From: Proteus vulgaris
GTDB taxonomy: Bacteria > Pseudomonadota > Gammaproteobacteria > Enterobacterales > Enterobacteriaceae
Assembly (NCBI RefSeq): GCF_023100685.1
Contig: NZ_CP090064.1
Location: 620,001 to 684,000 of the forward strand
DNA length: 64,000 bases
Direction: 5' to 3'
Both the position numbers and the translations under genes were made by a program. Shown here piece by piece: positions 1 through 64,000 of this stretch (position 1 is its first letter; each line of letters opens with the position of its first letter). The notes under the pieces were generated by a model. The model did not search any database and was not told the DNA's origin. It worked only from the letters and a program-made list of their open reading frames with translations.

Positions 1-536
1 AAAATAGACATCTAATCTCTTTTTGAGTTCAGAGTAGGGGATTTTTTAAAAGAAAACCTTAAGATAATGGATAATAAAAAGCGGCGTTTCGTATTTTATT
101 TAGATGATAAAAGATAAATTTTTAATATTAATTGAGAGAAAATAAAACCTTATCTTGTTTATATTGTTCGTCTTTTTTCTGTTTGTTATTTATTCAAAAT
201 AAAGGTGAGCAGAGCGGATAATTGTTAGTGATAATGTTAATAAAAAAGACTATCAGTTGATTAAAAAAAACAAAAAGAAGAGAAATAAAATAAAAAGTAA
301 GTAAGATAACTAAGTATAACCTACTGATAATAATAATTTCTTTCATTTCACGTTGGTATACTAAAAAGAACAAAATCCTATTATGATCACAGTTATGTTA
401 TTTTATTGTTAACAAAAACGGTTAATGCTGTATATTTTGCATAATCAGCTTTTCAGCGCGATTCAATTCCTTATACTGGCATTGCAAACACTCAATAATG
501 CCTTTTTTAAATATTATTTTAAGTAATGGAATAACT
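1..536. other. AT-rich region upstream of sstT, no gene seen
   Basis: No convincing coding sequence or RNA gene is visible on either strand. The stretch is very AT-rich and has many stop codons in all frames. It presumably holds the sstT promoter and the end of whatever lies to the left. I could not place a promoter with confidence. Confidence 0.5.
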
Positions 537-1790
537 ATGGATAAACAACAATCCAGAGTCTTCAGCCTGTTCTTTAAGGGAAGCCTCGTCAAACAAATAC
601 TCGTTGGTTTAGTTGCAGGGATCTTACTTGCTTGGTTAGCACCAGAAGCTGCCAAGATGATGAGCTTACTCGGTACCCTGTTTATTAGTGCACTGAAAGC
701 TGTAGCACCTATCTTAGTATGGGTACTGGTTATGGCTTCGATTGCTAATCACCGTCAAGGGCAAAAATCGAATATTCGCCCAGTATTAATTTTATATCTG
801 TTAGCAACGTTCTTTGCTGCGTTAACCGCAGTTGTTGCAAGCTTTATGTTCCCATCCGTTTTAACGCTGGTTGTTAATGAATCACAACTGTCACCACCTG
901 AAAATATTGCTGAAGTGCTTAAAGGCGTATTAATTAATGTGGTAGCAAACCCTGTTGATGCACTTATCAATGGTAACTATATGGGTATTCTAGCGTGGTC
1001 TATCGGGCTGGGCTTGGCATTACGCCACGCAAAAGATACCACTAAAGCCTTAACGCAAGATTTAGCTGACGCAGTAACAAACTTGGTACGTGTTGTTATT
1101 CGTTTAGCCCCTATCGGTATTTTTGGTTTAGTGTCGTCAACTATCGCAACAACTGGCTTTGAAGTTTTAGCGGGTTATTTACAGGTTCTGATTGTACTGA
1201 TTGGCTGTATGCTGTTTGTTGCTTTAGTCGTGAATCCACTGATTGTATTTTGGAAAATCCGCAGTAACCCATATCCATTAGTATGGGCATGTTTGCGTGA
1301 AAGTGGTGTAACAGCCTTCTTTACACGTAGCTCAGCAGCAAACATCCCTGTGAATATGGCAATGTGTCGTCGTATGAATTTAGATGAAGACACTTATTCT
1401 GTTTCAATTCCATTAGGTGCAACCATCAATATGGGTGGTGCAGCAATTACTATCACGATTTTGACATTAGCGGCAGTAAATACACTGGGTATGCCTGTTG
1501 ATGTGCCAACCGCACTATTACTAAGCCTTGTTGCTGCAGTTTGTGCATGTGGTGCATCTGGTGTTGCTGGGGGATCTCTACTGTTAATTCCACTAGCTTG
1601 TAGCATGTTTGGTATTAGTAATGATATCGCTATGCAAGTGGTTGCCGTGGGTGTGATGATTGGTGTGTTACAAGATTCAGCTGAAACCGCACTGAATTCA
1701 TCAACAGATGTTCTCTTTACCGCAACAGTCTGTATCGCAGAAGATAATCGTATTTCAGATAATCCATTAACTGAAAAAAATAATGGGTAA
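537..1790 (+). CDS. sstT: Sodium/serine-threonine symporter SstT
   Basis: Inner-membrane Na+-coupled importer of serine and threonine, dicarboxylate/amino acid:cation symporter (DAACS, GltP-like) family. The protein is almost wholly hydrophobic with about eight to nine membrane segments. It carries family landmarks such as [12 protein letters not shown] and [18 protein letters not shown], the substrate/Na+ binding hairpin region, and [18 protein letters not shown] near the C-terminus. I chose ATG 537 rather than the in-frame ATG 498, because the extra 13 residues are absent from E. coli SstT and GGA lies just upstream of 537. That gives 417 residues, close to the usual 414. It stands alone, followed by a terminator, and converges with fadH. 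Confidence 0.95.
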
Positions 1791-1850
1791 AAAGGGTAAG
1801 TAGTAAGACAGGAAGAGTTGTAAAAATAATAATCAATAATAAAAAATAGA

Positions 1851-1880
1851 ACCCCACATTTTTATGTGGGGTTTCTTTTT
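1851..1880. terminator. Bidirectional terminator between sstT and fadH
   Basis: A 9-bp perfect stem (ACCCCACAT / ATGTGGGGT) with a TTTT loop is followed by a T-rich run on the + strand and preceded by an A-rich run. It can therefore terminate sstT rightwards and fadH leftwards. Confidence 0.85.
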
Positions 1881-1900
1881 GCTCAAGCACCGAAAAAGAA

Positions 1901-3931
<2,031 letters not shown>

Positions 3932-4188
3932 TTAGACTGGTCAGATGAGATATCTATAGCATAACGAGAAGTGAGTGATTAAGAGTTCATTATGTTAACA
4001 AGTTGTGATCTTAATCATGGAAAAGGTGAATAGCACGTTATAAAGCAATAATAATCTAAGTGATTACTTAATGAGAACAAATAGTGATAATAAAAATCAC
4101 ACTCATTCATAATATTTCATCATATAATGTAGTGTACCTATTAATATGTATTAAAAACACACATCACTATTTTGAATTTGGAGACGTT

Positions 4189-4605
4189 ATGATTAATAAA
4201 TTTAATCAACTTGTTGACTGTTCTGATTTAGGTAAACTTGTATTACGTGTTTCTCTTGGGGTTTTAATGTTATTACATGGGCTTCATAAGATGGAACCAG
4301 GTGGATTAGCTGGTATTCAAGGAATGTTAGCTAATTTTAATCTACCTGCTTTTATTGCCTATGGTACGGTGATTGGGGAAGTTGTCGCGCCTATCTTATT
4401 GATTATCGGTCTATTTACTCGTGCGTCAGCACTTGTTTTAGCAGGTACAATGTTTGTTGCTGTCTTAATGGTTCACTCTGGTGATTTATTTGCATTAAAC
4501 CCTAAAACAGGGGGATGGGCACCAGAAAGTGCAGGTTTCTATCTATTCGCTGCGATTGCTGTGATGTTTTTAGGTAGTGGTCGTTTTGCAGTTAAAAAAG
4601 ATTAA
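4189..4605 (+). CDS. DoxX family inner-membrane protein (YqjF-like)
   Basis: A 138-residue, four-helix membrane protein of the DoxX/SURF4-like family. The visible landmarks are LVLRVSLGVLMLLHGLHKM in the first helix and a GEVVAPILLIIGLFTRASAL second/third helix. The E. coli relatives YphA and YqjF have no firmly known reaction, and DoxX proteins are linked loosely to redox stress. The start is ATG 4189, with GGAG at 4180-4183 seven to eight bases upstream. The open frame extends 35 codons further upstream, but that stretch is AT-rich, has no ribosome site and does not resemble the family. It is followed by a strong hairpin shared with the convergent protease gene. Confidence 0.85.
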   Translation: MINKFNQLVDCSDLGKLVLRVSLGVLMLLHGLHKMEPGGLAGIQGMLANFNLPAFIAYGTVIGEVVAPILLIIGLFTRASALVLAGTMFVAVLMVHSGDLFALNPKTGGWAPESAGFYLFAAIAVMFLGSGRFAVKKD

Positions 4606-4665
4606 TAAATTTAATAGTCAATAAATTTGAATTTAATTGCTGTAACTTGATTAAAATTGATGAAC

Positions 4666-4712
4666 AAACGCCCAGATCTCACGCTATATGCACACTCGAT
4701 CTGGGCGTTTTA
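4666..4712. terminator. Hairpin terminator between doxX-like gene and the protease gene
   Basis: A perfect 13-bp inverted repeat (AAACGCCCAGATC / GATCTGGGCGTTT) with a 19-base loop separates two convergent genes. The T-run is short (TTT then A/T-rich), and the arms give A- and T-runs on both strands, so it may work in either direction. Confidence 0.75.
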
Positions 4713-4756
4713 CTTTAAGCAACTTTATGGCTTATCGGTTTAAACCTAAGTCATGT

Positions 4757-7555
4757 TTATTTTTGAGTTGCTGGCGTTAACTTAAAGACCTTTTCATTTT
4801 CACCTAACCATTGGCGAGCTACTTGGTTTATATCGTTAACACTTAATGTTTTTATAATGGCAGGATCAGTGAGTAAGCGCTGATACTGTTGGTCATCAGT
4901 TGCAACTTGAGCAAGCGCCTCTGTCCAATAACTTGCACTGTCATTTACCTGTGAATTTTCAGTTAGCCAGATATTTTTAGCCTCTTGTAACTCTTTCTCT
5001 GTAATACCTGACTGCTTAACTTCATTCACGACTTTACGAGCAAGGGCGATTAATTCATCTGCACGCTCAGGTGATGCCGTAAAGTTTAAACGACCGGTAT
5101 AGTAGCTTGTAGGCACTTTCGTTAACATTTCAGAGAACCCAAGTGAATAAATTCCGCCTGCTCTTTCACGTAGGTTGAGTCTTAAACGTTGGCTGATCAC
5201 TGTATCCAGTAAATTTAGCGCAAGTACTTGTTGTTGTGACCATTGAGCTGGCGCTGCATATTGAATGCTAATCATACTCTTATCACTGCTTGCGATAGGG
5301 TATGTTTTGCTAAATGAAGTCAGTTTTGGATTAATGGCAGGATCTGCCCAGAATAGACGCTGTTCAGAGCGTGTCGGGAGACTTGCAACCCAGCGTTCAA
5401 TCAAAGGTTTTACCTGATTAACATTGACAGGACCACTGATAACTAATGTCATATCAGCCGGTTGTCCTAAGATCATTTGGTTTGTTTGCTGTAATTGTTG
5501 AGCAGTAAACTGTTTCCAAGCACCTTGCGGAGAAACCACTAAGCGTTCGCCATTTTGATAGCTTTCTTTATTGATATTATCCAAGAAAGTACGTTCAACA
5601 GGTGTTTTTGAAATACCTAATGTCATGGCTTGTTTTTGTTGCTCTAATTTCTCACCGTTAAACTGTGGAGAGGTAATTTTTAGATGCATTAAGGTTAGTA
5701 AGGTTTCTAGTTCATCAATTGGTGCTTCGCCACGAAAACCATGAAATAACAGTTCGCTATAAGGGCGCAAACTAATTTGGTGTTGTTTGGTAAATAACGC
5801 TAATTCACGCGCATTATAATTACCATATCCGCTTACTTCGGGTAATTTCAACGCCCATTGAACCATGCCTAAGCTTTGATTTGTTTCAAGTGATGAACCA
5901 CCAGGAATACGCAGTGAAACTTGGATATTATCTTTGAGATAACTGTCATTTTTCACAATTACTTTTACGTTATTGCTCAGAGTCCACTGTTGCGTTTTTT
6001 CAATAGGGAGTGATTGCGTTGAAACAATTGAACCAGTGAGTTCAGGTTTAATATCTAATACAACGGCTTGTGTTTTTAGGGTAAATGCGCCTGGATTTGA
6101 CTGTCTAATTTCTTGCCAACGTTGCGTTGCTTTAGTTGCATTAAATAAATTAGCATCATTATCAGGACCAATCACAGCAACGCGTGGTGATGACTGTTTT
6201 AGATATTGAGAAAAATAAGCTGACAATGTTTCAGGGGTCACTTTATTGATTAATTGATAGCTTAAATTTAGTGCCTGTTTTTTAGTTTGAATTGGCATAT
6301 CCAATTCAATGGCTGTTGTGATTTGGTTGGCTAAATAATCGTGCTCGTAACGCTCTTCACCCGCAGCTTGTTGGCTTAGGCGTTTTAGCATTGCGTTACG
6401 GGCATTATCTAGCTCTTCTTGAGTCACTGGAACAGAAGCTAGGCGTTGAACTTCTGTAAATAAGATATCTAATGCACCTTGATAATCATTGCCTTTAGGG
6501 TGCGCAATCATCAATTGTTGTGAACGACGAGAGTCTAGCATTGCGCCTTGTGCATTAGCGCTAATAGAAGCCATTAAGCCATTATCAACGATAGTTGAGA
6601 AACGTTGATTTAAAATTGATAGCCATAATGAATCCATTAAATCTTCATATTGGCCTTGTCGACTGTTTAAAGGTGCTGGCAAAGTACGTTGCAAGGTGAA
6701 CTGTAAAATACGTGAACCTTGTTCTTTATCGAAAATTGTTTTAACCAGTAGATCTTTATGGTCGATAAAATTGTGCCAAGAAGGATCATCAATTCCTTTG
6801 TTTTCGCTATTTTTAGCGTTAAACAGTTGTTTGATATCGGCAATGGCATCACCTTGATTAAAGTTACCAACCAGTACTAATGCCATTCTTTCTGGTTGAT
6901 ACCAAGTATCGTAATAGCGTTTTGCATCTTTCACGTCACCATGCTTAACGATTTCTAAATCGCCAATAGGATCACGATCAAGATAACGGCTACCGTAATA
7001 ACGTAATTCTTCTAATTGGCGGTTAATACGAAAACCGATACCTTGGCGTAAACGCCACTCTTCAACAATAACAGGACGCTCTTTATCAAACTCGATAGGG
7101 TCAAATGTCATTTCAAATGCCCAGTCAGATAAGATCTTTAATCCCGTTTTAATCTGGATCGGGTTTGCATTCGGCAATGACAGTTTATAAGTCGTCGCAT
7201 TTAAACTTGTCGCGGCATTAACATGACTACCTAATTTCATGCCAAGGCTTTCGAGTTGTTTAAAGCCCGTTGTTCCCGGAAAATGGGTTGTACCTTTAAA
7301 TGCCATATGTTCAGTAAAGTGTGAAAAACCAAGCTGTTTTTCATCTTCTTGAACCGAACCACTTTTTACCAAAAGACGCATTTCAACACCTGTTTGTGGG
7401 CGTTGCAGTAAGTAGACGTCTAAACCATTATCTAGGGTAAAATGGCGGACATCAGGACGCAGTAATAGCGTACTTTTGTCATTTTGATTAGGAGTGCTTG
7501 TCGCACACCCTAAAAGTGAAAGACTGACTGAAACAATCAGTAATTTACGATACAT
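4757..7555 (-). CDS. M16 zinc protease lipoprotein, PqqL/FusC-like
   Basis: A 932-residue periplasmic metallopeptidase of the pitrilysin/insulinase (M16) family. The N-terminus is a lipoprotein signal with lipobox LLGC (Cys17) followed by Ala, suggesting outer-membrane anchoring. The inverted zinc motif HFTEH is at 79-83, and the distal zinc glutamate lies in VIVEEWRLRQG (Glu165/166). A second, non-catalytic M16 half follows, as usual for this fold. Length and layout match E. coli PqqL (931 residues) and Pectobacterium FusC, which cleaves imported plant ferredoxin in the periplasm to free its iron. It is the last gene of the operon, and its start overlaps the ABC transporter stop by 11 bases. 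The substrate here is inferred from family and context. Confidence 0.9.
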   Translation of the reverse strand: MYRKLLIVSVSLSLLGCATSTPNQNDKSTLLLRPDVRHFTLDNGLDVYLLQRPQTGVEMRLLVKSGSVQEDEKQLGFSHFTEHMAFKGTTHFPGTTGFKQLESLGMKLGSHVNAATSLNATTYKLSLPNANPIQIKTGLKILSDWAFEMTFDPIEFDKERPVIVEEWRLRQGIGFRINRQLEELRYYGSRYLDRDPIGDLEIVKHGDVKDAKRYYDTWYQPERMALVLVGNFNQGDAIADIKQLFNAKNSENKGIDDPSWHNFIDHKDLLVKTIFDKEQGSRILQFTLQRTLPAPLNSRQGQYEDLMDSLWLSILNQRFSTIVDNGLMASISANAQGAMLDSRRSQQLMIAHPKGNDYQGALDILFTEVQRLASVPVTQEELDNARNAMLKRLSQQAAGEERYEHDYLANQITTAIELDMPIQTKKQALNLSYQLINKVTPETLSAYFSQYLKQSSPRVAVIGPDNDANLFNATKATQRWQEIRQSNPGAFTLKTQAVVLDIKPELTGSIVSTQSLPIEKTQQWTLSNNVKVIVKNDSYLKDNIQVSLRIPGGSSLETNQSLGMVQWALKLPEVSGYGNYNARELALFTKQHQISLRPYSELLFHGFRGEAPIDELETLLTLMHLKITSPQFNGEKLEQQKQAMTLGISKTPVERTFLDNINKESYQNGERLVVSPQGAWKQFTAQQLQQTNQMILGQPADMTLVISGPVNVNQVKPLIERWVASLPTRSEQRLFWADPAINPKLTSFSKTYPIASSDKSMISIQYAAPAQWSQQQVLALNLLDTVISQRLRLNLRERAGGIYSLGFSEMLTKVPTSYYTGRLNFTASPERADELIALARKVVNEVKQSGITEKELQEAKNIWLTENSQVNDSASYWTEALAQVATDDQQYQRLLTDPAIIKTLSVNDINQVARQWLGENEKVFKLTPATQK

Positions 7556-9254
7556 ATTCGGTAACTCCAGCAGGTTGAGAGGAGGACACGGTAGGGGCTT
7601 TGAGTGAAATCACATTATCTGCAATCACATGTGTAAAGCGCTGGTGGCTGACCAAGGCAATACCTGCGGTTGGCAGATGTTGTTTTAGTAGCTGCAACAT
7701 GTTTAATGCATTTTGCTCATCAAGTGCAGAGGTGGTTTCATCTAATAAAATAAGCTCAGGTTTATTGAGTAATAAACGGGCAAAAATAAGGCGTTGTTGC
7801 TCACCACCTGATAGGCGTGTTGTCCAATCAGTTTCTAGTAAAAGTTGATTTTTTATTTTGCCTAATCCCACTAAATGAAGTGCTTCTTCATACTCTTTAG
7901 CGGAGAATTGATTAGGCTGACAAGGATAAGCGAGCAAACTGTCTAAACGTGCAAAAGGCAGATACATACGCTGTGGGATCCAACACACATTTGGTGAACG
8001 TTGAATTTCCCCTTTGAAATAAGGCCAATGCCCACTTAATGCTCTAAGTAGTGTTGATTTGCCTAAGCCAGAGCAACCTTCAATAACGGTTAACTCACCT
8101 GCTTTTACAGAGAAGTTAATATCTTGAATTAACAGGCTGTCATCTTGCATAAACAGAGAAAGATTGGCCTTCAATTTAGTCTGTTTATCATTTAAATCTG
8201 CAACTTCTGGCTCATGATCATGCTCTAAGAGTACCACGAAGTTATAAAGACGAGTCACCGTTGCTTGCCATGCAGCAATCTCTTTATAAGAGAAAATAAA
8301 CCAGCTTAATGCACCAGCAACACTAGAGAAGGCTTGTCTTAATTGCATTAATCCCCCTAGCATTAATTCGCCAGCAAGGAATTTAGGTAAGGCAAAAATA
8401 ATCGGTGCCATTGCAGTGGCTTGTTGATAGCCGACAGTGAAGAATGCAAGGTTTCTTTCGTAGCGGATAAGATTGTTCCAGTTACGAATAACCCCTAAAA
8501 AACGACCCATTAATTCATTGCGATCACTCATTTCACCACGCTGACCTGCAATCGCATCACCATGTTGTTTACGAGTGATAAGTGCAGTACGGTAATCAGC
8601 TTCTTTGCGTTGCTTATCCATATTAATCTTACGCAAGGGTGAGCCAATAAACTGCGTAATGGTGATCCCGATAATGGTATAGATAATACAAGCCCAGAAC
8701 ATATACCCTGGAATTGTCCACTCGCTCCCTCCTAATGTGAAAGAGATAGCGCCAGACAGTGACCAAAGAATGGTAGCAAAAGAGATAAGCGTGAGTAACG
8801 AGTGCAAAAATGTCACGGTTAAACGCATTGTTGATTCAATCAGTAAACGAATATCTTCTGCAATACGCTGATCCGGGTTATCAGGCTCTTGAGAAGTCAG
8901 TCTTAACATGTAGTGTTTACTATTTTTTGATAACCAGCGATCGAGCACTTGTTCAGTCATGCCTTCACGCCAGCGAATAACCATTTTTTGGCGTAAGAAA
9001 TCGCCCATTACTACGACTGTAATTAATCCTGCAATAATAATGACAAATTGTTGAAGTAGCTTGTAGAGAGCTTGTCCATCAAGTTGTTGTAATGCGTTAT
9101 AGAAACTACCATTCCATTCATTCATTTTGACGTTAAACCAAACGGATGACAGGGTTAAGGTCAAAGAGACAATCAATAGAAACCAGCAGTAAAGGGCGGC
9201 ACGCCGCCCCCAAAAAGGTGAAACTAAATAGAAAAATTGTTTTATTGTTTTCAT
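7545..9254 (-). CDS. YddA/SbmA-like ABC transporter (fused permease-ATPase), FusD-like
   Basis: A 569-residue inner-membrane half-transporter. The N-terminal SbmA/BacA-like membrane domain (about 1-330) carries the family phrase NPDQRIAEDIRLL. The C-terminal ATPase has Walker A (GCSGLGKST), signature LSGGEQQR and Walker B LILLDETTSAL. It resembles E. coli YddA throughout, which is encoded with the receptor YddB and protease PqqL. In the Fus model the transporter may take up peptides or the released product, but no substrate is proven. It lies 63 bases after the receptor gene and overlaps the protease gene by 11 bases, so the two are probably translationally coupled. Confidence 0.9.
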   Translation of the reverse strand: MKTIKQFFYLVSPFWGRRAALYCWFLLIVSLTLTLSSVWFNVKMNEWNGSFYNALQQLDGQALYKLLQQFVIIIAGLITVVVMGDFLRQKMVIRWREGMTEQVLDRWLSKNSKHYMLRLTSQEPDNPDQRIAEDIRLLIESTMRLTVTFLHSLLTLISFATILWSLSGAISFTLGGSEWTIPGYMFWACIIYTIIGITITQFIGSPLRKINMDKQRKEADYRTALITRKQHGDAIAGQRGEMSDRNELMGRFLGVIRNWNNLIRYERNLAFFTVGYQQATAMAPIIFALPKFLAGELMLGGLMQLRQAFSSVAGALSWFIFSYKEIAAWQATVTRLYNFVVLLEHDHEPEVADLNDKQTKLKANLSLFMQDDSLLIQDINFSVKAGELTVIEGCSGLGKSTLLRALSGHWPYFKGEIQRSPNVCWIPQRMYLPFARLDSLLAYPCQPNQFSAKEYEEALHLVGLGKIKNQLLLETDWTTRLSGGEQQRLIFARLLLNKPELILLDETTSALDEQNALNMLQLLKQHLPTAGIALVSHQRFTHVIADNVISLKAPTVSSSQPAGVTEYVS

Positions 9255-9317
9255 TGCTTATTGGTCATGTTTTTATTGTGTATCGACTTGGTTGCTCACA
9301 TTAACTTCGTCAATTTA

Positions 9318-12059
9318 TTAATAGTCGTAGCTGACTTGTAACCAGAACTGACGACCTGGTTCATACGATTTGTAATCTTTATCTTGATAAGTGAAGTAGT
9401 CAGTTACATTTTTAGTGTTAAGGACGTTATTCACTTCAACAGAGATACCTACGCCATAAGCAAATTCAGGTTTCCAACCCAATTTGGTATCCCAAGAAAA
9501 ACGACTGCTGTAATTACGTTTTTTGTATTCGAATAATGGGCCATATTCACTTGGTCTTGGGGATCCATTATTGGCTTTCTCCGCTTGTGAACGAGCGCCA
9601 TTCCATTGAAGACGGTTATACCAAGTCAAATCCAAATCATCCCAAACACTGGTGAGTTCAGCGGTGACTTTTAATGGTGAGTTAAAGTTGCCAGAAGGTA
9701 AGTCTTTGGCATTGATGATTTTTCCGTCATACCATACTTTGTCGTAGTTCATCCCTTGTGTACTTGGATCAAAGTTGGCATAACCAGAGTCTTTAGGCGT
9801 ATTTGTTTTACTTTTTTGCCAGCTAATAGAGGCATTAAAAACATGATCAGCTTGCGCTAATTCCCAAGGCTGACTGTTTTTCACAGAAAGTGTTAAGGTG
9901 TCGTGAGTACTGCGTCCATTATTATTAAAATGGCGAATTCTTATTTTATCTTTGTCATTTGGATATTTTGTATCACTACGAACTTCATCACGACCTTCAC
10001 GATGAACGTATTGTAAACGCCAAGTGGTTGATGCAATTTCTTGTTGCAAGCCTAGTGTTAGCTCATCGTTATAAGGTGTTTTCAGTGAATCAACACCTTC
10101 AAAGTCGGTACGGTTTTCCCAATCGCTTGGATTATCGTTATCACAAGAGAAGTAGCAGTGCTGTAAGCCTGCGTTCTGTGCCCCATAAAGCGCATAAGTC
10201 AGCATTGAACGGCCATAGTAACGGTTTACGCCACCAATAATTAAGGTATTACCAGTGCCCCAAATATCATAAGTTCCGCTTAAACGTGGAGAGATATTAT
10301 TTTTTTGAACAAAATCATCACGATCCAAACGAATACCTGGGCGCAGTGTTAAGCGCTTATATTGGAGGTTATCATCAACATAAATTGCGTAGTTGGTATA
10401 TGAAGCATCATGTGTACCTGCTAAGAAACGGGTTGTTTGTTGTAATGAACCCATCCACTCATCGCCCCATGTAGAGCCAGTATAGGTGTGGTTGTAATAG
10501 GTTTTGTCTCGAACATAAGAGCCTTTAGTACGGCTAATTTCAAACCCTGTTGTTGGCTGGTGGCTAACTGAGCCCCATTCAATTGGGTTAAATCGCATGA
10601 TACTTTTGGCATTGTAGGTTTCTTGTTTGCTTTTCAAATCGCCTTGACCACCACTGCTTATCTGCTGTGGGTTTTGCCAATCGGTATAGTCTTTTATGGT
10701 GACGAAGTAGTCTTGATCATTAGAACGCTTGTCTTCAAGGTTTTGATAACCCGCAGTTAATTCTAATGAACCAAGATCAAGTTGATGCTTATAGAGTGCA
10801 GTAAAACTTAAACCATTATGCTCATTATCATAGCCTGAGTTATAGACTGAACCTGAGAATAAATAGCTTTTGTATCGTGCGATATTTGTTGATAAATCAA
10901 AGGTTTGTTTTTCTGAAATATCCCACGAATATTTAATGAAATAGTTATCGGAAGTACGGGTTTGGTCACGATAGTGTGGCGTTTGTTCAACTTGTTCTAA
11001 CTGGCCATCTGGCGTAAGGATAATTCCACCCTCTGCACTAATCATCATCGGAATGGTTGATTCACGACGTGATGCAGAGAAAATTAGCCCCGTATTGTCA
11101 GTTAGACTCGTTTCAAACCAACCACCAAAGTTTTGTTTATCATATTTTTTCTGGAAACGAGCAGGGTTACTAAAATCATTATTAGCTGTATCAAAATTCA
11201 GCTTTGGATCAGTAAAAATATTGTTCCAGCTTGAGCGCGTAGTGCGGTAATAGGCATTGGCATGAGTTTCGCCTGACCAGCGACGGCTTTGTACTTCGAC
11301 AGTCCCGCCAGTAAAACCACCAAACTCAACAGGAATGTTGTTATCATAAACCGCGACGCTATCAATTAAGCGACTATCAAGATACATACCTTGCTCATCA
11401 CTACTAATACGAGTGTTGGTTTCTCCATTACCTGAGTTTGCTGGGTCAAAGTCATTATTAAAACTGACACCATCAAGTTTATAGGAGTTTTGATAACTGC
11501 TAGAGCCATGAATAGAAATACGTGAAGGTTTAATTTCACCCTGATTCATTGATGTGCTGTCATTATTGGAAAATTGAACAGCAGGGTTACTTTTCAGTAA
11601 GTCAGTTACGTTTCCATCACCAGTATTACGCTGTTTTATCTCTTCTGCGGTGATATATTGTGGCGCGGAAATGACATCGGTAGCTGGGTGATAACTGCTA
11701 CCGACACCCGTGACTTTGACTTCAGGAATGACAATCGCGTTAGTCGTGGCGAGAGGACGAATAACAAATCCACTTCCTTGTGGAATAATTTCTAAACCAC
11801 TACCAATTAAGACTTTTTGTAATGCAGTTTGTGTTTCAAATTGACCTGAAAGTGCTGGAGCACGCAGGTTTTTAACTGAATTTGCATCAAATAAAATTTG
11901 TACTTGCCCTTGTTTTGCAATGGCACTCAATGAATCAGCCAAAGACTGTTCTGGTAAAGCCACAGAAACGGTAGATGCATAAGCACAAGGTGCAGCAATA
12001 GTGGTACTTATTAGCAACGCTAGCAGAGACCTCTTAAGGGTCCCTTTTTTGTTATTCAT
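9318..12059 (-). CDS. TonB-dependent outer-membrane receptor with STN signalling domain, YddB/FusA-like
   Basis: About 913 residues. A signal peptide (ends near PCAYAS) is followed by an STN domain (ALPEQSLADSLSAIAKQG and the next ~50 residues), which in transducing receptors contacts a FecR-type protein. Then come a plug domain and a 22-strand barrel ending in an aromatic residue (FWLQVSYDY). The plug phrase SRISIHGSSSYQNSYKLDGV is clearly related to the corresponding part of E. coli YddB, the receptor of the pqqL locus. YddB itself lacks the STN domain, so this is a signalling version. I chose ATG 12059 because GGTGA lies seven bases upstream. The frame is open upstream to 12137. The ligand is inferred to be a protein such as a ferredoxin. 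Confidence 0.88.
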   Translation of the reverse strand: MNNKKGTLKRSLLALLISTTIAAPCAYASTVSVALPEQSLADSLSAIAKQGQVQILFDANSVKNLRAPALSGQFETQTALQKVLIGSGLEIIPQGSGFVIRPLATTNAIVIPEVKVTGVGSSYHPATDVISAPQYITAEEIKQRNTGDGNVTDLLKSNPAVQFSNNDSTSMNQGEIKPSRISIHGSSSYQNSYKLDGVSFNNDFDPANSGNGETNTRISSDEQGMYLDSRLIDSVAVYDNNIPVEFGGFTGGTVEVQSRRWSGETHANAYYRTTRSSWNNIFTDPKLNFDTANNDFSNPARFQKKYDKQNFGGWFETSLTDNTGLIFSASRRESTIPMMISAEGGIILTPDGQLEQVEQTPHYRDQTRTSDNYFIKYSWDISEKQTFDLSTNIARYKSYLFSGSVYNSGYDNEHNGLSFTALYKHQLDLGSLELTAGYQNLEDKRSNDQDYFVTIKDYTDWQNPQQISSGGQGDLKSKQETYNAKSIMRFNPIEWGSVSHQPTTGFEISRTKGSYVRDKTYYNHTYTGSTWGDEWMGSLQQTTRFLAGTHDASYTNYAIYVDDNLQYKRLTLRPGIRLDRDDFVQKNNISPRLSGTYDIWGTGNTLIIGGVNRYYGRSMLTYALYGAQNAGLQHCYFSCDNDNPSDWENRTDFEGVDSLKTPYNDELTLGLQQEIASTTWRLQYVHREGRDEVRSDTKYPNDKDKIRIRHFNNNGRSTHDTLTLSVKNSQPWELAQADHVFNASISWQKSKTNTPKDSGYANFDPSTQGMNYDKVWYDGKIINAKDLPSGNFNSPLKVTAELTSVWDDLDLTWYNRLQWNGARSQAEKANNGSPRPSEYGPLFEYKKRNYSSRFSWDTKLGWKPEFAYGVGISVEVNNVLNTKNVTDYFTYQDKDYKSYEPGRQFWLQVSYDY

Positions 12060-12121
12060 TTTCATTTCACCAATCCCATTCACTAACTTAATAATTGTTG
12101 TTACTAGGGAAGAGGGTGAAA

Positions 12122-12136
12122 TGAGAATTATCCTCA
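12122..12136. promoter_or_regulatory. Fur-like box upstream of the receptor gene
   Basis: TGAGAATTATCCTCA is an imperfect palindrome that agrees with the 15-base Fur core TGATAATNATTATCA at 12 of 15 positions, counting N. It lies in the 109-base gap between the FecR-like and receptor genes. That is where a sigma-factor-dependent promoter for the receptor would be expected. Binding is inferred. Confidence 0.5.
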
Positions 12137-12168
12137 CCTGTAAAAAAGAATATTTTTCATATTTCTTT

Positions 12169-13197
12169 TTACTTATTGATAATTAACGCATTATTTTTAT
12201 CGGTAAAAACAACATTAACCGGCAATATAAGTGGAATTGCGGTAATAAAGTCTTTGGCATCATTAATGTTAGCGATCCCTGAGACTTTCATTTTAGCAAT
12301 TTCGGGTGAGGAAATTTGAATATTGATATCAAGATAAGGTTTGAGTTTGGTTATTACTTCATTCAATGGACGTTCAAAGAAATGCAGTTGACCAAAACGC
12401 CAACTTCCCACGGAATCAATATTGACCGAAGAAATAACAAAACTGTCACTTGTTAATTTGCTGGTGGCTTGAGAGCCAGCATACAAATATGTAGGAGAGG
12501 ATTTAGGTGTTGCTTTAACCTCAACGATACCTTCATGAACAGCAACGTTAATTTGGTTGTCATTATAGCGGCTGACTTCAAATTCAGTGCCGACAACTTT
12601 AATTAATCGGGTATCTGCATGAACATAAAAAGGGCGATAAGGATTTGATTTGACCTTGAAATAGGCTTGCCCTTTATCTAACCATAGCTGTCTTTCTTCT
12701 TGTACATAAGCGACTCTGACTTGCGTGTTCCTGTCTAAATAGACTTTAGAGCCATCGGCTAAGGTCATCTCTTTCGGTAAGTCACTGGTTGCAAGCGTCA
12801 TATTATCCATCAGTAATGCGGGTAAATGACTATAAGGGAGATATAAGACAGTGAGTAGGCAAAAAGTTGCGGTAGTGTGGATAGCGGGGCGCCAAAGAGA
12901 ACGCTTTTTCTTTTCAACAGTGGTTATTGTTGGTCGTGATAATGCATCACATTGACGCCAAATACCCGCAATATCTTGATATGCTTGCCGATTTATATCA
13001 TTTTCAATCCATTCTTTAAATTCTTGGCGTTGCTTGGGAGTCATTCTTTGGCTATGTTGTCGGGTGAACCAAAGAGCTGCTTGCTCATCAATAGAGTCAT
13101 TGAGTAATTCATCATCATTTTCTAAAAAAAGATGATCTGCTCCCTCATCTGTGTGAGGTTTAGTTTCCGGTATGTTTTTTTCCGGCTTACTCATCAT
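12169..13197 (-). CDS. FecR-family regulator of the ECF sigma factor
   Basis: An inner-membrane sigma regulator of about 342 residues. The N-terminal cytoplasmic part has the DUF4880-like helix region (AALWFTRQHS...FKEWIENDINRQAY style). One membrane segment follows near TTATFCLLTVLYL, and then a periplasmic FecR domain (GSKVYLDRNTQVRV, FYVHADTRLIKVVGTEFEV). The C-terminal STN-like part (FFERPLNEVITKLKPYLDI) should meet the receptor's STN domain. I placed the start at ATG 13197, with AGGAG ten bases upstream inside the sigma gene; ATG 13194 is an alternative. The open frame continues upstream, antiparallel to nothing known and inside the sigma gene, so it is rejected. The start overlaps the sigma stop by 11 bases. 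Confidence 0.88.
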   Translation of the reverse strand: MMSKPEKNIPETKPHTDEGADHLFLENDDELLNDSIDEQAALWFTRQHSQRMTPKQRQEFKEWIENDINRQAYQDIAGIWRQCDALSRPTITTVEKKKRSLWRPAIHTTATFCLLTVLYLPYSHLPALLMDNMTLATSDLPKEMTLADGSKVYLDRNTQVRVAYVQEERQLWLDKGQAYFKVKSNPYRPFYVHADTRLIKVVGTEFEVSRYNDNQINVAVHEGIVEVKATPKSSPTYLYAGSQATSKLTSDSFVISSVNIDSVGSWRFGQLHFFERPLNEVITKLKPYLDINIQISSPEIAKMKVSGIANINDAKDFITAIPLILPVNVVFTDKNNALIINK

Positions 13198-13735
13198 TCG
13201 TGCATTTCTCCTGTCCTGCATCGACATATCTTTTGCAATGTAATAGGGCAGCCGCAATATGTTTTTCCACCATGCTGATTGAGATTTCCATTTGCTCTGC
13301 AATTTCGCTTTGTGATAATCCATCAAAACGATAAAGAACAAATGCTTCTCGACGGCGAGGTGGTAATGTTTCAATTGCTTCACTAAGTAGATCTAAACGC
13401 TGCTGATGTTCAAGGACATATCCCGGATCAAGTTCCGTGGCATAACTTTGAGCAGCGTCATCTAATTCACAATCATCCTGATAGATATCTTTTTGCTTTT
13501 GTTTTTTTCTCCAATGGTCAATCAAAACGTGGTTCGCTATTTTGAACAAAAAAGCACGCTGTTCTTGCACAGGTGTTTGTTCTTTTCTGTTTAGCCATAG
13601 TGTAAACACATCTTGAGACAAATCATCTGCATCATGGTAATTACCCGTACGTTTGTGGAAAAAACGCACAAGTTGTCCATGGGTTGATTGGTAGGCACAA
13701 CTAATTTTTTGTGCCAATGATTTATCGCTAGCCAT
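13187..13735 (-). CDS. ECF sigma factor, FecI-like
   Basis: A 182-residue RNA polymerase sigma-70 factor of the ECF group. Region 2 contains DADDLSQDVFTLWL and AFLFKIANHVLIDHWRKK. Region 4 contains ETLPPRRREAFVLYRFDGLSQSEIAEQMEISISMVEKHI. It is first in a minus-strand operon with the FecR-like regulator and the STN receptor, the standard order of iron-starvation surface-signalling sets (FecI-FecR-FecA, PupI-PupR-PupB). It should direct transcription of the receptor-transporter-protease genes when the receptor is occupied. Its own promoter is presumably in the divergent region with the Fur-like box at 13797. Confidence 0.92.
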   Translation of the reverse strand: MASDKSLAQKISCAYQSTHGQLVRFFHKRTGNYHDADDLSQDVFTLWLNRKEQTPVQEQRAFLFKIANHVLIDHWRKKQKQKDIYQDDCELDDAAQSYATELDPGYVLEHQQRLDLLSEAIETLPPRRREAFVLYRFDGLSQSEIAEQMEISISMVEKHIAAALLHCKRYVDAGQEKCTNDE

Positions 13736-13780
13736 AATCTCTGGTGTCTAAAAAAGAGTGAAATAATAAGCTCTTACTGC

Positions 13781-13792
13781 TTCTCATGAGAA
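13781..13792. promoter_or_regulatory. Perfect 12-base palindrome in the sigma/tonB divergent region
   Basis: TTCTCATGAGAA is a perfect inverted repeat located four bases from the Fur-like box and between two divergent starts. It may be part of an extended Fur site, since GAGAA/TTCTC half sites are common in such boxes, or a separate operator. No binding protein can be named. Confidence 0.35.
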
Positions 13793-13796
13793 CAAG

Positions 13797-13811
13797 TTAT
13801 GATAATTATCA
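13797..13811. promoter_or_regulatory. Fur box between the sigma factor and tonB-like genes
   Basis: TTATGATAATTATCA matches the 15-base Fur core TGATAATNATTATCA at 13 of 15 positions, counting N. It lies 62 bases before the sigma-factor start and 96 bases before the tonB-like start. Iron-loaded Fur could therefore repress both directions. This agrees with an iron-acquisition role for the locus. Confidence 0.65.
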
Positions 13812-13906
13812 AGCTAATTTTTTATTGTATTATTAATAATAAGCAATATCATTTGTGTTTGTATTATGCCTATAATTCATCAGAAAGAAAATCAGAGGCA
13901 AGAATT

Positions 13907-14704
13907 ATGAGTAGTATGTCGGCGACTTTTTCACGCCGTGGATCATTTTCTATTGGTGGATTAACTGCCAGTATTTTATTTCATGCAACGCTAGTCGTTG
14001 TCGCCATTGGCTGGATAACCTCTAAAGATGAACGCCATGGTGTTTTACCACCCGCAATGACAATGGATTTAGGTATCTATCAATTAGCTCAGGCAGAAAC
14101 AAAAGATGTTCCTGTTGGGCCTGAAAAAGTGATGTCTGTTCCTGAACCCGCAGAAACAGAACCTGAACCTGTGAAAGAAGTATTGGATTTACCTAAAATG
14201 CCAGTAGTAGAACAAGGCACTTATGAGCGTATTCCTGAAAAGCCGAAAGTAAAACCGGTAGTGAAGCCAAAACCCGTTGCGGTGAAAGTACCTGATGATC
14301 TTCCTGTCTCAGAAGCTCCATCGGAGGTAACAAGCGCGCCTATTTCTGGCTCTAATACAAGCAGTAGTGCTCAATTTAATAGTTTATCTTCCTCTTCTGT
14401 AAGTGGGCAAATGGGATGGGAAAGTTTGATACATAGTCATATTGAGATGTATAAACGTTATCCAAGAACAGCAATACGTTTTAAAGCGACAGGCGTGACA
14501 CAAGTTTCTATTGTGCTAAATGCAAAAGGTGAGTTGTTAGATGCGAAAGTGGAAACATCATCAGGTAATCGCATTCTTGATAGAGAAGCGTTAAATACGA
14601 TTAAACGCGCTTCGCCATTTCCCGCACCTGAAAGCTATCGTTTAGAAAATGGTAATATTTCGTTTACTGCGCCTTTAAGTTTTGATTATAGGCAAGAGAG
14701 TTAA
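13907..14704 (+). CDS. Dedicated TonB-like energy-transducing protein, FusB-like
   Basis: About 265 residues. A short cytoplasmic start and one membrane anchor (ASILFHATLVVVAIGWI) are followed by a periplasmic linker rich in Pro, Glu and Lys (EPAETEPEPV, KPKVKPVVKPKPVAVKVP). The C-terminal TonB domain includes the YP motif (YKRYPRTAIRF) and the GVTQVSIVLNAKGELLDAKV strand. The locus has its own TonB in addition to whatever housekeeping TonB the cell has, as Pectobacterium fusB does. The start is ATG 13907, with GAGG at 13895-13898. The in-frame extension back to 13799 runs through the Fur box and is rejected. It is transcribed away from the sigma/receptor operon. Confidence 0.9.
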   Translation: MSSMSATFSRRGSFSIGGLTASILFHATLVVVAIGWITSKDERHGVLPPAMTMDLGIYQLAQAETKDVPVGPEKVMSVPEPAETEPEPVKEVLDLPKMPVVEQGTYERIPEKPKVKPVVKPKPVAVKVPDDLPVSEAPSEVTSAPISGSNTSSSAQFNSLSSSSVSGQMGWESLIHSHIEMYKRYPRTAIRFKATGVTQVSIVLNAKGELLDAKVETSSGNRILDREALNTIKRASPFPAPESYRLENGNISFTAPLSFDYRQES

Positions 14705-14771
14705 GTTATTATTTATAATTATTTATTACATATTAAACTAACTATTAAAATAAATAATTTAAAGAAACAGA

Positions 14772-14805
14772 AACTAAAAAACCACCATAAGGTGGTTTTT
14801 TAGTT
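14772..14805. terminator. Strong bidirectional terminator after the tonB-like gene
   Basis: A 15-bp perfect inverted repeat (AACTAAAAAACCACC / GGTGGTTTTTTAGTT) with an ATAA loop gives a GC stem followed by six T on either strand. Confidence 0.88.
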
Positions 14806-14921
14806 TTAATCTTTGTGTTCGTCGGCATCGCAATTTTTCAGCGTCGCGGGGAAGATTGCCGCCTCTTTTATTCCCACCAACGAAATAAGAGTATCATAGT
14901 GAAAATATGACAGCAATATAA

Positions 14922-15638
14922 TTATCTAATAGAGTTTTTGTATGATAAAATCTCATCATCAACCTCATCAATATATAATGCATTGCTTTCATGGCTATAC
15001 ATATACATTTCTTTTAATATCAATAAGTCATTTTTTAAAGAATATAACTCTGATTCTAAATTTTTATTTGTTTTTCTTAATTCTTCAATTTCTATATATA
15101 ATTTATTTTTTGATATTGATGATAGTAGCCCTTTATCTAATAATTTTTTATCTCCACGACAAAGTGAAGCTCGATAATCCTCATTTCTATAATATTGATT
15201 GTATCCTTTTAATTTAAATAAAGGAGGAAGTATTCGCGTAACACAAACAGTTTGGATCATATCACATAAAGCATAAGTTTCTTTTTTAGCAAGATCACCA
15301 ATGTTTTTTATTGAATCATCTGATAATTTAAAAATAGAGGCATTAACGGCTAAGTCATGAGGCTTTTTTGATGTGAGTGGAATGACTTTAACCCCTCTGT
15401 CATCAGCTTTTACTACAATCGCAGGTCTTCTCTTATGCATTTCACCCTGTTGAATATTATCAGGATAGCGTTTATTTGTTTTTATACCCGCATTCAAAGT
15501 GACACATGAGAAGATATGCCCAAATTCAACAATAATAATTTTACCAAGATATAATATTGATTTAGCATTTTTATAATTTTTATTTTTTAATGTTTGAGAT
15601 AAGTAAATATCATCTGAACATTTCTTGGAGATAGCCAA
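14922..15638 (-). CDS. PemK/MazF-like protein with C-terminal coiled coil
   Basis: About 238 residues. The segment from about residue 34 (IIIVEFGHIFSCVTLNAGI) through MHKRRPAIVVKADDRGVKVIPLTSKKP has the pattern of PemK/MazF endoribonuclease toxins, including the conserved Arg of the RRP turn and the P-L-T-S strand. The C-terminal ~60 residues (from about IEIEELRKTNKNLESELYSLK) form a heptad-like coiled coil not typical of MazF. The start is uncertain: the frame opens with TTG at 15638, has no good ribosome site and overlaps the upstream gene by 52 bases. No in-frame ATG precedes the core. It is AT-rich compared with its neighbours, suggesting transfer. The function (RNA cleavage, toxin) is inferred from weak family resemblance. 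Confidence 0.6.
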   Translation of the reverse strand: MAISKKCSDDIYLSQTLKNKNYKNAKSILYLGKIIIVEFGHIFSCVTLNAGIKTNKRYPDNIQQGEMHKRRPAIVVKADDRGVKVIPLTSKKPHDLAVNASIFKLSDDSIKNIGDLAKKETYALCDMIQTVCVTRILPPLFKLKGYNQYYRNEDYRASLCRGDKKLLDKGLLSSISKNKLYIEIEELRKTNKNLESELYSLKNDLLILKEMYMYSHESNALYIDEVDDEILSYKNSIR

Positions 15639-15874
15639 ATATTTATAAGAATATTATTCTCAGATAGAGTTTGAATTTTTGAACTTTTTATTTCCCATCG
15701 GTGTTCTTTTCTACCTATAAATGATTTTGTGATAAAAATAGGATGGAAATTTTCTTTATCAATATTATCTCTAAATAGTGGAGTGATGATTTCGTTTATA
15801 CCATTTAGAATAACATGACCTAATAATATTTCAGATTGATAATTATAAAATTCAAAATAATTAATTCTTATCAT
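15587..15874 (-). CDS. Hypothetical 95-residue protein upstream of the PemK-like gene
   Basis: I do not recognise this protein. It starts at ATG 15874, with GGA about nine bases upstream. It is rich in Ile, Asn and aromatic residues and has no signal peptide, membrane segment or DNA-binding motif that I can see. Its 3' end overlaps the PemK-like frame by 52 bases, so the two are likely co-transcribed. It could be an antitoxin by position, but it has no visible resemblance to PemI/MazE or other AbrB-type antitoxins. Confidence 0.5.
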   Translation of the reverse strand: MIRINYFEFYNYQSEILLGHVILNGINEIITPLFRDNIDKENFHPIFITKSFIGRKEHRWEIKSSKIQTLSENNILINIWLSPRNVQMIFTYLKH

Positions 15875-16000
15875 AATATAATCCGTTAAGTAATGGTGAG
15901 GTATATCTGTGTTTTCGGGATTATTTTAGATTAATGAGACTTTATTTTTTCTATTTTAAACTTTAAATATATTTATTAAATTTCAAGCTAATTAAATATA

Positions 16001-16030
16001 AAAAAGCAGAGAATAATCTCTGCTTTTTTA
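16001..16030. terminator. Terminator downstream of ettA
   Basis: The inverted repeat AAAAAGCAGAGA / TCTCTGCTTTTT with an ATAA loop has A- and T-runs on both sides. It lies 27 bases after the ettA stop on the minus strand. Confidence 0.85.
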
Positions 16031-16056
16031 GTATCAAGTATCGTAAATAAACTCGA

Positions 16057-17724
16057 TTATTTACTCATACGTTTGTACTTCATGCGACGAGGCTGAATAG
16101 CATCGTTACCTAATGTACGTTTTTTGTATTCTTCATATTCGGTAAAGTTACCTTCGAAGAATTCCACTTTACCTTCATCTTGGTAATCGATGATATGTGT
16201 GGCAATACGGTCAAGGAACCAACGGTCATGGGAAATAACCATGGCACAACCTGGGAACTCTAACAGGGCATTTTCTAATGCACGTAAAGTTTCAACGTCG
16301 AGGTCGTTGGTTGGTTCATCGAGCAGTAACATGTTACCGCCAACTTGTAGTAGTTTAGCAAGGTGTAAACGACCACGCTCACCACCAGAAAGTTCGCCAA
16401 CACGTTTACCTTGGTCAACGCCTTTAAAGTTAAAGCGACCAACATAAGCACGACTTGGAATTTCAAAGTTACCAATACGCATAATGTCTTGGCCACCTGA
16501 GACTTCTTCCCAAACAGTTTTACTGTCATCCATGCTGTCGCGGAACTGATCAACAGATGCTAACTTAACAGTATCGCCTAGTACTAAAGTACCTGAGTCT
16601 GGTTGTTCTTGACCTGAGATCATACGAAATAGCGTTGATTTACCCGCACCGTTAGGGCCGATAATACCAACAATAGCGCCTTTAGGAATAGAGAAGCTTA
16701 AATCATCAATCAGAACGCGATCACCATAAGATTTTGTTAGATTATTAATTTCTAACACTTTATCCCCTAAACGTGGTCCAGGTGGAATAAAGAGTTCGCT
16801 GGTTTCATTACGTTTTTGATAATCAACGCTATTCAGTTCTTCAAAGCGAGCCAGACGAGCCTTACCTTTTGCTTGACGGCCTTTAGGATTTTGGCGGATC
16901 CACTCAAGTTCTTTTTGAATTGATTTATGGCGAGCAACTTCAGTTGCGGCTTCTTGCTCAAGGCGCGCGTCTTTTTGCTCTAACCATGAAGAGTAGTTAC
17001 CTTCCCATGGAATACCTTCACCACGGTCAAGTTCTAAGATCCAACCCGCTACGTTATCAAGGAAGTAACGGTCGTGCGTGATTGCAACAACAGTTCCTTC
17101 ATAATCGTGTAAGAAACGTTCTAACCAAGCCACAGATTCTGCGTCTAAGTGGTTAGTGGGTTCATCTAATAACAGCATATCTGGTTTTTCTAACAGCAGA
17201 CGACAGATAGCGACACGGCGGCGTTCACCCCCTGAAAGTTTCTCAATTTTAGCGTCCCACTCAGGTAAGCGCAGTGCTTCTGCTGCACGCTCTAATTGGT
17301 TTTCAAGGTTATGACCATCATGAGATTGAATAATTGCTTCTAATTGACCCTGTTCTTTAGCTAATTTATCAAAATCAGCATCAGGATCGGCATAAGCCGC
17401 GTAAACTTCATCAAGGCGGTTTAATGCGTTTTTTAGTTCGCTAACGGCTTCTTCAACGGCTTCACGTACGGTATGTTCAGGGTTTAATTTTGGTTCTTGT
17501 GGTAAATAACCAATTTTAATACCTGGTTGTGGACGTGCTTCACCTTCAATATCAGTATCGATGCCCGCCATAATGCGAAGTAATGTTGATTTACCGGCAC
17601 CATTTAGACCAAGCACACCAATTTTCGCGCCCGGGAAGAAGCTGAGTGAAATGTTTTTAAGGATATGTCGTTTGGGTGGGACAATTTTCCCGACACGCAA
17701 CATACTATAAACGTATTGAGCCAC
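16057..17724 (-). CDS. ettA: Energy-dependent translational throttle protein EttA
   Basis: A soluble ABC-F ATPase of 555 residues, the same length as E. coli EttA (YjjK). It binds the ribosomal E site and gates the first elongation steps according to ATP/ADP level. There are two ATP-binding cassettes with Walker A motifs GLNGAGKST and GPNGAGKST and signatures LSGGERRR and LSGGERGR. Between the cassettes lies the charged P-site tRNA interaction motif linker (ARHKSIQKELEWIRQNPKGR region). No membrane segments are present. ATG is at 17724. It is divergent from slt, as in E. coli. Confidence 0.97.
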   Translation of the reverse strand: MAQYVYSMLRVGKIVPPKRHILKNISLSFFPGAKIGVLGLNGAGKSTLLRIMAGIDTDIEGEARPQPGIKIGYLPQEPKLNPEHTVREAVEEAVSELKNALNRLDEVYAAYADPDADFDKLAKEQGQLEAIIQSHDGHNLENQLERAAEALRLPEWDAKIEKLSGGERRRVAICRLLLEKPDMLLLDEPTNHLDAESVAWLERFLHDYEGTVVAITHDRYFLDNVAGWILELDRGEGIPWEGNYSSWLEQKDARLEQEAATEVARHKSIQKELEWIRQNPKGRQAKGKARLARFEELNSVDYQKRNETSELFIPPGPRLGDKVLEINNLTKSYGDRVLIDDLSFSIPKGAIVGIIGPNGAGKSTLFRMISGQEQPDSGTLVLGDTVKLASVDQFRDSMDDSKTVWEEVSGGQDIMRIGNFEIPSRAYVGRFNFKGVDQGKRVGELSGGERGRLHLAKLLQVGGNMLLLDEPTNDLDVETLRALENALLEFPGCAMVISHDRWFLDRIATHIIDYQDEGKVEFFEGNFTEYEEYKKRTLGNDAIQPRRMKYKRMSK

Positions 17725-18066
17725 TATAATTACCCTTTGATTATAAAAGAGATTTTCTCTGAGGTGCCATTTTTCGCGATAAAAACAAATTTTTTGTAAT
17801 TAAGCTGCGTTTTTAGAGCACCTAAATGAACAATAGCAAAGTCAATGTCAGTAATTTGCCAAAGACCCGAAAATGATGAAAGTCGCCAGTATACCCGATT
17901 TATAAAAGAAAACCTTAGTCAAAAGCGAGGTTTTTATCTACCTTTCGTGCTTCTTCTGAAAGTAATGAAAATTTCTCTTAAAGAGGGGAACTTACATTGT
18001 TAATGATTATCATATTAGCTAATGTATTCAGTATTTGGTGGTTTTATTTGAGGTGGGAGACATTAC
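17725..18066. other. Divergent intergenic region ettA/slt
   Basis: About 340 bases with no credible coding frame. It must hold the ettA promoter (leftwards) and the slt promoter (rightwards). I could not fix either with confidence. Confidence 0.5.
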
Positions 18067-19986
18067 GTGGTTAAGCAAAAGTGGTCATTAGCAGTCGCAA
18101 TAGGGGCTTTGTGTTTTTCAACATGGGCACAAGCAGATTCATTAAGTGAACAACGTGTTCGCTATCAAGAGATTAAAGCTGCATGGGATCTTAAAAAAAC
18201 AGATGAAGTTGAAAAATTACTCCCGACATTAGAAAATTATCCACTTTATCCTTATTTGGAATATCGCCAAATCACCGATAATCTTGATGTTATTGCGCCT
18301 GCTGCGGTGACTGAATTTGTCACGAAATACCCAACATTACCACCAGCAAAAGCACTTCCTTCGTTATTTGTAAATGAATTGGCTAAGCGTCAAGAATGGC
18401 AAAATTTATTGACTTTTAGCCCTAATCCACCGAATCCCAAAGCAGCTAGATGTAACTATTATTATGCCAAGTGGGCAACCGGCGATGTTCAAACCGCATG
18501 GATAGGGGCTAAAGAAGCATGGCTAAATGGCACATCAATGCCATCAAGTTGTGATCCTCTTTTTGATGAATGGCAAAAAGCTAATCAATTAACACCAGAG
18601 TTAGTATTAGAACGAATTAACTTAGCAATTAAAAATGGAAACACAGGACTTGCGGCTTATTTAGCAAGACGCCTTCCAGAAAACTATCAAACGATTAGTG
18701 ATGCTTTAGTTGAATTACAAGACTATCCAAACTTAGTTGGGCGCTATGCAACCGCGCTTTCACCAACCGATTTCACTCGTTCTATCATTCAATCGGCATT
18801 TTCACGTTGGGCAAGAAAAGATGCAGATGCGGCAAGAGCACAACTGGATAATATCGCACATGCCCAAAAAATGACGGCCAGTGAACGCCAATTAATGCGT
18901 GATACTGTGGCGTGGCAATATATGCCTTATGCTACACCTGAGCAGGTGAAATGGCGTGACAGCGTTATTCAAGATACCGCATCAGATACACTGCGTGAAC
19001 GTCGTGTACGCCTAGCATTAAGCCAAAATCAACCTGCTGAATTGGCATTGTGGTTAGAAAGGCTCTCTCCTGAAAGTAAAAATAAGGAAGAGTGGCGTTA
19101 TTGGCGTGCAATGGTATTGCAATCTCAAGGTAAAAATAGCGAAGCACAAGCTATTTTAGAAGCGCTGACGCAAAGTCGTGGTTTTTATCCAATGGTTGCC
19201 GCGAGCAAATTAGGTAAGCCATATGTGATGGTGATAGATAAGGCACCGAGTGTTTCATCAAGTATCCCTAATCAGCCAGAAGTACAACGTGTTCGTGAAT
19301 TAATGTATTGGCAAATGGATAACTTAGCGCGCTCAGAGTGGGCAAACTATGTTGCTTCACAACCTGCACAAATGCAGTCTGAATTAGCACGCTATGCATT
19401 TGAACAAAAATGGGCTGATTTAGCAGTGCAAGCCACTATTACAGGAAAAATGTGGGATCACTTAGAAGAACGTTTTCCTCTTGCTTGGAAAAATGAGTTT
19501 GAGCAATACACGAAAGATAAATCGATAGACCGCAATTATGCAATGGCAATCGCTCGTCAAGAAAGCGCGTGGAACCCACAAGCACGCTCTTCAGCGGGTG
19601 CAACAGGTTTAATGCAAGTAATGCCAAAAACGGCCGAATTTACGGTAAAACAAGCGGGTATTACGGGTTATGTCAGTAGTGCGCAGTTAACAAATCCGGT
19701 AAAAAATATTGAGATTGGTACTGCTTATCTTGATTCTGTCTATCAGCGATTTAACCAAAACCGTATTTTGGCAAGTGCTGCATATAATGCGGGGCCTGCG
19801 CGTGTTGATCGTTGGTTATCTGATGCAAATGGCCAACTGGATGCGATTGCGTTTGTAGAAAGTATTCCTTTTGCAGAAACCCGTGGTTATGTCAAAAATG
19901 TACTCTCTTTTGCTGTTTTTTATAGTTATTTTGCGGGTGAACAACAACCAGTATTAACTGAGAATGAATGGAATAGTCGTTATTAA
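18067..19986 (+). CDS. slt: Soluble lytic murein transglycosylase Slt
   Basis: A periplasmic enzyme that cleaves peptidoglycan glycan strands, forming 1,6-anhydro-MurNAc ends. A signal peptide of about 23 residues (ends AQADS) is followed by a long alpha-helical superhelical U/L domain. The C-terminal SLT (lysozyme-like) domain has catalytic Glu499 in MAIARQESAWNPQARS, the GATGLMQVMPKTA motif and AAYNAGPARV. At 639 residues it is close to Slt70 (645). It starts with GTG 18067, with GGAGA six bases upstream. trpR follows about 100 bases later, as in E. coli. Confidence 0.95.
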   Translation: MVKQKWSLAVAIGALCFSTWAQADSLSEQRVRYQEIKAAWDLKKTDEVEKLLPTLENYPLYPYLEYRQITDNLDVIAPAAVTEFVTKYPTLPPAKALPSLFVNELAKRQEWQNLLTFSPNPPNPKAARCNYYYAKWATGDVQTAWIGAKEAWLNGTSMPSSCDPLFDEWQKANQLTPELVLERINLAIKNGNTGLAAYLARRLPENYQTISDALVELQDYPNLVGRYATALSPTDFTRSIIQSAFSRWARKDADAARAQLDNIAHAQKMTASERQLMRDTVAWQYMPYATPEQVKWRDSVIQDTASDTLRERRVRLALSQNQPAELALWLERLSPESKNKEEWRYWRAMVLQSQGKNSEAQAILEALTQSRGFYPMVAASKLGKPYVMVIDKAPSVSSSIPNQPEVQRVRELMYWQMDNLARSEWANYVASQPAQMQSELARYAFEQKWADLAVQATITGKMWDHLEERFPLAWKNEFEQYTKDKSIDRNYAMAIARQESAWNPQARSSAGATGLMQVMPKTAEFTVKQAGITGYVSSAQLTNPVKNIEIGTAYLDSVYQRFNQNRILASAAYNAGPARVDRWLSDANGQLDAIAFVESIPFAETRGYVKNVLSFAVFYSYFAGEQQPVLTENEWNSRY

Positions 19987-20040
19987 GGGATAAAAAGGCG
20001 ATTTGTCGTGGGAGCCTCTTTGTACATTAGCAAAGTATGA

Positions 20041-20066
20041 TATAGTTTGTACTAGTTAATGAGTGT
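20041..20066 (+). promoter_or_regulatory. trpR promoter -10 and overlapping TrpR operator
   Basis: A -10-like TATAGT (20041-20046) is followed directly by GTACTAGTTAATGAGTGT (20049-20066). The latter matches the symmetric trp operator GTACTAGTTAACTAGTAC at 14 of 18 positions. This suggests negative autoregulation of trpR by tryptophan-bound TrpR, as known in E. coli. Confidence 0.75.
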
Positions 20067-20086
20067 GGCAAAAAGAGGCTTTCACG

Positions 20087-20398
20087 ATGCAAGATCCTGC
20101 ATTATCACCTGAAGAGAATGAGCACTGGCTAAGATTTGTTGAGTTATTACAACATGCATTTGAGCAAGATGTGCACTTTCCTATTTTACAGCTTTTAATG
20201 ACACCTGATGAACGAAGTGCTTTGGCGACACGAGTACGCATTGTGCAAGAGCTAATGCGGGGAGACTTAAGTCAGCGTGAGCTAAAAGAAGAGCTAGGCG
20301 TTGGTATCGCCACTATTACTAGAGGCTCTAATAGCTTAAAAACGGCACCACATGAAGTGAAGTTATGGCTTGAAAAAGAGCTAATGACGAAAAAATAG
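20087..20398 (+). CDS. trpR: Trp operon repressor TrpR
   Basis: A tryptophan-dependent DNA-binding repressor of the trp, aroH, mtr and trpR promoters, acting as a dimer. It has 103 residues. The helix-turn-helix is recognisable as [20 protein letters not shown], preceded by the [21 protein letters not shown] core that forms the corepressor pocket. I chose ATG 20087, with GAGG at 20074-20077, over the in-frame GTG 20063, which would lie inside the operator. A terminator follows 30 bases later. Confidence 0.96.
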
Positions 20399-20428
20399 TT
20401 GCATTATAATAATGTGAGCTAGAAAGAT

Positions 20429-20464
20429 AAAAAGCCATTTAATCAAATAATTAAATGGCTTTTT
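20429..20464. terminator. Bidirectional terminator between trpR and yjjX
   Basis: A 15-bp inverted repeat (AAAAAGCCATTTAAT / ATTAAATGGCTTTTT) with a six-base loop separates convergent genes and has A/T-runs suitable for both strands. Confidence 0.87.
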
Positions 20465-20505
20465 GCTTTCTTTATTTACCTAAAAAACACATATCAGATT
20501 AATTA

Positions 20506-21042
20506 TTAATCTTCTTTTTGATTGAGTTCTTTATAGATATCATGAGTTACTGGCACTAATGCCAAAACTAATGCTTGCTGGTAAACAGAAGTACGACTAA
20601 GTAGGCCATCGGTAAAATAACCAATTGCACCACCACGTTGTTTAATGTTGTCAATCTTAGTTAAGAAAGCCATTTCATCACCAAGCTCTCTGCCTTCACG
20701 GATCCCTTTTAAGATCTGCTCTGGTAGCATAAGACTTGCAGAGCGTGATTCGCCACGAATTTTTCCATGTTCGACAACAATCCAAGCAAAAGTCATATCA
20801 TCTTCAATACCGGCTTCAACACCTACCCAAAAATCTGCTTCAGGGCGAACTTGACGAGCTGCCATGACACGCTGACGTGCGCCAGTTCTCGTTTCTGTGT
20901 TTCCGATAGGTTGTTGTGGAACACGGCTATCGACATTAATATCTTCAATATCAAAGGTATCTTTACCGAACACTTGCTCAAAAGCGAGTTTTATCGCGTT
21001 GATTTTTGCTGGATTCGTAGTGGCTGCAATGACATGATACAT
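20506..21042 (-). CDS. yjjX: Inosine/xanthosine triphosphatase YjjX
   Basis: A house-cleaning NTPase of the YjjX/NTPase_I family that hydrolyses ITP and XTP (and other non-canonical NTPs). It has 178 residues. Landmarks are the N-terminal [32 protein letters not shown] and the acidic [15 protein letters not shown] is at 21042. It is divergent from gpmB with a 51-base gap, the same arrangement as in E. coli. Confidence 0.94.
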
Positions 21043-21093
21043 AATGAATTAATCATCCTTTGAAAAATTAGAGCAGTATAACGGAAAAAATGT

Positions 21094-21741
21094 ATGTTAC
21101 AGGTCTATCTTGTTCGCCACGGTGAAACTGAATGGAACGTGGCGAGACGTATTCAAGGGCAATCTGATAGCCCACTAACAGCAAATGGTGTGCGTCAAGC
21201 ACAGCAAGTTGCTGAAAAAGTAAAATCAGCAGGTATTACCCATATTATCTCAAGCGATCTTGGCCGTACTCGTCAAACGGCAGAAATCATTGCACAAGCT
21301 TGTGGTTGTGAAGTGATAACTGACTCACGTTTACGTGAACTCAATATGGGCGTTCTTGAACAGCGAGAGATCGCAACATTAAAGACACAAGAAGAGGCTT
21401 GGCGCAAGAGTTTGATTGATGGTACACCTGATGGACGAATTCCCCAAGGAGAATCAATGGCAGAATTAGCGAGCCGAATGCAGGCTGCGTTAAATCAATG
21501 CCTTGAGTTGCCCGAAAATAGCCGCCCATTATTAGTGAGCCATGGTATTGCATTAGGATGTTTGCTGAGTACCGTTTTGGGATTACCTGCATATGCAGAA
21601 CGTCGTTTAAGACTGCGTAATTGTTCAATTTCTCGTGTTGATTATCAAAACAGCCCTTGGCTTGCCAGTGGTTGGGTGATTGAAACGGCTGGAGATGTGA
21701 GTCATCTTACTGATACAGCATTAGATGAAGTTCAACGCTAA
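21094..21741 (+). CDS. gpmB: Histidine phosphatase superfamily protein GpmB
   Basis: 215 residues, the standard length. The phosphohistidine motif LVRHGETEWN (His9) and second catalytic His150 (LLVSHGIAL) are intact. It has long been annotated as a cofactor-independent-type phosphoglycerate mutase homologue; the E. coli relative (YtjC) acts as a phosphatase and its main substrate is not settled. ATG is at 21094. The ribosome site is weak (GGA). A terminator follows. Confidence 0.93.
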   Translation: MLQVYLVRHGETEWNVARRIQGQSDSPLTANGVRQAQQVAEKVKSAGITHIISSDLGRTRQTAEIIAQACGCEVITDSRLRELNMGVLEQREIATLKTQEEAWRKSLIDGTPDGRIPQGESMAELASRMQAALNQCLELPENSRPLLVSHGIALGCLLSTVLGLPAYAERRLRLRNCSISRVDYQNSPWLASGWVIETAGDVSHLTDTALDEVQR

Positions 21742-21746
21742 AAAAT

Positions 21747-21784
21747 AAAAGCTCTCTTTGACGTGACTATCAAGAGAGCTTTTT
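21747..21784. terminator. Terminator between gpmB and rob
   Basis: The inverted repeat AAAAGCTCTCTT / AAGAGAGCTTTT flanks a loop of about 14 bases and ends in a T-run. It probably serves both convergent genes, since rob stops two bases further on. Confidence 0.82.
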
Positions 21785-21785
21785 C

Positions 21786-22694
21786 TTATGCCGTTACATC
21801 TTCACGTTTAATGGGGATGTAATATTCAAAGCGTTCGATATGATCTTGTGGCTCTGTCACCATCTCATTGCTGTAACGCACATTTTTAAGATAGTATTTT
21901 TCGACGTCATAACCTTTACGGCGAGTTAGTCCCATTTTAGGTAAACAAACACCATAAATCAGGAATAAAAACTCCTGCATTGCCCCTCGTTTTGCCTCAC
22001 CTTCGAAATCAAAGCGAATGTAATCACCTCCTGCTAATGAGACTTCATGGGCTGCATCATCCTCAATAAATGTCGCATAATCAGGTTCAACAGCAGTGGT
22101 ATAAAGCACACGTTGCTCATCTTCATGTTCATCACTATGTTGTGCATGATGAAGGCCATAAACTTGGTGAGGAACCGCATTTATTTTGCTCATATAGTAA
22201 CGCCAGAATGTTTGGCGCATATCGGAACAAGCTTCAGCCCATTGCTCAAGTGTATGGCTACATGTTTGCTCAATACCAATAAGTTTTTTCTCAGGTAATT
22301 GTACAAATTCCCATTTTGGTAAATTTTGAGGATCTAAGGTAATAGGAGGACAAATTCCCACCGCGCACCATTCATCAGTACGACGATAAAGTGCTGGAGT
22401 TCTATCAAATTGCTTTTTAAAAGCACGGGTAAACGTCTGTTGGGAATCAAAACGATATTGCAAAGCAATGTCTAAAATGGGGCGGCTCGTTAAACGTAAT
22501 GCAACAGCCGCGCGAGATAGACGCCTTGAACGAATATAAGAACCAATCGCTTGTCCTGTAACTTCTTTAAACATGCGTTGTAAATGCCACTTGGAGTAAC
22601 CTGCTTTGGTTGCGACATTATCGAGGGATAATGGCTTATCGAGGTTACTATCAAGCCAAGCGAGCAAATCACGTATGATGTTGGTTTGATCCAT
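21786..22694 (-). CDS. rob: AraC-family regulator Rob
   Basis: A transcription activator of the MarA/SoxS/Rob regulon (efflux, redox and superoxide resistance). The N-terminal AraC DNA-binding domain (about 1-115) is almost identical to E. coli Rob: AGYSKWHLQRMFKEVTGQ and ALQYRFDSQQTFTRAFKKQF. The C-terminal GyrI-like domain (about 125-302) binds small ligands and is more divergent. At 302 residues it is slightly longer than the E. coli protein (289). ATG is at 22694. It is divergent from creA. Confidence 0.94.
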   Translation of the reverse strand: MDQTNIIRDLLAWLDSNLDKPLSLDNVATKAGYSKWHLQRMFKEVTGQAIGSYIRSRRLSRAAVALRLTSRPILDIALQYRFDSQQTFTRAFKKQFDRTPALYRRTDEWCAVGICPPITLDPQNLPKWEFVQLPEKKLIGIEQTCSHTLEQWAEACSDMRQTFWRYYMSKINAVPHQVYGLHHAQHSDEHEDEQRVLYTTAVEPDYATFIEDDAAHEVSLAGGDYIRFDFEGEAKRGAMQEFLFLIYGVCLPKMGLTRRKGYDVEKYYLKNVRYSNEMVTEPQDHIERFEYYIPIKREDVTA

Positions 22695-22897
22695 ACATCT
22701 CCCTTAGTCATATTCGTTTATTTATTGCGGTAGATGGTAAATAGCCTGAACATCTATAACAAGTTATATTGTTAGACAGTCGTAAAATATAGTCTTTTTC
22801 GGCGACTGATGTACACAAATTCTTCTATCAGTTAGCAAAAGATTGTTTTATTCTAGGCCTAATTATTCTCTCATCTTTTCAATGGAACAAAGTAAAT

Positions 22898-23374
22898 ATG
22901 TTAAATTTCAAAAAGATGCTAGCAGTGTCTATCTTACTCCCTTTTTCTTTTATGGCAAAAGCGGAAGAAATTGGTTACGTCGATACCGTATTTAAGTTTT
23001 TTGGTGCTAACCATAAAATTGTGATTGAAGCATTTGATGATCCTGAAGTTAAGAATGTGACTTGTTATTTAAGTCGTGCAAAAACAGGTGGGATCTCAGG
23101 AAGTCTAGGTCTTGCTGAAGATACGGCGGATGCGGCAATTTCTTGTCAGCAAGTGGGGCCTATTGAATTAAGTGAAAAGGTGATTAAAGGAAAAAACCGA
23201 GGTGATGTGGTTTTCCAAAAAAGAACATCTTTAGTCTTTAAAAAGCTTCAAGTTGTCCGTTTTTACGATAAAGAACGTCATGCACTGATTTACTTAACTT
23301 ATTCCGATAAGGTGATTGATGGCTCACCAAAAAATGCGATCAGTGCCGTGCCTATTATGCCGTGGAAAGAGTGA
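22898..23374 (+). CDS. creA: CreA family periplasmic protein
   Basis: 158 residues with a signal peptide (cleavage predicted after AKA at 22) and two Cys (in NVTCYLSR and AAISCQQVG) that could form a disulphide. It belongs to the CreA family, whose function is unknown. In E. coli it precedes creB-creC-creD. Here those genes are missing and arcA follows directly on the opposite strand, so only creA of the cre group is retained. ATG is at 22898. Confidence 0.92.
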
Positions 23375-23525
23375 TTTTTATTAATTGGATAACTTAATGA
23401 TTAATAAAATTAATATGAATAAGGTTTAAAATATTTTTTAAAAAATAGCTGTATTTTTTTTCAAAATAGTTGTTGAGATCAATTTTCATCTTTTGTTATT
23501 TTATTAATACGATGCTACATAAAAG

Positions 23526-23555
23526 AAAACCCCCGAATATATTCGGGGGTTTTTA
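23526..23555. terminator. Bidirectional terminator between creA and arcA
   Basis: The inverted repeat AAAACCCCCGAAT / ATTCGGGGGTTTT has a two-base centre and a T-run on both strands, and lies between convergent genes. Confidence 0.88.
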
Positions 23556-23583
23556 TTAGTTAAGTGTTTGAGATAAAATCAAA

Positions 23584-24300
23584 TCACTCGTCTAAATCAC
23601 CACAGAAACGATAACCTTCACCATGGATTGTAGCAATGATTTCAGGTGTATCTGGTGTAGATTCGAAATGCTTACGAATACGACGAATAGTAACGTCAAC
23701 AGTACGATCATGAGGTTTTAATTCACGGCCTGTCATTTTCTTCAGTAATTCTGCACGAGTTTGGATTTTTCCTGGATTCTCGCAGAAATGTAGCATCGCA
23801 CGAAATTCACTGCGTGGTAATTTGTATTGTTCACCAGCAGGGCTGATTAGTGAGCGACTGTTAATATCAAGCTCCCAACCATTGAATTTATAGCTTTCGA
23901 CTAAACGGCGTTCTTCTGTGCCATTAACTAAATTCATGGTGCGTGACAATAAGTTACGAGCACGAATCGTTAACTCACGAGGGTTAAATGGTTTAGTAAT
24001 GTAATCATCGGCACCAATTTCAAGGCCTAAGATTTTATCTACTTCATTATCACGACCTGTTAGGAACATTAATGCAACACTTGCCTGTTCGCGTAATTCA
24101 CGAGCCAGTAATAGCCCATTTTTACCAGGAAGGTTAATGTCCATAATAACCAGATTAATATCATGATCAGATAGAACATTGTGCATTTCGTTGCCATCAG
24201 TGGCTTCGTGTACGATATACCCTTCAGCTTCGAATATGCTTTTCAGGGTATTACGAGTAACTACTTCGTCTTCAACAATCAGAATGTGCGGGGTTTGCAT
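23584..24300 (-). CDS. arcA: Two-component response regulator ArcA
   Basis: A global regulator of respiratory and redox genes, phosphorylated by ArcB under low oxygen. It has 238 residues. The receiver domain (1-120) carries the phospho-acceptor Asp54 in [13 protein letters not shown] and Lys in [13 protein letters not shown]. The C-terminal OmpR-type winged helix includes [15 protein letters not shown] and [11 protein letters not shown]. It appears intact. Its upstream region carries an FNR-like site, in line with FNR activation of arcA in E. coli. Confidence 0.97.
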
Positions 24301-24565
24301 ATTTGCTACCTAAAATTACCAAAAATAGAAAAAGGAAATCTGTGTTTAACTTCTGTGTGTGCACTTGTGTGGTTATTCATTTTTGTTATTAGCACGTAAA
24401 AACTAGACCCAGATTGAAATTCGATAAATAACCATCACGTTATTACAAAAAAATTACGATTTTAATCGACAATGAACGCTAAAATCAGAATGCAAAACGC
24501 CCATAGTCTATTAACAGCAATATAACACCAGTTGTATTAAATACCATCTAAAAAGCTAACTTTTG

Positions 24566-24579
24566 TTGACACATATCAA
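24566..24579. promoter_or_regulatory. FNR-like site upstream of arcA
   Basis: TTGACACATATCAA matches the FNR consensus TTGATNNNNATCAA at 9 of 10 defined positions. It lies about 266 bases before the arcA start, where the long arcA leader would place its promoter. Known biology (FNR activates arcA in E. coli) supports it. It could also bind CRP weakly. Confidence 0.55.
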
Positions 24580-24888
24580 AATCAAGATAACAGCTTAACC
24601 CTGATTTCAATAGTTAACTATATAATTTGATTTATGTAATGTAAAAGAAAAATATATGTTAAATATAGTGGGGATTATTTTTTTTACCAGTTTTGTTACA
24701 CAAATTAAAGGAGCCTAAAATACCTTATTCCTTATAAAAGTACAAATATCCAAATAACCCCAAAATAGTAGCTTTATTTTCTTTGTTTATCCCTTTGTGA
24801 TAGGAATATCTATACTACAATAGAGGTAATGCTTGAAAAAATTTCACTTAAGTGACGGTTTATTTTTTGTGTAAAAAAAAGAAAAAAT

Positions 24889-24917
24889 TTGACATCTCTC
24901 TCGCTTTGCTTTAACCA
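24889..24917 (+). promoter_or_regulatory. Threonine operon promoter
   Basis: A consensus -35 TTGACA (24889-24894) is followed 16-17 bases later by TTAACC/TAACCA, the same unusual -10 region (CTTTAACCA) as the E. coli thrL promoter. The leader start codon is 40 bases downstream. Confidence 0.75.
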
Positions 24918-24956
24918 GTATATAGTCAAACTAAATTTGAGACAGACAGGATAGTT

Positions 24957-25040
24957 ATGCGTATTTACAGCCCAGCTAAAATGACAATTATTACCACCAC
25001 CACCGGAATTTTATATTGCGGGACGGGCTGTCGCATATAA
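24957..25040 (+). CDS. thrL: thr operon leader peptide
   Basis: A 27-residue leader peptide starting at ATG 24957 and ending at TAA 25038-25040. It contains six Thr codons (ACA, four consecutive ACC, ACG) and five Ile codons. Ribosome stalling on it reports charged tRNA-Thr and tRNA-Ile levels. It is longer than the 21-residue E. coli leader and has a different sequence, but keeps the function-defining Thr/Ile cluster. The attenuator hairpin and thrA follow. Confidence 0.9.
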   Translation: MRIYSPAKMTIITTTTGILYCGTGCRI

Positions 25041-25088
25041 AAAACGAAAATCGAAAAAGCCCGCATTGAGAAATGCGGGTTTTTTTTT
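25025..25088 (+). promoter_or_regulatory. Threonine attenuator (antiterminator and terminator)
   Basis: The terminator stem CCCGCATT (25060-25067) / AATGCGGG (25072-25079) is followed by nine T (25080-25088). The segment GGGCT at 25025-25029, inside the leader gene, can pair with AGCCC at 25058-25062 to form the competing antiterminator. This is the normal attenuation layout. Confidence 0.85.
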
Positions 25089-25111
25089 GGGTGAAAAATC
25101 AGGAGAGTTGT

Positions 25112-27571
25112 ATGCGAGTGTTAAAATTTGGGGGAACTTCAGTTGCCAATGCAGAGCGTGTGCTGAATGTTGCTGATATCGCTGAGAAAAAAAGAGAGCA
25201 AGGACAAGTCGCTCTTGTATTATCAGCACCAGCCAAAATAACGAATTATTTGGTTGCAATGATTGAAAAAACGGCAGAAGGCGAAGATCCTCTCACTCAA
25301 GTACGTGAAGCCGAACAAATTTTTGCCAATTTATTACAAGGTTTAAGAGAAAAACAGCCTGGTTTCGATTATGAGCGTTTAAAAGATAAAGTTGAGCGTG
25401 AATTTGCTGAAATTAGGCACATCCTTCATGGTATTTCTTTATTAGGTCAATGCCCTGATAGCATTAATGCAGCAATGATTTGTCGTGGTGAAAAGCTCTC
25501 TATCGCCATTATGGAGTCTGTTTTACAAGCTCGTGGCTATAATGTCACAGTTATTGATCCTGTAAAAAATTTACTTGCACAAGGTCACTATCTAGAATCT
25601 ACCGTTGATATTCCTGAATCTACTCGCCGTATCTTGGAACTTAATATCGCGAAAGACGATATGATTTTAATGGCTGGTTTTACTGCAGGTAATGAAAAAG
25701 ATGAACTGGTTGTATTAGGTCGCAATGGTTCAGACTACTCAGCCGCAGTATTAGCAGCCTGTCTGCGTGCTGAATGCTGTGAAATTTGGACTGATGTTGA
25801 CGGTGTTTATACTTGTGATCCTCGTTTAGTACCTGATGCTCGTTTATTGAAGGGCATGTCATATCAAGAGGCAATGGAACTGTCTTACTTCGGTGCTAAA
25901 GTTCTTCATCCTCGCACTATTGCTCCAATCGCTCAGTTCCAAATTCCTTGTTTGATTAAAAATACAGGTAATCCTGATGCACCGGGTACACTGATTGGCG
26001 ATGGTCAAAAAGATGAGAGTACTCCAGTTAAAGGGATCACTAACCTTAATAACATGGCAATGATCAACGTATCAGGCCCAGGTATGAAAGGTATGGTAGG
26101 GATGGCGGCTCGCGTATTCTCTGTGATGTCGAGAGCTGGTATTTCTGTTGTTCTTATTACACAGTCTTCTTCTGAATACAGCATCAGTTTTTGCGTACCA
26201 CAAAAAGAACTGATTAGAGCGCAAAAAGCATTATCAGATGAATTCTATTTAGAATTAAAAGATGGTGTACTTGATCCATTAGATATCATGGAAAACGTAG
26301 CGATAATCTCTGTCGTGGGTGATGGTATGCGTACACTGAAAGGGATTTCAGCGCGATTCTTCTCTGCGTTAACACGAGGCAATATTAATATTGTTGCCAT
26401 TGCTCAAGGTTCGTCTGAACGCTCTATTTCTGCAGTTATTGCCAACGACTCAGCAACTAATGCGGTACGTTTATGTCACCAAATGCTATTCAACACAAAT
26501 CAAATCGTTGAAGTTTTTGTGATTGGTGCGGGTGGTGTCGGTAATGCATTAATTGAACAAATTCATCGTCAACAGGCATGGTTGAAAAATAAGCATATCG
26601 ATCTTCGTGTATGTGGCATTGCTAATTCACGCGCCATGTTAACGAATATGCAAGGTATTGATTTAGATAATTGGCAACAAGCTTTAAAAGAAGCTAAAAC
26701 GCCGTTTAGTTTTAGTCAGCTTATTCGCTTAGAAAAAGAGTACCACTTCTTAAATCCTGTGATTGTTGATTGCACATCAAACGAGGAAATTGCGCAACAA
26801 TACGCAAATTTCTTACAAAATGGTTTTAATGTGGTTACACCAAACAAAAAAGCGAATACGCTGTCGATGGATTATTACTATCAAATCCGACAAGCCGCTG
26901 AAGCTTCACGTCGTAAATTTTTATATGACACTAATGTGGGTGCAGGTTTACCAGTTATTGAAAACCTACAGAACTTACTTAATGCAGGTGATGAGTTGGT
27001 TCAATTTAATGGTATTCTTTCAGGCTCACTCTCTTACATTTTTGGCCAGTTAGACGAAGGTAAGAGTTTGTCAGAAGCAACGTTTTCAGCGAAAGAAAAA
27101 GGTTTCACAGAACCTGATCCTCGTGATGATCTTTCGGGTATGGATGTTGCGCGTAAACTGCTGATTTTAGCCCGTGAAGCAGGTTATAAATTAGAGCTAA
27201 GTGATATCGATGTAGAGCCTGTGTTACCGACTTCATTTGACAGCACAGGTGATGTTGCAAGTTTCTTAAGTCGTTTACCTCAAGTTGATGTTGAATTTGA
27301 CGCTAAGGTCGAAGAAGCACAAAAAGCCGGTAAAGTATTACGCTATGTCGGTGTTATTAATGAAGGTCAATGCCAAGTTAAAATGATGGCTGTTGATGCT
27401 AATGATCCTCTGTTTAAAGTAAAAAATGGTGAAAATGCTTTAGCCTTTTACACTCGCTACTATCAGCCAATTCCATTAGTGTTGCGTGGATATGGTGCGG
27501 GTAATGATGTTACTGCTGCTGGAGTGTTTGCAGATGTATTACGTACCTTATCATGGAAATTGGGGGTTTAA
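25112..27571 (+). CDS. thrA: Bifunctional aspartokinase I / homoserine dehydrogenase I
   Basis: Catalyses the first step (aspartate to aspartyl-phosphate) and third step (aspartate semialdehyde to homoserine) of threonine synthesis and is feedback-inhibited by threonine. The kinase domain starts with [15 protein letters not shown]. The paired ACT regulatory domains lie about 310-460 ([20 protein letters not shown] and the second copy near [13 protein letters not shown]). The homoserine dehydrogenase domain begins at [16 protein letters not shown]. It has 819 residues, against 820 in E. coli. I chose ATG 25112, with AGGAGAG upstream, rather than an earlier in-frame start at 25073 that lies inside the attenuator. 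Confidence 0.97.
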
Positions 27572-27573
27572 GC

Positions 27574-28503
27574 GTGGTTAAAGTTTATGCACCGGCATCA
27601 ATAGGTAACGTGAGTGTCGGGTTTGATGTTCTTGGCGCTGCGGTTTCACCTATTGATGGGCAATTGCTTGGCGATTGTGTCACCGTTGATGCCGCTTCAT
27701 CATTTACACTGGAAAGTAAAGGGCACTTTGTTAGCAAATTACCCGCTGATCCTAAACAAAATATTGTGTATCAATGTTGGCAGTTATTCTGTGAGAAACT
27801 AGGCAAAGAACTTCCTGTGGCAATGGTTTTAGAAAAAAATATGCCAATTGGTTCTGGTTTAGGATCAAGTGCTTGTTCGGTTGTTGCTGCATTAGTTGCA
27901 CTTAATGAATTCGCTAAAAAGCCTTTCAACGAAAGACAATTGTTATTAATGATGGGTGAATTGGAAGGGCGCATTTCAGGAAGTGTTCACTATGATAATG
28001 TTGCACCTTGCTATTTAGGCGGCCTACAACTTATTCTTGAACAAAATGGTATCATTTGCCAATCTGTACCTACATTTGAAGACTGGTACTGGGTAATGGC
28101 TTATCCAGGAATTAAAGTCTCTACTGCACAAGCCAGAGCCATATTACCAAAAGAATATGCTAAGGCAGATATCATTAATCACGGACGCTATTTATCTGGT
28201 TTTATTCATGCTTGTCATACTCAACAACCTGAATTAGCGGCAAATTTAATGAAAGATGTGATAGCTGAACCTTACCGCACTCAGTTGCTTCCAGGATTTG
28301 AAAAAGCCAGAGAAGCTTCACAAAAGAAAGGGGCATTGGCTTGTGGCATTTCAGGTTCAGGCCCTACTCTTTTTACCATTACTGATTCATTAGAAATCGC
28401 ACAAGACATGGCCGAATGGTTAAAACAATACTATGTACAAAACAGTGAAGGTTTTGTGCATATCTGCCGTTTAGATACGCGTGGCGCAAGACAGATAGGG
28501 TAA
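27574..28503 (+). CDS. thrB: Homoserine kinase
   Basis: Phosphorylates homoserine to O-phosphohomoserine. GHMP-kinase fold with the nucleotide loop [13 protein letters not shown] and the C-terminal [10 protein letters not shown] motif. It has 309 residues when started at GTG 27574, which lies two bases after the thrA stop and behind GGGGG at 27562-27566. The residues [20 protein letters not shown] match the family start. The upstream ATG 27553 lies inside thrA and adds seven unconserved residues. Confidence 0.96.
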
Positions 28504-28506
28504 GTC

Positions 28507-29799
28507 ATGAAATTATACAATTTGAAAGATAATCAAGAGCAAGTTAGCTTTGCTCAAGCGGTAAAGCAAGGTTTAGGTAAACACCAAGGTCTCTTTTTTC
28601 CACAGGACTTACCGTCGTTTTCTAAAGCTGAAATTGATGAATTATTAGCGCTTGATTTTGCAACACGCAGTAGCCGTATTTTAACGGCATTTATTGGTGA
28701 TGAAATTCCTGCTGATGTATTAGCAAAACGAATTAACACTGCATTTGCATTTCCTGCACCTGTGACTCAGGTTGAAGACGACATTAGTTGTTTAGAGCTT
28801 TTCCACGGCCCAACATTAGCATTTAAAGACTTTGGTGGCCGCTTTATGGCGCAGATGCTGTCAGAAGTTGCAGGCAATCAACCTGTAACCATTTTAACTG
28901 CAACATCTGGTGATACTGGTGCTGCCGTTGCTCATGCATTCTACAAATTAGAAAATGTACAAGTTGTTATTCTTTATCCTGAAGGCAAAATTAGCCCATT
29001 ACAGGAAAAATTGTTCTGTACATTAGGTGAAAATATTCACACTGTTGCAATTAAAGATGACTTCGATGCTTGCCAATCATTAGTAAAACAAGCTTTTGAT
29101 GATGAGTTCTTAAAGAAAACAATGTATTTGAACTCAGCAAACTCTATCAATATCAGCCGACTATTGGCTCAAATTTGTTATTACTTTGAAGCTGTTGCCC
29201 AAATTCCTGCTGAAAAACATGAACAACTCGTGATCTCTGTACCAAGTGGTAACTTTGGTGATTTAACTGCGGGTCTATTAGCTAAATCTTTAGGATTACC
29301 TGTTAAACGCTTTATTGCAGCAACAAACGTGAATGATACGGTCCCTCGCTATTTAGATAATGGTAAATGGGAACCTCACCGTACTATTGCAACACTTTCT
29401 AATGCAATGGATGTTAGCCAGCCTAATAACTGGCCACGTATTGAAGAATTGTACCGTCGTAAAGAGTGGGATCTCTCCGATTTATCTCATGGTGCTGTTA
29501 GTGATGAAACAACTGAAGAAACAGTACGTGAGCTTGCAAAAAAAGGTTATATTTCAGAGCCACATGCAGCTGTTGCTTATCGTTTATTACGTGATGAGCT
29601 TCAAGAGGGTGAATACGGTTTATTCTTAGGTACTGCACACCCAGCGAAGTTTAAAGAAAGTGTAGAGCGCATTTTAGGCGGTGAATTACCGCTTCCTAAA
29701 GAGCTTGCAGAGCGGGCTGATAAAGAACTGTTATCACATTTCTTACCAGCTGATTTTGCTCAATTACGTGCATTCTTACTTGAAAGAGCACCTAAGTAA
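28507..29799 (+). CDS. thrC: Threonine synthase
   Basis: A PLP-dependent enzyme converting O-phosphohomoserine to threonine, the last step of the operon's pathway. The PLP-binding Lys107 is in TLAFKDFGGR, and the phosphate-binding loop is SGDTGAA. It has 430 residues, against 428 in E. coli. It begins three bases after the thrB stop. A terminator follows, so the thr operon ends here. Confidence 0.97.
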   Translation: MKLYNLKDNQEQVSFAQAVKQGLGKHQGLFFPQDLPSFSKAEIDELLALDFATRSSRILTAFIGDEIPADVLAKRINTAFAFPAPVTQVEDDISCLELFHGPTLAFKDFGGRFMAQMLSEVAGNQPVTILTATSGDTGAAVAHAFYKLENVQVVILYPEGKISPLQEKLFCTLGENIHTVAIKDDFDACQSLVKQAFDDEFLKKTMYLNSANSINISRLLAQICYYFEAVAQIPAEKHEQLVISVPSGNFGDLTAGLLAKSLGLPVKRFIAATNVNDTVPRYLDNGKWEPHRTIATLSNAMDVSQPNNWPRIEELYRRKEWDLSDLSHGAVSDETTEETVRELAKKGYISEPHAAVAYRLLRDELQEGEYGLFLGTAHPAKFKESVERILGGELPLPKELAERADKELLSHFLPADFAQLRAFLLERAPK

Positions 29800-29833
29800 T
29801 CATTATTTTAAAAAATTAGATTTATATTTAATT

Positions 29834-29866
29834 AAATAGCTCAATATTTTATTGAGCTATTTTTTT
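29834..29866 (+). terminator. thr operon terminator
   Basis: A 13-bp inverted repeat (AAATAGCTCAATA / TATTGAGCTATTT) with a TTT loop is followed by T residues. Confidence 0.85.
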
Positions 29867-29962
29867 ATCTAAAATAGGAAAGTAAGTATTTAAAAAAAAT
29901 AAAAATTAATATATATATTTTATTTCCAGAAAGCAGTCTAATTAAATGTAAGGAAATTAAAT

Positions 29963-32900
29963 ATGAATGGATTCAAAAAAGTGCTATTCAAAGATAATAT
30001 AAATGAAATTGTATCAAAAATTGAAAATCATATAAAAGAAAATAATTCAGAACTTTTTTTTAAAGTACAATCTGTAAAAAGAATATTAACAGAAAGTTAT
30101 ATATCTATTTTCATTTCTAAAAATGAGTATGCTGCGAATGAGTTTTTAGAAAAAATAGAGAATAGTTTTTCACTTTATCATAAAAATGAATTTACAAAAC
30201 AGCTTGATTTAATTAGAAAAAAAATCAATAAAAGCATAGAGGAACTATTTGTTAATAGTGCAAAATTAGCAGGAAGAGGATCTAATAAAATAAAAAAAGA
30301 ACGATTGGAATTATTAATGCAGCATAATGTTTCTGGTGATTACTATTTGGAATTTGAAAGTAAAAAGCTATTTATACAAATAGATAATGAAAATAATAGT
30401 TTTAAAATTATTGATTTTAATGGATGTGCTGAGTTTTTTTATGATAAAAATAGTCTAATAAATAAAAACAATTCTCTTATAAGTATTAAGAATGATGATA
30501 GCTTTTTATATTATCGATTTTATAATAAAAAAGAATATTCTGATCATTTTAATAATACGGAAAATTGGAGTATCAATAATAAAAACATTCTTGATATGAT
30601 AATCAATAATATTAAAATTAAAGAAAAAATAAGTATCAATAAAGATATTAGTATTGAACTGAATGAGAGTTATTCGTATAAAAATATTTTTATTGTTAGA
30701 GATAACTTGAACAAAACAGAGAAAATACTGCATATATATGTCTCTGATATAGAAGAAGCATTTACAATTGCAAAATCTAAATATGAGCAAATAACTGATA
30801 GTGGAGAACATTTACTTTATAAAATCGGTACAGGTTGGTTTATTACTAAAATAAAACATAATGTTATGAAAAAGTTTTCACAATATACGGATCTATTAAA
30901 ACCATTAGAAAAAATAATGAGCCGAGTTAATTTAATTACCTCAACAGAAACTAATTATGATTTTAGTCATATTCAAAATCTTAATGGATTATGTTATGGG
31001 CTGAGTTTGAACTATTTAGTCGAAGTTATAAATGGTGGTTTAGAAGGAGGGAATAAATATTTATTCTGGTTAAAGGAGAATGTACGATCTTATCAAAATG
31101 AACAAGAAATTATAGCCGATAAATTTGATTCAATTTTATTTAGTAGTATACGGGAATATGAAATATTAAATCTAATTAAAGAAATAAAAAGTATCATATT
31201 TTCTCAGCATTTCCAAATGGAAAGGTTAAGTGAAAAAGCACAATATTTTGTATTTGATTCAATAAAATCAAGTGAATATAGTAAAATTTTAGAACAACGA
31301 GGATTAAAAAGATCACATATAAGAAAAATAGCATATGATAAAAACAAAATTAATGAATACTTAGAGTACATCATAAAAAATAATGATAATTATTATGCTA
31401 TTATTGGATTTAAAGATCATGCTATTGCTATTTCATATAAAAAATACTCTGAAAATTATTATAAATTTTCCTTGTTTGATTCTAATAGTGAATTATTAGA
31501 ATATTCTAGTGTTGGATCTATAAATAAAATTTTAGCGAGTAAAATGGATTTTTATGGCTCACATGATATTGATAATGAAAAATATATTATTTTTGATGAG
31601 TATATAAATAATAAAGAATCAAATTACCGAAATGTATGGGATTATAATGATGTAGAGATAAATAAAGGTCTTGCTGAGAATATAAAGAAAATAGGTTTTG
31701 CATTACCCTTTGACGAAAATATTACAGGGCGTGTTCTTCATTATAATGAACATCGTGATCTTATAGTTGAGCTAAAAAGAAACAATAAAATAATAGAAGT
31801 TGTTGTAAAGAATTCTAATTTTGATGAAGGGATTTATTTAATAAAAAATCATTTTTCTCAGATCGTAAAGAATGAAAAAGCCAGTAAAATTACTTTAAAT
31901 AAAAATGATAATGGTGATATAAATATTCAAGAAACTGAGTTTGATAATTTTCAAAAAATAATAATAAACAAAAATTATATTGAATTTAGTGATGTATACT
32001 ATCGTGATCTGATTAAGATTAATAGTTATTTATTAAAAGGAAGCAAATCTACTTTATTAAATGAAATAGTTTCTTTAATTGATATCTTAGAAGGAAATAT
32101 ATATTTTGATAAGTTGTCAGCAAGTTTATCTCTTATTAACAAAATAGAATATTTTAATTATAATAATAAAGGTATATCTCTTTTTAATATATTAAATAAA
32201 GTAAAGGAAAAAATAGAAAGTAAGTTATTTTATGATAAGTTAATTTATGGGAAAGATAAGTTAATCGCCTTATCTAAAAAAAATAGTTTAGTTGCTGCAA
32301 AATTTTATCAATTAATGGTTAATGAAATTAATGAAGTTAATAAAGGTGTTAGTAATTTCATTTACAATAATATTATTGAAAGTCCTTATTTGTCACTAGA
32401 TGAAAATAGAAGTATGGGAGTTTATGGATATGATTATACTATTGAATTTAAAGAGAATTATCAATATATAGATGAAGTAATTAAAGGAATTGATATTCCA
32501 GAATTAAAAAATACTCTTTTATTAGAAGAAAAAAATAGATTACATTTAAAAGATAGCTATAAGAAACTATTAGAATATAAAAATCATAATTATGTAAGTA
32601 AATTAATTGGCTTTATTGAAAATGAAATAGATTTAAAAAAAGGTAATAAATTAAGCTCTTATCAAGATTTGTATTTTGATTTTTTTATAAATCAGCAATT
32701 CACCAATAAAATGATTATTCATGAAATGGTTCAATTGGAAAACTATTTTCTTAATAATTACCGTGAAAAAAATTATGGATACTATCAAAATAATTTCTTT
32801 ATTAATGAAGATGATCCTCGTGTTCTTTTAGAAAAATCACTTAATCAAAATAAAAATAAAATAGATTGTAGTTATTTATTATTTGATGATAGTAAAGAAA

Positions 32901-35900
32901 ATTTAAATTTTTTATTTTCTGAAAATATTATCTTTACTGATAAAATCATAGATAATATTATTCTTGATAATATAGAAATGTATTATCAAGAAGATATTAT
33001 AAATTATTTCTATAATGGTATTAAAAATGAAGAGCTAACCTCATACCTAAAAGATAAGCCAGAAGTAAGTCATCTTTTGGATTATTGTCTAAAAAATAGA
33101 ATAAGAATAATAGTAACAGGAAATAGTGAAAGAAGTCTTTTTAATCAAGAATTAATTAGACAAAAGGATGAAGTCGAAAAACTATATAATATTATTTTAG
33201 AAAATCAATTTTTTAATGAAAAAACAATTGTTTTTGCAAAAAAGGATAAATTGTTAAGTCACCAATATGGTGATTTTTTTATTGAAGGAATTGCTCAACG
33301 ACTAAATATGCCTATTTATCAAATAATTGATAATAGGTTATCTCTATCAAAGGATAACGTAATTGTTAAACCTTTAGTCAAACGACAACATATAGATAAA
33401 CCTTTACTTGCAAATGTTCTACTATCTCATGTCATCATTCCTGAGATAGAATCTAATAATATAGAACCCATCTCACTTAATGAAAAAATAAAAAAAGAAA
33501 ATCAAAAATTAACTGAAGGGTTATACCAATTTGTTTCTAAAATACATCCTAATTATCGTGATAATAAAGAATTTAAACTAGGCTATGAAAAAGATATTAA
33601 AACTGTTATTTATGACTATTCAGATAAAATCACAGTATTAGATATCTTTAATTACATTAAACTTAATCATTATGGGCTTAATCTTTATCAACTCGGTTCT
33701 ATCATCAATAAAATTGATAATGTTAATATCAAACAGCATAGGGAAAAATTAAAGGAGCTCAGTGATAAGCTTATTAATAATGATATTTCCATAAATACTG
33801 CATGTGAAAAATATCAGTATGAGTTATCTGCTTTTTTTAACGTTTCAAGTAAAATAAAAATAAAAAATAAGTTAACACAAATGATACATGATCCGCTGAT
33901 TAATAAAAAATTTAATCAATATTTAATGGGGGGAATAACATATCAACAATGGCAATCATTGATTTCCTTATCAGAAGGATCGCTGACATTAATTGAAAAA
34001 ACAAATAAAACAATTGAGGTGATTCATGCAATTTATGATAATCCAACATTGATAAATAAATTAAGTTTGTTTTCAAGAAATTTACTTGATTCATTTTTTG
34101 ATAGAAATAAAAAAGGTAATTTATACAGAGTGTTATTAGATAACATCTCTAATTTTGGAAACTATAAAAGGATAATAAGTTCACTTCAAAATATTATCAC
34201 AATGATCCATCATAAAGAGATACTAAATTCATCATCGCCCTCTAAGGCTTTAGAAAAAGCAAGTAACTTTAATCAATTAAATATATTGGAGATGAATAAC
34301 CAACCATTAATTAATAAAGAAAAATTAAAAATAAATGAACATTTTTTTGATAAGCAATTATTGGTCAATGTAGGAGCGATAATTAATGGAAAAAGTATCG
34401 ATTTAATTGATCTTAGTAAAATAGATAAATGGGAGTCAAAACTCACCTTCGACCCTCATCATTTTAATGATTATTTTTTATCTATTTCTGGCAATGAAAA
34501 AGACAAACAGATAATTTCTCTATTTTCTTATTTACTAAATAGTAAAGAAGATAAAATTAAATATCTACTTTCTAATGATACTAATAGAATTGATTATATT
34601 GTTGCTTATGAAAGATTAGCTAAAATTATTGATTTAGAAAATAAAGAATATAGTAATAATGATTGGGATGTATTAAGGAAACAGTCATCAATAATTCCAC
34701 GACATATGAAAATAATAAGTAAGATTGGTTATGCTAATATTACTTATAGTATGTGGCAGTCAGTTAATTCTACGTTTATGCTGGCTGAACAACTTAGTAA
34801 TCCATTGTTGACATCAAAAGAACGTCAAGAGATCATTAATAACCTTGCTATAATGTGGTCTGAAATGGTCTACAATGGTTTGTCTGAAGTAATTGAAATT
34901 TCATTAGCTAAAGGATTGCTAAAATATCGGCATAATCCATTGGAATATATTAATAAAATAAGCACAAAAATAGGTGTTGGGCTGAATATACTTTCTATTG
35001 GCTTCGATATTTATAATGCTTACGATAATTTTAGTCGAATTTCAGATGAAAATAGTGAAAAGCAACGTATTGATTATATTGTTAATGGATCTTTGGCTGT
35101 AGTGTCTGGATTGGTAACTTTGGGGGTTTCTATTGCGATGCTTGCAGGTTCAACTATTGCTGGCCCTATAGGTATTGTTGCAGGTGCCGTTATTGCTTTA
35201 GCAACTTCAATTTATACAGCAGCAAGGCTTATTGAGGAAGCAAAAACAAAAGTACATTTTACACCACTAGAAGAGCTGAATAATGGCTTTTATGCATTTT
35301 TGATGGGGGATCTTATACCAGATAAAAAAAATGAAATTATCTATTTGGAAACCAAAATGCAATTAGAATCATTGATAGATAAAAATGCAGCTAATTATCT
35401 TGAAGAAATAAGAAAGCAATTTAATTTTGCTCGTTATTTCTATACTAATGAGAAACAAATATATCAAGAATGTTATTATTATAAGATAGTGCCAAACCTA
35501 ATGGGTAAGAAATTAGATTCAATTTTAAATCCTTTTGGTGAGTATGTTGCTCAGCGAATATCGTTAAATATGAGTCAAAAAGAAGCAGAAAAAATAGCAG
35601 CACTCTCTTATCATTTACGTTCGGAAAAAACAGAATATAAGTATTATCTACCTAAAGAAGCTATAGCCACAAATGAAATACTTATTTTTGATATGGATTT
35701 TTATATTAATGAATTGAAACGTTACTCTATAGATATTATTTCAGATGATAATTCACCTATATTCTCTGAGGTTGTTGATGATGATTTTTTCAGAAGAATA
35801 AAAACAACACGAGAAAATAGCATTCATCTATTTGGTGAAAAAAAAGTAACTAATGATTTAATAAAAGCTAATAAATATGAAAGATATTATAATTTGGGTT

Positions 35901-38152
35901 GGAATGAAAATGAGGTTTTTTATTTTAATACTCATAACGGTGATGATATTATTGTCGCTCCTTCAAATACTAAAAACACCTTTGATATTTATAATGGAAC
36001 TAAAAGGATAAGTGGAGGAAATAAAGATGATACATTTAATTTATTTACTTCGAAATCACCTCTTTATGCTAGTCGTTTTTATGGGCGTGGAGGATGTGAC
36101 ACACTCCGTATTATTAAGACAAAAAATAAATATACGGGTTATGAAGTTAATTTATTAGATAATTACGTTAAGTTCAAAGGGTCAGAAGAAGAAACAAATA
36201 GCCAAAATTTCCACTCGAAACTTTTTCTTTATCAAGATAAGGATGGCTTTTACTCGAGGCAATTGATTGATTCTATGCCTAATATCGTATTACAAAATCA
36301 AAGTGTCATTGCTTATTTAGACAGTATTGAAAATGTTATAGGGAGTGAAACAGGCAATGATATTATTTATGGCAATCAAGAGGATAATTACTTAGATGGT
36401 GGTGGCGGGGCAGATTTATTATATGGATTAGGGGGAAATGATACTTTAGTATTACAGGAAGGATATGCTGAAGGTGGTGAAGGGAATGATAGTTATATTA
36501 TTTTAAGAGCATCGTTAGAACAAAGTTATAATATTCAGTTTGAAACAATTATTAATGAAGATTCTCAAGATAATGCCAGTATTGTAAAATTGAATTATCG
36601 TTTTGATGAGATTTCTGCGATCCGTCGTTATGGAAAAGATATTTTATTTGATATGAAAGTGAATGATGGAAATAAAAATAATGATTTAATCTATCATTCA
36701 ATAAAATTAAAAAATGTTTATAAAGATAAAGAAGGACAAGTATTATCTCATCGATATACTTTAGTTATGAATGACGGATTTATGCTAACAGCTAAAGAAT
36801 GTACAAGTAGTAAAGATAATATATTTTATCAGTTTAGTTATTTACAACAATACAGTAGTAACAATAAGAATGTTCAGCATTTTCATATAGATAATAATAA
36901 TCACTCTTTAAGTATTTCATATCCTAATGAAATGATAATAATTAACTTATTACCCCAATTACATTACAGTGGATTTTCTGTCGATGAGAACATACGATTT
37001 ACTATTGATGGCAATGATTGTGATAATTATTATCTTGGTATTACTCCTAATTCGTTAATTAAACTCAGTTCAGGTCATGATAGCTATCAAATCAAAACAT
37101 TTTTAGCGCAAGATAAACATGAAACAATCACTGTCTCTCTTTCTAACAATTCAAATAAATTAACTCCTGATTGTATTAGTAATTTTATTTTATCTGATAT
37201 CAGTGGGTTTGATTTAAAGTTTCATAATGGTGTTTTATCTCACCGCTATCATCCGAATGCTCACCTGAAACTTGTATTTGAATTATCACATCTTCAATCT
37301 ATTGTTGACTCTGGTATGAAAATTCGCCTAATTGATAAAGACAATGTCGTCTTTACTCTTCCCACACAAGAGAATAAGCAACAATTGCTTATACCTACCG
37401 ATGATTTAAATTTAGCTCTCAGCTCAGAAGATGATGTACTTATGATCCCTGGCTCACTGAGCTTAAATAAAGAGGCATTGCTTGCATATTCCCTTTATCC
37501 TTTTCACTCTGAATTAATATCGATCTCTACCTCCTTGCAAGAGCAACAAAACCAAGCAACCGATCTATTGTCAGTTCTCTACCTTATGGATGGGGATGAT
37601 ATTGTTGTTAATCACAATAAAAATAGCTCTGTGATAGATGCTGGTGCAGGAGACGATAGTATTGTGGTTAATCATGGGCATCATATTTTAATTGCTGGAG
37701 AGGGTAATGATAGCCTAAATGCAGGGAGTGGAAATGACCTTTTGATCTCGGGATCAGGCCTTGATTATTTAAGTGGGGGAACTGGCAGTAATGTTTATAT
37801 TGTAAAAAAACGCTGTGGTGAAGTTATTGTTTATGATGAAGGTAAAAACAGCCATATTTTTATTTCTGGGTTATCTGAGCATGATAGGTTAATTTATTCT
37901 CAAATTGGTGATGAAAGGCAGTATAAAACACAAGATAACCAATTTACTTTAACCTTAAGGGTAAAAGAAGATGAGATTAATTCTTCAGTTACTGTTATTG
38001 AAAAGCAAAGCACGCTTTCTATACCATCTCTTGCTTTAATTATTCAAGAAATGGCTCAATTTAACGAGCAACAATTGGCAATAATGCAAGGTAGTGAATT
38101 TATTCCATCACCTATATGGTCACCTTTACCATTAGTGACAAAACATTTGTGA
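29963..38152 (+). CDS. Giant multidomain toxin: C58-like protease, TcdA/B-like pore region, RTX repeats
   Basis: 2729 residues, with far more A+T and Asn/Ile/Lys than its neighbours. Residues about 330-520 hold a papain-like triad in the pattern of C58 (YopT-type) proteases: Cys344 (NGLCYGLSLNYL), His486 (GFKDHAIAISYKK) and Asp506 (SLFDSNSE). Residues about 1000-1170 may be a degenerate TIKI/ChaN-like domain as found in Mcf-type toxins (tentative). Residues about 1580-1900 resemble the TcdA/TcdB pore-forming domain, with a hydrophobic run at about 1708-1753 (AGPIGIVAGAVIALA). RTX repeats lie about 1991-2030, 2127-2180 (GNDIIYGNQEDNYLDGGGG) and 2561-2612. There is no signal peptide, as expected for type I export. 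ATG 29963 has AAGGA upstream. No acyltransferase, HlyB/D or TolC gene lies beside it. Confidence 0.85.
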   Translation: MNGFKKVLFKDNINEIVSKIENHIKENNSELFFKVQSVKRILTESYISIFISKNEYAANEFLEKIENSFSLYHKNEFTKQLDLIRKKINKSIEELFVNSAKLAGRGSNKIKKERLELLMQHNVSGDYYLEFESKKLFIQIDNENNSFKIIDFNGCAEFFYDKNSLINKNNSLISIKNDDSFLYYRFYNKKEYSDHFNNTENWSINNKNILDMIINNIKIKEKISINKDISIELNESYSYKNIFIVRDNLNKTEKILHIYVSDIEEAFTIAKSKYEQITDSGEHLLYKIGTGWFITKIKHNVMKKFSQYTDLLKPLEKIMSRVNLITSTETNYDFSHIQNLNGLCYGLSLNYLVEVINGGLEGGNKYLFWLKENVRSYQNEQEIIADKFDSILFSSIREYEILNLIKEIKSIIFSQHFQMERLSEKAQYFVFDSIKSSEYSKILEQRGLKRSHIRKIAYDKNKINEYLEYIIKNNDNYYAIIGFKDHAIAISYKKYSENYYKFSLFDSNSELLEYSSVGSINKILASKMDFYGSHDIDNEKYIIFDEYINNKESNYRNVWDYNDVEINKGLAENIKKIGFALPFDENITGRVLHYNEHRDLIVELKRNNKIIEVVVKNSNFDEGIYLIKNHFSQIVKNEKASKITLNKNDNGDINIQETEFDNFQKIIINKNYIEFSDVYYRDLIKINSYLLKGSKSTLLNEIVSLIDILEGNIYFDKLSASLSLINKIEYFNYNNKGISLFNILNKVKEKIESKLFYDKLIYGKDKLIALSKKNSLVAAKFYQLMVNEINEVNKGVSNFIYNNIIESPYLSLDENRSMGVYGYDYTIEFKENYQYIDEVIKGIDIPELKNTLLLEEKNRLHLKDSYKKLLEYKNHNYVSKLIGFIENEIDLKKGNKLSSYQDLYFDFFINQQFTNKMIIHEMVQLENYFLNNYREKNYGYYQNNFFINEDDPRVLLEKSLNQNKNKIDCSYLLFDDSKENLNFLFSENIIFTDKIIDNIILDNIEMYYQEDIINYFYNGIKNEELTSYLKDKPEVSHLLDYCLKNRIRIIVTGNSERSLFNQELIRQKDEVEKLYNIILENQFFNEKTIVFAKKDKLLSHQYGDFFIEGIAQRLNMPIYQIIDNRLSLSKDNVIVKPLVKRQHIDKPLLANVLLSHVIIPEIESNNIEPISLNEKIKKENQKLTEGLYQFVSKIHPNYRDNKEFKLGYEKDIKTVIYDYSDKITVLDIFNYIKLNHYGLNLYQLGSIINKIDNVNIKQHREKLKELSDKLINNDISINTACEKYQYELSAFFNVSSKIKIKNKLTQMIHDPLINKKFNQYLMGGITYQQWQSLISLSEGSLTLIEKTNKTIEVIHAIYDNPTLINKLSLFSRNLLDSFFDRNKKGNLYRVLLDNISNFGNYKRIISSLQNIITMIHHKEILNSSSPSKALEKASNFNQLNILEMNNQPLINKEKLKINEHFFDKQLLVNVGAIINGKSIDLIDLSKIDKWESKLTFDPHHFNDYFLSISGNEKDKQIISLFSYLLNSKEDKIKYLLSNDTNRIDYIVAYERLAKIIDLENKEYSNNDWDVLRKQSSIIPRHMKIISKIGYANITYSMWQSVNSTFMLAEQLSNPLLTSKERQEIINNLAIMWSEMVYNGLSEVIEISLAKGLLKYRHNPLEYINKISTKIGVGLNILSIGFDIYNAYDNFSRISDENSEKQRIDYIVNGSLAVVSGLVTLGVSIAMLAGSTIAGPIGIVAGAVIALATSIYTAARLIEEAKTKVHFTPLEELNNGFYAFLMGDLIPDKKNEIIYLETKMQLESLIDKNAANYLEEIRKQFNFARYFYTNEKQIYQECYYYKIVPNLMGKKLDSILNPFGEYVAQRISLNMSQKEAEKIAALSYHLRSEKTEYKYYLPKEAIATNEILIFDMDFYINELKRYSIDIISDDNSPIFSEVVDDDFFRRIKTTRENSIHLFGEKKVTNDLIKANKYERYYNLGWNENEVFYFNTHNGDDIIVAPSNTKNTFDIYNGTKRISGGNKDDTFNLFTSKSPLYASRFYGRGGCDTLRIIKTKNKYTGYEVNLLDNYVKFKGSEEETNSQNFHSKLFLYQDKDGFYSRQLIDSMPNIVLQNQSVIAYLDSIENVIGSETGNDIIYGNQEDNYLDGGGGADLLYGLGGNDTLVLQEGYAEGGEGNDSYIILRASLEQSYNIQFETIINEDSQDNASIVKLNYRFDEISAIRRYGKDILFDMKVNDGNKNNDLIYHSIKLKNVYKDKEGQVLSHRYTLVMNDGFMLTAKECTSSKDNIFYQFSYLQQYSSNNKNVQHFHIDNNNHSLSISYPNEMIIINLLPQLHYSGFSVDENIRFTIDGNDCDNYYLGITPNSLIKLSSGHDSYQIKTFLAQDKHETITVSLSNNSNKLTPDCISNFILSDISGFDLKFHNGVLSHRYHPNAHLKLVFELSHLQSIVDSGMKIRLIDKDNVVFTLPTQENKQQLLIPTDDLNLALSSEDDVLMIPGSLSLNKEALLAYSLYPFHSELISISTSLQEQQNQATDLLSVLYLMDGDDIVVNHNKNSSVIDAGAGDDSIVVNHGHHILIAGEGNDSLNAGSGNDLLISGSGLDYLSGGTGSNVYIVKKRCGEVIVYDEGKNSHIFISGLSEHDRLIYSQIGDERQYKTQDNQFTLTLRVKEDEINSSVTVIEKQSTLSIPSLALIIQEMAQFNEQQLAIMQGSEFIPSPIWSPLPLVTKHL

Positions 38153-38164
38153 TCTTCAATATAA

Positions 38165-38196
38165 AAAAACAGCACTTATGTTAGTGCTGTTTTTAT
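38165..38196. terminator. Terminator between the toxin gene and yaaA
   Basis: The inverted repeat AAAAACAGCACT / AGTGCTGTTTTT with a TATGTT loop lies 13 bases after the toxin stop. It is bidirectional between convergent genes. Confidence 0.87.
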
Positions 38197-38223
38197 TTGT
38201 AAGATAATGCGTGATCAATATTT

Positions 38224-39006
38224 TTATTTGACTAGTGATTCGGTACGTTTAAATACTAAGGTATTACCTTCAGATTCAGCAGAGTTAAATTGATAACCCT
38301 CTAAATCAAATTCTTTAAGTTGTGTTTTGTCAGTGAGTTTTTCTTGAATAATAAAACGGCTCATTAATCCGCGCGCCTTTTTAGCGTAAAAGCTAATGAC
38401 TTTGTATTTCCCATTCTTCTCATCTAGAAAAACAGGTTTAATAATTTCAGCATTGAGTTTTTTCGGGTTAACGGATTTAAAATATTCATCAGAGGCTAAA
38501 TTAACTAAAACGTTATCACCTTGTGCTTCAATCGCTTTATTTAATGCTTCTGTAATGGTGTTTCCCCAAAATTGGTATAAATCACTGCCCTTGTTATTTT
38601 TTAGCTTTATTCCCATTTCAAGACGATAAGGTTGCATTAAATCCAGAGGGCGTAATACACCATATAAACCTGAAAGCATGCGTAAATGTTGTTGAGCAAA
38701 TTGAAAATCATCTTCAGAAAAGAGTTCAGCTTGCATGCCTGTATAAACATCACCTTTAAATGCCAAAATAGCTTGGCGCGCATTTTCTGGTGTGAAATTA
38801 GGTTGCCACTCACCAAAACGAGCAGTATTTAATCCTGCGAGTTTATCGCTTATCTTCATTAAGCTTGCAATATCACTTGAAGATAACTTTCGACACTCTT
38901 CGATAAGTTGTTGGGAATATTTTAGCAATTCAGGTTGGGTGAAATGCGTTGTTGCTAAAGGCGATTCGAAGTCCAGTGTTTTAGCTGGTGAAATAGTAAT
39001 TAGCAT
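38224..39006 (-). CDS. yaaA: Peroxide stress protein YaaA
   Basis: 260 residues, UPF0246/DUF328 family. The family start [16 protein letters not shown] and the conserved [22 protein letters not shown] and [10 protein letters not shown] segments are present. In E. coli the protein lowers free iron under hydrogen peroxide stress and binds DNA; the exact activity is not settled. ATG is at 39006. It is divergent from talB, as it lies near talB in E. coli. Confidence 0.93.
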
Positions 39007-39310
39007 AATTCCCTCAATTGGCTATTTTAATGTTCATCAAATATAACAAATTCTTTCGATAATAGGCTAAATTATAGTAATAGGAAAAAACAATGGTTTC
39101 TCTTATTTGGGGTAAAAATCGACAATTAAAACGATTCAGCCTGCGATCTTCTTCTGTTTTTTTCCGCTTTTGTTTCGCGAAAACGTTTGGCATTCAAATA
39201 ATTGCTTTGTATGAATCTAAGCGTCTTGTAGTGTGAGCAGTCCATGTTATTATCAATAGATATCCGCAGGTGACTGCAAACAGATTTACCTAGTAGATGA
39301 GATAAACAAA
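39007..39310. other. Divergent intergenic region yaaA/talB
   Basis: About 300 bases with no credible gene. It contains a perfect TTTCGCGAAA palindrome (39173-39182) of unknown meaning and the talB ribosome site (GATGAGAT). Confidence 0.45.
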
Positions 39311-40264
39311 ATGACCAACAAATTGACTTCTTTGCGTAAACTGACAACAGTTGTTGCTGACACTGGCGACATTGCAGCAATGAAACTGTATCAGCCTCAA
39401 GACGCAACTACCAACCCATCTTTAATTTTAAATGCAGCTCAAATTCCTGAATATCGTAAATTAATTGATGAAGCGATTGAATGGGCACGCTCACAAAGCG
39501 ATTCTCGTGAACAACAAATCGTTGATGCTTGTGACAAGCTGGCAGTAAATATTGGTTTAGAAATTTTAAAACTGATCCCTGGCCGTATTTCAACAGAAGT
39601 GGATGCTCGCCTGTCTTATGATACTCAAGCATGTATCGAAAAAGCACGCCACTTAATGAAGCTTTATAACGATGCAGGTATTAGTAACGACCGTATTCTT
39701 ATCAAATTAGCATCTACTTGGCAGGGTATTCGTGCCGCAGAGCAATTAGAAAAAGAAGGTATCAACTGTAACCTGACTTTACTGTTCTCTTTTGCTCAAG
39801 CTCGTGCATGTGCTGAAGCGGGTGTTTACCTGATTTCTCCATTTGTTGGTCGTATCATGGATTGGTATAAAGCTAATACAGATAAAAAAGAATTTGCACC
39901 TGCTGAAGATCCAGGTGTTATTTCTGTGACTGAAATCTACAATTATTACAAACAACATGGTTATAACACTGTTGTTATGGGCGCAAGCTTCCGTAATATG
40001 GGTGAGATTTTAGAATTAGCCGGTTGTGACCGCTTAACTATCGCACCAGCTCTGTTAAAAGAATTATCAGAAGCTGAAGGTGAAGTTGAACATAAGTTAT
40101 CTTATAAAGGTGAAGTGAAAGCACGTCCAGAAGCTATCACTGAAGCACAATTCTATTGGGAGCATAATGCAGACCCAATGGCAGTAGATAAATTATCTGA
40201 CGGTATTCGTAAATTTGCTGTCGATCAGGAAAAATTAGAGAAAATGATTGCGGATTTATTATAA
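39311..40264 (+). CDS. talB: Transaldolase B
   Basis: A pentose-phosphate pathway enzyme that transfers a dihydroxyacetone unit between sedoheptulose-7-phosphate and glyceraldehyde-3-phosphate. It has 317 residues, as in E. coli TalB. The Schiff-base Lys132 is in [14 protein letters not shown]. The signature [10 protein letters not shown] is at 31-40. ATG is at 39311. A terminator follows, so it is monocistronic. Confidence 0.97.
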
Positions 40265-40292
40265 TTCGTCGTTAAATTCTTATAAAAATCTT

Positions 40293-40325
40293 AAATACCC
40301 ATCTTTTACAGGTGGGTATTTTCAT
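40293..40325 (+). terminator. talB terminator
   Basis: The stem AATACCCATC / GGTGGGTATT (one G-T pair) with a seven-base loop is followed by TTC and a T-run. Confidence 0.82.
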
Positions 40326-40447
40326 TTTTTTCTTCTCAAAATAACATTTAAGAAAATTTTAAGATTAAATTGATTGGAATATATTATTTATCCAGTAATA
40401 ATTATAAAAATATATTATTAGAATACTCTATTTATTATTGGTGAATT

Positions 40448-41431
40448 ATGAAAAAGATTGTCTTGGCAACGGTACTTGCATCGTTATTTTTCGGTGGCGC
40501 TGCAATGGCAGAGAGCAAAACCGCTTTCTCTTTACCTGCAATTGAAAAAAGTGCTGAAGGTGGAAATTCAGCGTCTCAATATCAATTGGGCGTAAAATAT
40601 GAGAATGGCGAAGGTGTCGAACAAGATGCGCAAAAAGCGCTGGAATGGTATACCAAAGCTGCAGAGCAAGGTCATGCTGAAGCGCAGTTAAACTTAGCAC
40701 TTATGTATGACATGAGCGATGATATTGATCGCGATGCAGAAAAAGCAGTTTATTGGTATAACAAAGCTGCGGTTCAAGGCGTTTCTTTAGCACAATACAA
40801 CCTTGCTGTTTCTTATGACGATGGTGATGGTGTAAAGCAAGATCATGAGAAAGCCGTGTATTGGTATACTAAAGCTGGTGAGCAAGGTGATAGTGATGCG
40901 CAATACAATCTCGGTATCTCTTATGATGAAGGTATTGGTGTAGCACAAGATCATGAAAAAGCAGTTGTCTGGTATACAAAAGCAGCAGAACAAGGCCACT
41001 CTGATGCACAATATAATCTTGCTGTCTCTTATGATGACGGTGAAGGTGTAGAGCGTAACGGTGCTAAAGCTGTTTTCTGGTATACGAAGGCTGCAAACCA
41101 AGGTAATCGTGACGCACAAAATAACTTAGGTGTGATGTACGATGAAGGTGATGGTGTGGCTAAAGATGCACGTAAAGCCGTTGAATGGTACAGAAAATCA
41201 GCGATTCAAGGTAATGGTCTTGCACAAAACAATCTTGCGTTAAACTATTACTACGGTAAAGGCGTTAAACGTGATCTGAAAGAAGCCTATGCATGGTTTA
41301 CTGTTGCTGTTGAAAATGGTGATGGTGATGAAGCAATGCTAAAACGTACTGCTCGTGCATTAAATGCAGCACAATTAGCAGAAGCTAAAAGTTTAGCAGC
41401 GTCTTATATAGCTAAATATATTGATGAATAA
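40448..41431 (+). CDS. Secreted Sel1-like repeat protein
   Basis: 327 residues with a signal peptide (cleavage after about residue 21, AMA-ES). About seven Sel1-like tandem repeats of 36 residues follow, each with the pattern AQYNLGxxYDxGxGVxxDxxKAVxWYxKAAEQG. The repeats form an alpha/alpha solenoid used for protein-protein contact; such proteins often assist envelope assembly or signalling. The C-terminal ~60 residues (KEAYAWFTVAVENGDGDEA) cap the solenoid. No specific partner can be named. It lies alone between talB and mog, a place without this gene in E. coli. A hairpin terminator follows. Confidence 0.88.
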   Translation: MKKIVLATVLASLFFGGAAMAESKTAFSLPAIEKSAEGGNSASQYQLGVKYENGEGVEQDAQKALEWYTKAAEQGHAEAQLNLALMYDMSDDIDRDAEKAVYWYNKAAVQGVSLAQYNLAVSYDDGDGVKQDHEKAVYWYTKAGEQGDSDAQYNLGISYDEGIGVAQDHEKAVVWYTKAAEQGHSDAQYNLAVSYDDGEGVERNGAKAVFWYTKAANQGNRDAQNNLGVMYDEGDGVAKDARKAVEWYRKSAIQGNGLAQNNLALNYYYGKGVKRDLKEAYAWFTVAVENGDGDEAMLKRTARALNAAQLAEAKSLAASYIAKYIDE

Positions 41432-41460
41432 TATTAATTAATATTATTTAGGATTAAAGA

Positions 41461-41485
41461 GGGGGAGCTTACGCTCCCTTTTTCT
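41461..41485 (+). terminator. Terminator after the Sel1-repeat gene
   Basis: The stem GGGAGC / GCTCCC with a TTAC loop is followed by TTTTTC. Confidence 0.82.
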
Positions 41486-41653
41486 ATTTTAGTTAACGAT
41501 AAATAAAAATAGAGAGTTATCAATTTTTATTATCCGTTCTCAATAATCAAATATTAAACATCATTAATATATTGAGATTATTTTTAATTCTCTTGTGTTC
41601 TCATGGTAATATCTGCGCGCAAGTTAGATGGTCATTGATTAATTGAGGTTGAT

Positions 41654-42241
41654 ATGAATGAATTACGCATAGGGTTAGTTTCTGTTTCTGATCGCGCATC
41701 AAGTGGGGTTTATGAAGATAAAGGCTTACCCGCTTTAGAGGCTTGGCTAAAAACTGCGTTAACAACGCCTTTTCATATCGAATCTCGTTTGATCCCAGAT
41801 GAACAATTGATGATTGAGCAAACACTTTGTGAACTTGTTGATGAATCAGGTTGCCATTTAGTGCTAACAACGGGAGGAACTGGGCCTGCACGCCGTGATG
41901 TTACTCCAGATGCAACATTGGCCATTGCAGATAGAGAAATGCCTGGTTTTGGTGAACAAATGCGCCAAATTAGCCTGAAATTTGTACCCACTGCAATTTT
42001 ATCCCGACAAGTTGGTGTTATTCGTAACCAAGCATTAATTTTAAACTTACCCGGACAGCCCAAAGCGATTGCAGAAACGTTAGAAGGGTTAAAAGATAGC
42101 GAAGGCAAAGTGATTGTTAGTGGTATTTTTGCGAGTGTACCTTATTGTATCCAGTTGTTAGATGGCCCTTACGTTGAAACAAATGAAGATATTGTGAAAG
42201 CATTTAGACCAAAATCAGCCCGTCGTTCTACCTCTGCATAA
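41654..42241 (+). CDS. mog: Molybdopterin adenylyltransferase Mog
   Basis: Adenylylates molybdopterin before molybdenum insertion in cofactor synthesis. MoaB/Mog fold, 195 residues. The motif LVLTTGGTGPARRDVTPDAT is conserved and holds the catalytic loop, and LNLPGQPKAI lies near the C-terminus. ATG is at 41654, with GAGG upstream. It has the same talB-side neighbourhood as in E. coli. Confidence 0.95.
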   Translation: MNELRIGLVSVSDRASSGVYEDKGLPALEAWLKTALTTPFHIESRLIPDEQLMIEQTLCELVDESGCHLVLTTGGTGPARRDVTPDATLAIADREMPGFGEQMRQISLKFVPTAILSRQVGVIRNQALILNLPGQPKAIAETLEGLKDSEGKVIVSGIFASVPYCIQLLDGPYVETNEDIVKAFRPKSARRSTSA

Positions 42242-42730
42242 ATAATTTAAGAGGTTATTTAAACTGTTTGTTTGTATGAATGCTTGGAATTCATACTGTA
42301 TTCAAGTAGTACAAAAATAACCTCATTCTATTTAATCTCTTTTTTTCTTTGTGATTTATTAAAAAACCTTTATTTTCAACTTGTTATACTCGCATTTTAA
42401 GTTAAGTCTTAAAGTTTGTATGTTAATTCACCGTGATGTTATTGGTGCTTGGTGTAATATGTTGATAAATAATGATTTTTAATTTATCTGGACTTGGCTG
42501 GATCAATTTTTTCGCATTTTTTGCATTTTTTTTTATGATTCCCCTTGATGAATGTATTTATGACCCCATCTTCTTTTCAACTGCAATTACCACTATTGAG
42601 TTGCGTTGATTTTATATCCGCTTTGAGATGATGTTGTTAAGTCTATTAATTTTTGACTTGAAAAATGAATATTCATCCTCATATAGATTGGTAGTCAAAT
42701 TGATAAAGAATTCTCTTTGGAGGCGTTTAA
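42242..42730. other. Intergenic region mog/dnaK
   Basis: 489 bases with no credible gene. A hairpin GTATGAAT / ATTCATAC (42271-42294) lies shortly after mog but has no T-run. The heat-shock promoter for dnaK lies at 42541-42572, leaving an mRNA leader of about 150 bases. Confidence 0.5.
42541..42572 (+). promoter_or_regulatory. Sigma-32 heat-shock promoter of dnaKJ
   Basis: The -35 region CCCCTTGATG (42541-42550) and -10 region GACCCCATCTT (42562-42572) match the sigma-32 pattern CTTGAAA / CCCCATNT. They closely resemble E. coli dnaK P1 (CCCCTTGATG ... GACCCCAT). Confidence 0.88.
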
Positions 42731-44656
42731 ATGGGTAAAATTATTGGTATTGACCTGGGTACAACTAACTCTTGTGTTGCTGTAATGGATGGCAAAACTG
42801 CCCGGGTTATTGAAAACAGTGAGGGCGATCGTACTACTCCTTCAATCGTTGCATATGCACAAGATGGTGAAATCTTAGTTGGTCAGCCAGCAAAACGTCA
42901 GGCTGTGACTAACCCACAAAATACTTTATTTGCCATCAAACGTTTAATTGGCCGTCGTTTTGAAGATGAAGAAGTTCAACGTGACGTTGCTATCATGCCT
43001 TACAAAATTGTTAAGGCTGATAATGGTGATGCTTGGATTGAAGCTCGTAACGATAAAATGGCTCCACCACAAGTATCTGCTGAAGTCCTGAAAAAAATGA
43101 AGAAAACAGCAGAAGACTATTTAGGTGAAGCAGTTACTGAGGCTGTGATTACCGTTCCTGCTTACTTTAATGATGCGCAACGTCAAGCAACTAAAGATGC
43201 GGGCCGTATCGCAGGTCTTGAAGTTAAACGTATTATTAACGAACCAACAGCGGCTGCTCTGGCTTACGGTTTAGATCGTGAAGTCGGTAACCGTACTATC
43301 GCAGTTTATGACTTAGGTGGTGGTACATTCGATATCTCTATCATCGAAATCGATGAAGTAGATGGCGAAAAAACCTATGAAGTTCTGTCAACCAATGGTG
43401 ATACTCACTTAGGTGGTGAAGACTTCGATAGCCGTTTAATTAACTACTTAGTTGATGAGTTTAAAAAAGAACAAGGCATTGATCTACGTAACGATCCATT
43501 AGCAATGCAACGTCTGAAAGAAGCTGCTGAAAAAGCGAAAATTGAATTATCTTCAGCACAACAAACAGATGTTAACTTGCCATACGTTACTGCCGATGCA
43601 ACAGGTCCTAAACACTTAAATATCAAAGTAACTCGTGCAAAATTAGAATCTTTAGTTGAAGATTTAGTTAAGCGTTCAATGGAACCAGTACGTGTTGCAT
43701 TAGAAGATGCTGGCCTGAAAGTAAGTGAAGTTAACGACGTTATTCTGGTTGGTGGTCAAACTCGTATGCCAATGGTTCAGAAAACTGTTGCTGATTTCTT
43801 TGGTAAAGAACCACGTAAAGACGTTAACCCAGATGAAGCTGTTGCAATGGGTGCAGCTGTTCAAGGCGGTGTATTAGCGGGTGATGTTAAAGACGTTCTG
43901 TTACTTGACGTAACACCACTGTCTTTAGGTATCGAAACAATGGGTGGTGTAATGACTTCCCTGATCGGAAAAAATACCACAATTCCAACTAAACATAGCC
44001 AAGTGTTCTCTACCGCAGAAGATAACCAATCTGCTGTAACTATTCACGTATTACAAGGTGAACGTAAACGTGCTAGTGATAACAAATCACTGGGTCAATT
44101 TAACTTAGATGGTATTCAGGCTGCGCCACGCGGTATGCCACAAATCGAAGTTACTTTTGATATCGATGCTGATGGTATTTTGCATGTATCAGCTAAAGAT
44201 AAAAACAGTGGTCGTGAGCAAAACATCACAATTAAAGCTTCTTCTGGTTTAAATGAAGAAGAAATCCAAAAAATGGTACGTGATGCAGAAGCCAACGCAG
44301 AATCAGACCGTAAATTTGAAGAATTAGTGCAAACTCGTAACCAAGCAGACCAATTAGTTCACGGTACTCGTAAACAAATTGAAGAAGCTGGTGATAAATT
44401 ACCGGCGAACGATAAAGAAGCTATCGAAAAAGCGGTAAGTGAGTTAGAAATTGCTTCTAAAGGCGAAGATAAAGACACTATTGAAGCAAAAATTAAAGCA
44501 TTAGTTGAAGCTTCTGAGAAACTGTTAGAAATCGCACAACAACAAGCACAAGCGGGTGCCGCAGGTAATGCTGCTGGCGCAGATGCAAGTGCGAAGAAAG
44601 ATGATGATGTTGTCGATGCAGAATTTGAAGAAGTTGACGGCAAAGACAAGAAATAA
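42731..44656 (+). CDS. dnaK: Molecular chaperone DnaK (Hsp70)
   Basis: An ATP-driven cytosolic chaperone that folds nascent and heat-damaged proteins with DnaJ and GrpE and controls sigma-32 stability. It has 641 residues. The ATPase domain begins [18 protein letters not shown] and contains [15 protein letters not shown] and the VGGQTRMP motif. The substrate-binding domain has [13 protein letters not shown], and the helical lid runs to an acidic C-terminus. ATG 42731 is preceded by GGAGG at 42718-42722. It is co-transcribed with dnaJ. Confidence 0.98.
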
Positions 44657-44760
44657 TGCCCTTAACGGGCCACGGTAACTCACTGTGAATAGTTACTGAT
44701 ACCGAACACGGGCGTCGAGGAAACTCTACGCCCGTGTGCTTATGTCAAGGGTAATCTAGA
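44657..44760 (+). other. Structured dnaK-dnaJ spacer with stem-loops
   Basis: Three inverted repeats lie in 104 bases: GCCC/GGGC right after the dnaK stop, GGTAACT/AGTTACT in the middle, and CACGGGCGT/ACGCCCGTG (about 44708-44738) before dnaJ. The last lacks a T-run, so it is unlikely to be a full terminator. More likely it sets mRNA processing or stability and lowers dnaJ relative to dnaK. Confidence 0.6.
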
Positions 44761-45900
44761 ATGGCAAAAAGAGATTTTTACGAAGTTCTCGGTTTAAGCA
44801 AAAACGCCGATGAAAAAGAAATTAAGCGTGCATATAAGCGTTTAGCAATGAAATATCATCCAGACCGTAATCAGGGTGATAAAGAGTCAGAATCAAAATT
44901 TAAAGAAATTAAAGAAGCCTACGAAATTTTAAGTGATGCACAAAAGCGTGCAGCTTACGATCAATATGGTCATGCTGCTTTTGAGCAAGGCGGATTTGGT
45001 GGCCAAGGTGGTGGCGGTTTCGGTGGTGGCGCTGACTTTGGTGATATTTTCGGTGATGTCTTTGGTGATATTTTTGGTGGTGGTCGCCGTCAACAACGCG
45101 CATCACGAGGTTCTGACTTACAATACAACATGGAATTAACGCTTGAAGAAGCGGTTCGTGGTGTGACCAAAGAAATTCGTATACCGACATTAGAAACTTG
45201 TGATAAATGCCACGGTAGTGGTGCTAAAGAAGGTACTTCGGCAGAAACATGCTCTACCTGTCATGGTGCGGGTCAGGTTCATTTACGTCAAGGTTTCTTC
45301 ACTGTACAACAAGCATGTCCAACGTGTCATGGTCGCGGTAAAGTGATTAAAGAGCCTTGCTCTAAATGTCATGGTGATGGTCGTGTTGAGCGTTATAAAA
45401 CACTGTCTGTTAAAATCCCAGCTGGCGTTGATACGGGTGATCGGATCCGCTTAAGTGGTGAAGGTGAAGCCGGCGAGAATGGTGCACCAGCAGGTGATTT
45501 ATATGTGCAGGTTCATGTTCGCCAACATCATATATTTGAGCGTGATGGTAATAACCTTTATTGTGAAGTTCCGATTAACTTTGCGATTGCTGCTTTGGGG
45601 GGCGAAATTGAAGTTCCTACACTGGATGGCCGTGTAAAACTTAAAATCCCAGCAGAAACTCAAACGGGCAAAATGTTCCGTATGAAAGGTAAAGGCGTCA
45701 AGTCTGTACGTAGTAGCACTATCGGTGATTTGATGTGCCGTGTTGTTGTTGAAACACCAGTTAAACTCAATGAGAAACAAAAAGAGTTAATGGAACAACT
45801 TGGTGAATCATTTGGTGGTAAAAGTGGTGAGAAAAATACACCGCGCTCTAAAAGCTTCCTTGATGGTGTGAAAAAATTCTTTGATGATTTAACGAAATAA
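44761..45900 (+). CDS. dnaJ: Co-chaperone DnaJ (Hsp40)
   Basis: Stimulates DnaK ATPase activity and delivers substrates. It has 379 residues. The J domain (1-70) has the HPD tripeptide in [10 protein letters not shown] Gly/Phe-rich region follows (about 75-115, [14 protein letters not shown]). The zinc-finger domain has four CxxCxGxG units ([32 protein letters not shown]). The C-terminal substrate-binding domains are intact. It lies 104 bases after dnaK in the same operon, and a terminator follows. Confidence 0.98.
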
Positions 45901-45918
45901 TTTTTACTCCCTCTTTCA

Positions 45919-45956
45919 AAAAGGCCTGATGATAGTATTTATCATCGGGCCTTTTT
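45919..45956. terminator. dnaKJ terminator
   Basis: The inverted repeat AAAAGGCCTGATGAT / ATCATCGGGCCTTTTT (one G-T pair) with a seven-base loop lies between dnaJ and the convergent transporter gene. Confidence 0.86.
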
Positions 45957-45975
45957 ATTTGAATATGGCGCAAGA

Positions 45976-46821
45976 TTATCCCATCTTGATGGCGACAATA
46001 CCCGCTAAAATGACTAAACACGCTAATAATTGTTTGCGGTTAAATTGTTCTTTTAGCAAATAAACAGATAAGACCATAGCAAATAGTACGCTGGTTTCTC
46101 TTAATGCCGCTACCAGCACAATAGAAGCATGACTCATCGCCCATATCACTATGCCATAACTGATTAATTGCATGACACCGCCTAAAAATGCGGGCTTCCA
46201 ATAATCTTTTATTTTGGCTTTTAAGTGCTGGCGATAACGGAGCCATGCCAGCAAATACATTACGATACCATTTAAAAAGAAGAGCCATAAAATATAAGCA
46301 AAAGGTGTTTCTCCTACTCGGGAGCCATTACCATCAGATAGGGTATAACTTGCGGTAAATAATGCGGTAAGAAGCGCAAAAAAGAGTGCATCTTTACGTA
46401 AATTAAACGTCGCTATTTTTCGGCTACGTGAAATAAGGATAATACCCAAAATAATCAATAAAATGCCGATCAAGCCATTAACAGGAAGTGTTTCATGAAA
46501 AAGAAAAAAGCCAAGGACAGCAGTCATTAATGGCGCACTACCGCGAGAAATCGGATAGACCTGATTAAAGTCTGCCAAGGTATAACATCGGCTTAAAGAA
46601 AGAGTGTAGCCAATATGAAATAGGACGGAAAGAATAAGCCATTTCCATGCTCCTATATCAGGTAGTCCAACCCAAAATAGAGCAGGGATTGTCACAATAC
46701 CTGAAAAAAAAGTAAGTAACGAGATCCCAAGAAATCGATCACTGCCTACTTTGACTAATGCATTCCAACATGCATGGAAGACAGCGGCAAATAGCACGGC
46801 AATAAAAACGGTAATCGACAT
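45976..46821 (-). CDS. EamA/DMT-family transporter
   Basis: About 281 residues with ten membrane helices arranged as two EamA repeats (first helix FIAVLFAAVFHACWNALVKV; second repeat from about ALFFALLTALFTASY). The drug/metabolite transporter superfamily includes many amino-acid and metabolite exporters, and the substrate here cannot be read from the sequence. I chose ATG 46821 (MSITVFIAVL) because it begins directly at the first helix. An in-frame start at 46875 would add 18 polar residues with no support. It is not part of the E. coli dnaJ-nhaA interval, so it is a lineage-specific insertion. Confidence 0.8.
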   Translation of the reverse strand: MSITVFIAVLFAAVFHACWNALVKVGSDRFLGISLLTFFSGIVTIPALFWVGLPDIGAWKWLILSVLFHIGYTLSLSRCYTLADFNQVYPISRGSAPLMTAVLGFFLFHETLPVNGLIGILLIILGIILISRSRKIATFNLRKDALFFALLTALFTASYTLSDGNGSRVGETPFAYILWLFFLNGIVMYLLAWLRYRQHLKAKIKDYWKPAFLGGVMQLISYGIVIWAMSHASIVLVAALRETSVLFAMVLSVYLLKEQFNRKQLLACLVILAGIVAIKMG

Positions 46822-47272
46822 ATTGATAGAGGCCTTTGTACTAAAGCGAAAATTATTTTTATAAAACCATAACACAATGGATAAATAGTGAAATATATAA
46901 CATTTTCTTTTCTCTCATAATCTAAGGATGCTATAAATGGAAAAGACAAAAATAATATTATTTTTTGATAATTAAAAATTAATATATTTGATCTATTTTA
47001 TCGATTGGTGGTATTTATTGAGCTAGATGCTTATTTTTAGCAATAAGTAAAAAAATTATATTCTTATCAATATGTTGTGATCTGATTTTCCAATTATTGT
47101 TATATTTTTCCATTAAGAAATAATGTTGATTAATTATGGCCATCTATCTTGTTTTCCTTAATATTTCTCTATCAGTTCGAAAAATACGATCTATTGTCCA
47201 TGAATAAACTGTTTTTTACGAATCCATGGTTAGCATATTATTAACAAGATTAGTAATTTTGAGGTTAATATT
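46822..47272. other. Intergenic region before nhaA
   Basis: About 450 AT-rich bases with no credible gene. It should hold the promoters of the leftward transporter and of nhaA (NhaR-activated, Na+-responsive in E. coli). I could not identify an NhaR site. Confidence 0.45.
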
Positions 47273-48451
47273 ATGACGGCAATTATTAGACAATTTTTGA
47301 GATTAGAGGCATCAGGCGGTATTCTTCTGATTATTGCTGCTATTATCGCATTAATTATGGCGAATACACCTCTAAGTGCTTTGTATAATGAGTTTTTATC
47401 TATTCCTATTATGCTCAAGTTTGGTGCATTCGAACTTGATAAGCCATTACTGCTTTGGGTAAATGATGCCTTAATGGCTATTTTCTTTTTGGTGGTCGGA
47501 TTAGAAGTTAAGCGTGAATTAAAAGAAGGTTCTTTAGCTCAACGTGATAGAGCCATTTTCCCTGCAATTGCCGCTGTAGGCGGAATGTTAGCGCCTGCAT
47601 TGGTTTATCTTATGTTCAATCATATCGATGCTGTAGGGCAACAAGGTTGGGCAATTCCTGCGGCAACAGATATTGCATTTGCATTGGGGGTGATGGCGTT
47701 ATTAGGTAAACGTGTCCCTGTTGAATTAAAGGTTTTCTTATTGGCCTTGGCAATTATCGATGACTTAGGCGTTATTGTGATTATTGCACTCTTTTATTCA
47801 AAGAGTATTGCACTGATGCCATTGGCTTTGGCTGGGTTGATTGTTATTGCTCTGGGCATAATGAACTGGCGTAAAGTTGGTAATACTGCAGCTTACTTAG
47901 TTCTTGGGTTCGTTTTGTGGGTGTGTATTTTAAAATCGGGCATTCATGCCACTATTGCGGGTGTTATTGTCGGATTCATTATCCCATTAAGAAATAAAGA
48001 GGGTGATTCGCCTTCTGAAGAATTAGAGCATGTGTTACATCCTTGGGTTGCCTATTTAATTTTGCCACTATTTGCATTTAGTAATGCGGGCGTTTCCTTA
48101 AATGGCGTGACATTAGATGGCATGTTATCCGCATTACCGTTAGGTATCGCATTGGGACTATTTTTGGGTAAGCCGATTGGAATTTTCCTCTTTAGTTGGG
48201 TTTCGGTAAAACTAGGCATTGCAAAATTACCAGATGCGATTAATCTTAAGCAAATATTTGCAGTATCTGTGCTCTGTGGTATCGGTTTTACTATGTCTAT
48301 CTTTATCGCAGGATTAGCATTTGATGGTGCAAGTGAAGCTTATGATACCTACTCTAAGCTGGGTATTTTAGTAGGTTCAACGGTAGCTGCAGTTGTGGGA
48401 TATTTGTTGCTTCGTTCTGTTTTACCGAAGTCAAAAACGAAGTCAATATAA
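47273..48451 (+). CDS. nhaA: Na+/H+ antiporter NhaA
   Basis: An inner-membrane exporter exchanging cytoplasmic Na+ for two H+. It has 392 residues and twelve membrane segments. The ion-binding Asp163 and Asp164 ([12 protein letters not shown]) and Thr132-Asp133 ([11 protein letters not shown]) have the same numbers as in E. coli NhaA. Lys-rich [15 protein letters not shown] helix V and the C-terminal helix appear complete. ATG is at 47273, with GAGG at 47261. nhaR follows after a terminator. Confidence 0.97.
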
Positions 48452-48511
48452 GGAAATTTATTACGGATTTGAGTTTCTCAACACAATAAATACCGAGCTA
48501 TATATTTAAAT

Positions 48512-48550
48512 CTACGGTGCAATACAGTGTATTGTGCCGTAGGTGTTTTT
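48512..48550 (+). terminator. Terminator after nhaA
   Basis: A 14-bp stem (CTACGGTGCAATAC / GTATTGTGCCGTAG, two G-T pairs) with a three-base loop is followed by GTGTTTTT. Confidence 0.8.
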
Positions 48551-48641
48551 ATGAGGATTGGATGCAAGGAAAGCCAATCGCAAACTAATGCGTTATTACA
48601 TAATCTGTGTTTAAGGCACAGAAGTTGAAAGGAAGATAACT

Positions 48642-49562
48642 ATGCGGGTGTCACATCTCAATTTTAACCATCTTTATTATTTTTGGCATGTGTGTAAAGA
48701 AGGCTCTGTTGTAGGTGCAGCAGAAGCTCTGTATCTGACACCTCAGACGATTACAGGGCAAATTAAGGCATTAGAAGAAAGATTGGGTGGTAAGTTGTTT
48801 AAACGCCAAGGAAGGGGGTTAGTTCCTTCAGAGTTGGGGCAACTTATTTTTCGTTATGCCGATAAAATGTTTATGCTAAGCCAAGAGATGCTGGATATCG
48901 TCAACTATAGTCGTGAATCGAACTTGTTGTTTGATGTCGGTGTTGCGGATGCATTATCTAAACAATTAGTCAGTCGCGTATTAGAAACGGCGGTGATTGA
49001 TCATGAGCAAATTCATCTGCGCTGTTTTGAATCAACACATGAATTATTATTAGAACAATTAAGTCAGCATAAGCTGGATATGATTTTATCGGATTGCCCT
49101 GTGGATTCTTCACAACAAGAAGGCCTATTTTCTGTAAAACTCGGTGAATGTAATATGAGTTTCTTTTGCAGCCATCCACTTCCTGAAAAGCCGTTCCCTG
49201 AATGTTTAGAAGAACGGAAATTACTCATTCCTGGTCGTCGATATATGTTAGGTCGCCATTTGTTAACGTGGATACGTAATAAAAATCTGCAAGTGGAAAT
49301 TTTGGGAGAGTTTGATGATGCTGCATTAATGAAAGCATTTGGATTAAATTATAATGCCATTTTTGTAGCACCTTCACTGTATACCGATGAAACTTTTGCT
49401 CATAGTAATATCGAAGAAATAGGGATGCTTGATACTGTAAAAGAAGAGTATTACGCGATTTTTGCAGAGCGAATGATCCAACATCCAGCAGTTCAGCGCG
49501 TTTGTAATACTGATTTTTCAGAGCTTTTTAATGGGAATAAGAAGAGTGTTGTAAATCCATAA
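48642..49562 (+). CDS. nhaR: LysR-family activator NhaR
   Basis: A Na+-responsive activator of nhaA (and osmC in E. coli). It has 306 residues. The N-terminal winged helix-turn-helix ([20 protein letters not shown]...[17 protein letters not shown]) is typical of LysR proteins and close to E. coli NhaR. The rest is the effector-binding domain. ATG 48642 has GGAAG at 48631. The nhaA terminator and a 190-base gap suggest its own promoter as well as read-through. Confidence 0.95.
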
Positions 49563-49589
49563 GTGAGTTATGGTTAAAAAGTAGAAAAC

Positions 49590-49615
49590 AAAAAACCGGC
49601 ATAAGCCGGTTTTTT
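49590..49615. terminator. Bidirectional terminator nhaR/rpsT
   Basis: The inverted repeat AAAAAACCGGC / GCCGGTTTTTT with an ATAA-type loop lies between convergent genes. Its stem is perfect, with T-runs on both strands. Confidence 0.9.
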
Positions 49616-49634
49616 ATAACACAAGAAAGCAATA

Positions 49635-49895
49635 TTACATTGCTTTGATTTGTGCTTGCAGATTAGCTTTATGACGTGCAGCTTTATTCTTGTGAATTAA
49701 GCCTTTAGTTGCCTGACGGTCAACAATTGGTTGCATGTCATTAAATGCTTTTTGTGCTGCTTCTTTATCACCTGAAGCAACTGCTGCGTATACTTTTTTA
49801 ATGTAAGTACGCATCATAGAACGACGGCTTGCGTTGTGCTGACGACGCTTTTCAGACTGAACCGCACGTTTCTTAGCTGATTTGATATTAGCCAA
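49635..49895 (-). CDS. rpsT: 30S ribosomal protein S20
   Basis: A primary 16S rRNA-binding protein of the small subunit. It has 86 residues and is highly basic ([20 protein letters not shown]). It begins with TTG at 49895. E. coli rpsT also uses UUG, and the poor start is part of its translational autoregulation by S20. The leader GGGAGTTGGAAC before the start is close to the E. coli sequence. Confidence 0.97.
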
Positions 49896-49944
49896 GTTCC
49901 AACTCCCAAATATATTCTAGCGAGGACAAATACAAAGGTGAAGG

Positions 49945-49973
49945 AATATGCCTTTTCAACCTAAGTTTGTCAA
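49945..49973 (-). promoter_or_regulatory. rpsT promoter
   Basis: On the minus strand a consensus -35 TTGACA (49973-49968) is separated by 17 bases from -10 CATATT (49950-49945), about 50 bases before the TTG start. Confidence 0.72.
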
Positions 49974-50267
49974 TGGATTTATACAAAATTAGCGTCGTTG
50001 TACGCGACACTTGTTTCGTTGTGATGGCGCAAGATTTTATCAGTTAAGACGGGTAGAATACAGTCTTTTGAGTGAAAAAATCATCAAAATCGTGTATATG
50101 AGTAATAAATAATAGATTCTAATAGGATCTACGGTTGATTTTATGCGATTTTATAACCAAGAAGTGAGTGATAGTCCATTTTTGTTTAATGTGAGTAGTC
50201 ACATTTAAGAATAATAGTGAATCGACTTGTCGAGATATTACTCATCAATAAACATTGATATATTGGG

Positions 50268-50296
50268 TTACTCTCAAGCCTTTGACAAGGTATAAT
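50268..50296 (+). promoter_or_regulatory. Probable ribF-operon promoter
   Basis: A consensus -10 TATAAT (50291-50296) has a weak -35 TTACTC (50268-50273) at 17 bases. The ribF start is 30 bases downstream, so the leader would be short. Confidence 0.5.
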
Positions 50297-50325
50297 CCAA
50301 TAATTTCCACGGTATTGAGCCAGTT

Positions 50326-51267
50326 ATGGAGCTAATTCGCGGTATACAGAATATTAGAGCGCTACATCATGGTTGCGTTCTGACAATTGGGAATTTTGAT
50401 GGTGTCCATCGAGGCCATCAGGCATTATTGAAACACTTGAAGCAAGAAGCCTCACAGCGAGGGTTACCCACGGTTGTGATGACATTTGAGCCTCAGCCGC
50501 TTGAGTTTTTTTTACCAGAAAAAGCACCAGCACGTCTGACTCGTTTACGAGATAAGATAAAGTATTTGGCTGAATGCGGTATTGACTACCTTTTGTGTGT
50601 CAAATTTGATAAACAATTTGCAGCACAAACACCTGAAGAGTTTGTTTCATCCTTACTGGTCGATAAATTAGGGGTGAAATTTCTTGCTATTGGTGATGAT
50701 TTTCGCTTTGGCAAAAATCGTGAAGGTGATTTCCACTTTTTACAACAAGCAGGTGTTCGATATGGATTTGATGTCGCAAATACAGAAAGTTATTGCGATA
50801 AAGGATTACGTATCAGTAGCACCGCAGTACGAGAAGCGTTACTCAATGATGATTTAGTTCTTGCTGAATCACTCCTTGGACACCCTTACAGTGTTTGTGG
50901 ACGAGTTGTTCATGGTAATGAATTGGGTAGAACTATTGGTTTTCCGACAGCCAATATTCCAATGAAGCGCTTAGTTGCACCCGTTAAAGGCGTTTATGCC
51001 GTTGATGTCTATTTGTCAGATAATCAATCACCTTTACCCGGTGTGGCAAATATCGGAAGTCGTCCTACCGTACAAGGAAAGGGCGTACAATTAGAAGTTC
51101 ATTTAATCGACGTTAATATGGATTTATATGGACGTCGTATTGATGTTGTGTTACGAAAGAAATTACGTAATGAACAGCGATTTGCATCATTGGATGCATT
51201 GAAGCAGCAAATCGCAGATGATGTGGCTACTGCTAGGGATTTTTTATCGCAGCGGTCGGAGTCATAA
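50326..51267 (+). CDS. ribF: Bifunctional riboflavin kinase / FAD synthetase
   Basis: Phosphorylates riboflavin to FMN and adenylylates FMN to FAD. It has 313 residues. The N-terminal nucleotidyltransferase domain has the HxGH-like GNFDGVHRGHQALL motif. The C-terminal kinase domain has GRVVHGNELGRTIGFPTANI. It is first gene of the ribF-ileS-lspA-fkpB-ispH cluster and lies 29 bases before ileS. ATG 50326 is the only sensible start. Confidence 0.96.
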   Translation: MELIRGIQNIRALHHGCVLTIGNFDGVHRGHQALLKHLKQEASQRGLPTVVMTFEPQPLEFFLPEKAPARLTRLRDKIKYLAECGIDYLLCVKFDKQFAAQTPEEFVSSLLVDKLGVKFLAIGDDFRFGKNREGDFHFLQQAGVRYGFDVANTESYCDKGLRISSTAVREALLNDDLVLAESLLGHPYSVCGRVVHGNELGRTIGFPTANIPMKRLVAPVKGVYAVDVYLSDNQSPLPGVANIGSRPTVQGKGVQLEVHLIDVNMDLYGRRIDVVLRKKLRNEQRFASLDALKQQIADDVATARDFLSQRSES

Positions 51268-51296
51268 ACTAGCGGAAAATTGGAACTGAGAATCGA

Positions 51297-54107
51297 ATGA
51301 GTGACTATAAAAATACCCTGAACTTACCAGAAACAGGGTTCCCTATGCGCGGGGATTTAGCAAAGCGCGAGCCAGAGATGTTATCACGTTGGTACAAAGA
51401 AGGTTTGTATCAAGCTATTCGTCAGGCTAAAAGTGGTAAAAAAACATTTATTTTGCATGATGGCCCTCCATACGCCAACGGCAATATTCATATTGGTCAC
51501 TCAGTAAACAAAATTCTCAAAGATATTATTATTAAATCCAAAGGACTGTCAGGCTTTGACTCTCCGTACATTCCAGGATGGGATTGTCACGGATTACCTA
51601 TCGAACTAAAAGTTGAACAAATCGTAGGTAAACCAGGAGAGAAAATATCGGCAGCACAATTCCGCGAGGAATGTCGTAAATACGCTTACGAGCAAATCGA
51701 AGCACAGAAAAAAGATTTTATTCGTTTAGGTGTTCTAGGAGATTGGGAAAAACCTTATCTTACAATGGACTATAAAACAGAAGCGAATACTATCCGTGCA
51801 TTAGCGCGTATTATCGCAAATGGTCACCTGTTAAAAGGGGCTAAGCCTGTTCACTGGTGTACTGCGTGTGGTTCATCACTGGCAGAAGCTGAAGTTGAAT
51901 ACTACGATAAAACATCTCCTTCTATCGATGTGCGTTTCACTGCCGTAGATTCAAAAGCTGTTGCTGCTAAATTTGGTTCAGCAACAGATAAACCAATTTC
52001 TTTGGTTATCTGGACAACAACGCCTTGGACATTACCTGCTAACCGTGCGATCGCCTTAAATGCAGAATTTAATTATGCCTTAGTCTCATTTAATGATGAG
52101 TGTGTGATTTTAGCGGCAGATCTTGTTGAGTACGTGATGCAACGTATTGGCGTAACTGGCTGGGCTGTTTTAGGTGAATGTAAAGGTACAGATCTAGAGT
52201 TGCTACGCTTTAATCATCCATTTATGGGTTTTGATGTTCCTGCTATTTTAGGTGATCACGTTACTTTAGATGCGGGTACAGGTGCGGTACATACTGCACC
52301 AGGCCATGGTCCTGATGACTTTGTGGTTGGCCAAAAATACGGTTTAGAAGTTGCAAACCCAGTTGGGCCAAATGGCTGTTATTTACCTGGCACTTATCCA
52401 ACATTAGATGGCGTTTTTGTTTTTAAAGCGAACGATGTCATCGTTGAATTGCTAAAAGAAAAAGGCGCTCTGTTACATCACGAAGCGTTGCAGCACAGTT
52501 ATCCTTGCTGTTGGAGACATAAAACACCTGTTATTTTCCGCGCAACACCACAATGGTTTATTGGCATGGATAAAAACGGGTTACGTCAACAATCATTAAA
52601 AGAGATCAAAGGTGTTAAATGGATCCCTGATTGGGGGCAAGCACGAATTGAGTCAATGGTTGAAAACCGCCCTGACTGGTGTATTTCTCGTCAACGTACT
52701 TGGGGTACTCCAATGTCTCTGTTTGTTCATAAAGAGACACAAGAGCCACATCCACGCACTTTAGAGTTGATGGAAGAAGTTGCAAAACGTGTTGAAGTTA
52801 GCGGCATCCAAGCATGGTGGGATTTAGATATTCGTGAAGTATTGGGTGATGAAGCTGACGATTACATGAAAACGCCTGATACACTGGACGTATGGTTTGA
52901 TTCAGGATCAACACACTCAACAGTCGTTGATGCTCGCCCAGAATACCATGGCAATTCAGCTGATATGTATTTAGAAGGCTCTGACCAACATCGTGGTTGG
53001 TTTATGTCTTCGTTGATGATCTCAACGGCAATCAAAGGTAAAGCACCTTACCGTCAAGTATTAACACATGGTTTTACCGTAGATGGACAAGGCCGTAAAA
53101 TGTCTAAATCTATCGGTAATACAGTGAGTCCACAAGATGTGATGGATAAACTGGGTGCTGATATCTTACGTTTATGGGTTGCTTCAACCGATTATACAGG
53201 TGAAATCGCTGTATCTGATGAGATCTTAAAACGTTCTGCGGACACTTATCGTCGTATTCGTAATACTGCGCGCTTCTTATTAGCAAACTTGAACGGTTTT
53301 GATCCTGCAAAACATCAAGTTAAGCCAGAAGATATGGTGACACTTGATCGCTGGGCAGTAGGCCGTGCGAAAGCAGCACAAGCGGATATCCTAAAACACT
53401 ATGAAAACTACGATTTCCATAATGTTATTCAGCGCTTAATGCAGTTCTGTTCAGTGGAAATGGGTTCTTTCTACCTAGATATCATCAAGGACAGACAATA
53501 TACCGCGAAAAGTGATAGTGTTGCTCGCCGTAGTTGCCAAACAGCCTTATTCCACATCAGTGAAGCATTAGTTCGTTGGATGGCGCCAGTTATGTCATTC
53601 ACTGCTGATGAGATCTGGAATGAACTGCCAGGTGAGCGTGCAAAATATGTCTTAACTGAAGAGTGGTATACCGATTTATTTGGTTTAGATGCATCAGAAA
53701 CCTTAAATGATGATTACTGGGCTGAATTACTGGCTGTTCGTGGTGAAGTCAATAAGGTGTTAGAGCAAGCACGTACAGATAAACAATTACGTGGCTCTTT
53801 AGAAGCATCAGTCACACTGTATGCAGATAACGCTTTAGCCAATAAATTAAATGCATTAGGTAATGAACTGCGTTTTGTTTTATTAACATCTCAAGCGACA
53901 GTTGCAGATATTAATGAAGCACCAGAAACAGCATTAGCCTCTGATATGGCGGGTTTAAAAATCGCCTTTAATAAAGCAGATGGCGAAAAATGTCCTCGTT
54001 GCTGGCATTATGCGACAGATATCGGTCAAGTAGCGGAACACGCTGAATTATGCGGACGCTGTGTTACTAACGTAGCCGGTAACGGTGAAGAACGTAAGTT
54101 TGCTTAA
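51297..54107 (+). CDS. ileS: Isoleucyl-tRNA synthetase
   Basis: A class I aminoacyl-tRNA synthetase with editing activity. It has 936 residues. The HIGH motif is [16 protein letters not shown] is in [12 protein letters not shown], and the CP1 editing domain includes [14 protein letters not shown] and [15 protein letters not shown]. The C-terminal zinc ribbon is CPRCWHY...CGRCV. This is the bacterial type 1 enzyme. ATG is at 51297. lspA begins three bases after the stop. Confidence 0.98.
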
Positions 54108-54110
54108 TTA

Positions 54111-54626
54111 ATGAAGAAAACACTTTGCTCTACAGGTTTACGCTGGTTGTGGTTAGCAATTGCTGTAGTGGTGTTGGATTTAGGAACAAAACAGTATTTC
54201 ATGCAGACATTTCGTCTGTATGAATCTGTTGCTGTGATGCCTTTTTTCAATTTCACTTACGCACATAACTATGGTGCTGCCTTTAGCTTTTTAGCGGATA
54301 AAGGGGGATGGCAACGTTGGTTTTTTGCACTGATTGCATTAGCAATCTGCATTACTTTATTAGTAATGATGTATAAAAATAAAGCGAATGCCAAACTAAG
54401 TAACATTGCTTATGCGCTTATTATTGGCGGAGCATTGGGTAATCTTTCTGATCGTCTGATCCACGGGTTTGTTATCGATTTTCTTGATGTTTATGTCGGA
54501 GATTGGCATTGGCCCACTTTTAATATTGCTGATATGGGTATTTGTATTGGTGCTGGGCTAATTATCATTGAAAGCTTTTTCCCTGATAAAAATGCCAGTC
54601 CGCAAGATACAAAAAAGCAAAAGTAA
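54111..54626 (+). CDS. lspA: Lipoprotein signal peptidase II (LspA)
   Basis: Cleaves prolipoprotein signal peptides before the lipidated Cys, in the inner membrane. It has 171 residues and four membrane segments. The aspartate protease dyad is likely Asp123 (FVIDFLDVY) and Asp141 ([11 protein letters not shown]). The conserved NYGAAFSFL motif is present. It starts three bases after ileS. It should also mature the M16 protease lipoprotein in this window. Confidence 0.96.
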
Positions 54627-54650
54627 TCAGACAATGAGTTAACTAAAATA

Positions 54651-54676
54651 ACCCCTGCCTTATGGCGGGGGTTACG
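54651..54676 (+). other. Hairpin between lspA and fkpB
   Basis: The stem AACCCCTGCC / GGCGGGGGTT with a TTAT loop and one mismatch lies in the 69-base spacer. There is no T-run after it, so a processing or attenuating role is more likely than full termination. Confidence 0.5.
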
Positions 54677-54695
54677 CTTAATAGAAGGTATTAGT

Positions 54696-55166
54696 ATGGT
54701 TATGCAGGTACTCAACAACAGCGCGGTATTGTTGAATTTCACTTTAAAGTTAGCCGATGGCTCTGTTGCTGAATCTACGCAAGCACATGGTAAACCCGCC
54801 CTTTTTCGTTTAGGTGATGAAAGTTTATCGCCAGCCTTAGAAGCTGAATTATTGGGGTTATCAACGGGAGATAAAAAAACTTTTACGCTTGCTGGCGAAC
54901 ATCTTTTTGGTAAATATAACCCTGACTTGATCCAATACTTTATGCCTTCTGACTTTGCAGAGTCTGGAGTGCCAGAAACTGGTACTATCATGCTATTTAC
55001 AGCAATGAATGGCAGTGAAATGCCAGGCATTGTAAAAAATGTCACTGAAGATTCTGTTACGGTTGATTTTAATCACCCATTAGCGTCAGAAGAAGTGACA
55101 TTTGATATTGAAGTTGTCAGCATCAATCCTGAGGAGGAAACAACACATGCAAATACTGCTGGCTAA
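54696..55166 (+). CDS. fkpB: FKBP-type peptidyl-prolyl isomerase FkpB (SlpA)
   Basis: A cytoplasmic SlyD/SlpA-type prolyl isomerase and chaperone. It has 156 residues. FKBP-fold landmarks are [18 protein letters not shown] and the insert-in-flap region [10 protein letters not shown]. No metal-binding His/Cys tail is present, which separates it from SlyD. ATG 54696 has AAGG upstream; ATG 54702 is an alternative. The stop overlaps the ispH start by 20 bases. Confidence 0.94.
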
Positions 55167-56100
55167 CCCACGAGGCTTTTGTGCGGGTGTTGACCGAGCT
55201 ATCAGCATTGTTGACCGCGCTCTGGAAATCTATGGCGCACCTATTTATGTTCGTCACGAAGTGGTTCATAACCGTTATGTAGTTAACGACTTACGCGAAC
55301 GTGGCGCTATCTTTATTGAAGAAATTTCAGAAGTACCCGATAACGCGATTTTAATTTTTTCGGCTCATGGTGTTTCTCAAGCTATTCGTCAAGAAGCTCG
55401 TTCACGTAATTTAACGATGCTTTATGATGCGACTTGCCCATTAGTGACTAAAGTTCATATGGAAGTGGCTAGAGCTAGCCGTAAAGGCAAAGAGGCGATT
55501 CTAATCGGTCATGCAGGACATCCTGAAGTTGAAGGTACAATGGGGCAATACAACAACCCTGAAGGGGGAATGTATTTAGTTGAGTCACCTGCGGATGTCT
55601 GGAAACTAAAAGTCAAAGATGAAGACAATCTTTGCTTTATGACTCAAACAACACTTTCTGTTGATGATACATCTGAAGTTATTGATGCTTTAAATGCACG
55701 TTTTCCCAAAATTATTGGCCCCCGTAAAGACGATATTTGTTATGCAACAACCAATCGCCAAGAAGCAGCGAGAGAGCTTGCTGAAAAAGCAGATGTTGTT
55801 TTTGTTGTTGGCTCTAAGAATTCATCAAATTCAAACCGCTTAGCAGAATTGGCACAGCGTGCAGGAAAACCTTCTTATCTTATCGATAGCTTTGAAGATA
55901 TTGATGAGTCATGGGTGACTAATGTCAATATTGTCGGAGTGACTGCAGGCGCTTCAGCCCCTGATATTTTAGTACAGCAGGTGTTAGAGCGTCTAAAAAG
56001 CTTTGGTGCTGATGAAGTGATCGAACTATCTGGGCGTGAAGAAAATATTGTTTTTGAAGTGCCAAAAGAACTTCGACTTGATTATAAAGTTATCGAATAA
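55147..56100 (+). CDS. ispH: 4-hydroxy-3-methylbut-2-enyl diphosphate reductase IspH
   Basis: The last step of the MEP isoprenoid pathway, giving IPP and DMAPP. It has 317 residues. The cluster-binding cysteines are Cys12 (NPRGFCAGV), Cys97 (YDATCPLV) and Cys198 (DDICYATT). I chose ATG 55147, with AGGAGGAAA upstream inside fkpB, rather than the in-frame start at 55102, which adds 15 unconserved residues. A terminator follows, ending the ileS operon. Confidence 0.97.
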
Positions 56101-56123
56101 GGCATCTAGAAAGCGTGATTTTT

Positions 56124-56153
56124 AAAAGCAGAGTTTAAATCTCTGCTTTTTTT
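56124..56153 (+). terminator. Terminator after ispH
   Basis: The stem AAAAGCAGAG / CTCTGCTTTT with a seven-base loop is followed by seven T. Confidence 0.88.
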
Positions 56154-56300
56154 ATACCTAAAGTTAAATGAATAATCATGCTGTTCATCTCTTTTACTGA
56201 TAATTAGCTCTGTTTGGTGTGTTTTTCTTATCTAGAACGTTAAATGCTGGCATCAAACGGATGACATCGCTAATCTGTAAACAATAAATAGAGATCATAA

Positions 56301-57146
<846 letters not shown>

Positions 57147-57581
57147 TAAGTTGTTATTTGTAATTATTTGAAAACTCATAATTATTTGTTTAATTATGGG
57201 TTTTTTTTATTTTATTTGTTGTATTTATTCTCTTTCCTCTTGTTTATATCATTTATCTCTTGTTTTTTCTGTTTTTTTTCTAGAAATGGACAGGATTCTG
57301 TTTTATTTCCTCTTGAAATCTAAATTTTAAATTATCTTGGTAAGCAAACGGTTAAATCTGTAAGATTTGTTATGTTAATTGTCACTTGGTTAATTAAATT
57401 GCTAATGATTGATGTTTTTTTAATTAAAAAGGTGTTTTTTCTAGACATCTGCCTATTCGATCTTTAGAATGCGCCCAATTTGCCAAAAATTTGCCCAATT
57501 TTATGTTTTTGGCATTGATTTAGAGTCTTAAATCTGAATTAATATGCATGAAATGTGATTTATTATTCTCTGGAGGGCGTT
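57147..57581 (+). promoter_or_regulatory. carAB control region (P1, P2, ArgR box)
   Basis: A -10-like TAGAAT (57465-57470) sits in TTTAGAATGCGCC, close to E. coli carP1, the pyrimidine-controlled promoter. Further down, -35 TTGATT (57515-57520) and -10 TAATAT (57540-57545) form the arginine-controlled P2. TGAATTAATATGCA (57535-57548) matches the ARG box TGAATWWWWATTCA at 13 of 14 positions and overlaps the P2 -10. I do not see a clear second ARG box, which E. coli has. Confidence 0.75.
57171..57208 (+). terminator. Terminator after dapB
   Basis: The stem AAAACTCATAATTA / TAATTATGGGTTTT (one G-T pair) with a six-base loop is followed by a run of T. Confidence 0.8.
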
Positions 57582-58745
57582 TTGATTAAATCAGCTATAC
57601 TGGTTCTAGAAGATGGGACCGAATTCCACGGCAAGTCGATTGGCGCAGAAGGCGCCGCCATCGGTGAAGTCGTTTTTAATACTTCAATGACTGGTTATCA
57701 AGAAATACTAACCGACCCGTCTTACTCCCAACAAATTGTTACTCTCACCTATCCCCACATTGGCAACACTGGCGTTAATCATTCAGACGAAGAATCAGAA
57801 ACCATCCATGCTCAAGGCTTAATTATTCGTGATTTGCCATTACTGATGAGCAACTATCGTGCACAAGAAACATTATCTGATTATCTTAAACGTCATAATA
57901 TCGTTGCAATTGCAGATATTGATACACGCAAGCTAACGCGTTTATTGAGAGAAAAAGGCGCACAAAATGGCTGTATTATCGCAGGGGAACGCCTAGATAC
58001 CCATGTTGCGCTCGAAAAGGCTAAATCATTTCCGGGTTTAAAAGGAATGGATTTAGCCAAAACAGTAACCGTTAAACAACCTTATCAGTGGACTCAAGGA
58101 AGTTGGACACTAGAGAGTGAATTACCTAAAGCTAAATCAGCGAATGAATTGCCATTGCATATTGTGGCATATGATTTTGGTGTGAAACGTAATATTTTAC
58201 GTATGCTGGTGGATAGAGGGTGTCGAGTTACCATTGTACCAGCACAAACACCAGCGCAAGATGTTTTAGCACTTTCACCTGATGGTATTTTTCTTTCAAA
58301 TGGCCCCGGGGATCCAGAGCCCTGTGAATATGCCATTAACGCCATTCAAACGTTTTTAACAACCGATATTCCTCTCTTTGGTATCTGTTTAGGTCATCAG
58401 CTTTTAGCGTTAGCCAGCGGTGCAAAAACCATCAAAATGAAATTTGGGCATCATGGTGGTAACCATCCTGTAAAAGATTTAGATAAAAATACTGTGATGA
58501 TCACAGCACAGAATCATGGATTTGCCGTTGATGAAACTTCACTTCCTGCCAATTTACGTGTGACACATAAATCTCTATTTGATGGTTCTTTGCAAGGTAT
58601 TCATCGTACAGATAAACCAGCGTTCAGTTTCCAAGGCCATCCAGAAGCCAGCCCAGGGCCACATGATGCCACACCTCTTTTTGATCACTTTATCGAACTT
58701 ATCGCGCAATATCGTCAAAACCTGCAATCAGTGACAACAAAATAA
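57582..58745 (+). CDS. carA: Carbamoyl-phosphate synthase small subunit
   Basis: The glutaminase subunit that passes ammonia to CarB for carbamoyl phosphate, shared by the arginine and pyrimidine pathways. It has 387 residues. The class I amidotransferase nucleophile is in [10 protein letters not shown], and the His/Glu pair lies in [13 protein letters not shown]. The start is TTG 57582, with GGAGGG at 57572-57577; E. coli carA also begins with UUG. The in-frame start at 57555 lies before the ribosome site and is rejected. The gap to carB is 17 bases. Confidence 0.97.
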
Positions 58746-58762
58746 ATCAGGAGCGAAAGAAA

Positions 58763-61700
58763 ATGGCTAAAAGAACAGATATCAAAACAATCCTGATTTT
58801 AGGTGCTGGGCCGATCGTAATCGGACAAGCGTGTGAATTTGATTATTCAGGCGCTCAAGCATGTAAAGCTCTACGTGAAGAGGGATATCGAGTTGTTTTG
58901 GTAAATTCAAATCCTGCAACCATTATGACCGATCCTGAAATGGCTGATGCAACGTACATTGAGCCTATTCACTGGCAAGTTGTGAGAAAGATTATTGAAA
59001 AAGAGCGCCCTGATGCTGTATTACCGACAATGGGCGGGCAGACAGCACTGAACTGCGCTTTAGAATTGGAGCGCCAAGGTGTTTTAGCTGAGTTTGGTGT
59101 CACCATGATTGGGGCAACAGCTGATGCGATTGATAAAGCAGAAGATAGACAACGCTTTGATAAAGCGATGAAAAAAATCGGCTTAGATACAGCTCGTTCA
59201 GGTATTGCACATAACCTTGATGAAGCTTTTGCTGTTGCTGAACAAGTTGGTTTTCCTTGTATTATTCGCCCTTCATTCACGATGGGGGGAACCGGTGGTG
59301 GTATTGCTTATAATCGTGAAGAGTTTGAAGAAATTTGTACTCGAGGTTTAGATTTATCGCCAACCAATGAACTATTAATTGATGAATCACTGATTGGTTG
59401 GAAAGAGTACGAAATGGAAGTTGTGCGCGATAAAAACGACAACTGTATTATCGTCTGTTCTATCGAAAACTTTGATGCAATGGGAATTCATACGGGGGAT
59501 TCCATTACTGTTGCGCCAGCACAAACACTTACCGACAAAGAATATCAAATTATGCGTAACGCCTCGATGGCGGTATTGCGTGAAATAGGTGTTGAAACGG
59601 GTGGCTCTAACGTTCAGTTTGCGGTTGATCCTAAAACAGGGCGTTTGATTGTTATTGAAATGAATCCTCGTGTGTCTCGCTCTTCAGCCTTGGCATCCAA
59701 AGCAACAGGTTTTCCAATTGCTAAAGTTGCCGCAAAATTAGCGGTAGGTTATACCCTTGATGAGCTGATGAATGACATCACAGGAGGAAGAACACCAGCT
59801 TCTTTCGAGCCTTCTATTGATTATGTTGTGACAAAAATTCCTCGCTTTAACTTTGAAAAATTTGCAGGAACAAATGACAGATTAACTACGCAAATGAAAT
59901 CTGTTGGTGAAGTGATGGCAATTGGTAGAACGCTACAAGAATCTATGCAAAAAGCGTTACGAGGCCTTGAAGTTGGAGCGACTGGTTTTGATCCTAAAGT
60001 TGATTTAGATGATCCCGAAGCATTAACTAAAATTCGCCGTGAACTAAAAGAAGCGGGTTCAGACCGAATTTGGTATATCGCAGATGCTTTTCGCGCGGGA
60101 TTATCCATTGATGGCGTCTTTAATCTCACTAATATTGATCGTTGGTTCCTAGTTCAAATTGAAGAAATTGTTCGTCTTGAAGAAAAAGTCGGTGAAATAG
60201 GTATCAATGGGTTGAGTGCTGATTTCTTACGTCAGTTAAAACGTAAAGGCTTTGCTGATGCGCGTTTAGCTAAAATACTTAACATTAAAGAGCACGCTAT
60301 TCGCCAATTAAGAGAGCAATATCAGCTACATCCAGTCTATAAACGTGTTGATACTTGTGCGGCAGAGTTTGCTACTGATACGGCTTACATGTATTCGACT
60401 TATGAAGAAGAGTGTGAGGCAAATCCACATCAAAACAAACCTAAAGTAATGATCTTAGGTGGTGGGCCCAATCGTATAGGTCAAGGGATTGAATTTGATT
60501 ATTGCTGTGTTCATGCGGCGCTTGCGTTACGTGAGGACGGTTATGAAACCATCATGGTGAACTGTAACCCTGAAACGGTTTCAACGGATTATGACACCTC
60601 TGACAGACTCTATTTTGAACCTGTTACGTTAGAAGATGTGCTTGAAATTGTACGTATCGAAAAACCGAAAGGGGTGATCGTGCAATATGGTGGACAGACA
60701 CCATTAAAATTAGCCAGAGCGCTAGAAGCAGAAGGTGTGCCTGTCATTGGGACAACGCCAGATGCTATCGATAAAGCTGAAGATCGTGAACGTTTCCAAA
60801 AAGCGGTTGATAAGTTAGGGTTAAAACAGCCTGAAAATGCCACTGTAACTGCTTTAGAAGAAGCGGTAGAAAAAGCACAATTGATTGGTTATCCGCTGGT
60901 TGTTCGCCCTTCTTATGTCCTTGGTGGACGCGCAATGGAAATTGTTTATGACGAAGTTGATTTACGTCGTTATTTCCAAACTGCTGTCAGTGTGTCAAAC
61001 GATGCCCCTGTATTATTAGACCGTTTTCTTGATGATGCGATTGAAGTCGATATTGATGCGATTTGTGACGGTAAACAAGTCGTGATTGGTGGCATTATGG
61101 AGCATATCGAACAAGCGGGTGTTCACTCTGGTGACTCGGCTTGCTCATTACCTGCTTATACCCTAAGCAAAGAAATTCAAGATGTGATGCGTAAACAAGT
61201 TCGTGAGCTCGCTTTTGAATTAGGTGTAAAAGGGTTGATGAATGCACAATTCGCGGTGAAAGGTGATGATGTTTATCTTATTGAAGTTAATCCTCGTGCA
61301 GCTCGTACCGTCCCTTTTGTGTCAAAAGCCACAGGCGTACCATTAGCCAAGGTCGCCGCGCGTGTCATGATTGGTCAAAGTCTTGAAGATCAGGGCGTAA
61401 CAAAAGAAGTTATTCCGCCTTATTACTCGGTAAAAGAAGTGGTTTTACCTTTCAATAAGTTTGCAGGCGTTGATCCGATTTTAGGACCTGAAATGCGTTC
61501 AACAGGTGAAGTGATGGGCGTTGGTGCAACCTTTGCACAAGCCTTTGCTAAAGCGATGTTAGGCAGCAGTTCTACCATGAAGAAAAAAGGTAGAGCCCTT
61601 CTTTCTGTGCGTGAAGGTGACAAAAAGCGTGTTGTTGATTTGGCGACGAAATTACTAAAAAGTGGATTTGAATTAGATGCTACACATGGTACAGCCATTG

Positions 61701-61990
61701 TATTAGGTGAAGCGGGAATAAATCCACGCTTAGTCAATAAAGTGCATGAAGGTCGACCACATATTGAAGATAGAATTAAAAATGGTGAATATGACTATAT
61801 TGTTAATACCACATCTGGTCGTCAAGCCATTGAAGACTCTAAAATTATTCGCCGCAGTGCATTAAGATATAAAGTCCATTATGACACGACGTTAAATGGC
61901 GGATTTGCAACAACACTGTCATTAACGGCGGATCCGACGTCCAGTGTTATTTCAGTTCAAGAAATGCACAGAAAGATAAATAAAGCTTAA
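58763..61990 (+). CDS. carB: Carbamoyl-phosphate synthase large subunit
   Basis: 1075 residues, two ATP-grasp halves and an allosteric domain. The N-terminal half ([20 protein letters not shown]) makes carboxyphosphate. The second half, from about [19 protein letters not shown], phosphorylates carbamate. The C-terminal MGS domain (about 935-1075, [20 protein letters not shown]) binds UMP and ornithine effectors. No interruption is seen. ATG 58763 follows CAGGAG. Confidence 0.98.
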
Positions 61991-62015
61991 GTTTATTTGT
62001 TGCCGTAATAATGAT

Positions 62016-62056
62016 CCTGAATATGAGGAAACTTGTATTCGGGATTTTTTATTTTT
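62016..62056 (+). terminator. carAB terminator
   Basis: The stem CCTGAATA / TATTCGGG (one G-T pair) with a twelve-base loop is followed by a T-rich tract. Confidence 0.75.
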
Positions 62057-62097
62057 CTATCACTATTTAAAAAAAGAAAAGTTTGCAGAAAAAGAAA

Positions 62098-62121
62098 GCC
62101 CCAAATAAATTTATTTGGGGC
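62098..62121. repeat. Perfect 24-base palindrome after carAB
   Basis: GCCCCAAATAAA / TTTATTTGGGGC is a perfect inverted repeat with no loop and no T-run. It may be an operator or cruciform-type site, or a second weak terminator stem. It is the only element of this kind in the 61991-62491 gap besides the small frame and the Fur box. Confidence 0.6.
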
Positions 62122-62179
62122 GATTGCAAAACAAAGAGGTGGGTGCGGATCTTTTTTTTCAAGTAAGGAGTCAATAAAA

Positions 62180-62257
62180 TTGACTAAAATAACCTTATTT
62201 GGAATTAATGTTATTTGTGCGACCGTTCTTTCATTCACTATGATTGTTGGTGAATAA
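62180..62257 (+). CDS. Candidate 25-residue hydrophobic small protein
   Basis: The frame starts at TTG 62180, ten bases after TAAGGAG (62163-62169), and ends at TAA 62255. The product (TKITLFGINVICATVLSF then TMIVGE) would be a single membrane helix. The ribosome site and hydrophobic pattern suggest a real small membrane protein. The size, UUG start and lack of a recognised family keep confidence low. Confidence 0.35.
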   Translation: MTKITLFGINVICATVLSFTMIVGE

Positions 62258-62419
62258 TTAGGTTCTCTTAACATTGGTGATAGGGACACAGTAGTTCAAG
62301 CTATTTTGATGTTCAATAAATAGTTTGGTGGGGGGCGGTTTTCTCCCCTCAATTTTTCTTCAAGTTGTTAGATTTGTGGTACAAGCACCCTGTCTTTAAA
62401 ATAGATTATTCGGCATAAA

Positions 62420-62434
62420 TGATAATGATTGCTA
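62420..62434. promoter_or_regulatory. Fur-like box before the AraC-type regulator
   Basis: TGATAATGATTGCTA matches the Fur core TGATAATNATTATCA at 12 of 15 positions, counting N, and includes the typical GATAATGAT run. It lies 58 bases before the regulator start, consistent with iron repression. Confidence 0.6.
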
Positions 62435-62491
62435 TTTCGTCAAATGTTTGACAACATAGGTGATTATTTACTCTGCTGATATCTTTCTATT

Positions 62492-63385
62492 ATGTCTCAA
62501 CACTCTTCATTCTATTCATACATTGGTTATCAACCTAAGCATCAGCAGGTTGAAGAATATCGCTTTCAAGACCAAATTCTATTGCGCCAAGGTGTATTGG
62601 AAACCACGGAAGATCTGCAGATTGAAGAGACTTATCAAGCCGGCTTTAATTTAGTGGCTGTTCATAGTGGAAGTGTGATTAGTGAAAGTGTCAATGGGCA
62701 GAAAATAGAGATAGCGACACCGAGTATTTTTATTGCTAATAGTGTTGAACGCTATTCTTTATTGAATCAGTTTAAATCGGGCGATCCCCTAAGATATACA
62801 TTATTGCAATTATCATCTCAGTGGCTTGAGCAACAACATATTTTATTGCCCCCCATACTGCAACAAAACCAATCACTCATGTTGCATCATCTGACTATGG
62901 ATAACACTTTTTTAGCGTTAACCATGCAGTTATTTCAAAATCCAGTTCACGACTCTTTAAAACCACTTTATTATTCTGGCAAAGCGTGTGAGTTTGCTTC
63001 ATTAAGTTTGCAATATTTATGTCATGCGCAAGAGCCTGCGAATCGACCACTAAGTCAGCGTGAAAAAAACAGCTTAAAACAGGCGAAAGAGATTTTAATT
63101 GCTGAAATGGAAACACCACCGAAACTTGAAATATTAGCGGCACGCGTGGGATTAAATACACGAAAACTCACTCAAGGTTTTCGTCAATTATTTGGTAATT
63201 CTGTTTATGGTTGGCTACAAGAGTATCGCTTACAAACCGCATATAACATGTTGCTAAATGAAGGAGAATCCATCTCAAGTGTTGCCTATTATGTTGGGTA
63301 TACACCGGCTCATTTTTCTGTCGCATTTCGCAAACGTTTTGGTATATTGCCGGGAGATGTACGCAAAGGGCATTTCACGCCTTAA
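62492..63385 (+). CDS. AraC-family regulator, YbtA/PchR-like
   Basis: 297 residues. The N-terminal part (about 1-190) is a ligand-binding domain of the siderophore-regulator type. The C-terminal AraC DNA-binding domain spans about 200-295 (LEILAARVGLNTRKLTQGFRQLFG, then SSVAYYVGYTPAHFSVAFRKRFG). The Fur-like box upstream and the ABC transporter downstream in the same direction are the arrangement of YbtA/PchR-type activators, which turn on siderophore genes when the iron-loaded siderophore is present. The siderophore itself cannot be read from this window. ATG is at 62492. Confidence 0.8.
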   Translation: MSQHSSFYSYIGYQPKHQQVEEYRFQDQILLRQGVLETTEDLQIEETYQAGFNLVAVHSGSVISESVNGQKIEIATPSIFIANSVERYSLLNQFKSGDPLRYTLLQLSSQWLEQQHILLPPILQQNQSLMLHHLTMDNTFLALTMQLFQNPVHDSLKPLYYSGKACEFASLSLQYLCHAQEPANRPLSQREKNSLKQAKEILIAEMETPPKLEILAARVGLNTRKLTQGFRQLFGNSVYGWLQEYRLQTAYNMLLNEGESISSVAYYVGYTPAHFSVAFRKRFGILPGDVRKGHFTP

Positions 63386-63573
63386 TTGATTTTATTAGGT
63401 TTATCGGTATATTTATTATCTTCTTCGCTTGATTTACCATCTATTAAACACTTAATTAATTCTATCTTTCCCACCTTGCTTAATAAATAAGCAAAATGCT
63501 TCTAAATCGAAAGTAATAGTCACGCAATCTAAAGTCTTGTTGCTAGAGGGTAAATACCCTTTTCGCTATAGTG

Positions 63574-63589
63574 CCACAAGATGTTGTGG
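63574..63589 (+). other. Hairpin overlapping the ABC transporter ribosome site
   Basis: CCACAA (63574-63579) and TTGTGG (63584-63589) form a six-base stem with a GATG loop. The 3' arm overlaps the start of GTGGAG, the ribosome site of the following gene, so the stem could limit translation. Confidence 0.35.
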
Positions 63590-63597
63590 AGATTATT

Positions 63598-64000
63598 ATG
63601 CATAATGAATTATGGGCGTTGTTGCGTCCTTATCGCACTTTATTAATAAGTGCGCTGTTACTACAAACTGTTGCTGGTTTTAGCTCTTTAGTACCTTGGC
63701 TGGCACTCTATCAACTTATTATTTCTTTCCCTTCAGCTAATACGTTTTGGTTAACCATTGCGGTTATTGGTGGCGTTGTATGGCTTATTTCACAGACAAT
63801 TGCCTTTCATTTAACGCATTTAATGGATGCTAAATTAACTTATCAATTACGGTTAGCATTATCAGAAAAAATGCAAAAATTACCGTTGAATTGGTTTATT
63901 AGCCAAGGGAAAAATGGTGTTAACCAATATGTTCAGCGCGATATTAAAGCTCTACATCAATTAATTGCTCATGCACCCGCTGATATCGTGCAATTAATGG
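63598..64000 (+). CDS. ABC transporter, YbtP/YbtQ-like (5' part only)
   Basis: The first 134 codons of a gene that continues beyond the window. The start is ATG 63598, with GGAG at 63588-63591. The part seen is an ABC exporter-type membrane domain: LLRPYRTLLISALLLQTVAGF forms the first helix, and FWLTIAVIGGVVWLISQTIAF a second or third. The coupling region KMQKLPLNWFISQGKNGVNQ is typical of siderophore-locus ABC half-transporters such as YbtP/YbtQ and IrtA/B. No peptidase or HlyB-like N-terminal domain is present. The ATPase domain is outside the window. Confidence 0.8.
   Translation, partial: MHNELWALLRPYRTLLISALLLQTVAGFSSLVPWLALYQLIISFPSANTFWLTIAVIGGVVWLISQTIAFHLTHLMDAKLTYQLRLALSEKMQKLPLNWFISQGKNGVNQYVQRDIKALHQLIAHAPADIVQLM

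Follow-up and report, generated by a model that had tools for sequence, protein, structure and literature searches.

In Proteus vulgaris, a locus of six genes appears to encode a Fus-type protein importer that is coupled to FecI/FecR surface signalling and has its own HasB-like TonB, a reading to which we give a probability of roughly two in three (0.68). The locus occupies positions 4757-14704 of the window (the whole 64,000-nucleotide stretch of DNA that was analysed), in a genome of 4.39 Mb on a single contig. Genes for an M16 protease, an ABC transporter, a receptor, fecR and fecI lie on the minus strand, where they read in the order fecI-fecR-receptor-ABC-protease, and tonB, on the plus strand, diverges from fecI (Table 1). 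All six reading frames are open and their products matched the expected families above the Pfam cut-offs, in agreement with the six families that an earlier sequence-only reading of this DNA had assigned. The evidence consists of gene content, protein families, a predicted receptor fold, a promoter-like block and a one-to-one linkage of the receptor STN domain with FecR, all observed directly, and on sequence grounds the case for a putative self-sensing Fus-like importer is strong.

The six-gene locus is distributed over Proteus, Providencia and a few other enterics, with P. vulgaris PR00166 the closest named relative by receptor (98%). All six genes, in unchanged order, were present in 25 of 26 named loci, a few copies being interrupted, and the exception (L031, Moritella) held the receptor, ABC transporter and protease only; this conserved arrangement is beyond chance. 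Interruptions affected the protease gene in P. penneri (L013) and P. stuartii (L020) and the receptor gene in P. rettgeri RB151 (L030), and a second locus in one genome (L072) was left with only the C-terminal part of the receptor, all of which may reflect decay or sequencing error.

Gene content and protein families of the locus

Table 1. Positions of the locus features in the window.
Feature	Position	Strand	Basis
FusC/PqqL-like M16 metalloprotease, predicted outer-membrane lipoprotein	4757..7555	-	Pfam, PDB matches, HFTEH, lipobox
FusD/YddA-like ABC transporter, SbmA/BacA-type membrane domain and ATPase	7545..9254	-	Pfam, YddA identity, PDB
FusA/YddB-family TonB-dependent receptor with STN, 915 aa	9318..12065	-	Start moved from 12137
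Disordered linker between STN and plug, residues 106-124	11694..11750	-	pLDDT <50
STN signalling domain, residues 30-104	11754..11978	-	PF07660 above cut-off; folded in structure model
Promoter-like block, TGAGGATAATTCTCATTTC + ACCC + TCTTC	12109..12136	-	Conservation; likeness to fecA promoter
FecR-like sigma regulator, Gly-Thr site VVGTEF	12169..13194	-	Pfam, alignment with E. coli FecR
FecI-like ECF sigma factor	13187..13735	-	Pfam Sigma70 r2 and r4_2
Fur-box-like site upstream of tonB, 14/19	13832..13850	+	Score reached by 13/500 shuffles
Dedicated TonB homologue, HasB-like C-terminal domain	13907..14704	+	TonB_C (Pfam); start moved from 13799

The receptor, ABC transporter and protease were 30%, 37% and 25% identical to E. 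coli YddB, YddA and PqqL, respectively, which upheld the earlier assignment of the locus to the Fus/Ydd-PqqL group. The receptor carries the Pfam domains STN and Plug, the former absent from E. coli YddB as the sequence-only reading had stated. Its closest solved relatives, by sequence and by predicted fold, were YddB and FusA and not the siderophore receptors that had been named as the match that would speak against a Fus-like system, and its predicted membership of the FusA/YddB family was confirmed by sequence and structure model. Translation likely starts at the ATG at 12065, chosen by inspection since the listed GTG start falls at the promoter-like block, and the disordered linker is, from its position, the probable TonB-box region.

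The protease contains Peptidase_M16 and M16_C domains (Pfam, above cut-off), a lipobox (LSLLGC, with A at +2) and EE at residues 165-166, and the HxxEH zinc site, whose loss had been raised as a possible objection, is present as HFTEH at residues 79-83. Its top PDB matches were 9ldy and PqqL (6ofs), followed by 6b03 and other entries titled putative zinc protease, which we take to be FusC. A lipoprotein protease was rejected as a marker of the FecIR type, as a simple pattern found a lipobox in 31 of 33 proteases with FecIR and also in 21 of 44 without. The ABC transporter (ABC_membrane_2/SbmA_BacA and ABC_tran in Pfam; top PDB match 6tqe) retains Walker A, LSGGE and Walker B. In a separate protein of 1226 aa (P0111; longest contig 6566 bases), the plug and initial strands of a FusA-type receptor run into an M16 protease, which may reflect a genuine fusion, a deletion or a fault in the assembly.

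DUF4880 and FecR were matched above cut-off by the FecR-like protein, with FecR_C below cut-off, and over its 24% identity to E. coli FecR the VVGTEF motif aligned opposite ALGTEF. The FecR family is described as cleaving itself at a Gly-Thr bond (PMC9249621). The fecR start is probably 13194, as placed by inspection, giving an overlap with fecI of 8 bp rather than ~196. No second FecR was found in the genome besides that of the locus, which accords with the earlier claim of a dedicated switch.

The top PDB match of the TonB (start probably 13907, by inspection) was HasB (2m2k; E 7e-18, 68 bits), the next two, titled TonB, scoring 25 bits; this predicted HasB likeness is a class assignment, orthology lying beyond that evidence. 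Two other TonBs of the genome were tested, of which one (L004) matched HasB alone (81 bits) and the other (L002) matched TonBs and HasB alike. By eye, L004 adjoins a ChaN-like gene, a kind known from haem loci. A search for homologues of the locus TonB gave 17 proteins, the best eight at least 75% identical and including all named Proteus, the remaining nine weak (at most 60 bits), a set too shallow to place it. The locus TonB carries MYKRYP where FusB has RRxxYP. RRxxYP was absent from this TonB and from 30 relatives compared, which carry KRYP instead (RRYP in L011), and six TonBs adjacent to clusters that lack STN (L058, L061, L066, L067, L070, L086) have RRVNYP. The double arginine is characteristic of FusB, and replacing both arginines abolishes ferredoxin import (PMC13253070); the functions of FusB and FusC are described in PMC7593965. 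The system is thus Fus-like and not FusABCD sensu stricto, and the earlier description of a complete Fus locus did not hold in the strict sense. As the TonB is not FusB-like, the direct contact of FusB with its substrate may not apply, and substrate import may be driven in a different way.

Several neighbouring genes were also recorded. A DoxX-family gene (window 4084-4605), convergent with the protease gene, adjoins the locus in 11 of 11 named Proteus loci and was undetected in the other 15 named loci; its match to the HvfX copper-RiPP maturation family fell below cut-off. Between tonB and an ABC-F-like gene (window 14705-16056) lies a stretch of ~1.2 kb with a PemK/MazF-like ORF (22 bits, slightly below the Pfam cut-off) and a small ORF, which aligned through in two of 11 Proteus relatives, partially in two and was absent in seven. 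A 2729-aa ORF with RTX calcium-binding repeats (window 29963-38152) adjoins a YaaA gene and encodes a large protein that, by its repeats, is probably exported.

Linkage of the STN domain with FecR

The linkage was assessed over E. coli, 26 named loci and 72 regions from four genome samples. An STN-bearing query was used to retrieve the named loci, so these form a non-random sample; the genome samples were searched with a mixed alignment. The 72 regions represent all reported receptor matches of these samples. A match was present in 5 of 369 genomes of the class sample, 16 of 198 of the family sample, 48 of 394 of the order sample and 13 of 398 of the phylum sample; the samples overlap, the own genome is counted in each, and two to four first-look candidates were scored per genome, so more receptors may exist. 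From 99 loci with a receptor, two with pieces only (L072, L109) were left out, resulting in 97 receptors of at least 700 aa. The cut-off was 30 bits for an STN match and 90 bits for a match to FecR or FecI.

An STN domain was present in 33 of the 97 receptors. FecR lay within 8 kb of all 33 and FecI of 32, and in the sole STN locus without FecI (L057) the contig ends just past FecR. Neither FecR nor FecI was found near any of the 64 receptors without STN. After clustering at 70% identity, FecR accompanied 7 of 7 clusters with STN and 0 of 48 without.

A tree was built of 81 receptors, with 17 near-copies left out and columns less than 60% filled dropped, which removed the STN domain. The STN/FecIR trait changes three times on this tree and the starred branches force three changes; the receptor trees are quick ones and include some long branches, among them L071, L120 and L121. 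AU tests on a 39-row subset rejected a single clade of all FecIR rows (p 6e-54) and also clades that unite the Proteus group with either L120 plus L121 (p 1.5e-4) or L071 (p 2e-8). Gene order is fecI-fecR-A-D-C in the Proteus group and fecI-fecR-A-C-D in L071 and L120, where A, D and C are the receptor, ABC transporter and protease genes, and this difference supports separate events; no C or D gene was found near L121. The tree itself is blind to gain versus loss, but the closest relatives of the Proteus group (e.g., Moritella L031, L074 and L075) possess the A-D-C core but lack STN, FecIR and tonB, and it is therefore likely that the signalling module was added onto a pre-existing core. The one-to-one linkage of STN and FecR and the separate changes of the trait are new here, as are the fecA-like block before the receptor gene and the HasB likeness of a TonB that lacks RRxxYP.

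Receptor promoter and Fur-like sites

The block immediately upstream of the receptor gene is proposed to be a FecI-type promoter overlapping a Fur-like site. Its sequence hardly varies among Proteus, Providencia, Klebsiella sp., Citrobacter sp. and an uncultured Cedecea, even though the receptors of the non-Proteus genera are only ~60% identical to that of the window. The block agrees with E. coli GGAAAATAATTCTTATTTC, upstream of fecA, at 15 of 19 bases, a score reached by 7 of 5000 shuffles and by 1 of 1242 window pieces, possibly the site itself. TCTTC follows the block where E. coli fecA has GTCCTT, with the spacing off by one base. A Fur site is described over the fecA -35 region (PMC9249621).

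Within two mismatches, the 14-base core of the block occurred in 30 of 34 FecIR loci; L071, L120 and L121 are FecIR loci without the block, and the fourth miss (L028) has a block visible in the alignment. The core was rejected as a FecIR-exclusive motif, since 9 of 65 FecIR-free loci (and 17 of 2000 shuffled pieces) also carried it to within two mismatches, which suggests that part of it is the Fur-like site. The TCTTC after the core was, in the printed rows and by eye, confined to FecIR loci. Across the genome, the 19-mer gave one exact match and one with three mismatches (reversed control, three matches) and the 14-mer one exact match (reversed control, two), so uniqueness in the genome is weak evidence. 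The second 19-mer match was taken as chance; its stretch carries, by eye, a phage-lysozyme-like ORF.

With a crude 19-mer score, the Fur score at the receptor promoter was not significant (12/19, reached by 140/500 shuffles). The Fur-like score upstream of tonB was moderate and reached 14-15/19 in 14 of 17 relatives scored, and the stretch upstream of the neighbouring sstT also scored 14 (9/500 shuffles), equal to the tonB-upstream site.

Proposed mechanism and significance

These features are consistent with what is likely a Fur-gated, substrate-sensing protein importer. Low iron would relieve Fur repression, a step we infer, so that fecI-fecR, tonB and a small amount of receptor are made. 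A protein substrate would then dock on the FusA-like extracellular loops, and the STN domain would signal via FecR, cleavable at its Gly-Thr site, to FecI, which would direct transcription of the receptor, ABC and protease genes as one operon from the conserved promoter resembling that of fecA. Import would be energised by TonB, the imported protein cleaved by the lipoprotein M16 protease beneath the outer membrane, and a cleavage product taken in by the SbmA/YddA-type ABC transporter. The protein nature of the substrate, its role as inducer and iron as the gain are likewise what we infer. Against this mechanism counts the observation that YddB/PqqL gave E. coli no growth support in iron-limited LB (PMC6793856).

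The sequence-only reading, partly supported as a whole, had also labelled the substrate a ferredoxin; nothing points to ferredoxin above other proteins, and that choice is not supported. As M-type pectocins reach FusA via a ferredoxin domain, Colicin_M (PF14859) was searched for as a guide to the substrate; it was found in 0 of 60 relatives, but control genomes were equally silent and the result carries no information.

The locus resembles FusABCD of Pectobacterium in its clustered FusA-family receptor, HxxEH M16 protease, FusD-type ABC transporter and TonB homologue, and differs in its added STN and FecI/FecR, in a TonB without RRxxYP, in a protease that is a predicted lipoprotein, and in the order receptor-ABC-protease with tonB divergent. 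Its three core proteins are homologous to those of E. coli yddA-yddB-pqqL (L034), a locus that, unlike that of Proteus, has no STN, FecIR or linked tonB and whose PqqL has no lipobox. With E. coli fecI-fecR-fecA it shares the fecI-fecR-receptor order, STN, Gly-Thr site and fecA-like promoter sequence, whereas its barrel is of the FusA family and its operon encodes a protease and SbmA-type ABC transporter, not fecBCDE.

One unlikely alternative gives the importer a haemoprotein or haem carrier as substrate, with the HasB-like TonB and FecIR following the logic of HasR-HasI-HasS-HasB and the protease freeing haem rather than an iron-sulphur cluster. This would fit the TonB, whose C-terminal domain is closest to HasB among solved proteins, and the exclusive match to HasB of L004 beside its ChaN-like gene, L002 matching mixed TonBs. 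The Has system is itself under sigma/anti-sigma control and is served by a TonB of its own (PMC9249621), and Serratia Has shares with the Proteus locus such control of a protein-binding receptor and the HasB-type TonB. HasR signals on its protein ligand HasA, taking haem while the haemophore stays outside (PMC9249621). Unlike the Proteus locus, the Has system has no protease and its receptor is of a different family, and no haemophore or haemophore secretion genes were found among the locus genes scanned with Pfam.

Less probable again is an importer of peptides or small metallophores, in which the protease would trim a peptidic substrate and the transporter import the peptide, with no whole protein entering. 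The membrane domain of the transporter matches SbmA/BacA, a family known for peptide transport, and M16 proteases take peptides and small proteins as substrates, both of which favour this explanation. Against it, the receptor model aligns best to FusA and YddB, receptors described as having large extracellular substrate sites (PMC5095587, PMC6793856). That the FecIR switch is a mere neighbour regulating other genes, as the importers without FecIR in E. coli and other STN-less loci might suggest, is very improbable given the one-to-one STN/FecR linkage with three separate changes on the tree, the fecA-like promoter directly before the receptor gene and a genome showing no other FecR for the STN to serve.

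The sequence-only reading had called the joining of protein import to FecIR signalling little described. For the coupling this stood, as no paper joining Fus-type import to FecIR was among the matches listed in the open-licence PMC literature; FecR, FecI and anti-sigma have no occurrences in the main text of PMC6793856, although its Fig. 2 and S1 Table may list FecIR neighbours. For the clusters themselves it did not, as fus operon homologues of varied gene order in Proteus and Yersinia were noted by Grinter 2016 (PMC5095587) and a Providencia cluster with FusC association was defined by Grinter 2019 (PMC6793856).

The cargo of Fus-like systems beyond the soft-rot bacteria is posed as an open question in PMC6793856. 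A Fus-like importer that reports its own substrate would make this question testable, the receptor promoter being a built-in read-out with which lysate fractions or purified proteins could be screened for the inducer. The results suggest that the signalling module and receptor STN joined protein importers more than once. More tentatively, and at somewhat under even odds, whole-protein import may have come under direct sensing of the imported protein on several occasions, three or more by the receptor tree, with one receptor binding, reporting and importing a prey protein and, in Proteus and relatives, a HasB-type TonB replacing the pulling role of FusB. If so, this would represent substrate-inducible protein foraging.
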